The notes beneath the pieces are model-generated. The model saw nothing but the letters and a program-made list of their open reading frames with translations, did no database searches and had not been told where the DNA came from. DNA of 64,000 bases from Branchiostoma lanceolatum (taxonomy: Eukaryota; Chordata; Leptocardii; Amphioxiformes; Branchiostomatidae), in NCBI RefSeq assembly GCF_035083965.1, contig NC_089740.1:7933552-7997551 (forward strand), in the 5' to 3' direction. Position 1 is the stretch's first letter, and every line of letters begins with the position of its first letter. Shown in pieces: positions 1-64,000 of this stretch. The position numbers were made by a program, and so were the translations under genes.

Positions 1-1631
1 CAGCAGCCTTCATCATCATCGTACATACCACCAGTAATGTAGATCTCAGACCCACATACAGTGGCACTACTGTGCTCCCATGGAGCCAGTGAATCAGCCA
101 TTTCTGAATAGCAGTCTTCCTGGGGATCATAGCACAGGATATGGGCTAACGTCAGTCCACCAATCAAATAGATCTTAGAGTTGACTGTGCAAGCGTTTAT
201 GCTGGACAATGACTCTGGCAGCGGTGTTGCAAAAGTCCATGCATTCAGGGCAGGGTTGTAGCACTGAACATCAGTCTGTTCCCTGAAGCTGTTCAATATA
301 TCACCACCAAATACATAGATTTTGTCACAACATGTAGCTATGCCGAAAGAGCTGACTGCCTGCAAAAGTGGTGCTACCTTGTCCCAACTGTCTGTCAACT
401 CATTGTACACCTCTGTCACCTTTACATGACTATGGCTATTCCCTACACTGACACCACCAACAACGTACACCTTTCCCTGCAATACTGCCATCCCATGCCC
501 ATATCTTCTCTTCCTCAGGGATCCCAGCTTCGTCCAAGAATTACGAGATGACCTGCTGTACCTCCATGCTTGAGATGGATACTTCTCTCCCCCCGTCACA
601 ATTACGTCATTGTTAACAACACATGCAGCACTTCCTCTGAAGTTGAGACGGGGCTGTGGAAGCTGAGTCCTTTCTACGAGTTTGCCATGGATGTCAAGTC
701 TGTACATTTTATAGTTTTTCTTTATCTTGTCTTCTCGTTCTTTGTCTTTGAAACCACCGAAAATCAGAATTTCTCCTTGAAAAGTTTGACAAGATCTTGC
801 CTGTACAGATTGATCCTTTATCAGTTCCTTCATTCCAGAGACTCCTGACAGCACCTTGTCTTTCTCCATGATGTCCTTGAGATAGTCTTGATCCACGTGT
901 GAGAAACGAACACACTCCAACAGCTCCTTGAGATGAGTCTGCCGTTCCTCAAGATCATGTCTGACCCAAAGGAGGATCGCCTCTAACACTCGTTCTTCTT
1001 TCTCAGCATGAAGGTCACCTTCTGAGATGTAAGTCTTCAAGAACTCCGCAGGTAGCTCAAGGAACTCCTCAGTTGTGCAGACTTCTTCAAAATGTTTCAG
1101 AGCAAAACCTCTTGCCATGGCAGACAAATGAGTATTGGATAATTTGTCTGCCAATGCCCAAGTTTCCAGGCATGTCTCAGGTCTCAAATGGTCTGCTAAA
1201 AAATCTTCACATCCCTCTTCAACACGCCCAACCTGCAGCATGTTAGCTGCTTCATACAGTGGCTGGACATTATCAGTGGAGATGCGGACTTTGGATGTGT
1301 AGGCATAGTCCACCAGCAGTTGTAGTGTATCTGCACTCAACCCTCCTATATCCACCTTGTCCTTCTTACTCTCACTGTGGGCACCATTAAACATGGCGTG
1401 GAAGTAGTCAGAGCAGCCCGACAGAACTAAGCGATGACAGGGGATCTCTTTTCCTTCAGCACACAAGGTCACATCCACCAGGTGACCCTCGGACCTGAAC
1501 TCCTGTAACCGCTCCAGAAACCAGGCTGGATATTTATCAGTGTCATCACACACAACACTTTTGTCCGCAGTCTTATTGTCGTTTAATGTCTTACTGACTT
1601 TTGCAGTTTGCCCGTTGTCACTGCTGTCCAT
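1..1631 (-). CDS. KLHL-type BTB-BACK-kelch protein, C-terminus cut by window edge
   Basis: My reverse-strand translation runs open from an ATG at 1631-1629 to base 1 (about 543 codons). Residues about 40-150 form a BTB domain (LVDVTLCAEGKEIPCHRLVL, then SGCSDYFHAMF). A BACK domain follows at about 150-255 (ending in EAILLWVRHDL and HVDQDYL). From about 275 there are six kelch blade starts, each with the Gly-Gly pair: LIFGGF, VIVTGGE, VYVVGGV, IYVFGGD, IYLIGGL, IYITGGM. In this family the BTB and BACK domains bind cullin-3 and the propeller recruits a substrate for ubiquitination. A pyrimidine-rich tract and AG lie just upstream of the ATG, so the start sits at the beginning of this exon, with a 5' UTR intron before it. 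The whole visible coding region is one exon. The exact KLHL orthologue is not assigned. Confidence 0.93.
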   Translation of the reverse strand, partial: MDSSDNGQTAKVSKTLNDNKTADKSVVCDDTDKYPAWFLERLQEFRSEGHLVDVTLCAEGKEIPCHRLVLSGCSDYFHAMFNGAHSESKKDKVDIGGLSADTLQLLVDYAYTSKVRISTDNVQPLYEAANMLQVGRVEEGCEDFLADHLRPETCLETWALADKLSNTHLSAMARGFALKHFEEVCTTEEFLELPAEFLKTYISEGDLHAEKEERVLEAILLWVRHDLEERQTHLKELLECVRFSHVDQDYLKDIMEKDKVLSGVSGMKELIKDQSVQARSCQTFQGEILIFGGFKDKEREDKIKKNYKMYRLDIHGKLVERTQLPQPRLNFRGSAACVVNNDVIVTGGEKYPSQAWRYSRSSRNSWTKLGSLRKRRYGHGMAVLQGKVYVVGGVSVGNSHSHVKVTEVYNELTDSWDKVAPLLQAVSSFGIATCCDKIYVFGGDILNSFREQTDVQCYNPALNAWTFATPLPESLSSINACTVNSKIYLIGGLTLAHILCYDPQEDCYSEMADSLAPWEHSSATVCGSEIYITGGMYDDDEGC

Positions 1632-2341
1632 TGCCTTTAACAAAGAGAAGGGAAAAGGGTACTTAGACAAAACATAATTTCAGTTGAGAAAGTAAAACTG
1701 CACAAATGAACTGAATATCAACCAAAAGTAAAGACAATGTTGAATGTGCCCCAAAATATGTCATTTGTCTCATCATTACATTTGTGTTTACTTTCACAGA
1801 AAGGAAACATATTGTTTTGCTATGTTTTTTCCTCTTCTCTCCTCTGCTTCTGTTCCAAACAAATAAGGTCAATGACCTGGACTAGAGGCTGTCACCATGG
1901 TTACTGGATGTGTAGCAGATACCCTGTGGTATTTGACTACATGTACATTATCTAGCAAGTGGCAGGACAGAGCTGCTCATCACATATATGTTTGAATAAG
2001 AATAAACAGAGCAGTAGTTTGTTAGTCCAGACCAAGTGAAGGTAAATATTATGTATTTGCTTGCAACATGTTACCTTTGTAGTTGATAATATTTGATTTG
2101 AAGAACCTGACCAAAGCTAGCCTATCTGCCACTACCACTCCCGTCAGTCGGTGGAGCAACACACATGTTGGCACCCAGCTACTTTGAGTTTGCAAACTAG
2201 GCATCCATAATTTTGTGCACGTGCCCCCCTCCCCACGTGCATTTCTAACTCGACTTACTTGTTTAAGTGCAATGCCTTGATGTGAGTTAAGTTCGCCATG
2301 TCAAACATCTAGCATTATACATATACTCAATATATACTTAC

Positions 2342-2460
2342 AGTCCTTACACTTTTGGGGCCTGGAAGAGCGGAAAATTGAAACAAAATGAGCTAAATAA
2401 GTTTACGCTAACCTATACAGGTCAGAGGTCGTCAGGCACGGGCGCGGTGTGTTGTGGGTC
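2342..2460 (-). other. Probable 5' UTR exon of the KLHL gene (outer edge unknown)
   Basis: Read on the minus strand, a consensus donor (ACT, then GTAAGTA) lies at 2341-2335. It pairs with the pyrimidine-rich acceptor just upstream of the KLHL start, giving an intron of about 0.7 kb (roughly 1640-2341). The exon upstream of the donor has no useful ORF, as expected for a leader. Its 5' edge is a guess; the GC-rich stretch at about 2425-2465 is the likely start region. Confidence 0.5.
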
Positions 2461-2561
2461 TGACCTGTGACCTCGTAATTTATACTAAGAAAAATACAAT
2501 TTTTGTAAGTTTATCGAGGTGAGAAGTGGCTACTAAATCTGTCATCAGTTCCTGCATTCTT

Positions 2562-2576
2562 GTTGGTCATAGCAAC
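2562..2576. promoter_or_regulatory. RFX X-box-like motif upstream of the KLHL leader
   Basis: The 15-mer GTTGGTCATAGCAAC is an imperfect inverted repeat fitting the RFX X-box pattern (GTTGC half-sites, short spacer). It lies about 100-200 bp upstream of the probable KLHL leader exon. A second, weaker match (GTTGCCATAGAAAC) is at 2964-2977, next to an ETS-like ACCGGAAAT at 2942-2950. Motif matches alone are weak evidence. Confidence 0.3.
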
Positions 2577-2579
2577 TCT

Positions 2580-3161
2580 ATTTGTACTGATCGTTGGGAA
2601 CCGTGACCCACATGACGCACGATGACATTTGATAAGTTTATTTTATAGTTTAATACATCAATGCTTTTGCCCATAATTACACATTTTAGGTTTAAGACCG
2701 TCTTTTACCCCTACTGTATTTATTACTAATAAGACTATTTATTCTTTATTACTTAGTTTAAGGTGGCTGTGGTTAACGTCGAACTGAGTCGGGCCAGAAT
2801 GGTAGAAGAAGACCGAAGAGTGGAAATGATCGTGGTGAAAAGATGTTTTTAAATGTTTACAGAAGAAAGCTCTCAGGTGGTGGGCACTAAGAAGGCTGAC
2901 TCCTGCCGGTGACTTGGTCTGTGCCTACCGCTGGCAGCCGGAACCGGAAATGTCGTCGACTCTGTTGCCATAGAAACCGTGTCTGTTTGTCGCAACAGAG
3001 TTGCTTATTACCTAAAACTTTAGATTTGACCGGCTTGATTCATAACCTTGTGTAATATTAGTACACAAAGACCTGAACCATCGTGATTGGTAAATGCAGC
3101 CCTTACAGAATACGTTTATTTGTCTGACCAAATTCATTGATAGTTTTCATATCATTGGCGC
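2580..3161. other. Intergenic stretch, KLHL promoter side
   Basis: No exon-like ORF is supported here. It holds the motifs noted at 2942-2977 and otherwise unique-looking AT-rich sequence. Confidence 0.5.
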
Positions 3162-3167
3162 TTTATT
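3162..3167 (-). terminator. Candidate polyA signal of the peptide-precursor gene
   Basis: AATAAA on the minus strand, about 240 nt past the stop at 3405. A second AATAAA lies at 3120-3115. The assignment is positional only. Confidence 0.4.
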
Positions 3168-3404
3168 ATGTACTTTAGTTTAGCGCAGCGGTACAACGTC
3201 CATCTCTGAATACAAAGACCCTATACTAGGTAAAACTGTAAATAAGCCTTAGATCATTAAGTTAACACACCAGAACACACTCGTGTGAGTTGCTTGTGCC
3301 TGTCTTTTAATCGTCAAGCATTTGATTGAAATTTTCAGATTTAAGCGCAGTGATAGGTGTTGGTCCGTTTCGTCTCTATTCTAGTCGTTTTCTTCGGTAG
3401 GGGT

Positions 3405-3695
3405 TTACTTTCCCCATCCTGGTCGGAAGATGACGTAGGGATCTTCGGTGACTGTTCGCTCATGGCCATCTTCGTATCCCTCCGCCTGGGCCTCGGGGTT
3501 TCCAGAGCTGACCTGCACGGTGGCCATCCTATCCAGCTGTTGACCAATCAGATGTAAGGCTTGGCGCAACTGTAGTAGATCTTCTGTGCCGGATTTTGCG
3601 TCATCTGGTATGGCGGCCGCGCTTGCGCAACGAAGAGCCCCAACGAAGGCAATACACGCCAGAAGGCCGACTGTGAAGATACGGGTTGTCGCCAT
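3405..3695 (-). CDS. Small secreted peptide precursor (putative neuropeptide or hormone prohormone)
   Basis: A 96-aa ORF begins at ATG 3695-3693 in exon 2. The acceptor TTTCTGCAG ends at 3707, so exon 2 begins at 3706 and the start sits 11 nt inside it. A longer upstream reading of this frame runs through the acceptor and is not used. Residues 1 to about 27 form a signal peptide (hydrophobic FTVGLLACIAFVGAL, small residues ASAA at the end). The middle contains an amphipathic stretch, DLLQLRQALHLIGQQLDRMA. The C-terminus is DPYVIFRPGWGK followed by the stop; a GK end is the usual amide donor plus basic residue, so the product could be a peptide ending in PGW-amide. No dibasic cleavage site precedes it, only single Arg/Lys. 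AAA|GTAAAC overlaps the stop codon and could be a donor, which would extend the protein. I do not recognise the family. Confidence 0.6.
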   Translation of the reverse strand: MATTRIFTVGLLACIAFVGALRCASAAAIPDDAKSGTEDLLQLRQALHLIGQQLDRMATVQVSSGNPEAQAEGYEDGHERTVTEDPYVIFRPGWGK

Positions 3696-4422
3696 TTTTC
3701 TTTTTCCTGCAGAAACAAGACGAAATGCAATAAAAATGAGAAAAGTTCGCAGAGTCATTTGTGAATGTCTTAACTACACTTCAATTCAAGCTCGATATTG
3801 CTGATCATATTGATATCTATAATATGAGTAGTCAGTGTGTTTTGTAGATTTTGAAGCCGTGTCAAAAGAAAAGTGCCTCCGCTCCAGAGGCGTCGTCAAT
3901 TCAAAGAGACGTTCGTTATATGAAGATGCAAAGTGTATAATGTTGTTAGGTAGATATGTCTTGCAAATGAATTTCAGATTGCGATTGCTAGGGAGCACAG
4001 GGCCCTTGCAAGTTGCAACGTTAGATCTTGAACAATAATCGAAGTCCGAAATTCAGTTGGCCCACCCGAGTACAGAAAGATCGTGCACAATCACAATCAA
4101 AAAGATCTTTACAGTGCCAGGGTTTGATTTCAAACGAATGACTTGTAAATACTGCCCCACTGTGCCCGATCTAGAAACCGATTTCGACAGAAAGGTCGAC
4201 CCATAAGAACATAAATCATAAATAAAGACCATCATGGTTGCTAACTTTGAAAAGATATTGAAAACGTTTTCACCTAGACGTCTTAAATGAAAATTGCAAG
4301 GGAAAGCTCCCATCAGCAAGTACAAGACAAAAGATTCATGAAACAACTTTGACAAAGAACACTATTTCTTTCAGCAAAAGCATCAGCCGGCAAGATAACG
4401 CCAGACTATTCTGATATCTTAC

Positions 4423-4500
4423 CGGAGTGACAGTTGTGAAGACTTGTAGAGAAGTTCAGGCGATCTGGCTGTCTCGCTGGCGTCCGCTGGTCTGGTTTTG
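4423..4500 (-). other. 5' UTR exon 1 of the peptide-precursor gene
   Basis: On the minus strand a good donor (CCG, then GTAAGAT) follows position 4423. It pairs with the acceptor at 3707, giving an intron of about 715 bp. The 5' edge is set about 25-30 nt downstream of the TATA box at 4524-4531. Confidence 0.5.
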
Positions 4501-4523
4501 GGACAGGTCAATCTCAGACAGCC

Positions 4524-4531
4524 CTTATATA
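4524..4531 (-). promoter_or_regulatory. TATA box of the peptide-precursor gene
   Basis: TATATAAG read on the minus strand, in a GC-richer context. It sits at the right distance from the leader exon for a focused, cell-type-specific promoter, which fits a neuroendocrine-type gene. Confidence 0.55.
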
Positions 4532-4539
4532 CCCTCCAC

Positions 4540-5914
4540 CCCGTGTGAACGCAGAAAGGTGCCTCTAATCTACATGACATCACCGGAAATCATTCATTCT
4601 CAACAACCCACCCCCACTAATTAAATTGACATTAACCAATCATTACTGCCTCATTAAGGAAAGGCGACCTACTTGACAAACACATCATCAAACGACGATT
4701 GTCATTGGTTGCTAAGGAAAACGTTTGTACTGGAGTTCTATTTTTCTGACGGAAGCCTGTTTTTAGATACAATGACATTTTGAAGACTCCGTGACACGCC
4801 AAAAATACATCGCACCTAAAATATGTTGCTGTTTCCTTGAAGATTTGATGGTGCGGTCGGGAGGCTACTGCTTTGATTTCTATCCTATTGGATTGTGACG
4901 ATTGTATTCCATTTACAACTGATTTCCGCCATTTCCCTTTCGTTTCTGTTTTTTTGTGTAAGTTATTATTGATGGGTGTGCTATATATATGTTAAGCTGA
5001 GTCATATGCTGAGTGTGCCTGCGGATATATGTGTAATTGGGAACGGATACTGCATGTACATCTAACTTTCTCATTCAATTATTCATTCATTCGTTTGTTC
5101 GTTTATTCCTTTCTTCCTTCCTCCCTTTCTTACTTTCTTTCTAGATCTTTCTTTCTTTCTTTCTTTCTTCCTTCATATATTCGGTGACGATATTCCACCT
5201 GCCTACTGTGGGAATATCACATATGTCTACGACATGCTTGGACTATACTAAGGAAGAAAGATAAAAAAAAACTCAGTATTTCTAAAAGAATGACCATTTA
5301 AGCATGGATATCTTGTTCAGTAATTACCCGCTATGCAGAAATGGACAGTTCTAAAAAAATATCCCCAAGTAAATAACTTTTCTATTCGAAAATGACGATT
5401 CTGCAGAACTAAGCGTATCCTACAATAACGGTTTCACAATTATATTTTTAGAGATACTAGTATACAGAACTAAGAAAATCCAGAACACACACATTGTGGT
5501 ACCACCTTTTAATGTCGTACAATAATCAACATTTACAATCCAAACTTCTGACAAACCAAATTCAACGCTATCTTCCAAAAAGTATATTTGATCACTTTAC
5601 AAAAAACACCAGCTCAAAAGATATTGACTTTTTTCTTGAATAAGGTAATTACTCAAACATCAACAAAGTGCTAACAACAGTTTCTACAGGTACACTCATA
5701 AAAAGCAAAGACCTTCATATTCCGTATATCATATTTCATAGCACTTATCACTGAATAGATATGGAAAACAGGCTACAGCCTTGAGGCGTCGCCAAAAATA
5801 ACTACTAGTATTCTGTAAGCAGTGGATATCTTCCTTGATCTGTATAATTACCATAGCCTTAAGTATCCTCCTTTCTTAACTTTCATTGAAAGCTGTTCTA
5901 ACAACATGGTGTCA
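4540..5914. other. Intergenic; TTTC-rich microsatellite at about 5084-5176
   Basis: No coding exon is supported. The only structure is a degenerate tetranucleotide run (ATTC/GTTT grading into CTTT/CTTC) at about 5084-5176. The rest is AT-rich unique-looking sequence up to the SDR stop codon. Confidence 0.55.
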
Positions 5915-8900
5915 TTAGTGGGATTTCTTCAGTGCAGCAGGCACCGGCGGGGTTTTAGCATTACAGAATATGGCGTCGGCTAAGGAGGTCGGTAACCATG
6001 ACAACGGGATCAGCAACAACATGGCGTCGAAGCCAACAACGTAGCGGCTTCGGGGATGGGCTGCGCACAGTGCGTGCTCCATAGCATCGATGACCTCATG
6101 GATTTTAGAGGAGGCCAGCGATTGAAAGCTTTCAACCAAACCCTCCGTCACTGTAATGTAGGCAAAGAGACCTCTTAAAAACACCAAAAAAGATTGGCAT
6201 TGCCACACAAAACTAACTTTTGAATATAGCTGTGTAACTCAAATATCTATCAAAGACTTTGCGGACAGAAATGCGTACCTTGTTGGCGGTACTCGTCGCC
6301 ATATTCCTCCTGCAGTTCAGCTGGAAGTCGCCTCCAGGCGTCCATGAAAGCCGTCCGGGCTCTGGTGGGGTCTCCAAATGGGGTCTTGTAACCACCTGGC
6401 TCGATCAAGTGCACAGAAACCCCGAACAACTTGGGTAGAGATCGCCTACAGTGGATAAAATTACAGTATATTAGACGTCAAATGTTGTGCATCGAAAGCC
6501 AAAATAGCATACATTGCACGCCAACATGTCACACATGTGACGCTAAACCATTGTGCATTAGACGCCAAAGTAGCATACATGAGACGCCAATGTCATACAT
6601 GAGACGCTGAAATATCGCACATTAGACGCCTATGCATCGTACATTAGACAACAACGTTTATACATAGGAATCAGTAATATCGTACACTAGCTATAGACTA
6701 CACTAGTACACATGTACATCGTCCGTGAAACGGAAAAATCGTATATCGATCATTAAGCCAACTTAGACATCAGACAAAAAAGATACCGTGCAATGAAAGG
6801 CTAAAATATCGTACGTTAGACACCAACGTATTCGATTTCAATGTGCCTAACCTCAGCGAGTCCGAGAATCCCTCAATGCCGAACTTGGAGGTGCAGTACG
6901 GGCCCAGTCTGGTGGCGAAGCGGCCCATGGAGCTGGACACGTTCACCAGTCGGCCCCCGCATCTGTAAGGTTTGGAACATCGATTCGTGAATAGTTTCAT
7001 CAGGTTGGGAAGTCACTGAATGAAAAGACTGTTTGTACACAACCAAGTGTTTTATTCAACCGACGTTTCGATGACCATCTGTCACCTTCCTCATGGCAAT
7101 TCTGACTTTCTTACACTTACAACAAAAGCAATCTGCCACCAAGAAATACAGACCATAGCTATGTATAAACAGAACAAAATATAAAAAAAAAGGAAGGTCT
7201 GCTGCAATACCAAAGTCAAACATTAGGGGCCCCAAAATCGAGACCTTGACCTTCGTCTTCCATCCAGAGGTTCTGAAGTTAAGCTGACTATAAATATCTG
7301 GAAACACAGACACACACACACCAGTTACCAGTCTTCCTGATCTTCTTTCTGTCGACACATATACAGCTTGAAGCACACAAAAAAAGGACTAGATGTGATT
7401 AAAAAAATCACCATGGCGACGACTCATAACCTTAGGAAATGGTTATGGGTTTGCACAATATGTTTCATAATCTTCTTTTCATAATGTTCATGTCTCCTAA
7501 GTTACACGTGTATAGTTTTCCTATTGAATTTGTCAAACTAGTTTGCCATTGCTTAGAATTTTTATTGACACACTTTAAACAACGCAAGGACTTCCATAGC
7601 AACATTTAGACCTCGCTTCCACTTTATTCATAGACCGTAGAAAATACAGTATACCAGCTCTTTTGAAAGGCTACGCGGTAATAAACCAACGATCTATCGT
7701 TAATACAGTGTCATATAACTAGCAAATAAACATAGGCTGTAATATATATAGCAACATGCTTTGATGCAACATGGTCATCCTATCAATAGCGCCCCCGTAC
7801 AAAATGGCTAAACATTACAGGAATTTTCTAATTAGACAGGGCAACTATATATTTCATGTGGTTCACAAAGACGAAGTCTACAGACACGATTTTAAGTACG
7901 AAACAATAAGCTGCAACATTCTAATCTATCAAAATAGCAAAGAAAAGCAGGCGAATATCATATGCTATGTACAGTCAGTAGAATTCCGCTTTTATGCTAC
8001 TAGACTATATCGCTTCATTAATCGAATTCATTTCAACCGCCATTGAATATACACATCATTTTTCCATGGATCTAGCAAGTACCACTAAGTTATGGTAACA
8101 GAATATTTGTACCATACATGTACTATATAACACCTTGTAGTGCGATAGAGGAATGTCATATAGGTTATATTGTACTTTGTTTCAATTCTTATTTACAGTG
8201 TCTTTTGCTTCTCTGTTTCCGTCAGTAGTGATAAATGCTGACAGAGTTTTTGTCCGTTTCAGTCACTACGATCGTCCCGTCCTTTACCATCGCCACGGCT
8301 TGCGGCCCCTGTAGGTCCGTAGCGATGTGTTTGAGAAACGTCCCCGCCTTGTCGAACATCTCCACCCGCTGGTTCAGGCTGTCCGCTACGATGATGTTCC
8401 CGGCGTTGTCCACACAGATGCCGCAAGGACACTGGAGTTGCCCCTCATCGCTTCCCTCTCCTCCGAACCTCAACAGCATCTTTCCGTTATCCTGGAACAC
8501 GTAGATGTAATGTCCGGACCAATCGGAGACGTAGATTTTCCCGTCGTTATCCACAGCGACGTACCAAGGGGCTTTCAGTCCACTCTCTCCGCCCAGAGTC
8601 CGTATCAACGTACCGCGCGGTGGAGCGAACAGTTTTACCTCCCCTCCGAACGGCTCCGACACGACGATGAACTTCCGGTGGGAGTGAACGGCGATCCCCC
8701 GCCAGTACCCGGTGAAGGGAAGGTCTATCTTCGTCAGCGGGCGGCCCTCCATGTCGTACCGCAGGATGAAGTCCGACGTCATCCCGTCTGATCCGACGAC
8801 CCAGATGTTGTCGTTTGTGTCAACAGCGACATCATGCGGCTCCATCGGTACTGCCTTTGCTTTAGTGGCACTTTTATTGGTTGGACTCTGCGGGGATCCT

Positions 8901-11900
8901 GTTACAACTGTTGGTAGCTCCCCGAGACATTCGCCCTGCATGCTGAACGCCTGGACCCTATTGTTGTCCTGGTCTGCTACGTAGATCTCATCCGCTATGA
9001 CGAAGACCCCACTCGGTCCGCTGAACTTGCCGACCTCAGAGCCCTCCCCTCCGAAGGACAGCCCGCGTTTGTTCGGTCCTATGCGTCTCGGGACCTCTAC
9101 ATGGCTAACATGGCCGTCATCGTCTGAAGGTATGTCTTTCGTTGTCTTGTTCTCCGCATTAAAAAGATCTGTAGGGTTTTCTGTGTTGTCTCCGGTATAT
9201 TTTGGGGTGAAGACGTCCGAATCTGGGCTGGCAGGCGAATGTGGGTCTTCGTCACTGTAGGTTGAGGAGCGTCCCTGCTCCTGAGGTCGTGCGACTTTAG
9301 GGCTCTCTATTTGCTTGTTTCTTCCGATGACAGGATTTGCATAACCGTGATGCATCACTTCTTCAATCGTCACGTACTGTCCATCAGATCTGACGTCCTT
9401 GTCCTCGTGTGGCTCGATGTCAGTATTGGTTGTTTTGCTGTAGGATGGTAGGTTCGGTACATCGGTAATCTCTTCATTGTCCTTGTGAGTCATCGTGGTG
9501 CCGTCTTGTTGAATTTCTGCCTCCACTACTTGTTTTCTCCGTCTGGGTTCTGAATTGTCGGATTGCTCGGATTCCCTGCTGGATTGTGACATGCGGGCTA
9601 TTTCCTTCAAAACCTCGTCTTCGATATGTTTCGGTACGACTTCGGGCCAGCGGTCGTCGATTTCGTCTTGCGCTTGCAGTTCGTCAGCGCTACGCGGGGA
9701 GGCGTCATCGAGCTGAGGGCCACCGTGCCTGCGTTCACTGTGTTGCCTGGATGGGGTTGGTGTTCTTGGCATCACTTGCTCCTCGTGACGCGAAATATTG
9801 GCGTGACTAACATTTCTGTTGTCGAAATTTTGATCACCTGTCTCTTGCAGATGAGGGGAAGGTTCCCGTCGGTCGTATCTGACGTCATTTCCGGTACTAC
9901 CTGAAGACTTGGTGCGTTTCTTTTTCCCTCGTACTACTCGGTAGAACCCAGAACTGTACTCCACATGTGTGCCGTCCTCCGACGACGTTTCTTTGTATGT
10001 CGGTGTCGTTCTACTGGGCTGTGCCTGTGTGCTAACGGCGTTAACATGTCTTCCCATCACACCGTGATCAACATTATCACTGTCGCTTGACATTCTGTGT
10101 CTCCTGTTCGGATAGTTGGGTTGCTCGGGTTTGTGGTGGCGGTAGAACCCGTCGTCTGGGATGTCGCTACCGCTGGACAGTCTCGGGCTGTGTTCGGGGG
10201 GAGACAGACGCATGTCCGCCGGCCGTGAAGTCTGCTGTGCCGCTTGCATGCCCGTCGGGATCCTTGGACTCTCTTGCCCCAGGCTAACGTTGTTGTTGTT
10301 GCGTGTCTGGTCGTTCTGTGTGACGCCCATGGAACTGCGAGAATGGTCTGTAGAGAAGGGACTTTCTCTAGATGAATTGACGTGATCTTGTTCCCTCCTG
10401 AAATCTCGCAGCTCCTGTATTGAGCCCACAATAGGTTCACGTACCCGTGTATTCTCGGTTAACCCAGCCCGGTGGCTAACCTTTGTCACCGGGCTGGCTA
10501 TAGGCTTACCTGCCCCCAGGCCATTGACGTTATAGCCGGTCCTACCAAGGTTTGGGCTCCCTTCTGGCAATGGGGAGCTGTATTCTACCCTTTTATTACT
10601 CTCAACAGCACTTGGAGACCTTAAACTTGGTCCTTGGAGGAGGTCAGATGATAAATTGACATACTCTGGTTTCTGTTCTTGACCCTTCGATGGATAATGT
10701 GACTCTGGCGTTTTCCTGTCGCTTGGATCAATGTTCGTCTCTAGATACGTGCCATTGTTTGGAGACAGGTGGTCTTTCTCTTCTAAGTCTTCCGTCGCCT
10801 TGTTTGCAGTGAGTGGTTGCCAGGTTAGGTGACCCAGAACGCGGGAGTAACTCTCTTCTGGCATGAAGACAGGGAGTTGTGCTTGTACGGGGGGATCAGG
10901 AAGGGGAGGGGTTTCTTTACACTTGTCCAAAACTTGCAGAAGAACGTCAGATTCCCTGACCCCTCGCTCCATACCCTTTTCGGCGCTGTTAATGGCGTCG
11001 TTCAAGTCACTAACACGAGACGATAGACTCTTCCTCTGAGCTTCTATATCTGATGAAGTACGCGTGTGATTGTCCTCTATGTCGAACAGTAGCATTGCCC
11101 TCTCCTCAGCCAAACCTCTTAAAACATCGTCGTACCTTGCGTGGACGTCTTCTTCCGTTTGTTTCTTACTTTCGTCAAGTGTGTTCTGCGTGTCTTGTAG
11201 ACTCTGTAAGGTCGTGTAATAGTCGTCTAAGGTTCGATTACCTTCGGTTACAAGCTTACGGACTGTGATTTTCCTGCGCCGAGACACCCTTTTGAAGGAC
11301 ACGGCGCTGTGGCCTTCGTGCATTTCATCAAGGCATTGGAGGCATACAGGCACGTGGCAATGCTGACATACCAGGCGTAGGTCTTCCCACGGGTGGTGGA
11401 CGCACTTCTGTGTCCCCTCCCCCCTGACGTTGTCCTCAGAGGTAGTGATCTGTGCGTAGTCGGTGAGTTTCTTGGTATGGGACCTGACGCCATTGTTATC
11501 GGGAAGTGCAGACACGCCCTCGGACGGTAACTTGACCCTCTCCCGGCAGAGAGGACACTTCAACCGCCTCTTCCCGTGCGCGTACTCCCTTAAACACCCA
11601 TCACAGAAGGCGTGCAGACATGGCAGCGCTCTAGGTCGCTCCGCTACCTGTAGACACAGCCCGCACTGCGAAGATTTGGCCTGATCGTATTCCACATAAT
11701 GCTCTTGCAGATCGGCCATCTTGTTTACGGAACCCAAGCCACCGACTCACCGAACAGGTTGTGACGTGTGTGAAATATTAATGAGGTGATCTACCTGGCC
11801 TGGCGTTTGTCTTGGGTTCGGCTCATACATTATTCATGATGACAACAATAGCACGGATTCATCAACAATGGAGTAGTTCTACCACTATATCGTACATAAG

Positions 11901-13938
11901 CTAACCCATAGAAAAAACGAAAGTGTTGGACAAATGTTGGCTAGACTACCCGATCAAATATCTGATGATTTTATTTGCGCTGCAGTACATGCCTGGATAC
12001 AAGCGTACCGTGACTGGTCCAGTGGTTAGTGACCCTAACACTGGGCCAAGAGGTCAGGAGTTTAAATCCCGACTGTTGTCGCTCACCTGACATGCACGCT
12101 ACTGGAAAGGGGCGCAGTCTTTTAGGCCGGGACTTTAAGCTGTGGTCCACGTACTGTTCGTTGTACTTAGCTCGTTACGACCAGCTATCACTTTCTTTCT
12201 TTTATCTTTCTTTCTGCAAATGACCCAAAACAAGACTACAGTCGCTTTTCCAGCTGGATGTAGTAACTATAGCAGATCGCATAAAGATAAATCAAATCTA
12301 GTAATATAACCTACATCGGAGTTAATTTTTTTGAGGTCGCACGTATTGACCCCATTTTATCATACACAAACAAACAAACAAACAAACAAACAAACAAACG
12401 AACAAACATAAAAGTTCCGCTGCAGCACCATAAGAAGCCACCAGGTGGCCCATTGTCGAACATGAAACTAAAAATCATGAACATCCATCCATAGCTTCTC
12501 GAATTATACTGTTTCTACATCCACAGCCACCCCAACATAGCAACATCGGGGAAGGTAGTTAACAAAAGAGCTACATTTGTACCATGTCATCTTCACATCT
12601 ACCAAACTGTAACATCCTCGTTATAGTCCATACTTTCATTCACTGTACAGGTAGATTCTCGTAGTTGATAACTTGTACTGTTTATATGCACTTTTCTTTT
12701 AACCACTTTGTATTTATGTGCGTATGTTGATATTGAGTCTTTACTCGTTTTATATCTATATTTAGTAGAAGGCTTAATACAAGCAATTGTGCTTTTTGCC
12801 TGACACTCTCAAAATACTATAGTATATTTGAATAAAAAAATAATAATAAAAAACATTTGTACCTCTTGAGCAGCGGGAGGAAGGTCAGTGAGACATCCAC
12901 GGTGCCAAGAAGGTTGACGTTGACGGCCTGGCGATAGTTGTCGAGCAGACACAGCTCAGCTACCGGTAAACCACCTCCGATCACACCGGCATTATTCACC
13001 ACTCCCCACAGCCCTGGAAAAAAAAGTCAAATGGACAAAGTTTACGATATGTGCAGAATGTCATTGATAATGGCATGTAAAAAGACTGGAATGTTAAATG
13101 TAAAAAATAAAGTATTGAATGTAAGATGTACTGGCTGTCAAGTCAAAGATCTTTTTACACAACTACAGTACTACTTGATTTTTTCAGCGACGTTTTGGTT
13201 GCTTTAAGTTATTAGCTCCCCTCGCAAGGGTGAGATTGATTCTGCTACTCGGTGCTGCATGGCGGCGTTGCAGCAAGGAGAATGCTGTGCTAAACGTGAC
13301 TAAGTCTGTATCCCCCCGACAGATGGTCTTCATATGCATACGCACTGTGTGTGTAGTATATGTGTATTTGTATGTACTTCCGAAGTTTTTCACCCATAGT
13401 ATATTCTAACATGATAACATTTATACATTATACATTTAATATTCGTAAGTACCAATTGTTTAGTTTCGGTGATTTTAAATCATTACCGGGAGACGCTAAA
13501 TATGATGTAAAAGTATGTGAAAAATTACCTCCTTGTCCAACAGCACCCTTCACTGTCTCGAAGCAGTTCTCCACACTGTCGTGCTGCGACACGTCCATCC
13601 TGATCGGCAATGTCCGTTCCGAACAGGCGGCCCGAACGGAGCCGACGCCGTCCTCGGTAAGGCAGGCGGCGAACACTCGGAAGCCGAGGCTGTCCAGCCG
13701 TTTGGCGAGGTCGAAGCCGAAGCCCGTGTCACAGCCGGTGATGAGAACAGATTTATCTGTTACCTGGAAAAATTGAAATTTAAGAATCTAAGAAATTTAA
13801 GAATCTTTGAATTTTCTTAGAAATGAAAAAAAGGAATTTTATAACAGGTTGATCAAGCCCGTTGAACATTGATCATGCTATGTGCCTTGGATGTGAAAGA
13901 ATAAATTACTCGGGGACACAGACACATATACATACACA

Positions 13939-14002
<64 letters not shown>

Positions 14003-14370
14003 GACACAGAGAGAAAGAGAGAGAGACAAACAGAGAGACGCATAGACAGAAGTCATTATCTCAAAAATGGCTTTAAATATTAACCCGCCTTTTTTCTTTA
14101 CTTTAAGTTTTGGGTTAAAAATGGTTCGACTCATTTAGCAAATTGCATTGATTTACTCTCCCTATTGTCAGAGGTTGATTATGACGTCACCACAGATGTC
14201 AAAGATGTATCTTCATTGGAGTCTGAGAATAAAATCCTCACCTAAACAACAAATAGTTTAAGTCGGACCTAACTCACCTTTTCAATCCGTTCCCTTTCTC
14301 GGTACCATTTGTAGACGTTGTACACGACTGTTGCGATGATCAGGAGTAACAACACCGTGGACACCTCCAT
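5915..14370 (-). CDS. Short-chain dehydrogenase/reductase, SDR9C-like (RDH/17-beta-HSD6 type), six exons
   Basis: Exons (minus): 14370-14278, 13763-13529, 13013-12863, 6962-6852, 6445-6279, 6150-5915. All junctions are GT-AG with matching phases (0,1,2,2,1), giving 330 aa. Residues 1-31 are a signal-anchor helix ([18 protein letters not shown]) as in ER-membrane retinol/steroid dehydrogenases. The cofactor glycine motif TGCDTGFG (about 40-47) and the family hallmark FRVFAACLT follow. NNAG, NVNLLG, the catalytic Ser in VNVSSS, YCTSK (Tyr and Lys of YxxxK) and the [10 protein letters not shown] region are all present. A hydrophobic C-terminal segment ([10 protein letters not shown]) is also typical. 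The expected activity is NAD(P)-dependent oxidation or reduction of retinol or hydroxysteroids at the ER; the substrate cannot be read from sequence. The third intron (12862-6963) contains the TRIM-NHL gene. Confidence 0.9.
6462..6845. repeat. Degenerate short tandem repeat in SDR intron 4
   Basis: An irregular array in which ATTAGACGCC and CATACAT-type blocks recur every 20-30 bp (acattagacgcc, catgagacgcc, gcattagacgcc and variants). About ten diverged copies are visible, fading toward exon 4. Confidence 0.6.
7195..7345 (-). repeat. Degenerate interspersed repeat copy (GGGGCCC core)
   Basis: The block from aggggccccaaaatcgagaccttgacc through ccatccagaggttct and ggaaacacagacacac matches the plus-strand repeats near 40.4-40.7 kb. 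It is one of several old copies of the same dispersed element, here in the SDR intron. Confidence 0.5.
8222..11719 (-). CDS. TRIM-NHL protein (RING, B-box, coiled coil, long disordered linker, NHL propeller)
   Basis: A single open exon of 1165 aa. I start it at ATG 11719-11717 (Kozak AAGATGG); six further codons in frame begin at a TTG and are unlikely to be used. RING: C19-x2-C22-x11-C34-x-H36-x2-C39-x2-C42-x12-C55-x2-C58. The B-box runs from about 106 ([16 protein letters not shown]) to GHSAV near 140. A coiled coil follows (about 150-265). About 600 residues are low-complexity, rich in Ser/Asp/Glu/Arg. The last 275 residues hold NHL blades ([57 protein letters not shown]). No filamin domain is seen between B-box and NHL, unlike TRIM2/3/71. 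The expected role is an E3 ubiquitin ligase whose propeller binds RNA or protein. The whole gene lies in intron 3 of the SDR gene, same strand. Confidence 0.93.
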   Translation of the reverse strand: MADLQEHYVEYDQAKSSQCGLCLQVAERPRALPCLHAFCDGCLREYAHGKRRLKCPLCRERVKLPSEGVSALPDNNGVRSHTKKLTDYAQITTSEDNVRGEGTQKCVHHPWEDLRLVCQHCHVPVCLQCLDEMHEGHSAVSFKRVSRRRKITVRKLVTEGNRTLDDYYTTLQSLQDTQNTLDESKKQTEEDVHARYDDVLRGLAEERAMLLFDIEDNHTRTSSDIEAQRKSLSSRVSDLNDAINSAEKGMERGVRESDVLLQVLDKCKETPPLPDPPVQAQLPVFMPEESYSRVLGHLTWQPLTANKATEDLEEKDHLSPNNGTYLETNIDPSDRKTPESHYPSKGQEQKPEYVNLSSDLLQGPSLRSPSAVESNKRVEYSSPLPEGSPNLGRTGYNVNGLGAGKPIASPVTKVSHRAGLTENTRVREPIVGSIQELRDFRREQDHVNSSRESPFSTDHSRSSMGVTQNDQTRNNNNVSLGQESPRIPTGMQAAQQTSRPADMRLSPPEHSPRLSSGSDIPDDGFYRHHKPEQPNYPNRRHRMSSDSDNVDHGVMGRHVNAVSTQAQPSRTTPTYKETSSEDGTHVEYSSGFYRVVRGKKKRTKSSGSTGNDVRYDRREPSPHLQETGDQNFDNRNVSHANISRHEEQVMPRTPTPSRQHSERRHGGPQLDDASPRSADELQAQDEIDDRWPEVVPKHIEDEVLKEIARMSQSSRESEQSDNSEPRRRKQVVEAEIQQDGTTMTHKDNEEITDVPNLPSYSKTTNTDIEPHEDKDVRSDGQYVTIEEVMHHGYANPVIGRNKQIESPKVARPQEQGRSSTYSDEDPHSPASPDSDVFTPKYTGDNTENPTDLFNAENKTTKDIPSDDDGHVSHVEVPRRIGPNKRGLSFGGEGSEVGKFSGPSGVFVIADEIYVADQDNNRVQAFSMQGECLGELPTVVTGSPQSPTNKSATKAKAVPMEPHDVAVDTNDNIWVVGSDGMTSDFILRYDMEGRPLTKIDLPFTGYWRGIAVHSHRKFIVVSEPFGGEVKLFAPPRGTLIRTLGGESGLKAPWYVAVDNDGKIYVSDWSGHYIYVFQDNGKMLLRFGGEGSDEGQLQCPCGICVDNAGNIIVADSLNQRVEMFDKAGTFLKHIATDLQGPQAVAMVKDGTIVVTETDKNSVSIYHY
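12014..12180 (+). repeat. tRNA-derived SINE, head region
   Basis: An A-box-like GTCCAGTGGTTAGTGACCC is followed about 30 bp later by a B-box-like GGAGTTTAAATCCCGAC. This is a tRNA-derived pol III promoter layout with a non-tRNA tail. It lies in the SDR intron upstream of the TRIM gene. Confidence 0.5.
12366..12406. repeat. (CAAA)n microsatellite
   Basis: About ten CAAA units with one CGAA interruption, in SDR intron 3. Confidence 0.8.
13922..14035. repeat. (AC)n microsatellite grading into GA-rich tract
   Basis: A long CA/AC run of more than 60 bp, followed by imperfect GACA and GAGA units, in SDR intron 1. Confidence 0.9.
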
Positions 14371-14723
14371 CTTGCCTTTTCTTCTCCTAGTGAGCCACTA
14401 AGTCCTAGAGACAATATAGATTAATAGCTACGCTACAGTCGTTGGTATGGGGTAAACAGATGTAAACAAAGAACAGAGAAAGAACACAAACAACTGATGT
14501 CGTGAATAAAAACAAAACAGGCAAATACGAGGGGTCTAGGTTTATCAAATTATATTTAAACTTAAAAGGCCATGGGACTACCTTTACCTTTAGCTACACG
14601 CTTGTGGTGTGCGCGAGTGTCCGTCAACTAAACGATATCGATATGGTACATAGACTAGAGTGGAACAGGCACCTATTCTGATTCACAGATGAAAGATAAT
14701 GGGTGCTAGCTGAAAAGTCTGAC

Positions 14724-14733
14724 TTTTTATATA
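14724..14733 (-). promoter_or_regulatory. Candidate TATA box of the SDR gene
   Basis: TATATAAAAA on the minus strand, about 355 bp upstream of the SDR start codon. Initiation near 14,700 would give a leader of about 330 nt. No competing upstream ORF argues against it. Confidence 0.4.
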
Positions 14734-14739
14734 GAACCT

Positions 14740-15089
14740 GATTAGCTGTTTGGTTCACTTTGTATTATGTAAGGCAGCTACCCTGTTCCTACTGTCCCGT
14801 CACAGTAGACCTGTCCGACATGGTTGAAAACCGCCCGAGTGCCCTGGGGAAGGTATGGTATGGGTCACAACACAGGAATGGGATTAACGTTTCTTTATTG
14901 ACAGGACGCATGAAAGAAGTGCATGGGCTTCCGTGAGGTCTTCTACCTGATAATCTAAAAATACTCTGGAAGTAAATACAAGCAAAATCTAGCCTCCACC
15001 AGGCCTTGGGTATGGATCGCAGAATTCGGCAAAAAGGGGAATAATTGATATTGGCCAGGAGTCAGTCCACGGGAAGGCCACCACATGGG
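14740..15089. other. Intergenic, nothing recognised
   Basis: No exon-like ORF or clear repeat is visible between the SDR promoter region and the 82-bp tandem array. Confidence 0.4.
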
Positions 15090-15354
15090 GCCAATGAACC
15101 GTGTAGTGGGCCACTAATGGCCAAACTCCCCTGCAGGCCTGGCAAAACTTCTCTTTATATCCATCGTAGCTAGAGACTAAGCTAAATCAGCCCAATGAAC
15201 CATGTAGTGGCCAAACTCCCCTGGCAAAACTTCTCTTTATATCCATCGTAGCTAGAGACTAAGCTAAATCAGCCCAATGAACCATGTAGTGGCCAAACTC
15301 CCCTGGCAAAACTTCTCTTTATATCCATCGTAGCTAGAGACTAAGCTAAATCAG
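15090..15354. repeat. 82-bp tandem repeat, about three copies
   Basis: The block beginning GGCAAAACTTCTCTTTATAT recurs at 15141, 15223 and 15305, an exact 82-bp period. Copies 2 and 3 look identical. The 5' part of the first unit (15090-15140) is diverged and carries an extra insertion. Confidence 0.9.
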
Positions 15355-17100
15355 CCTAGGTATAAGGTTAGAAGTCATGATATCATAATGAATGGCTTAA
15401 CAATATTTTCTAATATCTAAACATTATGTCATACATTTACCTACTGACATCTATTATTTATAGTACTTTAATTATATCCTCCTAAAAACGATTGGATTTA
15501 CCTGTAGGTCTGGATCAAAAGTGTAAATTCTCTTGAGTAAGCGGGGATGGTTAAAATAGTATGGTTGTACTACCTGCAGTTGCAACCTTAGCCGCGGAGT
15601 GGCGCTGCAGCAACCTGCCCCGTATAAAAGTAACACCCAATTTTTGGGCCCTAATACGAGAAGATTTCAGCAGATTTCCTTCGAATCGTATCACGTGAAT
15701 GCACGAGGCATACACCAAGACTTTCGATGACTTAGAATTCATCATAATGCCGTGGCGACGGCGTACTTCAACGTTATATATCGTACCTGGACACCGGGTC
15801 GCAAGAAAGGAGGAGGGGCGGAATATTATGTGTGTGTGTGTCACTGACCTTATGATTACTTCTGTATACTGTACTAAATATCACATAAACCCATCAAAGT
15901 GAGCGGAAAAAATAGCAAGTTGAGCTTCAACTTTACTGATTTCAAACATAGATCAGATCTGATAGAAATAAATCTTCCCTAAATAATGTTTTCAGGCCGA
16001 GGCCAAAGTGGGGAGGGGGGTTGATTTGAAGCAAACATAACAACTGGTCTCGTGACATCTCTCTCTCTGTCTCGCCTCATTTAATCTATACAAACTTAGT
16101 GTCGACATCGAAATGCAAGGTACTAGTATTTACTTACCCTTGTTCTGTCTATACTATCAGCTAGCTGTCAGCAGAAATGTTTATCTGGAAATGTTGACTG
16201 AAGTCACGACGGTCTTCCAAACGATCGACAGACAGGTAAACAATCAAAACACCTGTTGAATGGAACAATGGACAGGTGTGACAGACAGGTACAGATCCGA
16301 CCAGCCGAGAAGGTGTCTAAGGCGGAAGTGACATAGTTTGACCTCTGACCTGAAGTGACCGACCCAGAGAAAGACAGCAGGTCACCAAGCCTTATCTTCA
16401 AGCAGATGCAGGGTTCGGTCCAGTTACTCGTGTTTTTTGAGGATTTCTATACGTGCTTAGGAAGATGGAAGAGAGAAAATGTGTAATACACACTACGTCC
16501 TAGATTTGCGTATGTCTAAATGTGTTCCCCCTTACCTACCGAAAGGATGGATATATTACCCCGTATATGTTGGATCGTTCCAACTACTAAAGAAATAGGA
16601 GGTTTTATATAGATAGTTTGTTTCGAAGGTGGAATGTTGTTTAAACTTTCAAACTTGACGATTTATGTCAAATGTCGAAGCGCTATAAAATAAAATACAC
16701 ATAGTGGTATTACACAAATAAAATAATAGCTTTAATGCCGATATGTACAAGACTCATACCAGTTCAAAACACAGCACTTTCAAGTGTAACATGTCACAGT
16801 AGCATTGGGCTTTATACTCAGAAAGGGCAGTACCGGTGGTACCCTGGACCTATCGTCACCATCAACCAAACTGTACAAGTGGCGTGTGCCGTTTACAATA
16901 GTTTTTCTTTATCTTATAAAAAAATCTGCATTACTTCTGTTCTAAACATCTTTGGCGCCTCAAGCATAAAATGACGAAATGCATCCCACACATTGAAGAT
17001 AGCGGTCAAATGCGCCCAACAAGCTGTATTTCCAGGGAAATCGCAAGAGTGAACATTTATATATGATATGATACAGTGGAAAATGAAGACTTGCAATTGT
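15355..17100. other. Intergenic, 3' side of the LU-mucin gene
   Basis: Several short ORFs occur here (for example minus strand 16204-16401 and 15551-15844), but none shows a domain, splice context or composition that supports coding. No tandem repeat is obvious until the GGAT/GATA run. Confidence 0.4.
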
Positions 17101-17195
17101 AGATATATGGATGGAATGATGGAATGATGGATAGATGGAAGGGTGGATGGATGGATGGATAGATAGATAGAAAGACATACAGACAGATAGATACA
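17101..17195. repeat. GGAT/GATA microsatellite
   Basis: Imperfect GGAT and GATA tetranucleotide units, ending just before the stop codon of the LU-mucin gene. They probably lie in its 3' UTR. Confidence 0.75.
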
Positions 17196-17200
17196 GTTGA

Positions 17201-19887
17201 TCAAACTGTCTCTAATGCTCGTTCGTCTCCCCACGCCAGTACAGGAGGTGTCTCCCGCCTGTTCTGAGGGTGTGTTTCTCCGTTCCCTCTCTCCTCTTCA
17301 TCATTATGTCTTTTGTGCTTGTTCTTAGCGCAGAAGTAAACCACGACAGCCGCCAACAAGACCACGACAATGGTCAAGATGATGATCCAAATGAAAAACT
17401 CTATCCTCATGCCCCAGATGAAGTCTGATGACCCTTCGTTGGCGACTGTTGTAGCCTTCGTAGAAGTGTTTGCTGACGTGACCAGAGTCGTTCCGACTTC
17501 TCTGTCGGCCGTCTGCGTTGACTCTTCGGGAACTGTCGTCCTTTCGGCTGGTGTCGTGGTCGATTCAAGACCCGTTCCTCCTTGTGATGTAGTTAATGCA
17601 GGATTGACTCTTTCCGTGGAGGGTGGTTGCTGGGTGGTTACTATGGACGTTGTGGCTCGGGTGGTCACAATGGTGGTTGTGGCTGGTACAGTGGTTGTAG
17701 TTAAGGTGTTTGTGGTTGGTAAGGTGGTTGTAGTCGGCAAGTTGGTTGTGGTTGGTACGGTAGTACTGGCTGGTATGGTGGTTGTAGTTAAGGTGGTTGT
17801 GGCTGGTAAGGTGGCTGTAGTTGATAAGGTGGTTGTGCCTGATAAGGTGTTTGCGGTTAGTAAGGTCGTTGTAGTTGGTGTAGTTGGTAAGGTGGTTGTA
17901 GTTTGTAAAGTGGTTGTAGTTGGTAAGGTGGTTGTAATTTGTAAAGTGGTTGTGGTTGGTAAGGTCGTTGTAGTTGGTGTAGTTGTTAAGGTGGTTGTAG
18001 TTCGTAAAGTGGTTACAGTTGGTAAGGTGGTTGTAGTTGGTAAGGTAATTGAAGCGAGTAAGGTGGTTGTAGTTGGTGTAGTTGGTAAGGTGGTTGTGGG
18101 TTGTGTAGTTAGTAAGGTGGTCGTAGTGGGTAAGGTTGTTGTGATTGGTAGAGTGGTCGTTGGTTGTGTAGTTTGTAAGATGGTCGATGATATTGTTGTC
18201 TTCACGGTGGTTGTGAGCTCCGTTGTAGTTGTGGGAGGAATGGTTGTAGGTGGTAGGTCGTAAGTCTCATCGTTACAGCGATCTGACGTACAACACTGGG
18301 CACCGGCTGTTGACAAGAGCAGAATATTCTCAACACACAGGACACAAATTTACATCATGTTTACTGACATATCGATCAAAGACAATGCCACATATCCCAA
18401 CACGATTCACACTTATCAAGGGATTTCATAGGGTGTTTATGAAGACTTCCGATTCCGGTTTCTTTATAACGTTTACATTTGTAGATCATGAATTATAACA
18501 AAAGTGTAGATGGTACATACTCGCGACTGCCTGAGCACTAGAACACACGGAAGAGACTGCACATTCTCTCTTGATGTAGTGTATCCAGGTTAGGTCCAAT
18601 AGTGTTGTCTGAAAAAAAGCCAGATAAAGAATGATATACTATCAGGCTAGCATCTGAGGTGTCGCCAAAAATTGTGCGACCGAGGTCCCAACATTGACAT
18701 CATATGTACCCTAAAACAAGACCTGGAGAAAATTCAGACAGGAAATGATATACTATTAGGCTAGTCCCTGAAAAAAATTGTGTGCCTGAGGTCTCAACAC
18801 AAAAGCCCTCATCTTAAGACAAAAAAAAAATATTTAGCCTTTGTGACTTTCTGCTTACCATTTGGTGTTATAAAAACGCCCACAATATTTCACTTTTCTT
18901 TTAGAAAGACAGCGCCGCTTTACAACGATGTTCTGCTCCAACGATATTCTCGAGCAAGCAAAAAAGAATCTCAAAAGAATGTTTTTCCTTCTTTTGAGAC
19001 GATGTCGCCTTACCGCCCATGTGTAGTTTTCAATAGTTCGGAACTGTTGTCGTATGTTATATTGTGTTATTTTACTAGGTTGGGTATTGTTCTAGCAAGA
19101 TTCATGCATGTCAACTGGACAATAGAAGTCAGGAATAAGTGTTTCGTTGCGTCCGTTGGGGGACAAATATAGCAGACAGGCCGAACGTATGGACTTCATA
19201 TCTTCATTTCATTTGTAGGTTTGACAAAGTCCCATAGACTTTTGAGGCCATGGGGACGGTGGGTTGTTATCCACTGTGTCTAGGGCACGGTATTGGACGG
19301 CGGATCCCATCCCTCTCCTTCCACCACCTTTTACCTCCTCACTCAGGAACCCGTTTCTACACCTGAGTGGAATGCCAAAAGGCCTGTCAAGTGCCTTTCC
19401 GAGGTAACAACATTGGTGGCATGTCAGGCGATTCGAACCCAAGACCTTTGGGGGCAAATAGCCTAACCGTTACGCCATCACGAAGCCACTGTCAAAGTCA
19501 ATTCCTACATGCATTATCTCTTCCTACCTTTTCACAGAACAAACTGACCTGACAAGTAGTCTCGAATGACAGGCATGTCTGTGTTCCGAACGAGGTCGGG
19601 TTCTGAAGACAGGCGTAGAAACCGGTCTCACTCTGGAGGAACTCACAGGTATAGCAGGTCAGGCCAGTAGCATCGCCTGGAGTGGGAAAATACAAGAGTA
19701 AAAAATGAATTTCTCAAACACTCACTCTAGCACACGCACACTAACACAAATACACACTTATTAACACACGCACACCAACACACACACACACACACTAACA
19801 CGCACTTATGATAATTATTAACATACACTAACACAAACTTATCAACACACACGCACGCACACTATCACACACACACGCGCACATACA

Positions 19888-19935
<48 letters not shown>

Positions 19936-20090
19936 ACACACACATTCATACATACATACATAGCATACACACACTTTGACTTTTTGGTCCACATTTTGTG
20001 ATGGGCTCTTGTCTATAATGGGAAGGAACTTAAAAACAACTCACCGACAAGCAGAACCACCAAGAAACAGCGAACAACTGATAACGCCAT
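17201..20090 (-). CDS. Ly6/uPAR-domain receptor-like protein with Thr-rich mucin stalk and TM helix, four exons
   Basis: Exons (minus): 20090-20045, 19676-19549, 18608-18521, 18306-17201; GT-AG junctions in phases 1, 0, 1; 455 aa. Exon 1 and the start of exon 2 encode a signal peptide (MALSVVRCFLVVLLVG). Exons 2, 3 and the start of exon 4 form one LU (three-finger) domain with ten cysteines, opening with LTCYTCEF and closing with QCCTSDRCN, the family's CCxxxxCN end motif. About 200 residues of TTTLPTTTTL-type repeats follow, a dense O-glycosylation stalk. Then come a Ser/Thr/Glu spacer, a TM helix (FFIWIIILTIVVVLLAAVVV) and a 45-residue basic, then acidic tail without ITAM or TIR-like motifs. 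Most vertebrate LU proteins are GPI-anchored; here a mucin stalk and TM helix replace that. It is probably a type I surface protein; the ligand is unknown. Confidence 0.9.
17640..18245 (-). repeat. Coding minisatellite of the mucin stalk
   Basis: On the minus strand, units built on ACNACN.TTACC codons recur with 15-18-bp and higher-order spacing. They encode TTTLPTT-type repeats. The array lies wholly inside exon 4, so copy number sets stalk length. The opposite strand is also open over about 300 codons as a Val-rich shadow. Confidence 0.85.
18620..18800. repeat. Short direct duplication in LU-mucin intron 2
   Basis: Two diverged copies of about 105 bp: one from the GATATACTATCAGGCTAGC block near 18,632, the other from GATATACTATTAGGCTAGT near 18,748. 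Both run into a GTGNNNGAGGTC block. The phrase GCGTCGCCAAAAATAACTAC at about 5784 suggests a dispersed element. Confidence 0.45.
19212..19490 (-). repeat. tRNA-derived SINE in LU-mucin intron 2
   Basis: On the minus strand, an A-box-like TGGCGTAACGGTTAGGC near 19,475 is followed by a B-box-like GGGTTCGAATCGCC near 19,435. A long tail includes GGAAAGGCACTTGACAGGCC. A related partial copy lies at about 39,870-39,985. Confidence 0.65.
19715..19975. repeat. CA-rich microsatellite in LU-mucin intron 1
   Basis: Imperfect ACACACTAACAC units flank a pure (CA)n stretch at about 19,885-19,933, followed by CATA units. Confidence 0.85.
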
Positions 20091-20384
20091 GTTAACGTTA
20101 GATCTATCATCCTGTCAGGGAAGAGAAGAGTTCTCTCTCCACAACACCACTACCTCCCTCTAACACGGCTTCTGGCCTGTCTGTGGCATATTGCTGACTT
20201 TTTGTGCCTTTCTCAAAGCCCTTTAATTGCATTGTGTTAGCCTCACTCTGAAGTATTGACCACACCAGGTAAAAGTGTTTTGTTAAAGGCTGCCTTTGTT
20301 TTGAGGCTGGCATCTTTTGTTTTGACACGTGGTACGTACGATCAAGCCACGCGTAGCCTTTCTTTTATCCTTTACCACTACTAC

Positions 20385-20525
20385 TAGCCTCTACAAGGCT
20401 CCAGAGGCGGCTGGAAGAGTTAGCCGCATCAGTACTCCTATAGCCGACTAACTCCTCTGGCATGGTATATGTCTATTTGGCCAGCTTCTACTCTTTGCGG
20501 TCTCTCTGTTGCCTGGTAGAGGCTA
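20385..20525. mobile_element. 141-bp MITE with 9-bp target-site duplication
   Basis: It begins TAGCCTCTACAAGGC and ends with the near-perfect reverse complement GCCTGGTAGAGGCTA. CACTACTAC is present exactly at 20376-20384 and 20526-20534 and reads as a 9-bp TSD. There is no coding capacity. It lies about 300 bp upstream of the LU-mucin start codon. Confidence 0.85.
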
Positions 20526-21078
20526 CACTACTACATCTATAGCATAGAACGTTCTCATCCAGGAAATCTCTCAAACAGTTCCTTTCATGTTTGAGACCGC
20601 ATCCTTTCCAGCGCAGTGACATCTAGCGGTGAGAAAAATAGCTGCAGTCCTGGGGAAAGTAGCAGAAGGACCAACGAAACGTCGATGGGTACTAAATGAT
20701 TGTCTTTTGGCTTCGTACAAAGAACTTTCAATCCACTGATTTACTAACCTGATGAAACTATTCATCTCTACACGTCTGGCGCTAAATGAGTTTGTGTGAA
20801 CTGAGGTGGTCCTTCCAATACGTCACTCAGTGGTGTGAAACCGCGCATGCACCGTACAGACAAACTCCAATTGAACAGAGCCCAGACGTGACCACACCAT
20901 CTGTACAGCAATCACGGTAGAACAATGAATCCTGGTCGTCTGTCGATACTTACCACTAATCAAAAACGTATAGCTGTGTACACAGCCCCATTATAGAACG
21001 TGACGAGAGGAGAGTTTTCGCGATTAGTTTATTGACTTTTTACACAAGATTTATATTCATCTGAAGTACAGCTAGCAG

Positions 21079-21249
21079 GTAGCCGTCTGAGTAATGAGGC
21101 TACTGAAGTGTGGGGACGTGCTCCTCGATCACAGGACTGCATTTTTCGTCCATTCCGAAAGACGAATGCAGCTCCTACCAGAATGCCCTTCCCCGGATTC
21201 AAACGGGGGTCTCCCAGTTACCAACTAAATGGAACTAGGAGCTCAACTG
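21079..21249 (-). repeat. tRNA-derived SINE, same family as those in the triplicated units
   Basis: The minus strand reads AGTTGAGCTCCTAGTTCC through a B-box-like GTTTGAATCCGGG to CATTACTCAGACGG. This aligns along its length with 50111-50333, 55657-55830 and 61263-61440. Confidence 0.7.
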
Positions 21250-24200
21250 TTAGGCTGATACATACAAATTTAGCTACAGTGACGTACTAAGATAGAAGAG
21301 GAACACGTTTCCACATGATTGCTATGTATTAGCCAGTGGATATAAACGGTGGTATTGCGAAGATTGGAGATTGGAGTTTATCTATATATCTAGCCATCTA
21401 ACATTAACTCTCATAATTCCGTCACGTTAAAAAACAGTGTTTTTGAGGCCTTCTCAAGAATGTCTTGAACACCTGGATATCTGAAGTGTGCATACCCCAG
21501 GGATTACTGATGGTGCATTTGTAGATATCTTTAAATCACCGTTTTCTTTTTAAGATGGCGGTCTTAAAAATTATGATGTTACACAATCAAAGAGATGAAC
21601 ACGCCAAAAATAGTTTCTCGAGCAATTGAATAAAATCATGAAAATTTTGAAAATTACATAATTTCATCCTGTTGCTTGTGTAACTGTTTTTTGCGTATCT
21701 TATTATCTGAATGTCTAACCTTCATCAATGTAAAGAGATAAACGCCCCCTCAAAATGCGTCAGTAGTATCGCCCACTTTCTCATTTAGCTTTCGCTGTCC
21801 CGTCTCCGGCTGTGCACAGTGCCCTCGCGATCATGCAGACCAGCTATTGGTCCAGAGAACCTTTCAAGCTGTCAGTCATAATCAGTACGTGTTAAAGACG
21901 ATATGACAGGGTACTAATACCCCCTGTTTCAGACATAGCCAGCCCAGTGATTGTGAAATGACATCGTAGCCCGAGGCAAGGTTGGAACCGGTTTTTCTAC
22001 AGCTACTCCGGTACGTCCGTTGCCTGACATCCGCTCGAGTGCTAGTGTGTGTGTTCTTCCTGTTTATACTATAAGGTCAGTACACATGTACATGTTTTGA
22101 CTACATGTGCTTTATTCTTAAAGGTTGGTACAATTTCTTCCTAGGGAACTGTTTTGTTGTGAAACTAGTTCTAAGATTTTAGAATGGGTTTTGTTTATTT
22201 TGCCTCGCAGGGATAGGAGGGTGGTATGTGAAGTAGAAGATGGTTTCAATGATTACGTATGTCTAAACCCCCACCCCTAGCCAATGTTCGTTCGTTATGA
22301 TTTCGTTATGATAATCCTGCGACATTATTGTGTCGTTTCATAGAGTGACTGAGTGAGTGAGTTAGCGAATGAGAGAGAGAGAGAAAAAGAGAGAGTGGGC
22401 GAGTGAACAAGATAATCGTTATTTGAAGTAGAACGTGTACATGTAAACATGAGTGAACCAATGATGTAGTAGGGGTTCCACGTGAGGTCAAGAATAATCA
22501 AGGAGTTCACATGTTTGTTTGGTTGCATTCCTAAAAAATAGGCTAGTACGGTTCTTGTAGATAGCCTGGATGCCAGACCCCCTATCTTTATAATTCTAAC
22601 AGGGTCTAACTCAAGGGGGCCTGTTGTAGAGTTTCCTTGGGGGCATGTTGGCCCTAGAGCCGAGTGGTTGGCCTGTGTCAGCTTTGGGAACAGCCTGGCT
22701 ACTTGCGGAAAACACACTACGCTTCTTGTATCCCCTTTATGATCCTTTTAGTGACTTTATTCAAACAAAACGGCATTAGTACTCAGACCAGGGTTTTTCC
22801 TTGTCTCCAAACCTGCACAGGTTTTGAGGACCTGTCATCTTGAAGGACTGAATGTCAAGAAATTTGTAAGAAAATCCGACCAGGTCGAGTTAAGACACAG
22901 GTGAGTTTACCTTATCCAAGGCGAAACGTTTACCTTTCCTCTGAAGCCCTATCATAGCGTTGTGGTGTTGTTTCTGACGGACAGTGTGTTATTGTTGTCA
23001 ACATGACCCGAATATCTCACACTCATTGGCTGTGCCCATATTGTTTTTTTTAAGAAGACTTTAGACCGTTCGGAGTACGAAAAATCAGCTACGCCATTTT
23101 TCTATTGTCGACATCATTTAAATGGTTGAAAATTGTAGTCAAATAGGGACGATCTTGATATTTAGTAAAAAGTAATTAAGTTTGATAATAGTAATTTTTA
23201 AAACAATTTCTGGATTCCATGATACGTATGACAACTGCATGTACAATGGAGTGATGTGTTATGTGATTAGGTATGGTTGTTATTTGTGGGCAAGTGTCCT
23301 TGTTTGACAACCCCACTAAGAGACATTCATAGTAAATCGACCGAGTTTTGAATATATAACAAATTAATGTTTCACGCATATTCAAATGCCAACATATAGA
23401 ATATATCCAGTACACACAGTCTAAATTCTTTAATCTTTTGATGAATCATACATTGCAATGTCTGTGTCATAGTAGTACTACAAAGCTGTCATAATTCATC
23501 CCAAAACTAATCCTCCTCGTAAAATCACACAAATATCTTCTAGATTTATGCAAGTAGGTGCTATTCGTCCATGATACTATGCGATAACGTTGCATGATTC
23601 AGACACAAGAAAATACAATGAAGTCCTGAACGTACCTTTGGAAACCGTTTCAAAACAACTCTTCACAAAACATTGCTAGATCTGCCAAGAGCATGTCAAC
23701 CAGCGCGTAGAGTTAAAGGGTAGTTTGGTAGCGATAAAAAGATGAAAAATGTTTTGCAGCACAACTATATTTACCAAATATTGATCCTCCTCTAAGCACT
23801 GTGAACATAACAAGTTCACTCGCTAACGGACGGATAATTCTACGGTATGGCGTTCCAGTGCAATAAATATCAACAAATATTTTTGTTAGTTTTCTCGGTG
23901 AACCATGTAGGAATATTCTCGGTATAGCCCGAGTGCCTATTTACAATTATACTCAAGGGGGGTAATTAAATAGAAAGAAATATACTTAGAAATTTAACGG
24001 TGTTAGGTGTAATTACTAGTATTTTTTTATTCTAGGGGCTTACTGAAATCTCTCACTAGTAATATTGTATTATTATGGCAGTAGGTTCATTTTTTCACAC
24101 ATTTAACGTTGAGTACAAATAAGTATACCCGTAAAGTGGCCAAGTATACATTGGCTATAATTGCACTGTGTTCCGTCAATTGCTAAGTCTACTGCAATGA

Positions 24201-24905
24201 TGAATGCCAAACGCATTGAATTTCCATGTCTGATTCAAAGAACTAAAGTGAGATGAAAAATATCTTCCTGGAAATCAAGACAAATCATTTCGTAGATTCA
24301 ACAAGTAAAATCCATTCCCAAACACAGATGGGTCCTAGATTAGGCACAAAAAGGAATAGCCGGGAATCGAACTCGTGACCTCTCGATCCCGTGACATTTC
24401 AAATCTATTGCATCAGCCAGTATATTATATCCATTAAGCCAGATTCATCAGTGACGGTGATGACTTTGGTGAGACGTGTTTTCAAAGTGTTTATCAAATT
24501 TTCACGGACGGTTTCATCCTAATAATGGCTTTGAAATGGGCCAATAAATTGGACATATTTGAATGTCAAAGCAAATCGTATTGTACAGATTTTAGGTTAT
24601 GTGTGGTATTCCTTACAAAACAGATGTCGAGTCAAGTTTTACTACAGTAGGTATAAATGTATATTATATAATGTTGATATTTTATTATCATGTATATGTT
24701 TCCGGCGTGAGAGCCAGAAATGGCGATACCACCTGTTCTCTAACTCCATCCACATGTGTTTGGAGATTTTTTAATTATATAAGCAAAGATATGTTCGTCA
24801 TAAAATAACTCAATGCGTCACAGATGCCATATTAATATGTCAGATCACGATGTAACTATGGTACATGATGTACGACGGGATTAGAGAGGATCTGATTGTG
24901 GGGGA

Positions 24906-25046
24906 AGACTGCTGTTACAGTGGGCTACTTTAATCCGGAACAGATTGATGCAAGACTGCTATTACCGTGGGTTTACCTAAATCCGGACAGATTGATGCAA
25001 GACTGCTATTACCGTGGGGTTACCTTAATCCGGAAAAGATTGCTGC
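24906..25046. repeat. 47-bp tandem repeat, three copies
   Basis: AGACTGCTATTACCGTGGG-type units start at 24906, 24953 and 25000, each ending AATCCGGAACAGATTG. The first copy is the most diverged. Confidence 0.85.
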
Positions 25047-25180
25047 GGTAGTGAGAGGATTACCCGGTGTCTATCTGATCTCTATCCGGTATACATAGCT
25101 GTAGCTGTGTCAGCGCACCTGTGCCGCGCTGTGTGGAGGATGGGATGCAGTCTGTGCTATACATTCTCTACATTCTCTAG

Positions 25181-25352
25181 CTTTCCTTCCTTCCTTCCTT
25201 CCTTCCTTCCTTCCTTCCTTCCTTCCTTCCTTCCTTCCTTCCTTCCTTCCTTCCTTCCTTCCTTCCTTCCTTCCTTCCTTCCTTCCTTCCTTCCTTCCTT
25301 CCTTCCTTCCTTCCTTCCTTCCTTCCTTCCCTCCTTCTTTCCTTCCTTCTTT
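25181..25352. repeat. (TTCC)n microsatellite
   Basis: About 38 almost perfect CCTT units, then CCCTCCTTCTTT degeneration. Both strands give meaningless long ORFs (poly-LPSF, poly-KEGR). Confidence 0.97.
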
Positions 25353-25437
25353 CTTTTCATTCTTCCTTAAGTTTCTTCTTTAGGCTTCCTCCTTTCCTTT
25401 TACACTTTCTTACTTCTTACCTCCGTAACTGCCTCCC

Positions 25438-25800
25438 TCACGACCTCTCTTCCTTTCGTCCTCCCTTCCTTCCGTCAACCCTTCCTTCCTCCCTCTCATC
25501 CGTCCTCCCTTCCTTCAACCCTTCCTCCCTCTCTTCCGTCCTCCATTCCTTCAACCCTTCCTCCCTCTCTTCCGTCCTCCCTTCCTTTAACCCTTCCTCC
25601 CTCTCTTCCGTCCTCCATTCCTTCAACCCTTCCTCCCTCTCTTCCGTCCTCCCTTCCTTTAACCCTTCCTCCCTCTCTTCCGTCCTCCATTCCTTCAACC
25701 CTTCCTTCTTCCCTCTCATCTGTCCTCCCTTTCTTCAAACCTTCCTCCCTCTCTTCCGTCCTCCCTTCCTTCAACCCTTCCTCCCTTCCCTCTCTAAATG
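25438..25800. repeat. 36-bp pyrimidine-rich minisatellite
   Basis: Units of the type CTTCAACCCTTCCTCCCTCT plus CTTCCGTCCTCCATTC repeat about nine times, with a higher-order alternation of CCATTCCTTCAA and CCCTTCCTTTAA. It probably expanded from the adjacent TTCC tract. The strand asymmetry is extreme (almost no purines). Confidence 0.9.
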
Positions 25801-27159
25801 CCTCCCCCACTCCTTCCCATCCTTTCGTCCCCTCTTCTTTCTACCCTACCTACCTCCCTTCCTTCTTTCTACCATAGCTTCCTCCCCCCCCCAACCTCTA
25901 TCGGCAATACTCTGAATACAAAGTTGACAAATAACACAATTTAGATTGAGGTGAATTATGCAATCCTTCACTATCACTAATTCAACAAACAATGGCCTTT
26001 ATCAGCTCATACTTCATTACACATAGACTGCATTATGTGCCTTTCATAAGTAATTGGCAACATTAATCACACCTTTCATTGCAACAAATGCGTTATATCC
26101 TACAAGGACATGCCCTTTACATAAACAGTATCCCACAATGAAGGACGCGGAGACATAGCACATGATTGGCATACGTGACATATCCAGAATGCAATCATTC
26201 AGAATCGGGATGATGGAATGTTCTGCCAGTTTTACCCTTTAGAGGGAATAAATAATGCATAGTGAACCCATGACTGGGAGGCACCGTTCCCTAGACGACT
26301 AGGCGTAGGTGCACGTCAGAGGGTTAAGTGAAGCGGTTTGGTGCGTGGTCGGGCGGGAGATTTTGTTAGGGCGCCATGGTGGCTGGATCGTGAGAAATGA
26401 TAAACGACTGTTGCAAAGATTTCTTACGTACGTAGGCCATACCATCGCAATTTCTTTGTTCTCGGAACTTTAACAAAACAAATTAATGGAGCCTGCTCGC
26501 GAAATGAAAATAAAGATACAAACAGACCGTTTACAATTCTATCCAGTTGCTTGAGTTACTGTTGTCTTGCGTATCGTACTACCTGGATGTCTAACCTTCA
26601 TCAACATAAAGATATTAACAAACAGACATTCTGTGATAAACCCCTCTGCTTCAATTCAACTATACTGTGCTTCAACTATGATTATTCACGGATATACTGT
26701 GCAGAAATATAACAGCTTGAATATGTTTCTATAAAACTGTAACGACAAAGACTTTATTCAACTACAAATAAGTCGATATCGATGGAGGTAAGACATATAG
26801 GTAGAACACGACATCATACAAAATAAATCAAGTAACAAGATTAATGCTGTAAAGAGTTCTATAAATGAGTCTCAATAATTGTTGGTGCCAAAATAATTGT
26901 ACAAATATGATTTTCTTCTCAGCAAAATTCTGTAATATCCTTGCTTGTGGCGTGCAGTTGGTCACCATTGTTTTCATCAAGACTTAAGAAGGCCAAATAA
27001 AAGTGAACAAGTCTTAGCCAACATGACGGATTAAAGCTATACCAGGCAATCCCGGAAGATTCCGGTCTGACAAATTGCTGCACACGTACAACTGCGACAA
27101 AAACGGCACCTGGGAAATTGGGAAATAATCCCGCATTACATGACGTATGGTTACTGTTC

Positions 27160-27405
27160 TTAAAGGTTAGAGGGTCGGAGAAACCTTTCTCAAGGGGGGG
27201 GGGCAGTTCCCAGTAGATTTTTTCTTACTCAATTGTCACCACGTAACAAGAATACGAAGGTCACTTACGAAGGTTATGGTGAAACCCTTCTCGGGGGAGG
27301 GGTTACGGAGAAACCTTTCTCGAGGGAGGGGGGGGTGGATTTCCCAGCAGATTTTTTTTTACTCAATTGTCACCACGTAACAAGAATACGAAGGTCACTT
27401 CAAGG
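27160..27405. repeat. Direct duplication of a G-rich block
   Basis: The block GGAGAAACCTTTCTC, G-run, TTCCCAGNAGATTTTTT, ACTCAATTGTCACCACGTAA occurs at about 27,177-27,265 and again at about 27,307-27,400 with few changes. Confidence 0.75.
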
Positions 27406-27751
27406 ATACAGGTTACATAACAGAACTGGAACAGCAGCTCTTCTCCCTAATTCAGAAAGATCATGATTCAGACAAGCTTAACTCACTAAGAATGAGGACT
27501 ACTAGTAACTAGCCCTATAGAAGAAGCTGGGGTTACAAAATGTATTCGGGAACATTCCCTAATCTACTGGTACTCCATAATACAAAATAAATCAAGCATC
27601 TGGATAAATTCTCAGAAGTTTCAGAATAGCATCCACTGCCTTTCATCAGTGACTGAGAATGATACTGAAGACAATTGTGACAGTTATATAAATTCCCTAT
27701 CCTACTTTTTCGCAAATTTTGTATTGCCTTCGTCAAGAAGGTTTTGTGTTT

Positions 27752-27855
27752 GGTAGAGTTTGTATGTGTGTATGTTTGTGTGTATGTTTGTATGTGTGTA
27801 TGTTTGTGTGTATGTTTGTATGTATGTGTGTATTTTTGTGTGTATGTTTGCATGT
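27752..27855. repeat. GTATGTTTGTGT minisatellite
   Basis: Alternating GTATGT and TTGTGT units of 8-12 bp. The encoded Cys/Val/Tyr shadow ORFs on each strand are artefacts. Confidence 0.85.
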
Positions 27856-27887
27856 GGAATAACAGCATAACTCGTTTCTTTAACTTA

Positions 27888-28150
27888 AGCCCCTGTCACA
27901 CAACAGGAAAATTGATCGGTCGACGAGCTCTAAATGACCATTTCGGAAGTAACATGCCCGGTGTTCTCTAGATCATTGAACAAGTTTTAGAGATCGGCTA
28001 GGCTGATGTTCGGCTAGGCATTGTGATGGGGTAGATTTTCCTTGTGAAAAATACGCTCGAATTTCGGTCGATTTTTAGATTTGGCGAACTTCTGGTGATA
28101 TGATCAACAAATAAGACCGAAGCTCGTCGACTGTATGAAACAGGATTTAT
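27888..28150. mobile_element. Non-autonomous element, copy 1
   Basis: It begins AAGCCCCTGTCACACAACAG, has CGGTCGACGAGCTC near the left end and GAAGCTCGTCGACTGT near the right end. It is homologous, in opposite orientation, to 29240-29610: the blocks CGGTGTTCTCTAGATCATTG, GGGGTAGATTTTCC and AATACGCTCGA are shared. It provides the empty-site reference for the hairpin insertion at 29443. Confidence 0.65.
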
Positions 28151-28575
28151 GCATTATACATAACCTCCATTAACATTAATCCGCCGGGTTACATAAATCC
28201 GCCACTTTGAAAAACAGTGGGTTTGAGAGATCTCTCACACAACACCCCCAGGTATGCACAGTTTAGATATACAGGAGTTCATTTTACGGGGGTGGTTGGG
28301 TTAGAGATCTTTTGGGACGTATCTTTTCAGGGTGGTGGAATTATGTACCCTGGTGGAATTACATAAGTATATGTTACATGTGAAAAGGTTTTTGTATTAT
28401 TCAAAGTAGCACTCGACCTATTTTCTCTCCGACTCAATCTGTTAACCTTTATGAGCCTGTCTGAGCCACGATTAATTTTACATCATCATTGATCAACGCT
28501 TAAATTGAGTTCATTAGATCTAAATTACCCGCCTGGAGCTATTGGGGTGTGTAAATTGGGTTTCGTGGTGAGAAG

Positions 28576-28895
28576 GCACTCAGCATGGTGCTGCGATTGT
28601 AATTATTAAAGTAATTTCTTGGATGAATAGACGACATGAATTTTATGCTATTTTTATTATTAATATTCTCAATTTGCATACCTTTTTTATCTCTGCATGC
28701 ACCTATCAGTTTGAACACTTAGTACATATTTTCTATTATCAAGGTTCTCAGCATGGTGTTATGATTGTAATAATGAAAGTAATTTCTTGGATGAAAAGAC
28801 GACATGAATTTTATGCTATTTTTATAATTAATATTCTCAATTTGCATCTCTCCACGCACCTATGAATTGAAACACTTTGTTCATATTTTTTGACA
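28576..28895. repeat. About 165-bp tandem duplication
   Basis: CTCAGCATGGTG followed by GTAATTTCTTGGATGAA and TTTTATGCTATTTTTAT appears twice, offset by about 166 bp (near 28,580 and 28,747). The copies are roughly 90 percent alike by eye, with divergence at the 3' end. Confidence 0.85.
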
Positions 28896-28965
28896 CCCAC
28901 TTTGAAAAAAAAGTCTTGTCACCTAACAAACAATAGCTTGTAACATAGCGGGAGCCTACTTAAGC

Positions 28966-29127
28966 TACCTTCCAAGGAGAGGTTCGGCTGCGGCTTGTTT
29001 TTGTAGTCTTTTTAGGCGTTTTTGTTGGACATTCTATTTTGTCCCGTTTTCTTTATGTCGCCAAGCCGACAAAAACGCCCAAAAGACGACAAAAATAAGT
29101 CAGAAACAAACCTCTGCTTGCAAAGTA
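28966..29127. mobile_element. Hairpin MITE (TIR TACCTTCCAAGGAGAGGTT)
   Basis: The left end TACCTTCCAAGGAGAGGTT pairs with the right end AACCTCTGCTTGCAAAGTA. Internally TGTAGTCTTTTTAGGCGTTT pairs loosely with AACGCCCAAAAGACGAC, so most of the element folds back. It shares its TIR core with 29443, 47037, 53915, 59515 and 63077. Confidence 0.65.
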
Positions 29128-29239
29128 ACCGTTACGGCAGACTGATTTGAAACAGGGCGGAAGGAGTATCTAGCACAAGAACGTTAGAAGTGTCCTCTAT
29201 CTTGGTACATGGCGGCCGACGACCGGTTGTGTAGTGGTT

Positions 29240-29610
29240 AAGCCCCTGTCGACAAGCTTCGGGCCATCAGGTCACTGAATCTTAAAAATCACCCTGGAGT
29301 CAAGCGTATTTTTCGCCTGAAAATCTACCCTGTCACATTGAACGGGACCTCGCTGACCTTTCGAATGTCGACCGATCCCTAAAAATCGCGCAATGATTGA
29401 GAGAATACCGGGCGTATTATTGCCGAAATATGTCATGTAGAGTACTCTCCAAGCAGAGGTTGGTGGAGAAGATTGTGACCTTTTTATCACATGCCCCGTT
29501 TTCTGTCGTTGGTGGAGAGTGCCGACGGAAAACGGGGCATACATGATAAAAAGGTCACAATGTTTTCCACCAACCTCTGCTTGCAGAGTAATTAAGAGCT
29601 CGACGGCCGA
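29240..29610. mobile_element. Non-autonomous element, copy 2 (inverted, interrupted)
   Basis: It is the reverse-complement relative of 27888-28150. It is split by the 148-bp hairpin at 29443-29590: the sequence GTCATGTAG before and AAGAGCTCGACGG after join to match the uninterrupted site of copy 1 (GTCATTTAGAGCTCGTCGAC, read on its reverse strand). Confidence 0.65.
29443..29590. mobile_element. 148-bp near-perfect hairpin MITE nested in another element
   Basis: Left arm TACTCTCCAAGCAGAGGTTG, then GTGACCTTTTTATCA and CCCCGTTTTC. The right arm is the reverse complement almost throughout, ending CAACCTCTGCTTGCAGAGTA. The arms are about 65 bp with a very short loop. Confidence 0.85.
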
Positions 29611-30225
29611 TGGATTTTTTTTTTCTGCTGTATGTGTTACAGGGGTATAAGAAAATTTCTGGTACCCCGCTAAACCGATTGCAAAACATATCGACTTTTT
29701 TTTTACTCAACCGTGAGTGAGCCCATACAATTTGCGAACCCCTGAGTTTTAAAAACGTTGTAGCTTCAGTTTTCAAATATCTCCTGATCAGGTGAACTAT
29801 ATTAGTTGTTAAAATCTATGTCAACGGACACACTCTTTATATAACCCTAACTCCCGGCGTATGATAGGCCAAAATTACATGCTGACTTTAATAGAGCTAT
29901 ATTTAAAAATCCCATGTAACTAGATTGTACCAACCGAATTTATAAAGGTTGTAACAGAAAACACATCAATTTTGCTATGAATGCCTATTAGTGTTCACTT
30001 CGGCTGAAAGATTCGATAAAAATCAGCGGGGGATAGCGCTTCTCCTTCAGGTAGATCCTCAACCGCCCACGCCTTCATTATAGATTCGGCTGCAGACAAG
30101 ACATACATACATGTATATACTTTTTATAGTTATGGCAATCACTCGTTATCTTTATTCGTATTCAGATCATACAGAAGTACAGATACAGATATTCGAGTAT
30201 GATGACCGTGTCAGTTCCTACACCT

Positions 30226-30325
30226 GAGTGATGAGGGTTGACACGGTAGCCTTCGCGTGGATTTGTTTAGGTTGGATGACAGCCGCGCGCTCTACCACTT
30301 ACGCCACACGACGCCACACACATAT
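30226..30325 (-). repeat. tRNA-related SINE fragment
   Basis: The minus strand has an A-box-like TGGCGTAAGTGGTAGAGCGC, closely resembling a tRNA D-arm, followed by a degraded remainder. A full tRNA cloverleaf is not formed, so it is scored as a SINE head. Confidence 0.5.
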
Positions 30326-32044
30326 ATATATATAGATAGGCTGTCCTTGGTGACATGTAGAAAATCACAAGCATACAATACGTATACTTGACTGACAGTT
30401 TTTGTCAGATAATTGCATCTACTTATAAAAGGGTCTTATTTTTCGTCCACGGTAAACGATGTGGGTATCTCACTTGGCCGCGCCTATTTGCGACTGTTTG
30501 CGCCAATCGGCTCTAATTTGCAATTTGCAAATCGGCGCCAATGAGTGAAACATGTTTTTTTTTTAAATCGCAATTGGCAACATGATGCGAATGGACGCGA
30601 ACTAGACGCCGACAGGTGCTATCACTGCAAATCTCGTTTTGATGAATCTTAATCATTGTACATTAGTTTTCAATGAAGTGTCAACACTGCAATTTCCAAT
30701 AAAGTATTTTCTATCTAGTTTGGGACCGAAACTGAGGATGTGACATTCCAGGGACAGCCATTTTGTTTGCAGAGGTCACGTATTGTACCCGTGCGTCGCA
30801 CAGAGGCCGCAATAATTTGTCGCAAACAGGCGCAGTCCATTGAGATACCAGCTCAGGTCAGCTCATTTTTTACTGATTCCAAACGTTTTGATAATTACAA
30901 AATTTCTCAACACCATCCTATCAGTTTCGATGGACGAAAAAAAATTGTTCATTTCATAGCTGTTATGTTTTGTATAATTTGCTTTGCGAATTTACGAATT
31001 GTCCCTTGTTTTGGTGGAGGTATAAATATAAGTTAATGACCTGAGTGTGTCACCACTATGTAAGGTTAATCAAGGACATAATAATGTCCTTGGGTTAATG
31101 GATATTGCAATAACAAATAGGATGTAGTCGTGCTCGTAAGTATGCGTATTGGGCTGGCTAAAAAGAGAACAAGGGGGAGTCACGACTGCAAGTCTTATTA
31201 ACCAAGAATAGACATGGGTATCTAAAAATATGTTGACTCGAACTCATGAGTGTTACACAATGGAAGTCGTCGAAGGAGGAATAACACATATTTCTCCTTA
31301 CCAATACCAGCGTCTATAACGTTTTACTGATTTCGTTTCAAGACAAAACGACCCTGCAAAATGTGAACAGAATCACTGTGCGAAATCCAATATCTAATCA
31401 TCTCTTAAAGCATGCGCAAAGTTGCATTTTTTAAAAAGGAAATTATTCTTTACGTATGCTTTACGAAGATTAGATTTGGTGTAGTGAATTCTAGCTCAAT
31501 TCTGACATCCGGCTAAACGTATGCCACCTTCTCCTGATAAGAATACTGATTGTTTACTGCCAACTGAGCGCCTGTACAATATCCGCACGTCACACAGAAT
31601 TCCCATTAAATCATGGGTCCCGGGGGAGGGGGGCATTAAGGCATGCGTCTAATGGACGGGCTCGTTCAATCAACGGCATAACAGCGGAATTCCATCATTC
31701 CATTTACAATGCAGGTCATTTTCAGGCTATAGCACACAGCGAACTTTAGAAACAGGACAGATATGCTGAAATTTCATGAAGAATATGTTGAAATTTTCCT
31801 CACAGACGTAAAAAAATATGCTGAAATGTTCTGAAAGGTCTTATTCGTTTCTTAACGGTTATTGCCATATATGTATATGATTTTAAGGATATCATATTTT
31901 GATTTACAATTTTAATACAGCCGGACATGTTAAAAGCTGCTAGCGGAGAAATGAGAAAAAGATTTTTAAAAGATTAATAAACCCGTCGACCCTTAATAAT
32001 GCGCTCATGATATTTGGTTAAATTGAAAGGCAGATGTGTTACAA

Positions 32045-32540
32045 TTTATAGATGCGTTTTGATGTTCCGATGTGTAGATGTGTTCTGATGTGAAGATGTG
32101 ATCCGATGTGTAGATATGTTCTGATTGGTAGATGTGTTCCGATATGCATATATTTTCTGATGTTGTAGATGTGTTCCGATGTGTAGATATGTTCTAATGT
32201 GTAGATGTGTTCCGATGTGTAGATATGTTCTAATGTGTAGATGTGTTCCGATATGCATATATTTTCTGATGTTGTAGATGTGTTCCGATGTGTAGATATG
32301 TTCTGATGTGCAGATGTGTTCCGCTGTGTAGATGTGTTCCGATATGTAGATGTTTTTTGATGTTGTAGATTTGTTCCGATGTGCACATGTGTTATGATGT
32401 GTAGATGTGTTCCGATATTTATTGATGTGTAGTATTAGTTGCATAATATGTTACAATGTACAGATAACTATCAATATATTGATGTGCAGATGCGTTACGA
32501 TATTTAGATGTTTTACGGTGTGTAGATGTGTTCTTATAAA
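32045..32540. repeat. About 18-bp minisatellite (GATGTGTTCCGATGTGTA type)
   Basis: GTAGATGTGTTCCGATGT and GTAGATATGTTCTGATGT units alternate for about 490 bp, making a 36-bp higher-order unit, with occasional longer GCATATATTTTCTGATGTT variants. The reverse strand reads open as HIGTHLHIRT repeats, which is a shadow. Confidence 0.92.
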
Positions 32541-33657
32541 CATTTCCACTCAGGACAAACACATGCTTCAATAGAGACAAGCGGCGCCACGCGCCAGACC
32601 CCCCGCGAGATAAAAATGGCATATTCCACTTATCCATGTATACTTAAGTGAGTCAGAGGTCCTCAGGCTTAATGGGCTGCAATATGCGTGTGTTTGATAG
32701 GTGCACGCGATAACGAGGCTCGGTCGATACAACGCAGACGGGCAAAAATAGAGCTGTCGTTCTAAGAGGCAACATCGCTCTCAAGAACCTACATGTACCG
32801 TGTGTTCTACCCTCACCGTATGGCTGCCATGGACTCATAGTTTGCAAGGTGAGCGTACGCTTTCTATTGACGATAGTGTCCGAGTTATGTTGTAGGCTGT
32901 AGCATTCAAAAGGTTGCTACAGTTTCGCGGAGTGAAAGAGTATCCAGGGTGGTTTATACAAGCGATGGCGGTTGAAAAAGCACCACCGGCCGGCTTTCAT
33001 CGGATACCCTACGGAATGTTCGTAACATCTAGAGCGTGATCGATCGAATGTACACTCGCACAACCACCGGTAGAAAAAGGTATCGGCTGTACGGAAAAAT
33101 ACGCCGGGTAAAGACCGCTTCAGTCAATCTTGTATGTGCTTTTTTAGACGGAAATGAAATGGTTCAAGGAATAACAATACATGCGAAGCCCAAATCAACC
33201 ATGTTTTCCGTGAAATCATATACATCCTGTCTTTCGGAAAAGAGGGCTTAACCATTTATGGTTTCAGAATATGAAGACAAAACACACCTGTTTCGGAAAC
33301 AATACTGTATTTTACAATACCAGTGACTCTGTAGATGTTTTTAAACCTAAACCCTACCTTATGTGTACATGCAGTGGGTGTATCTAGCTTGGCTCAGTAA
33401 AAATTGAACCCTGGCCGCAGGCCTAATATTTATTCTGCGCGCTGTGTAAACCTAGATCTACCGGCTTCAAACAGGTGTGTGTTTATAAAACATCTGATCT
33501 GCTGGAGTAAACCTAGAGATATCAGCTGACGGATCAGCCTCGGGACACAACTGGGGCAAAGCTTTTGTTTATCCCGTGTGTTGACTGGGTCGTTTCGCGC
33601 CATGGGTCTGTGGGCGATTTAAATGTCACCCGAAAAATCGCCTTGCTTCTTCGGATG

Positions 33658-33806
33658 TTACTTGATCCTACAGTATAGCGTCTAACTTGATCCTATAGTA
33701 TAGCGTCTTACTTGGTTGAACAGTATAGTGTCTAACTTGGTTGTACAGTATAGTGTCTTACATGGTTGAACAGTATAGTGTCTTACTTGATCCTATAGTG
33801 TCTTAT
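33658..33806. repeat. 25-bp minisatellite, about six copies
   Basis: CTTGATCCTACAGTATAGCG begins at 33661, 33686 and 33711 and continues with CTTGGTTGNACAGTATAGTG variants, 25 bp apart. Confidence 0.85.
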
Positions 33807-36800
33807 CCTGTGAACCAGCGATGGTTTGTTTTCGTGAACTTTTACATCTAGATATCCCCGTATATCTAGCTACCCTTGCTGAAAAAATCTACGGGACGGC
33901 GTTCGTATGTTGGGCCGGCTAAGCTGGTTGTAGGCGGCGGGCTAGAGCGTACTAAGGGCCGGCGATTTTTGGGAGGGAGCCGGCCTTCGTTGACGCTGGT
34001 GCCGAGAATAGCAGTGTCTTGTTGCGGAATTCCGTGTACAGAAATCATTCTATACCTACCATTCGGTGGAATAAAAATTGGCCTAATTTGCTAACCCCCA
34101 AACGTGTGATAAAAGACAGCCACACTTAATGACCGTCGCCGTAATAAAATGCCCGCAAACGCCTGTCTTAACCAAACGGACGTTTATTTGACGTCACATT
34201 CATCATCCGCTGACGTCCACGACGCCCACAGATAACCAACATAGCGTCAAGAATCATCTTCACAATAACCAAGGATCATTCTATCATACTTTATTTGCCC
34301 TTAGTCGCCAGTATAAGTGGGCACATCCGTTAACCAATGACGAATGTTATACAACCATACATTGGCGTTCAATAGATGAGAATAGGGATTTGTTAGGAAG
34401 GTCCATGGCCCACCTGTGTCTCATGTAAAACAATATCAGCATAAATTATTAATAAAGCCCCTTTATCTTTGCCATAAACGTCGATATTATCCATATGCTT
34501 TGGGAGACGAAAGGCTTTGCAATGATAAAAGCCATTTGTATGTGAATGTGTATTTATGTATTTATAAAAAAGAACAGCATAGATATAGGGAGAGGGCGTT
34601 GGCACGGAAAATTCGTGCTCTGGTATTTATGAAATAGACCAGGCACAATGCAGCATTAAATTATTAATACGCTCCGATGCATCAATCTATGGTTGACCTT
34701 TGTCCTTTTGTCATTACAGCATAGCAATTTTTCTTAGTCAAACATGCAAAGGAAAAAACACAGTGGTGTCCTTATCAAAAGATACACTGATAGAGTATAC
34801 AACATATACACAGAACATATGCACAAAAAACTAGATATACAAGAACGTTAACGGGAACGCTAGCTGGATGTAGAATACTCATGAAAATGAAACTGTAATT
34901 TATTGTTTTGCTGGAAAATTTGATTTACTCATAACCTTTTCTAAAGATTGTCTGTAATATTTTTGTCCCACTGGATTCTTTTTTTAAACCTCAGACGTGT
35001 GGAAGAAAACTCATTTGGTCTTCAAACTAACAGCATTGGTACATTCATATATTTCCATGTGCTATTTTTGTTCTGGTCCATCTAGAATAACCAAATTTGG
35101 CCATGGCACACACGTAGTTAAATGTGTACTGAATAGATATATACATATATACTGGGGCGTTTCACGATCACGTTTTGCCTAGGAGCATTTTTTTGAGTCT
35201 TTTGGGCTATTTTCAACTATATCTATTTTTTCACTTTCATTTTTCCTCCTCCGCCGTCATTTTTGGAGCAGCAATTTCTGACAATTTGTACTAATGCTAG
35301 TCGCGTTTTTTCTAAGAGCGATTCTCTTTTCAATTATATCTATTTTTCTCTCCGTTCTCCCTCCTCCTCACCTTTATTTTTGGACTGGCAATTTCTGGCA
35401 ATGAATAGTGCTGAATTTGTTATAAAGGAATTTTGGAGTTCATTTTGGGTAAGATTATCACCAAATATATAGAAGTTAAAGGTACGAGCTTTTACAGGTA
35501 GAACTATAGAGCATATACAGAATATACATGTACTTAAATGATAAAAGAAAGATAAGGCTACTTGACGTCAATATACAATGTGGAAAAATTCAATGACTTA
35601 ACAGTTTCAAACCATTCCAGGTTCTAGACATTCTATGCAAAACCTTTTTTCTGAGCATTTGTTCTTGGCTTCGGTAGTCAAATAGTTCGTGAATTATATG
35701 ATCGTGTTTGATAACCGTGTGATTGCATTGTGATCTGTTTATACAAAGAAACTGGCTGTCTATTTTCCATAATTTTACGGAATATCGAAATTCGGCGGCC
35801 TTTCGGCGATCAAAGAACTCGACCAAAGGTCAATGGCCGTGTGACATTTCTTGGCTTGAAGGCGAATATTGCGATAACGTCGAGTGTTTGAAGTTAGGTG
35901 CTTTTTCTCGGAAAGACAACGGACCTACGCACAAACGTCCAATGCATGTGATGTCCTCACCACTTTGACGTCAGAAGAATACGACTTAATGTGCGTGGGC
36001 GCTGATCTTAATCCAATTGACGTGACTGGGTTTTTATATCAAATTAACGTCACGAAATAAAATCCAGAATATTATCTTAATTATATCTAGCTGGAAATTG
36101 AAACACATTTAAGTACGACTGAACACATATTCTGCATGTACAAATGATCTGCAGTGCCGAAATGAAACACTCTCCTTGTTATTTCGATGAAGGTAAGACA
36201 TCCAGGTTGTATACTGGTACGATATGCAAGAAATATGAAAGAATTTTGAAATTTCCAAATAAAACCTATCCAGTAACTGTTTTCTTGCGTATTTTTCCTT
36301 GTATTTCTCGTTTGTATTTCTTGTCAGACGAAATTCACCAAAATGTCTACATGTTCTGTTTTGTGAGCGCTATAGGAGGTCTCATATTAACCAAATGAAT
36401 TATTCTTCCAACAACCCCTACATATATGAGGGCTGGGGGGGGGGGGGCGGTGTTCACAAGAAGAAATCAATATCCATGTTCCGGGGTAGGAACAAGGTCA
36501 AGTCCACTCCACTGTATTGATCCGTAATATTCTTAAGGTCAATGTTTCTCAAGTTCTCGGATGTTCTAGGATTGGGATTTTTGTCAATTAAATTGTGCAC
36601 ATATATTCTTTGAAAAAGAATTCATGTTATTAGCTTCGCCAAGAAGGTTATGTTTTCGGTAGCATTTTTTTTTTACATTATGTCTGCACAGAAGCTACAC
36701 GTGGATTGTGATGATTTTCAGTATAGAGTCAAGACTTGATCTATTAAAGACATTATCAGACTTGGGAACCCCCAGCGGCTTTGGTTGGTACTGTAGAGGA

Positions 36801-36892
36801 ACGTCTGGTTTTCGTATCTTTTGTTCTAAGCATGACGTGGTTATAATTTTTACGCGATGGCTAGTGTTTAAATGAATAAGATGTGGCATTAG

Positions 36893-37621
36893 CTTGGGCC
36901 TCCTAGAATCTTTCTTTAGAACTGCATGGGTGATTTTGTTGTTTGATATCCATTTGAAGGTTTGCTTCTACCCTCACCCATCCCTTCCCCAATCCCCCGC
37001 CCCAAAGTACAACCTCTTTCGCCTGCCCTTTAGATCTCTAGAGCCAATACAAACTTTGATTTCTTCTGAGAGTCCAAAAAGCAATTCCACCTCTGACAGT
37101 TGTATTTTCTCCATCTCGATCAATACCGAGACACCAAGGTTCACACGACAACTATCTACGCATCGAAGCGCACTCAAGGTCACTGTATACGTCATGAAAC
37201 AAACCACGCGGTTTCGTTTGGCACTGCAGAGAAACGTCCGATTTTCGTATCTTTTGTCGTGGTTATGATTTTTAACCACTAGATAGATTTTTTTGATCAG
37301 AAATATGGGGCATAAGTTTGGGCCCCCTGGTAGTTTTCTTTGGAACTGCATGGGTGATTTTGTTGTTTGATATGTATTTGAAGGTATGCTTCTACCACCA
37401 CCATCCAGCCCCCAATATGCGACCTTTCACGCCTGCCCTCTAGATCCAAAAAAGCAATACAAACTTTGATTTCTTCTGAGAATCCACGAAGCAATTTCGC
37501 CTCTGACAGTTGTATTTTCTTCATCTCGATCAATACCGAGACATCAAGGGTCACCCGGCAACTATCTGCGTATCGACGGGCACTCAAGGTCACTGCCTAC
37601 GTCATGAAACAAACCACGCGG
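36893..37621. repeat. 425-bp-offset tandem duplication
   Basis: A block from TTTAGAACTGCATGGGTGAT to ACGTCATGAAACAAACCACG occurs at about 36,893-37,211 and about 37,318-37,620 with high similarity. It includes TCTGACAGTTGTATTTTCT and the CATCTCGATCAATACCGAG segment. Both copies encode the same shadow ORF on the minus strand, with no recognised domain. Confidence 0.85.
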
Positions 37622-37631
37622 GGACCCGTAC

Positions 37632-38490
37632 AGGCAACAATGGTCTGCTATTTGCAATGGGCACCAAATTACTAGATAGGAAATAATCTTATCATTAACC
37701 CTAGAGAATGCTTGTAAATTACACTGCAGCCGTTGGGAAAGTCGGATACGACATTCATATTTCTCGGGGTGTGGATTTTCAAAAGGACGTCCAGTCTGTG
37801 ACAACAGATACATACTTCTGGGGGCCAGTACACGACACAATGGACTGCTATCTTCAACGGAGACCAAATTACTAGCTAGGAAGTAATCTTATCTCCAAGA
37901 CTACAGAATGCTGAGAAATTGCACGGGAACCCTTGGGACAGTTACTAGCGAGATGAATTCGAACGCTAGGTAGGGAATGTGTGGGTGAAAAGAGGAAGAT
38001 TGTAATTTTGTATATTAAATTTAGGTGACGATTTTGTTGTAAAATTGGTCCAAGGTACCCGTAAATGTCTGATATGACTTTCATATTTCCCAGGCTGTGG
38101 ATTTAACCTTCTCCCTGCTGCCTGACTCTGTAACCAATAGAGAATGGGGTGCCAAACGGCTACTTCAGTGTGCTAAAGGTTAAGAACGTCCAGTCTGTTA
38201 CAGCAGATACTTCAGTGGACCCACACACTTAACAATGGACCGTTATCTTCCACGGGGACCGTATTATTGGCTTCAAAGAAATCTTATCTCCAAGCCTATA
38301 ATTCTGAGAAATTTCATCGGAGTCGTTGGGACAGTTACTAGCGAAACGAACGCCAAATGAGAGGGTGAAAAAGGGGAGATTGCATATTGAATACAGGTGA
38401 CGGTATTTGCTTAAAATGGCCCTAGGAACCCCTTGATAAGTCGGAAAAGACCGTTGGTTAAAAAACGTCCGGTCTGTGACAACAGATACG
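37632..38490. repeat. Irregular three-copy array
   Basis: The block ACAATGGNCTGCTATCTTC, then ACCAAATTACTAG, AATCTTATCTCCAAG and CGTTGGGACAGTTACTAGCG begins near 37,637, 37,839 and 38,232. The inter-block sequence GACGTCCAGTCTGTGACAAC also repeats. The second-to-third interval carries an extra segment. Confidence 0.75.
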
Positions 38491-39174
38491 TTGGTCAACA
38501 AAGCGCTGTTTTGCTATCATCACATCACTTACAGCATCCACCGTATTGATGTAGCTAGTCTTTATTGTTGTACACTGCTTCAATCATATCCGAAACAGAA
38601 AACTCCACAACATGTAAAGCAATCTTCCATTAGACTAAAACTCCACTACAGTACCTAAGAAAGTCGCTAGAGGGACAAACATTAATCATTTATCTAAAGT
38701 TTCAAGATTTAAACACAGACCAAATATTCTGACTATACTTCCCTCTTGAGTTAAGCTATTAAACCGGAAACCAACATCATTAACGTTACAAAAACACGTC
38801 ATGTTTTGGTTATGCTTTGACGCTAAAGTCAAAACATAATCGTATTGGAGAAGGTAATACCAATAACACACGCCAGTGCTGACGTCTGCATACGTCTATC
38901 GGCTTATCTCTTGTAGAGTCGCACAAATTGGCCAATAATTAGATTGAGTGCTAGCGAATGGTCGCCGCTATCGCTGTATCTGTGGAATCCAATCAGACGG
39001 TAGACACCAAGGTTATCTAAATGCATGGGCAACGGCACGGCGTAATTTTGCTGACGCACTGACGTGCATTTTGATATGGACACGCATTTTTAATGAAATA
39101 AGATTTTCTTTGGCTCATGTTCTATGACTTGAAAAATATTGTTTAAACAAGAGCTATCCAACACCCAAACATCG

Positions 39175-39545
39175 TGACCAAGGCTTGTTCAGAACACGAG
39201 ATATCAAAACCGGAGGTTCCGCTACAGTACCAAGAAAAGCCGCTAGGGGGCCCGATCAGTTTTTGTCCCACCCTACAACACACCAAATATGAAACCGATC
39301 CATCCAGCCGTTCTCAAGCTATCTTGTTGACCAACAGATCTAGACACACACACACACACGCTACTGAAAATATAACCTTTCGTGACATTTCAGGGAGGAA
39401 CAAATTACGCAAGATAGAAATATGTCCAGTCAATAAACCTGTTATATTATGGCCAAGGAAACGTTTTTTTGTGTGTGATAGATTGGAAGAGGATAACATT
39501 CTGCTTTCTGGGTTGAAATCACATGCTGCCCAGCTTGAGGGTAAT
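39175..39545 (+). repeat. Degenerate interspersed repeat copy (GCTAGGGGGCCC core)
   Basis: Shows GAGATATCAAAACCGGAGGT, TACAGTACCAAGAAAAGCCG and CTAGGGGGCCCGATC. The same ordered blocks occur on the minus strand near 36.76-36.86 kb, and on the plus strand near 38.58-38.70, 40.4-40.75, 41.27-41.45 and 63.89-64.0 kb. No ORF in it resembles a transposase. Confidence 0.6.
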
Positions 39546-39869
39546 TGAGGGTCAAACTCACGCGATGATTTTAGGAAATTTTCCACGTAATGGTGTCCAG
39601 TTCAATTTCACGGTCGGGAGCCCGGGGATTGAGTCCGTACATCTTACTCCGGCTGGGCGGGCGAGTTGTACGGCCGACAGGATCTCTGTACGCGGGGTTA
39701 CTGATAAAACAATGTTTTGAAGACTATGAAATCTGATTTTACCGTTTCACAGTCTTACTCCTTTTTTACTTCGCTTTTTTGACAGACAGGGACGACGTAG
39801 TACTGCACTCAAGTTTTTCATAACTTATTCTAACAGTACAGAGAACAATAAGCCCATTTTTACAACTAG

Positions 39870-39985
39870 GTGGAGTGAGGAAAGTCGTGTAAAGTGCCTT
39901 TCTCAAGGGTACAACATCGGTGGGGGGATTCGAACACAGGACCGCTGGGTTCTGGGCCGAAAACCCTGCCGTTACGTTTTGATAC
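39870..39985 (-). repeat. tRNA-derived SINE fragment (family of 19212-19490)
   Basis: The minus strand carries CGTAACGGCAGGG and a B-box-like GTGTTCGAATCCCCCC, then TTGTACCCTTGAGAAAGGCA. This is the same order as in the element in the LU-mucin intron. Confidence 0.5.
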
Positions 39986-40395
39986 TTGTTGGGCGCTGTG
40001 TGTGTGTGTTAGATGACTAGCGAAAATGTCAGTAAATTTGAAGGATAAAACACTGCTTTTGCCGGAGAGAGGAAAATTATGTATGAAACGTAGTGGTGTT
40101 CTGGCCCCAAATCCCCATAGACCTCTTACTATGTCTTTGACATGACCTGATGTATTATGTTGACACGGTAACAGTGCACGTAGTACGCTGACGTCAATGA
40201 AATGTGCGTATCACCAACTCGAGGGCTTCACAAGTGGAGGGTACCTCTTTCTGACGTTCATTTGATATTCATGTTACACAGTAGCGTTGGGGGGGGGGGG
40301 GGGGGGGGCTACGTTAGTTTACATCTCCTAGTTGGGAAGACACACTGCCTTCAATATAAAAAAAATACGTTGTTCCTGTCTTCATTTTATCCTCC

Positions 40396-40760
40396 TTGAA
40401 AGATTTTAACCAAAACGCCCCTGCAGTTCTAGAGCAAACTACTAAGGATCCCAAACATACACCACTCCTTCCATACATCAAAAGCTACCAAACAATCAAG
40501 ACCATAGCATGTCCAGGACAAAAGATACAAAAAATGGACGTTCTTCTGCGGTACCAATTCCACAAACCAAGGGGCAAAAAATCGACCTTGACCTTTGTCT
40601 TTCCAACACCTACATTTTTATCGTCCCACATATCAGATACAATCACAACCCATCCAGAGGTTCTTACGTTATTGCTAACCACGAATTTGCGGAAACACAG
40701 ACAGAAGCACATCCACAGACACAGACAAAACAATACCTTCATGTTTTCATGGAGGTGATT
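40396..40760 (+). repeat. Degenerate interspersed repeat copy (GGGGCAAAAAATCGACC type)
   Basis: Begins AAAACGCCCCTGCAGTTCTA and runs through GTCCAGGACAAAAGATAC, GGTACCAATTCCACAAACC and TTGACCTTTGTCTTTCC. The opening block is repeated at 63,903-63,960, and the middle at 41,338-41,450. This is one of the longest copies of the family. Confidence 0.65.
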
Positions 40761-41690
40761 TAGATGTTATGTAAAGTACAAGATCGTGACTGCTTGGGTT
40801 CTCTTATACAGTTGAAGTGAGGGGCTTTCAGAGAAACCCATCTATCACACTTCTTTACCAGTCCATGTAAACCATTACACAATGCAGGATATCTTCTTTA
40901 GTAAATGTCAAGCTCAACGACAATCGCACAGATGTGACACTGATTTATTGATTTATCAATATTTTCACCTTTTTCAGTCATAACAGTTTTGCACATATTG
41001 CATTTGAAGTGTTTTTTTGTGACGTAAACGTTGTAGAGTCCTCTCATTGACATTCAATTAGCGCCCATCAACTTACATTAAAGCTGAAAACTATCATGAA
41101 CTCTTATGCAAGGACATTAAAAGGCACTTGACCTATGTGAATAAGATGTCGTAGTTGCGTTGAAATCAAATCGACTTCTCAAAATGCTTGCTCCAAAAAG
41201 GCCATTTCAAGATAGCGGCCTTTATACCACAAGTTGTAAGTGAAAATGTTTTGTCTTACATCAAAACTTTATAAACTAGGGGGCCCAAACCTACACCACT
41301 ACTTATATATTAAACTCTATCTGTCACAAAGACCATAGAACGTCCAGGAAGAAAGATACAAAAACCGGAAGTTCTGCCGCAGTACCAATGACAGCAGCCG
41401 AGAGGGGAGGGGGCAAAATAGACTTTGACCGTAGTTTTCCCACCACCTGAGTAAGCGTGTTTGCGTGTGTGTTGGAAGTGTACAGTTCCTGAGTGACCGT
41501 GTGTTTTGGAAATGTACCGTCCCGAGTGAGCGTGTGTGTCGGCGGCAGCTGCCGCGTGCTCGGGTCGTTAAGACCTCCAGCCGACCGTGAGTAAATACAG
41601 CTGACGTGCGCAGCGCCTCTAATGTCGCGTTGCTCGGCAAAACGAGCCACGACCTCAAGCGTAGGACGTGACGGCCACCCAAAATCAAAT

Positions 41691-41898
41691 ATACTGTAAA
41701 TGCATTTAAGTTCGCGTGGTTTTTATTTCGCGCTAAGGTGAAAATGGAGTGTTCGTGGTGATTTTAAGTTCGCGGCAGCGCTATAGTCACATACTGCGAC
41801 AGTATTGAACAAAAATGTTGGTTTAAGTTCGCGGTGAAACGGTAGCCGCGAAAACCGCGAACATTAAACCACCGCGAACATTTCTGCATTTACAGTAT
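41691..41898. mobile_element. About 205-bp MITE (TIR CTGTAAATGCA..., TTCGCG-rich)
   Basis: The left end ATACTGTAAATGCATTTAAG is the reverse complement of the right end TCTGCATTTACAGTAT. The interior repeats AAGTTCGCGG, with its complement ACCGCGAAC near the right end. The flanks allow a TA target duplication (Tc1/mariner-like). No coding capacity. Confidence 0.85.
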
Positions 41899-42759
41899 CT
41901 CCGAGAAGTACCACTTGTACGCCGACAGCACCTTTTTCTCAGCGCGATCCAATTTAGTTTGACGTCTGTGGTTGGATATTACAGCCACCCACACAGAGTA
42001 AAATAGGATGTAATAACAGTAACGCTGGGACCTATGGTTAGATATTATAACCATCCACGCACAGTAAAAAGAAGTAATAACAGTAACGATGGGATATTCA
42101 AGCTGTCACCGCTACAAGTTTTCACATCAATCATAGAAAGGAAGTGTTGTATTATTGAACTTAACGACAATCGTCCGTATATTGAGTTCATACAGAAATT
42201 TATCAAACGAGAAAGCTACGGTATATTTGTACGGTACGGTACTTTTCTGCAAGCAAATAGTGATATATAATTTTATTTATTTCGGTAGGTCAATTTCATA
42301 CAATTCTAAACGTATACCATTATTGAAATGAATAGCAACAATATCAAATTTAGAAATAACCCGTACAATCTTCTGTGCCTCATTCCATTTAAAACCTATG
42401 GTAGAAAAAATGCAGTTCTGTGTTGACAGGATTTAGAAATTACTTTCTGGTGTTCACATTACAACGGGCTTAATAGTGGCAGCAAATTGCCATTAAATGA
42501 CCGTGTTGTTTAGCAATGTTTGAGTACTTTAATTTGCATTCAATGATAAAGTCTTTCCTCTTGTGGCATGCATACCAATTGGGCTGGAGACCGAATTGTT
42601 ATGTTTGTCCCTGTTGTCAACCAGCGATAGAAGCAACGCGGCAAGTAATTTGAAAACTTTGATAAAGTGGACATTGATTGGTTGTATGTTAGAGTTTAAC
42701 AGTGTGCCTCCGTTCTTGTTTTTAATGCTTGTAGGGGGCGGAACGTTTGCTGAGTCAAC

Positions 42760-45700
42760 ATGGAGGGTTCAGTAGCGGGCACAGTGCGAGGTCTCTTCCA
42801 CCAGCTCAGTCTGGAAGGGTCGCCGTTCGTTATCCAACTCCCGTTCCTAAAAAAGACAGATAAGGAGACATCAGAAGCTAGCCCGTCCGCCATGGAGCTA
42901 GATCCACCATCAGAAGACGTTTGTAGACAGGAGGACGCCCGTAGACTATCTACAAGCAGCGTTGAATCTGTGAAATCAGTGAACTCGCTAGCTTCCAGTA
43001 TGACCAGTAGTGAGTGTTCGGACGTTGAAGACAATTCAGAAATTGACAGCGACACAGAGACAGAGGAGACGCCCAGCGGTTGCTCAGCAGTCCTTGTCAG
43101 ACGTCGACGGTCTTCCCTCAGCATAGAATCCAGTGAAGACGACGGAATGTCCGATTACGAGGAGGATAACATCCTCTCCGTGTATTCATCCGTCCCGAGT
43201 ACAACCAAGACTTCCGTCCCGGGCACTCCTCTGTCAGAAACCGACGAACCGTTCGTGAAAAGAGGCGCCACCGAAGTGGTGAAAGAGTACCATGCAGGAG
43301 GAGAGAAGAATGGACTTAGCATGCACTTAACGGGAACTCACACCGGAAATAACTCCACATCCAGAAACAGCTCGTTTGTTTCCATGCGGACTTTATATTC
43401 CATGGATGACATTGGGGAACCCAAAGACAAGAAACGCGGTGGTAACAAAGTGATGCAGTTCAACAGACTTTCGTTAGATGGCGCTGCCGGTAGAATAGCA
43501 CCGTGTAGTGAAGAGCCTCCACTGAAAGATGCCAGTAAACATGGTAGTCAAGATGGATACCCAGAACTAGAGGAGGACATCAATGGAAACCGGCCGTACC
43601 CGCCCGCCCTGTCTGACCAGAGTTCGTCAGACAGGACAAAGCCGAACCTGAAGTTGAACTTGAAAGGACTTTGTGGGAACACACCGTTTGGAAAGAAAGA
43701 CTTGATGGACGGGAAACTCCTGAAATCACCCCCAGCCTGCCTGGGTAAGTATATGAAACTATTAAAAGTGTTGTTTTGTTCTATCATTGGACTACTAATG
43801 TAGTAGATGCCAACCCCGTATACATCATATCGTGTTTGGCAATGGATTTTATTGTGTTTGTCTCACACATAGTGACATTCCACTACTTGCAAAACAGTAT
43901 TATATATCAAATCTATATATAATTCTAAAATATGCTAAATATTGTCGTTGTATTTTGTGATTTCTACAGATGTATCAAGTGAAGACCACGTACCAGGGTC
44001 TGCCTCGGTCGACCTTCGTAGTAGAATTCCAAGATGGCCGACCAGCTCAACCGTCACATCCGGGTTCTCCGAGCTCCTCCTGACCCCATCTGACCTGACC
44101 GAGATGGATTCTGACGAATCAGACGTCAGCGACTGTGAGGACTTCTTCGACATGTCTCACGTCGGCGTCTTTCACAACATCGTGCCGTGCAACGGTCTTG
44201 AAGAGTTCGCTCGCAAGTATTTCAACGAAGACTCTCTCTCTTACAAACTATTCGTGGACATGGCAAGACAGAGCCCCGTCGTTCAATCCATCGTGGAGGA
44301 CGAGTTTTTGTGGTACTTCATCTGTCTATACTGGAGAAAAAACGGTCGCCAGCTTCCCGCAAAGTTCATTCAGTTCATAGAATTCTCGATAGCCGAGTAC
44401 ATGTTTTCTTACGCGCAAACAAACGACATGAGTGACAAAGAAACGTACGGAAAAGCGTTGGAAAGGCTTGCGTTCGTCGGAGGCGTTGGCTTCTACAACT
44501 TGATAGGGATGGAAATCATGTCAATCGAACCACACCAGCTCAAGGGAGTGACAGACAACATTGAAGAATACTCCTTTGGTATTTTCAAGGGAAACGAGAG
44601 AAGCTCAGAATGTACAGGAGCAAGCCTACACGTCTATGACTACTGCATCTCATTGTGGATCAGTGGTGAACTGAACATACTATTGGGGAAACTGACAAAG
44701 GAAGAAATGGCGAGTTACCACGTTATCCACCACTGTGTGGGTACTCTGGAGTACACGCCGAACATTTGCTCGTTCTCGTGCGGGATTCTAGGTGAGAGCG
44801 CCGAGCCGTTGTTAGCAGCCATGGCCCAGCGGGCGGCGCAGACGGGATCCTTCTCCGACGCCGAAGCCTGCCTCATCGCCATGAGCGAAAGCAACCAGAT
44901 GGAGACCATGATCCACCTTGCTGACGTCATGTTTCCCAACAAGGTCATTGACCTCACGTCCCTCCCCACCCTGTCCCCAATGGGTATGGCGGCGCTCGTA
45001 CACCTGATCAACGTCTCTAAATTTCTTTGGAGACTTGAGATTCTTCCTGCTGATCTGACCATCTCGGACGGAATCTACGGACTGATGCGAAGACTTGAGG
45101 CAGATCCTTTCCTCGAGAAAGTGACCCTACGGAGCTCCGTTGATGGTGACATTGACACGCTATGTCGACTGTTACATCTCATCCCAGTCCTGGCCGCAAT
45201 GAGATTCAAAGAAGACTTCGGACAGTGCAGTCTTGACGAGTGTGAGATAAAAATCCGCAAAGTCGACCTGTCGTGCAACTACCTAGACAATGACGACATC
45301 CTGCGGCTGGCAAAGGTACTGCCGTCGCTGTCGAAGCTTGAGCATCTGAACCTATCACGTAACTGTGTGACGGCAGATGGAGTGTCGGCTCTGACGCGTT
45401 CTCTCGCGTATCTCCGTCACGTTTCCAAGATCGACCTGAGTAGTAACCGTCTCGGGCCGGACGGAGGGAAGGAACTGGGCGTTCTACTCAAGGTCTGCCC
45501 GGTCGTCCGCCATCTTGATGTGTCCGACAACCAGCTGGGCGACGAAGGCATGTCCGCCATGGCAGAGAACATGCCGCACGTCAAGTCTCTGAGAAGATTC
45601 CTGGTCGCCAACAACGGCATGACGTTCTCTGGGATATCGTATCTATCCCAGGGACTTCTCAAGGCAACGGCAAGGCTGGAGCTCTTGGACGTCAGCGGAA

Positions 45701-46716
45701 ATGACGTCACATACGAAGGTGCGCTTGCGCTGGCCGCCATCTTTCCTCACATGAATCACATCCACGAGGTGAACGTGTCTGACTGTAATCTCGGGGCAGA
45801 CGGCGCAAGCGCGTTGGCCAAAACCTTCCCTGAGCTAAAGAGTCTCAAGAAAGTGAACATGAGTCGGAACGCTCTCCGTGACCGCGGTGTGGTGGAGGTC
45901 CTTCAGCATGTCAGCGAGCTCTCTCCGCCAATCCAAGTCAACCTGGAGGCTAATGACATTAAGAGTGACATGATCGATCAGATTGTCAATGAAATCAGCA
46001 ACCTGCCCCTCCTGGGCTCCCTAGACCTGAGCCACCTAACCCTCCGCCGGTACGAGGCCTTCGCTCTTGCCTACACGCTGCAGCGAATGTCCTCGCTGGA
46101 GACTCTGGATCTCAACGACAGCTTCATCGAGGAAGCAAACTTCGCGCCTATCGGAGCTAACCTCAAGCACCTCTCGCTCCTACGCAGCCTGCAGGTCTAT
46201 AACAACAGGATAGGATGCGCAGGCGCAATGGGACTGGCTAGCTCACTACCGTTCCTGACACACCTCATGCACCTCAACATCCAGTTCAACTCCATCCCAG
46301 AATCCGCCATGCTCGCCGTGACGGAGAACGTCAAGTACCTTCCGTCTCTCGTGTTCCTCGACCTCGGATGGAACGCCGTTGGCAACAACGGAGCGAAGGC
46401 TCTGGCGGCATCCTTTTCAAGTCTCCCGCACCTGCGCACTCTCCTTCTCCACTCGGCTCAGATCGGAGACGACGGTGCAGTTGAGGTCATCCAGGCATTG
46501 CCGATGCTCAGTAAGCTGGAAGTCCTGGACCTCGCCGTTAACAAGATCAGCGACGGCTACATCGCCCCGCTTGTCCAGAGCCTGAACGGTCTCTTGCACC
46601 TCCAGAGCGTGGATCTGTCCTTCAACGAGTTCAGTAACAGCGGGATCTGGGAAATGAGCGGGGCTGTGCGGGAGGACGTCTGCCTGACGGTTCTGCTAAA
46701 GACGCCTGGGCAGTAG
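42760..46716 (+). CDS. NLR-like LRR protein lacking the NACHT nucleotide-binding core, two exons
   Basis: Exons 42760-43744 and 43970-46716 (CTG G|GTAAGT, TTTCTACAG|AT; phase 1), 1243 aa. An in-frame TGA nine bases upstream fixes the start. Residues 1 to about 390 are Ser/Asp/Glu-rich and disordered, with no CARD, DED, Pyrin or P-loop. About 392-620 (FHNIVPCNGLEEFARKYF, WYFICLYWRKNGRQLP, LERLAFVGGVGF, ICSFSCGILGE) matches, in order and spacing, the helical and winged-helix part of NLR proteins downstream of the NACHT Walker B. About 700-1240 are ribonuclease-inhibitor-type LRRs of 28-29 residues (VDLSCNYLDNDDILRLAKVL, LDVSDNQLGDEGMSAMAENM). NLRs are cytosolic sensors that oligomerise with ATP; this one has no visible ATP site, so it may be a scaffold or decoy. 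The next gene on this strand is 3 kb away. Confidence 0.9.
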
Positions 46717-47036
46717 TAACGTTTATAGCGGACACAACCCATATCACCGCAGGCACGGACGTATCGTAAATCATCTGAACTGATAGGACAAAATAGAAGA
46801 GACAGTGGATGCTGTCTGAAACTTCTGACTGTTTCAAAATTATATCCAGTTGCTTGAGTAACTGTTTTTGGCAGAAGAGACAGAAGCCCAAGTCCTTCAT
46901 GGGACAATGTAACTTGTTGTTTGCCAGGCTACAAATGACGTCCACGCGAAAGACAATGCCACCTATAATGCTGAACAGATGACAAACCACTATTTCATGA
47001 TTTGGGGCATTAAGAAAATTCCCAAAGGTCACACGG

Positions 47037-47156
47037 TACTCTCAAAGCAGACGTTTAACATGGAAGTCGCTGACTTGCCCTGCTTTCTGATAGTCGATGG
47101 ATGACATAAGTAAGAAAAAGGTAGCAATCTCTCACCCAACCTCTGCTTGGAGGGTA
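47037..47156. mobile_element. Hairpin-family MITE, 120 bp, diverged
   Basis: Left TIR TACTCTCAAAGCAGACGTT, right TIR AACCTCTGCTTGGAGGGTA. The interior is unlike the other members. It lies within the 3' UTR interval of the LRR gene. Confidence 0.6.
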
Positions 47157-47313
47157 CCACTAAAGAACAAAACCAGAACTGTACATGTCTAGATCTGTTG
47201 TAGTACACCGACTGTGTGAGGAACAACTTCATGAACTGTTATGTGACTATTTAGATCCATAGACTCAGCACTGTTGGTGCTGACTAATGTCACAGAATTT
47301 CAAGCTACGTGTA

Positions 47314-47319
47314 AATAAA
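47314..47319 (+). terminator. Candidate polyA signal of the NLR-like gene
   Basis: AATAAA about 600 nt past the stop codon, the first canonical hexamer downstream. Confidence 0.45.
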
Positions 47320-47329
47320 GATTAAAGGT

Positions 47330-49599
47330 TAGAGGAAAGGACCTGTAAAACGTCCAACAAAGCCATTGTAGTGTCAATAGTTATATAACAAGAAATGTTA
47401 AAAAATATCTTTAGCTGCTAATAATCCGCCGAAAGGCGGGCTCAGCAGTATTGTAGAAGAAGAAGAAGATACTTTCACTTGAAAGAGAAGAATTTAGAAG
47501 TGCAACTAATAATGATAAACGAACAAGTGCAAAGACATACATGTACATGTAGGTTTATAGCCATGTGATGTGGAATATCAAAAATGCTGACATATCAATG
47601 CCTATTCATTATTTCCGTTTTTTATTGTTAATTTTTATCTGAAATCTTTTAAAACTTCAAATCCATGTATCAAAAGCAGTAGTTCTAGCTGCACAAAGTC
47701 TGGTCATTGTAATGTAACAAAGTAATATCATAGCTGAAAGTCGAAATTTTACTTTTATGTTTAAAATGGGTGTTTATGTCCGAAGCAAAGACCTAATTCC
47801 CTCAGCATTTCGCAGGAAATGACGTCATGGGAACCACGAACGTCACTTCCTGTCGAGTATCTGTATCACTTGAGGAATGCGTATTTTATGTCTTTAATCT
47901 TGAATAGAGCACGTGGTTGATACCGCTTAATTGTACCAATTCGCATGTTTTTTTGCAATCAATTTTATGATGTCCAGCATATGATAAATATGATTGTGAA
48001 ATATGAAAGTTGTAGAAACTGAATATATATGTACTGTGGAACACGCAAAAATATAGATATCTATGTCGTACTGTTTGTGTAAAGTGATGTTAGATTATTT
48101 ATTCAGAATATTTATCCTACTAAGAGATATACGAATATTGTAAAGTGTTTTTGTGGAAATGTGTCGCCCTTATAATTATGTACTTCTCCAAATGTCGAAT
48201 AGTTGCACTTAACTCAGACATTAATGAATAGATATGATATGTACCTTACCTGCAAATACTTTGTTGTTACGTAATATAATAGTATTCAGAATGCATTTAG
48301 AAGGATCAGAAAATCTATTTCCAATCATAAACTGTATTGTACGTTTGGAACCATATTCTTCACACTGCAGCAGCGACCCCTAGCGGCAGTGCAAAGTAGA
48401 AGCAGTTAGTATTGTTCTGGGGAATATGTAGTAACACTTGGTTGTGTACAAAGAACTTTGTTATATGGTATTTAGATTGTTAGTCATGCATTTCCATCCA
48501 ATGCCCAAGAGCAGTTTTACGTCATATTGTCTTAGCCAATGATCTCTCTCGGTAGTCATGAACAAAGCACTAGTTCATTCTGTATGTATGATGGCGTTTG
48601 ATTGGTCTCATTGTATAACAGTGATTCAAAGGGTCACTTAGATGTAAGAAATATCGTTCAGCTTTGTCACTAAATCTTTTCTGTTTGACAGTTTGTAATC
48701 ATGACTTGTATTCATTGTAATATTGAATTCTGACATATATATATAATGAGTATGGTGATATCACTGTATTATACATTTTCACATACTGTCGAGAATGCAG
48801 TTTTATTGTATACCAAGGCCGTGATATTTATTGTTAATGACAGTAGTATGTTTAGACCAGTAAGGCAACACCAATTCAATTTCTTTGTTCTCGGACATTC
48901 GATACCTTCAGATGTACACCCCCCCCTCGCAATGAACCTATGAACGGAATTAAAGTATGAATATGAACTGCCGAATATCTTTAGGAAACAGATCATATGT
49001 ACCGACAGTGTATAAGTTGATTCACGGGTGGAACTGCGCATGCACCGCGTGATGCATTGTGGGTAATATGTGAAAGTTGAAGGCCCCTGCGACATAAACA
49101 AAACACGTCTGGATATGTATCAAAAGCATGGTCAACATGAGAACGGTTTACAAGTTAGGAACCTTCACCTTGGCCACACGCATGCGCAGTTCATCACACT
49201 ATGAATCGGCTTATTCTGAACGGCGGTATAGAATGTATACAGTCTTTTCCCCAATAAATACCACAGGGATTACGTCATGTAACGAGTCTCTAGTGTTGAC
49301 CTCTCTCTTGAGAATTCAGTGACGCACTGAGTTTTACTGAGTTGATAAGTATTAGTCAGTAGGTATCAGTAATCACAAAAAGAGTCAGTTACTGTAAGGA
49401 GATTGCTTGTACTCTATTTATTGAAAGGAATGGGCAGAGTCTAATTTAGACAATTGTCGGACAAAAGAAAGCAATCAACCTTACTTTGATAAACTGGTAA
49501 CCAAGATCTATCCTATAGACATTGCTATGACTTGACAAGTCACCAGGGGACGTCCATTACGATAACATACAAGCCAGTGAAACCCACACATAACATTAG
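47330..49599. other. Intergenic between the NLR-like gene and the triplicated units
   Basis: AT-rich unique-looking sequence. Short ORFs are present but none shows domain or splice support. No tandem array is obvious. Confidence 0.45.
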
Positions 49600-49929
49600 C
49601 GCCTTAGACAATTGTTGTGCCTGGGACGCATTTGGACCTGAGCTGAGCTTCTCTGCCGAAGCGCCCGAAAGTCGGTAGGTGGCGTTGTGCGGTCTTGTAT
49701 TGCGCAACACCTCTTCGTAAGATAGTGATTCGCGGATGGTGACCCCCTGACCTCTCTCGGCTTGTTGCTTTGTTTGCTTCCTCTATTTGCACTGAGCGCA
49801 CCGATCACAATTGAGAATAGGGTCCAAAGTGCGAGTTCGAGCTTGTGCGTGAGGTGTCCATAACGGCGAAGGGAGCGGAATCAACTTTTAAAACGGTTGT
49901 ATTTAAAGAAATTACACAGAAAAGTACGA

Positions 49930-52900
49930 TGGTAAGTGAAGGTTTGCCAAACATGTTCTCTTTACAGATATTTGATGCAACTTAACACCAAATTTTGGAA
50001 ACCTGATTTAGGGTCAGGTCGATTATATCTCTTTTTTTGTTTTATTATCTTTTTCAGTGCAGTATTTGTATCCTTTTAAAGATATTGTTTATCATCCTTG
50101 ACCGTTTCATAGTTGAGCCTCCTGGTTCCAATTAGTTAGTAACTACTGAGGAGACCCCTGCTCGAATCTGGGAAGGGTATCCTTGTTGGAGCCGCGCCGT
50201 CTTTCGGAAGAGACGTAAATGGGGGTCCCGTGTTCGAGGAGGTGCCTCGAGCACGTTACAACAGCCTCATTACTCAGATGGGTACCTACGAGCACGTTAC
50301 AACAACCTCATTACTCAGATGGGTACCTACTGGCTGTAATAATACAACATGGTGAACATTAACATTGCTACGATCGTACGGTTCATGGGTCGGGCACTAG
50401 ACTGCGTAGATGAGCTTGTTCCGTAACAAAAGTGCTGAAATTTCCCATGATCATTTATCTGTGTTTTTTGTGCGTTTTTTTTCGCGACGCTCTTAGGGAG
50501 CGAGTACATTTGATAATATACTATTGTGTCCTCTCTACAAGAATTAGAGTAGTCTGGCATCAAGCAACACGACCTACCTTCCACCGCTTACCCCCTACCA
50601 GCCTCCCGACCTCCACCGCCTGCTGCCGCCCGCCTTCTCGGCCGCCGTCCTGTCTGAAGACCGTGTGTTTGTTGACTGGGAACCGTACAAACTTTCTCAG
50701 TCCAACATGAAGAAGTTTGTAGAAGCGGGCTGCTATATCCTATCCAAAAATACTTAAGCAACTGGATAAAATTTTGAAACAGTCAGACGTTTCAGCCAGC
50801 ATATCCGCCATCTTTTGTCAGTGCCTAAGGAAATATCTGGCAGAACCAGGTTTTATACTAAAACATTGAAGGTCACACACGTTCAGTTACGTAACCTTAT
50901 GCTTAGGTCCCAATTGGAAAAGGGGCCCCGCCGGGTAGTTTACGGGCTGTTGTTTTTCATATTCCGGCGTGACCCCTACGTGGCCCCGTCGGACACCTTG
51001 CGGTTGCCGGGCTATTTTGGGGCCCGCCGGTACCCCGAATCATTTTAACTCGGACTTTAAATGCTTACCTATAGTCATCCCTACCTCTGTCAGCAGTGTT
51101 GGGAACAAGACCGCTTCTAAACTGCCCTGTTGTCTAGACGAAAAAGGAACACGATCTACATAGAGGTAGTGTTCAAGAATATACATGGAATGCAAAAAAC
51201 AACAGCAAAAAACAATCTGAAGATGCAAGACATAAAACAGATGGGCCGGAAGCGAACTGATTGGAGACGAAAGGTACGCAACTTAGGCGCCGAGACCCAG
51301 ACACAGGCCAATCGACCCAACGTTGAGGAGAATCAAGAACTAGTATCCAGAAAGTGTTTGATAAAGTATGACAAAATTCAGTGATCTTTTCTTTTTATGG
51401 AAAGGGTGACGGCGGGTTGACAGCAAGGGAAGCGAAGCATGACGACTACGAGGCCGTGATGAAGATGGCTCGACCGGACACCTTCCGTGACGGTTTCGAC
51501 TACCTACCAGCCAGGTTTCACCAGTATGTGGATGATCCGGACGTTTTCATATTAATCATGTTAGAAAGTGGCGACAACCTGGTAAGTACGTGGGCATGAT
51601 TTTATCTAGTGATACACCATTTTCCACTTTTGTGGGGCTGGCCGGCGAGTTGAGATTAACAGGTCATTGACAGTGGATTGCTTGCTTTCGCCCCACCATG
51701 GAATTGAACTGCTTCCGTGAAGGCTCTTGGTGACATTTTTCGGTGTTGTTGCATATAGATGAAAAATGTAGCATAGCCATAATGATTCGATTCTAGCGTT
51801 CTACATTGATAGAAAAGGGGGCGTTGTCATAGATAAGGGTAAATGTTTAACCGAACAACGGACAATTAGGGCACTAAATGGAAATAATGTATATGATTAG
51901 TAATTATACATTGGTCCAGAACACTGCAATGTGGCAAGAATACACACTAAAGATGACATGAAGTTTGTAAATCTCCCCGGAATAACGATTGTATCGGTTG
52001 TATCTTGACCAATTTAAGTTGGTTAAGTGGGCCAGCACTATATTTTATATTTTCCAAACTTTTCCCATTTTGACCACAGTACACAAGCTAACCATCGAAA
52101 ACGGTTGATTCCACGACCGTGGAAGTCAATAATCCACGGTATTTGGATATGACGTCACAGTCACCCAAAAGTTTCAACATGGAGATTCTATAAACGACAG
52201 AAAATAACAGATAAAAGACATTTGCAAACCATTAACTTAAAATGTGATAATCTGTTTTCCTGTCTCAAACTGTTTAATCAGTCAAAATCTCTTGGTGTTT
52301 ATCTCTTACGGAAGACTTTTTAATGCAGGTAGGGATCACCCTTAACATGTTTCACGACGATGGCGAGGCTCTACTGTTGAAAACCGGTCGTCAAAACCCA
52401 AAATATGACGATGCGTTTCGTCGGGTGAGTCAGTCCACTCCGATGGTATTCAAAGATTTCCTCCTCCAGCGATGTAAGCCAACGACCTTGTTTCAATGTG
52501 TCGGTGAAGGTCACCGGACGAATCTTCACAAATTCCTGCAGTACTATGGGTTTTGGGGCAAGGACAAGTGCAAGTTTGTAAGTACATCGTGCATGAACAC
52601 CCGTCTTTAATATGCATTCATTTTATTCCGCTTTAGAGGGTTTTAAGGACAATGATTCTGACCAATTTTAATTGTTATGAGATACGCTATTCAGCTCCAA
52701 AGGTTGCGATGTATTTTGATCGAAAAAACCTCAGAACAAGACCGCATGGTCCATCAACAGCCTCGGCGTACGGGACAACGGTTAGCCTTTCTCGCTGCGT
52801 ACTTGCTGGCCAGCCGTCAGTAGCCAATCACGTCGCTGCCTACGGCCAAGATGCAACATGATTGGCTTAAAACTTTCCTTTTAACAACAGGGATCTGATT

Positions 52901-53673
52901 GGCTGACGGATGACCAGTTGTTAACTCAGCGAAACGACACGCGAGTGTCGTTGATTGAAAGTGTGCATCAACGATACATCGTCCCCCTTCCGTGTATTTT
53001 TTTTTTGTTTCTCTCAACATGAGGACGACAGACCTGTATCACGTTATAACTTGTGCACTGTGTAACTGCGCTACTATATTTAATGTCCTTTCCTTTTCAG
53101 GATACCATCTACTTTCAGTCTGACGTGTCTGCCATCCAGAGTAGTCTGGCATCAAGCAACACGACCTACCTTCCACCGCTCATCACCCCCTACCAGCCTC
53201 CCGACCTCCACCGCCTGCTGCCGCCCGCCTTCTCGGCCGCCGTCCTGTCTGAAGGCCGTGTGTTTGTTGACTGGGATCCGTACAAACTTTCTGAGTCCAA
53301 CATGAAGAAGTTTGTAGAAGCGGGCTGCTACATCCTTGTCGACCCGACCGAACCGGCCGCTAAGAGTCTTAGTTTCGGCGGGAGTTACATGACTCCCCGA
53401 GGCAGGGTGTATCACATAGACATACACTGTAAGGACGAGGCTTTATGTAAGGCTCATATCATAAACCAAGTGAAGAACGCCTGTAGTCAGTATAGAGGCA
53501 TGATAACCTTCTGTATCATGGTGATAGACCAGGCTTTGAAGGTAACAGTCGTGAAATATTGTGTAGAATATCTGACACTGAGTCACCTGCCCCACGATCA
53601 CACCTATACTCTGTATGAAACAGATCTCACCACCATGGCTAATGCTGCTCTTAGAAAAAAAGCTAAGTACTAG
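49930..53673 (+). CDS. NAT16/histidine N-acetyltransferase-like protein, copy A
   Basis: Exons: 49930-49932 (ATG alone, then GTAAGTG), 51405-51581, 52329-52577, 53101-53673; all phase 0; 333 aa. Exon 2 carries the family start (LTAREAKHDDYEAVMKMA, FDYLPARFHQYVDDPD). Exon 3 is the GNAT core (MFHDDGEALLLKTGRQNP). Exon 4 carries VFVDWDPYKLSESNMKKF, matching the C-terminal half of vertebrate NAT16 (WQPYRPSESN). NAT16-type enzymes acetylate the alpha-amino group of histidine using acetyl-CoA. The usual R/Q-x-x-G-x-G/A loop after the GR strand is here KYDDAFRR, so catalysis is doubtful. The single-codon first exon is conserved in all three units. Intron 1 holds a SINE and a stray exon-4 fragment. 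Confidence 0.82.
50111..50333 (+). repeat. tRNA-derived SINE in intron 1 of unit A, with internal 41-bp duplication
   Basis: Has a B-box-like GCTCGAATCTGGG and the family body CGTCTTTCGGAAGAGACGTA. The 3' part GAGCACGTTACAACAGCCTC through GGGTACCTAC is tandemly doubled, which units B and C do not show. The element is inherited with the duplication (55657-55830, 61263-61440). Confidence 0.75.
50545..50742 (+). pseudogene. Displaced fragment of NAT16-like exon 4 inside intron 1 of unit A
   Basis: Matches exon 4 of the same unit (about 53,139-53,335) at roughly 95 percent by eye, with a 3-nt in-frame deletion and conservative changes (G to D, D to E, E to Q). The frame stays open for over 60 codons. 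It replaces about 160 bp of intron present at 56,043-56,205 in unit B and the equivalent part of unit C. There is no splice acceptor at its left edge, so it is probably not an exon. Confidence 0.85.
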
Positions 53674-53914
53674 ACAGCAAGCACTGATGATGTTGTCAAA
53701 AAGACGAAAACGCGTTCATGATAAAGTCAAACTAACAAATCACACAGTTGATTCTACAACATTTTCTTCGACTGTCACTGTTACAATTCTATAGCGACAT
53801 ATTTATATTGATTTCTTGTCTGAGTATGAAGTGGGGAGTGATGGGAACTCCAGTAGCATAGCTAGGATGGCATCTATGTCAATAAGTTTAACCCTTGTCC
53901 TGTTGGCTTTCCAG

Positions 53915-54002
53915 TAATCTCCAAGCAGATCTGCACGGGAGCTGGAGCTTGAGCTTCTCTGGCTACGATTTTCGCGCCCCGTGTAGATCTGCTTGGAGAT
54001 TA
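53915..54002. mobile_element. 88-bp hairpin MITE with 9-bp TSD (unit A)
   Basis: Left end TAATCTCCAAGCAGATCT, right end AGATCTGCTTGGAGATTA, arms of about 24 bp (plus GCACGGG / CCCGTG). GCTTTCCAG flanks both sides exactly (53906-53914 and 54003-54011). It lies about 240 bp past the stop of gene A and would be transcribed if the 3' UTR extends that far. Confidence 0.9.
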
Positions 54003-55475
54003 GCTTTCCAGTGCCACTGCTTTGAAACAAAGGGTACTAGTTTGATATTGCTCATTTTTAGCTGTGACCTCGCTGTACAACAACTGTGTCATCCCCCCAT
54101 ATTTGGTGAATACTAGCATACAGAACAAACATGTGTAAACTAATACTTATCGGACTCAGCAGGACTAGGACTACGGCATATAAACTGCGTAAATACCTAG
54201 GCTCCCTCCTAACAATCGTCCATTGACTCCAGTGCCTTCACGACACTCCTGACTAGCCTCTAGGATAGAGCTCTTGTTGACTTGACAAAGACTGGAGCAG
54301 TACAGTCGAAAATTTTGGTAAGTCCAATATGATGTGTGGTGGAAATTATAGTTCAAACTTGTCCCAGAATGACTTGTACAAGCACAGATGAACTTTCAAG
54401 CTCAGAGGTCTTGTTGTTTTATGCACAACACCACAGCTTTCTTATGTTACAACCACTTCGTTTGTTTCAATTTGTTTATGTGAACAACCTTCCCTCGTCA
54501 CAAATCGAATATTCCGAAAGAACAAACCTAAAAAAAATGTAATGCTAAAGAAAACAAATTACTGGCGAAGATTGCTCAGCTGTTGTCAAAACAGCTAATT
54601 TTAAGACAGATATTGTCTTGATAGATATGTTCTTATTAAACACGAACCTTTCTATACCGGTTTAGACGTTCTAGTTATCAATTCCGTGAAAACGGAGGTA
54701 TTGTAGTCACTTGGTGTGTTTGCTTGTGTGTCTAGGTGTGTGCCTGCAGTTATGTGAATACCAATATCGCAGAGAGGCATGCGGCAACATGTAACTAGTA
54801 AGAGTGGTTTGGGTCATTTGTACGGATGGCAAGCCATATTGTTACATCTTGACATAAACATCGTTTGCCATCGTGAATCCGTACTGCTTCGATAGTATCT
54901 ATTTCTGTACTAGGCTGATACGAGAGAGAAACTTTGATTCGCGATAGCGATCACGTTTACAATTAACGCAGTACGGAGTTGAAAAATGAATTGTTCCCTT
55001 TACCGTAGTACAGACAGACTTGTGTACAACACTAAACTATAGTAGAACATTTTCTTTGGCCGGCGGAAGTAAGCAACTTGTCCAATATTGTGACGTTGAA
55101 CATGTCATTCAATTACATCTAAAAAGCTTAGAATTCTAAGCGTTACGCCTTAGACAATTGTTGTCCCTGGGACGCATTTGGACCTTGAGCTGAGCTTCCC
55201 TGCCGAAGCGCCCTAAAATCGGTAGGTGGCGTTGTGCGGTCTTGTATTGCGCAACACCTCTTCGTAAGATAGTGATTCGCGGATGGTGACCTCCTGACCT
55301 CTCTCGGCTTGTTGCTTTGTTTGCTTGCTCTATTTGCACTGAGCGCACCGATCACAATTGAGAATAGGGTCCAAAGTGCGAGTTCGAGCTTGTGCGTGAG
55401 GTGTCCATAACGGCGAAGGGAGCGGAATCAACTTTTAAAACGGTTGGATTTAAAGAAATTACACAGAGAAGTACG

Positions 55476-58400
55476 ATGGTAAGTGAAGGTTTGCCAAACA
55501 TGTTCTCTTTACAGATATTTGATGCAACTTAACACCAAATTTTGGAAACCTGATTTAGGGTCAGGTCGATTCTATCTCTTTTTTTTGTTTTATTACCTTT
55601 TTCAGTGCAGTATTTGTATCCTTTTTAAGATTGTTTATCATCCTTGACTGTTTCATAGTTGAGCCTCCTGGTTCCTATTAGTCGGTAACTACTAATGAGA
55701 CCCCTGTTCGAATCTGGGAAGGGTATCCTTGTTAGAGCTGCACCGTCTTTCGACGTAAATGGGGTCCTGTGTTCGAGGAGGTGCCACGAGCACGTTACAA
55801 CAGCCTCATTACTGAGATGGGTTCCTACTGGCTGTAATAATGCAACGTGGTGAACATTAACATCGCTACGATCGTACGGTTCATGGGTCGAGCACTAGGC
55901 TGCGTAGATGAGCTTGTTCCGAGACAAAAGTGCTGAAATTTCCCACGATCATTTATCTGTTGTTGTTGTTGTTGTTTTTTCGCGACACTCTCAGGGAGGG
56001 AGTGCATTTAATAGTATACTATTGTGTTCTCTCTACAAGAGTTCCAAATATTGGATAGGAATTCTTCCCGCACTCCACAGGAATGCATACTGTGGAATAC
56101 CCAGTCGAGAAAGTGTGTCACCCCCCTCCCCCTTTGCGTAATGAAAATCCCCGGGACAGTAAACTAGGTCACATACGTCAAAAATAGTTACTCATTGTCA
56201 AGCAACTGGATAAAATTTTGAAACAGTCAGACGTTTCAGACAGCATATCCGCCATCTTTCGTCAGTGACTAAGGAAAGATCTGGCAGAACCAGGTTTATA
56301 CTAAATCTTTGAAGGTCACATACGTTCAATTACGTAACCATATGCTTAGGTCCCAATTGGAAAAGAGGGCCCCGCCGGGAAGTCCACAGGATTTTTTTGT
56401 GTGTGCGCATATTCCGGCGTGACCCCTACGTCTCTCCGTGGGACACCTTGCGGTTGCCGGGCTATTTTGGGGGCCGGCCGGTACCCCGAATCATTTTAAC
56501 TCGGACTTTAAATGCTTACCTATAGGCATCCCTAACTCTGTCATCAGTGTTGGGAACATGTCCGCTTCTAAACTGCCCTGTTGTCTAGACGAAAAACAAA
56601 CACGATCTACATAGAGGTAGTGTTCAAGAATAAACATTGAATGAAAAAAAAAACATAGCAAAAAACAATCTGAAGAAGCACGACATCAAAAAGATGGCCC
56701 GGAACCGAACTGATTGGAGACGAAAGGTACGCAACTGAGACGCAGAGACCCAGACGAAGGCCATTCGACCCAACGTTGAGGAGAATCAAGTATCCAGAAA
56801 GTATTTGATAAAGTATGACAAAATTCAGTGATCTTTTTTCTTTATTGAAAGGGTGACGGCGGGTTAACAGTAAGGGAAGCGAAGCATAGCGACTACGAGG
56901 CCGTGATGAAGATGGCTCGACCGGACACCTTCCGTGACGGTTTTGACTACCTACCAGCCAGGTTTCACCAGTATGTGGATGATCCGGACGTTTTCATCAT
57001 CATGTTAGAAAGCGGCGACAGCCTGGTAAGTACGTGGGCATGATTTTATCTAGTGATACACAATTTTGTACTTTTGGGGGGCTGGCCAGCGAGTTGAGAT
57101 TAACAGGTCCAAAGACAGTGGATTGCTTGCTTTCGCCCCACCATGGAATTGACCTCCTTCCGTGAAGGTTCTTTTCGGTGTTGTTGCAAATAAATGAAAA
57201 GTGGAGCATTGTCATAATGATTCTATTCTAGCGTTCTAGATTAAGAGAAATGGGGGCGTTGTCACAGATAAGGGTAAATGTTTAACCGAACAACGGACAA
57301 TTAGGACACTAAATGGAAATAATGTATGTGATTAGTAATTTTACATTGGTCCAGAACACTGCAATGTGGCAAGAGTACACTACTAAAGATGACATGAAGT
57401 TTGTAAATCACCCCGGAATAACGATTGTATCGGTTGCATCACGACTAATTTAAGTTGGTTTAGTGGGCCAGGACTAGCTTCATATGAGGCCATATATACC
57501 AGTACATTTGATTTGAATCTTGAAAATGGGAAGTTGTCAGCAAACAATGAAGTGATCTGGTTCAATGGACAGTGAACACTATGGTCATTGGTGCACATGA
57601 ATCATATGTTGTTTAGGTATATGATTTATATTTTCCAAACTTTTCACATTTCTACCACAGTATACAAGTTAACCACCAAAGCGGTTGATTCCACGACCGT
57701 AGAAGTCAACAATCCACGGTATTTGGATATGGCACAGTCGCCCAAAAAGTTCAACATGGAGATTCTGAAAACGACAGAAAACAACAGATAAAAGACATTT
57801 GCAAACCATTAACTTAAATTGTGATAATCTGTTTTCCTGGCTCAAAACGTTCATCAGTCAAAATCTCTTGGTGATTATCTCTTACGAAAGACTTTTTAAT
57901 GCAGGTAGGGATGTACGTTTTCATGTTTCACGACGATGGCGAGGCTCTACTGGGGAAAACCGGTCGTCAAAACCCAAAATATGACGACGGGAGTGCGTTT
58001 CGTCGGACGAGTCAGTCCATTCCGATGGTATTCAAGGATTTCCTCCTCCAGCGATGTAAGCCAACGACATTGTTTCAAACTGTCCATGAAGGTCACCGGA
58101 CGAATCTTCGCAAATTCCTGCAGTATCTGGGGCTTTGGGGCAAGGACAAGTGCACGTTTGTAAGTACATCGTGCATTTTTGAACACATGTCTTTAATATG
58201 CATTCATTTTGTTCCGCTTTAGAGGATTTTAAGGACAATGATTCTGACCAATTTTAATTGTTATGAGATACGCAATTCAGCTCCAAAGGCTGCAAACGTA
58301 TTTTGATCGAATAAACCTCAGAACAAGACTGTATGGTCCATCAACAGCCCCGGCGTACGGGACTACAGTTAGCCTTTCTCGCTGCGTATCAAGTTGCTGG

Positions 58401-59273
58401 CTAGCCGTTAGAAGCCAATCACGTCGCTGCCTACGGCTAAGATGCTTCATGATTGGCTGATAACTTTTCCTTTAACAACAGGAGGAGAAGTATCTGATTG
58501 GCTGACGGATGACCAGTTGTTAACTCAGCGAAACGACACGCCAGGGTTGTTGATTGAAAGTGTGCATCAACGAGACCTTGTCCCCTATCCGTGTATTTTT
58601 TGTTTTGTTTCTCTCAACATGAGGACGATAGACCTGTATCACGTCATAACTTGTGTACTGTGTAACTGTGTTACTATATTTAATGTCCTTTCCTTTTCAG
58701 GATGCCATGTACTTTCAGTCTGACGTGTCTGCCATACAGAGTAGTCTGGCATCAAGCAACACGACCTACCTTCTACCGCTCATCACCCCCTACCAGCCTC
58801 CCGACCTCCACCGCCTGCTATTGCCCGCCTTCTCGGCCGCCGTCCTGTCTGAAGGCCGTGTGTTTGTTGACTGGGATCCGTACAAACTTTCTGAGTCCAA
58901 CATGAAGAAGTTTGTAGAAGCGGGCTGCTACATCCTTGTCGACCCGACCGAACCGGCCGCTAAGAGTCTTAGTTTCGGCGGGAGTTACATGACTCCCCGA
59001 GGCAGGGTGTATCACATAGACATACACTGTAAGGACGAGGCTTTATGTAAGGCTCATATCATAAACCAAGTGAAGAACGCCTGTAGTCAGTATAGAGGCA
59101 TGATAACCTTCTGTATCATGGTGATAGACCAGGCTTTGAAGGTAACAGTCGTGAAATATTGTGTAGAATATCTGACACTGAGTCACCTGCCCCACGATCA
59201 CACCTTTACTCTGTATGAAACAGATCTCACCACCATGGCTAATGCTGCTCTTAGAAAAAAAGCTAAGTACTAG
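55476..59273 (+). CDS. NAT16/histidine N-acetyltransferase-like protein, copy B
   Basis: Exons: 55476-55478 (ATG only), 56852-57025, 57905-58159, 58701-59273; all phase 0; 334 aa. It is intact. It differs from copy A mainly in exon 3: KYDDGSAFRRTS has two extra residues (Gly-Ser) and GMYVFMF replaces GITLNMF. The acetyl-CoA loop still lacks the canonical R/Q-x-x-G-x-G/A. Exon 4 differs from copy A at only a handful of positions. Splice sites (CTG|GTAAGT, TTTAATGCAG|GTAGGG, TTT|GTAAGT, CCTTTTCAG|GAT) are the same as in A. Direction and spacing match a head-to-tail tandem array. Confidence 0.82.
55657..55830 (+). repeat. tRNA-derived SINE in intron 1 of unit B
   Basis: Orthologous within the array to 50111-50333 but without the doubled 3' segment. 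B-box-like GTTCGAATCTGGG. Confidence 0.75.
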
Positions 59274-59514
59274 ACAGCAAGCACTGATGATGTTGTCAAA
59301 AAGACGAAAACTTGTTCATGATAAAGTCAAACTAACAAATCACACAGTTGATTCTACAACATTTTCTTCGACTGTCACTGTTACAATTCTATAGCGACAT
59401 ATTTATATTGATTTCTTGTCTGAGTATGGAGTGGGGAGTGATGGGAACTCCAGTAGCATAGCTAGGATGGCATCTATGTCAATAAGTTTAACCCTTGTCC
59501 TGTTGGCTTTCCAG

Positions 59515-59596
59515 TAATCTCCAAGCAGATCTGCACGGGAGCTGGAGCTTCTCTGGCTACGATTTTCGCGCCCCGTGTAGATCTGCTTGGAGATTA
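59515..59596. mobile_element. 82-bp hairpin MITE (unit B)
   Basis: Same insertion as 53915-54002, with GCTTTCCAG on both sides, but 6 bp shorter in the loop. The insertion therefore predates the A/B duplication. Confidence 0.9.
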
Positions 59597-61079
59597 GCTT
59601 TCCAGTGCCACTGCTTTGAAACAAAGGGTACTAGTTTGATATTGCTCATTTTTAGCTGTGACCTCGCTGTACAACAACTGTTTCATCCCCCCATATTTGG
59701 TGAATACTAGCATACAGAACAAACATGTGTAAACTAATACTTATCAGGCACATCAGGACTAGGACTACGGCCTATAAACTGCGTAAATAGGCTCCTTCCT
59801 AACAATCGTCCATTGACTCCAGTCCCTTCACGACAAGAAATACTGACCAGCCTCTAGCCGGATAGAGCTCTTGTTGACTTGTCAAAGACTGGAGCTGTAC
59901 AGTCGAAAAGTAAGTCCACAGTTTGTGTGGTGGAAATTATAGTTCAAACTTGTCCCAGAATGACTTGTACCAGCACAGATGAACTTTCAAGCTCAGAGCT
60001 CTTGTTGTTTTATGCACAACACCAAAGCTTTCTTATGTTACAACCACTTCGTTTGTTTCAATTTCTTTATGCAAACAACCTTAAGCTTCCCTCGTCACAA
60101 ATCGAATATTCCGAAAGAACAAACCTAAAAAAAATGTAATGCTAAAGAAAACAAATTACTGGCGAAGATTGCTCAGCTGTTGTCAAAACAGCTAATTTTA
60201 AGACAGATATTGTCTTGATAGACATGCTCTTATTAATTTAAACACGAACCTTTCTATACCGGCTTAGACGTTCTAGGTATCAATTTCGTGAAAACGGAGG
60301 TATTGTAGTCACTTGGTGTGTTTGCTTGTAATTGTGTGTCTAGGTGTGTGTGCTCGCAATTATATGAATACCAATATCGCAGAGAGGCATGCGGCAACAT
60401 GTAACTAGTAAGAGTGGTTTGGGTCATTTGTACGGATGGCAAACCATATTGTCACATCTTGACATAAACATCGTTTGCCATCGTGAATCCGTTCTGCTTC
60501 GATAGTATCTATTTCTGTACTAGACTGATACGAGAGAGAAACTTTGATTCGCGATAGCGATCACGTTTACAATTAACGCAGTACGGAGTTGAAAAATGAA
60601 TTGTTCCCTTTACCGTAGTACAGACAGACTTGTGTACAACACTAAACTATAGTAGAACATTTTCTTTGGCCGGCGGAAGTAAGCAACTTGTCCAATATTG
60701 TGACGTGCAATATGTCATTCAATTACATCTAAAAAGCTTAAGCGTTGCGCCTTAGACAATTGTTGTGCCTGGGACGCATTTGGACCTTGAGCTGAGCTTC
60801 CCTGCCGAAGTGCCCAAAAGTCGGTAGGTGGCGTTGTGCGGTCTTGTATTGCGCAACACCTCTTCGTAAGATAGTGATTCGCGGATGGTGACCTCCTGAC
60901 CTCTCTCGGCTTGTTGCTTTGTTTGCTTGATCTATTTGCACTGAGCGCAACGCAACAATTGAGAATAGGGTCCAAAGTGCGAGCTTGTGCGTAACTACGG
61001 TAAGGTGTCCATAACGGCGAAGGGAGGTGAATCAACTTTTAAAACGGTCGGATTTAAAGAAGCTACACAGAGAAGAACG

Positions 61080-62597
61080 ATGGTAAGTGAAGGTTTGCCA
61101 AACATTTCCTCTTTACAAAGCCACCAGATATTTGCTGCTACTTAACACAGAATTTTGGAAACCTGCAGGTCGATTATATCTCTTTTATCTTTTATTATCT
61201 TTTTCAGTGCATTATTTATATCCTTTTAAGATCTTTGTTGATCAATTCCTTGACCGTTTCACAGTTGAGCCTCCTGGTTCCAATTAGTTGGTAACTACTA
61301 ATGAGACCCCTGTTCGAATCCGGGAAGGGTATCCTTGTTGGAGCCGCACCGTCTTTCGGGAGAGACATAAATGGGGGTCCCGTGTTCGAGGAGGTGCCAT
61401 GAGCGCGTTACAACAGCCTCATACTCAGATGGGTACCTACTGGCTGTAATAATGCAACCAGCAGAACATTAACATTGCTACGATCGTACGGTTCATGGGT
61501 CGGGCACCAGGCTGCGTAGATGAGCGTGTTCCGAGACAAAAGTGCTGAAATTTCCCACGATCATTAATTTGTTGTTGGTGTTGTTTTTTCGCGACGCTCT
61601 CTGGGAGCGAGTACATTTAATAGTATACAATTGTGTTCTCTCTACAAGAATTCCAAATATTGGATAGGAATTCTTCCCGCACTCCACAGGAATGCATACT
61701 GTGGAATACCCAGTCGAGAAAGTGTGTCACCCCCCTCCCCCTTTGCGTAATGAAAATCCCCGGGACAGTAAACTAGGTCACATACGTCAAAAATAGTTAC
61801 TCATTGTCAAGCAACTGGATAAAATTTTGAAACAGTCAGACGTTTCAGACAGCATATCCGCCATCTTTCGTCAGTCACTAAGGAAAGATCTGGCAGAACC
61901 AGGTTTTATACTAAATCTTTGAAGGTCACATACGTTCAATTACGTAACCATATGCTTAGGTCCCAATTGGAAAAGAGGGCCCCGCCGGGAAGTCCACAGG
62001 ATTTTTTTGCGTGTGCGCATATTCAGGCGTGACCCCTACGTCTCTCCGTGGGACACCTTGCGGTTGCCGGGCTATTTTGGGGGCCGGCCGGTACCCCGAA
62101 TCATTTTAACTCGGACTTTAAATGCTTACCTATAGGCATCCCTAACTCTGTCATCAGTGTTGGGAACATGTCCGCTTCTAAACTGCCCTGTTGTCTAGAC
62201 GAAAAACGAACACGATCTACATAGAGGTAGTGTTCAAGAATAAACATTGAATGAAAAAAAAAACACAGCAAAAAACAATCTGAAGAAGCACGACATCAAA
62301 AAGATGGCCCGGAACCGAACTGATTGGAGACGAAACTCGACCCAACGTTGATTAGAATAAATTATTTAGAAAGTATTTGATAAAGTATGACAAAATTCAG
62401 TGATCTTTTCTCTTTATTGAAAGGGGGACGGCGGGTTGACAGTAAGGGAAGCGAAACATGACGACTACGAGGCCGTGATGAAGATGGCTCGACCGGACAC
62501 CTTCCGTGACGGTTTCGACTACCTACCAGCCAGGTTTCACCAGTATGTGGATGATCCGGACGTTTTCATCATCATGGCAGAAAGTGGCGACAGCCTG
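61080..62597 (+). pseudogene. NAT16-like copy C, only exons 1-2 present in the window
   Basis: The ATG exon is 61080-61082 and exon 2 is 62424-62597 (open, same phase, ending GDSL then GTAAGT). Exons 3 and 4 would be expected near 63.5 and 64.3 kb, but the unit breaks at 63,474. It is either a truncated pseudogene or a gene split by a large insertion whose remainder lies past the right edge. Exon 2 itself carries no disabling change. Confidence 0.65.
61263..61440 (+). repeat. tRNA-derived SINE in intron 1 of unit C
   Basis: Array copy of the same SINE. Its B-box-like GTTCGAATCCGGG is the least degraded of the three. Confidence 0.75.
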
Positions 62598-63076
62598 GTA
62601 AGTACGTGGGCATGATTTTATCTAGTGATACACAATTTTGTACTTTTGGGGGGGCTGGCCGGCGAGTTGAGATTAACAGGTCCAAAGACAGTGGATTGCT
62701 TGCTTTCGCCCCACCATGGAATTGACCTCCTTCCGTGAAGGATCTTGGTGACATTTTTCGGTGTTGTTGCAAATAAATGAAAAGTGGATCATAGTCATAA
62801 TGATTCGATACTAGCGTTCTACATTGAGAAAAAAGGGGGCGTTGTCACAGATAAGGGTAAATGTTTAACCGAACAAGTAGGACACTAAATGGAAATAATG
62901 TATGCGATTAGTAATTATACACTGGTCCAGAACACTGCAATGTGGCAAGAATACACTACTAAAGATGACACGAAGCTTGTAAATCTCCCCAGAATAACGA
63001 TTATATTAGTTGTATTACGACCAATTTAAGTTGGTCTAGTGGGCCAGGACTAGCTTCATATGAGACCACATATACC

Positions 63077-63172
63077 TATTCTCCAAGCAAGGATTTCGGT
63101 TGTGTGGGAGGCAGACGTAAAAAAACCCGGCCACTACTACCCCACAAGACCGAAACCTCTGCTTGGAGAATA
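63077..63172. mobile_element. 96-bp hairpin-family MITE in intron 2 of unit C, empty site in unit B
   Basis: Ends TATTCTCCAAGCAAGGATTT and AACCTCTGCTTGGAGAATA. It is flanked by ACATATACC and ATATATACC. Unit B has a single ATATATACC at 57492-57500 with the surrounding sequence continuous, so the insertion made a 9-bp duplication. Confidence 0.9.
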
Positions 63173-63474
63173 ATATATACCAGTACAATTGATTTGATAT
63201 GAATCTTGAAAAGGAGGAGTTATCAGCAAACAATGAAGTGATCTGGTTCAATGGACAGTGAACACTGTGGTTATTGGTACACATGAATCACATGTTGTTT
63301 AGGTATATGATTTATATTTTCCAAACTTTTCCCATTTTCACCACAGTACACAAGTTAACCACCGAAAGCGGTTGATTCCACGACCGTTTAAGTCAACAAT
63401 CCACGGTATTTGGATATGACGTCACAGTCGCCCAAAAGTTTCAACATGGAGATTCTAAAAACGACAGAAAACAA

Positions 63475-64000
63475 GAGTTCCGCGACCTCATATCTCCAAA
63501 AACAATTCTATTTATGCAAATGACTTACATATCAACATGATATATGCTTAATCATTAACACCTTTATCTTACTTACACATGTTGCAATATTGAAAGTCCT
63601 ATAATTTTCCAATTTGATGAATTTCGGTGTTTTTGCATTAATTATGCAAATCAGGAATTTACGTCCATAATTGGTATCTGTTGATGCTCCACTTTCAATA
63701 AACTGCATATGTTAATGCATTTGAGTCTTATAATGGAAAACACTGCAACTGTAAATTATCCTCATTATCTATGCAAATTAAGTCAAAATTAGCATAATTT
63801 GCAATTCACTGTGTATATCTCTGTCTAAGCTAACCGCATGCTAAATATCATGGAAATCCGTTGTTCCTTTGTCCAGTTATTCCCCTTAGAAGATTTTCAC
63901 AATAACGCCCCTGCAGTTCCAGAGCAAGCTGCTAGGGGCCCAAACCAACACCATTTCTTAGTTACATCACAAGTTATCTGCCATTAAAAAATCAAGACTA
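63475..64000. other. Sequence beyond the unit C break; interspersed repeat at the far end
   Basis: AT-rich, with recurring TATGCAAAT/ATTATGCAAATCA phrases and, from about 63,890, the block AACGCCCCTGCAGTTCCAGA, GCTAGGGGCCC of the dispersed family at 40.4 kb. It looks like the left part of a repeat inserted at, or replacing, the rest of unit C. Confidence 0.55.

Follow-up and report, generated by a model that had tools for sequence, protein, structure and literature searches.

An intact amphioxus gene for a long LRR protein, possibly an NLR derivative without its NBD

The 64-kb stretch of amphioxus DNA analysed here (the window) contains an intact gene for a protein with a long horseshoe of RI-type LRRs. 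According to the explanation that we favour, and to which we would give about even chances, the product is an NLR-derived protein that lacks the NBD, keeps HD1, probably the WHD and HD2, and the LRR horseshoe, and works as a scaffold or modulator. Judging from the sequence, the cut in such a protein most likely falls between the NBD and HD1.

The gene model given in the preliminary description (42760..46716, with an in-frame stop 5' of the ATG and a 225-bp intron) was confirmed in the sequence in every part, and comprises the following elements:

42751..42753, + strand: in-frame TGA, two codons 5' of the ATG, read directly
42760..43744, + strand: exon 1, encoding residues 1-328 and the first base of codon 329, read from the sequence
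43745..43969, + strand: GT-AG intron of 225 bp, with donor GTAAGT and acceptor TTTCTACAG, read from the sequence
43970..46716, + strand: exon 2, encoding residues 329-1243, and the TAG stop
47314..47319, + strand: AATAAA poly(A) signal, about 600 bp 3' of the stop

The frame is open across both exons, yielding a predicted protein of 1,243 aa, and exon 2 alone carries the helical region and all the LRRs. The ATG of exon 1 stands in a good start context (A at -3, G at +4). Exon 1 is likely to be coding: a synonymous-codon score trained on exon 2 and on two other genes of the window (TRIM and KLHL) was 0.071 for it, as compared to a mean of -0.176 (s.d. 0.062, maximum -0.028) for 161 overlapping 984-bp pieces from positions 26000-42600. 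Partial NLR genes are common where animals have expanded NLR families, and this counts for the notion that we are looking at a decaying NLR fragment free of constraint. We consider that notion very improbable, however, in view of the 1,243 open codons over two exons, the canonical splice sites, the coding-like synonymous codons and the poly(A) signal.

The absence of an ATP-binding NACHT core, also proposed before, was borne out by several searches. The P-loop (Walker A) pattern [GA]xxxxGK[ST] does not occur in the protein, nor on the + strand of the 42.7 kb upstream; its sole + strand match in the window, at 57938, is downstream of the gene. A further probe was an NBD profile made of 90 rows of bacterial NACHT NBDs which, when rebuilt without ten of these rows, recovered all of them (10/10) at 1.2e-20 or better. 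Run with all its rows against 1,670 six-frame pieces of the window (at least 25 aa each), this profile found nothing convincing, the best match being a 27-residue stretch on the - strand at E 0.8, and the target protein was absent from the best eight rows of the scan. Pfam gave no NACHT match either in the protein or in the helical region.

At the level of sequence, a hidden NACHT exon within the window can be rejected. The gene model might still be incomplete if another transcript joined exon 2 to an upstream NACHT exon that lies beyond the window or whose P-loop is interrupted by an intron. Since exon 2 carries an acceptor of its own, splicing of this kind is possible, but we regard such a transcript as very unlikely: besides the lack of a + strand P-loop in the 42.7 kb preceding the gene and of a convincing NBD among the 1,670 pieces, the good start context, the stop two codons earlier and the coding-like character of exon 1 all speak against it.

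The preliminary description had the protein enter directly into the NLR region downstream of Walker B, and the motifs on which it relied are all present (GLEEFARKYF at residue 404, WYFICLYW at 443, LERLAF at 492 and FSCGILGE at 597). Plain searches with this helical region returned only chance matches in Pfam, none of them to an NLR, no match by sequence in the PDB up to E 10, and no relative among genome contigs. The exon-2 protein had no relative among viral contigs and phages, nor did the vertebrate NLR rows among viral contigs.

Early tests with few rows were similarly unrewarding. Whether or not two consensus rows were added, a profile built from four solved NLRs gave no local signal (387 and 625 of 5,000 shuffles were as high), while end to end the vertebrate-only profile gave a weak one (26/1,000 shuffles as high, or 45/1,000 with real rows only). 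Pairwise comparison with NOD2 gave no signal, the HD2-LRR junction included (100/500 and 493/500 shuffles as high); an LSPxxxxAL likeness to NOD2 at that junction, spotted by eye, was not upheld by shuffles. With few-row profiles, hhalign returned E values of 0.055 and 0.048, which are too weak, and the alignment termed A1 was too weak as well. A single-sequence AlphaFold (AF2) model of residues 390-888 had a mean pLDDT of 44, too poor for a fold search; the order of its helices is compatible with HD1-WHD-HD2, and we counted this as no evidence.

A genome scan with the vertebrate rows yielded 18 bacterial loci; all four proteins checked match Pfam NACHT, and three of the four also match HEAT repeats. 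Further genomes brought the collection to 123 loci with 119 HD regions, 99 once near-copies were removed. The final profile consisted of these 99 bacterial NACHT-type regions and the four solved NLRs (103 rows), and the target was left out of all profiles. Two overlapping pieces of the helical region were tested individually:

44149..44478, + strand: residues 389-498, tested as NACHT HD1 and the start of the winged helix, with local alignments within residues 404-478
44419..44967, + strand: residues 479-661, tested as a WHD-HD2 remnant, with LERLAF, LHVYDYCISLW and FSCGILGE in this order

For residues 389-661 taken together, the local score was 5.7 bits with 22 rows (18 bacterial and 4 vertebrate; 3/5,000 shuffles reach it), 7.3 bits with 52 rows (5/20,000) and 8.3 bits with 103 rows (1/10,000). 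The 99 bacterial rows by themselves gave 6.0 bits (1/10,000), the 33 rows of the chlamydial phylum 6.1 bits (13/10,000), the 66 rows of other bacteria 1.4 bits (36/10,000), and the other bacteria with the vertebrates 4.5 bits (2/10,000). One register was common to all seven profiles, the best local alignment starting from profile position 16-21 and residues 404-406, that is, at the first HD1 helix. Two of the five final profile subsets are disjoint and show the same register.

End-to-end alignment (250 shuffles for each set) gave z values of 5.01 for the 103 rows, 4.48 for the bacterial, 2.37 for the chlamydial and 3.09 for the other bacterial rows, and 4.38 for the other bacteria with the vertebrates; the target was reached by 4/250 shuffles with the chlamydial set and by 0/250 with each of the other four. 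When 1,000 shuffles were used with the 103 rows, z was 4.75. The hhalign program reported E 3.6e-4, a value that applies to that one comparison, and a probability of 37%. Taken alone, the HD1 and winged-helix-start piece had a z of 5.39, reached by none of 1,000 shuffles, and the WHD-HD2 piece a z of 1.52, with 72/1,000 shuffles at or above it.

Real sequences are more demanding controls than shuffles, and we took windows of several origins. Some were cut from long open frames that lie outside the HD regions in the bacterial loci (a part of these may be antisense and noncoding), others from the C-terminal portions of NACHT proteins, from TRIM and from KLHL; where a full-length profile was tested, further stretches of the target contributed windows too. 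The control windows overlap and some loci are represented twice, so that they are not independent. None of the 1,247 windows (110 aa each) compared with the HD1 piece reached it in either z (best 4.1) or raw score. With the 52-row profile, 1/184 controls had a higher z and 1/184 a higher local score; the raw end-to-end score, when left without composition correction, was reached by 2-8/184 controls, depending on gap cost, and by 1-7/600 shuffles. With the 103-row full-length profile, z was higher in 3/249 controls, all of them C-terminal parts of NACHT proteins, and one KLHL window had a z of 4.37.

Scans along the target itself pointed to the same region. With HD1, the best window was that at 393 (z 5.30); another one, starting at 141 in the N-terminal tail, had a z of 4.09 and a low raw score. 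In one set of scans with full-length profiles the top windows started at 321-401 (z 3.81, 2.83 and 2.24; others at most 1.72), and in a second scan the top window started at 361 (z 3.54; others at most 1.28). In a local search that reported 163 entries, the helical region scored 8.3 bits and an unassigned ORF 8.7. When the 1,670 window pieces were scanned unguided, the exon-2 ORF ranked second with E 1.2; first place (E 0.093) went to a chance match of 12 residues.

We conclude with moderate confidence that residues 389-498 represent a NACHT HD1 and the start of a winged helix, the evidence being good, if not final. A WHD and an HD2 following HD1 are hinted at by the profiles, and in the reading that we favour they would probably be retained. 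The proposed entry into the NLR region downstream of Walker B was accordingly sustained as regards HD1, which is in the expected register (0/1,247 controls), while the profiles are suggestive for the WHD-HD2 portion (z 1.5, 72/1,000 shuffles).

Beyond the helical region, the protein continues as follows:

44968..45249, + strand: residues 662-755, linker or degenerate repeats preceding the regular LRRs
45250..46680, + strand: residues 756-1232, RI-type LRRs, about 17 repeats of 28 aa (once 29)

The protein had been described as consisting of LRRs to its end, and so it does, but the regular repeats begin at about residue 756 and not immediately after FSCGILGE. A pattern scan caught 14 LRRs between residues 756 and 1205, the remainder of the roughly 17 being implied by the spacing up to 1232. 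When the protein was compared to Pfam, LRR models (LRR_6 at E 1.3e-40) were the only ones above cut-off; matches to the NCBIfam models STM4015 and XopAC rest on the LRRs and fall far below the cut-offs of those models. The exon-2 protein matched PDB entries for designed LRRs, ribonuclease inhibitor, RanGAP, LRRC34, ciliary LRR proteins and the LRRs of NLRs alike, and for this reason the LRRs alone are not diagnostic of an NLR. In the best 60 rows, the matched stretches start at exon-2-protein residue 416 at the earliest (about residue 745 of the whole protein), i.e., they cover the LRRs; the likeness to ribonuclease inhibitor, RanGAP and LRRC34, which have no NACHT and share the RI-type repeats, thus excludes the helical region and the tail.

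Such matches bring up a different account, somewhat unlikely in our judgment, whereby the protein would be an RI-type LRR scaffold with a lineage-specific helical domain of its own; the NLR likeness would reflect convergent amphipathic helices, and no NTPase would ever have been lost. This would agree with LRR matches common to ribonuclease inhibitor, RanGAP, LRRC34 and ciliary LRR proteins, with a helical region devoid of Pfam or PDB matches, with a WHD-HD2 piece that is not significant alone, and with full-length-profile control windows that are heavier-tailed than shuffles, but it is hard to square with an HD1 piece that 0/1,247 control windows reach, with the arrival of two disjoint profile sets at the same register, and with scans of the target by full-length profiles that peak at windows 321-401 and 361.

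The N-terminus, described earlier as acidic and disordered, fitted this portrait in part. Residues 329-395 are clearly acidic (Asp/Glu 22%, Lys/Arg 4%), whereas residues 1-328 are only mildly so (Ser/Thr 22%, Asp/Glu 16%, Lys/Arg 11%). By composition, residues 1-395 are polar and poor in hydrophobic residues, from which we infer that the tail is disordered; in charge-hydropathy terms, two of eight 51-aa windows over residues 1-401 (those starting at 1 and 301) are on the ordered side and the rest on the disordered side. Searches of residues 1-328 for a known domain returned only DUF3246 at E 0.15 from Pfam and nothing from NCBIfam, and no CARD, PYD, Death, DED or BIR was among the Pfam matches at the N-terminus. 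The idea of a specially phosphorylatable tail was discarded, residues 1-395 containing 18 CK2-type sites versus 15.5 (s.d. 3.1) in shuffles. Two elements of this part of the protein deserve mention:

43099..43110, + strand: RRRR, residues 114-117, candidate nuclear localisation signal
44035..44181, + strand: acidic-aromatic segment, residues 351-399, in which 5 tiles of 39 aa satisfy the acidic activation-domain rule

The rule applied to the tiles is the one published in PMC10550315. When residues 1-402 were shuffled (n = 5,000), 5% of the shuffles yielded at least one activation-domain tile and 1.7% as many as five; the TRIM and KLHL proteins of the window have none. The acidic-aromatic segment partly overlaps the piece tested as HD1.

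The acidic segment and the RRRR cluster recall CIITA (NLRA), an analogy that offers a lead. CIITA and the present protein both have C-terminal LRRs and a long N-terminus that is rich in Ser/Thr and contains an acidic stretch and a basic cluster. CIITA is described as having an added acidic and a Pro/Ser/Thr-rich domain at its N-terminus, as well as nuclear localisation signals, and as not binding DNA (PMC3797414). One could imagine a CIITA-like nuclear co-regulator that has given up the nucleotide step, using its acidic segment for transactivation and its LRRs for binding to DNA-bound factors. We find this quite improbable: the five tiles in residues 351-399 and the RRRR at 114 would suit such a role, but the rule is compositional, at least one tile arises in 5% of shuffles, the segment shares part of its length with the HD1 piece, and CIITA, according to the same source (PMC3797414), keeps the tripartite NLR plan, while no NBD was found in our protein.

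Returning to the explanation that we favour, namely an NLR derivative without NBD, metazoan NLRs resemble the present protein in having an RI-type LRR C-terminus preceded by HD1-like helices. They differ from it in that our protein has no match to the NACHT NBD and no Pfam match to CARD, Death, DED or PYD. For the amphioxus NLRs, of NLRC and NLRD types, PMC11508797 gives the architectures CARD-NACHT(-LRR) and Death-NACHT-LRR. In PMC2575513, NACHT is predicted to occur in about 21 domain combinations in amphioxus. A survey that relies on NACHT would probably overlook the present gene. Exact-phrase searches of open-licence papers for a protein of this kind lacking NACHT returned no paper, a result that does not show that none has been published.

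As to how the NLR-derived protein might have arisen, a 5'-truncated NLR retrocopy could have gained a new first exon. A 5' truncation followed by acquisition of a new 5' exon would explain both the intronless LRRs and a break inside what is a single exon in zebrafish NLRs and NLRC3, whose NBD-HD1 junction is reported to lie within one exon (PMC4852459). No run of eight A was found within 7.8 kb 3' of the stop.

As to how it might work, a polar, Ser-rich N-terminus that becomes acidic toward its end occupies, by its composition, the place of both the effector domain and the NTPase. Judging from how NLRs work, a protein without a P-loop would have no ATP-binding switch and would form no NBD-driven wheel; since there is no NBD, a constitutive scaffold or modulator seems likelier than a self-assembling sensor. 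The LRR and helical parts may contact one partner, conceivably a full NLR, with the acidic tail recruiting or repelling another.

This kind of role has precedents in plants, where two modulator NLRs, NRG1C and NRCX, are reported to have lost their executor activity (PMC9851556). NRG1C in particular is reported to be N-terminally truncated, to miss the CC-R domain and to antagonise its paralogue NRG1A (PMC9851556). The proposed amphioxus protein would share with these plant proteins the NLR derivation and the loss of executor activity. NRG1C differs in belonging to a plant NLR family, in the loss of CC-R, and in having a paralogue, whereas no paralogue or second copy of the present gene was found within the 64-kb window. 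Only tentatively, and with considerable doubt, do we propose that the gene may represent a family that keeps HD1-WHD-HD2-LRR, has dropped the NTPase and has gained an acidic disordered tail, its members being nucleotide-independent nuclear or cytoplasmic modulators of full NLRs and the metazoan counterpart of the plant modulator NLRs.

In the accepted view, NLRs are activated through an ATP-driven switch located in the NACHT domain. Should the present gene stand for a class, its members would be relatives of NLRs that work without the usual nucleotide switch. The significance of the finding depends on whether the cut is conserved among orthologues. If it is, a protein with HD1 and LRRs minus the NTPase would reveal which jobs of NLRs need no switch, and the idea of modulator NLRs, formulated for plants, would become testable in animals.

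NACHT helical-domain (HD) matches were found in 11 of the 116 genomes searched, amounting to 22 in genome G063, 14 in G001 and 10 in G035. A trypsin-like N-terminus was seen in two of the four bacterial NACHT-HD proteins that we checked (from loci L001 and L012). We also observed that NACHT-HD matches (loci L019-L057, in G001, G035 and G063) are numerous in some genomes of one bacterial phylum, namely that of a Parachlamydiaceae record.

Around the LRR gene, the window contained the following features:

1-1679, minus strand: BTB-BACK-Kelch protein by domain content, truncated by the window edge
8222-11746, minus strand: TRIM-type protein, a 1,174-aa long open frame with RING, B-box and NHL domains
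17201-18349, minus strand: mucin-like Thr-rich repeat stalk
41691-41898: MITE-like element by its terminal arms, ~0.9 kb upstream of the LRR gene
53050-53673: histidine N-acetyltransferase C-terminal ORF (Pfam Hisat_C)
58650-59273: second such ORF (Pfam Hisat_C)

The mucin-like stalk likely has a transmembrane end, as judged by eye; long open frames are also present in this repeat on the opposite strand and in another frame. In the MITE-like element, terminal arms of 36 nt, spaced 136 nt apart, showed 78% complementarity.

Both Hisat_C ORFs (E-values of 1.4e-33 and 2.8e-33) lie within 49600-63480, where units of ~5.5 kb are duplicated in tandem, with 85-92% identity between pieces.
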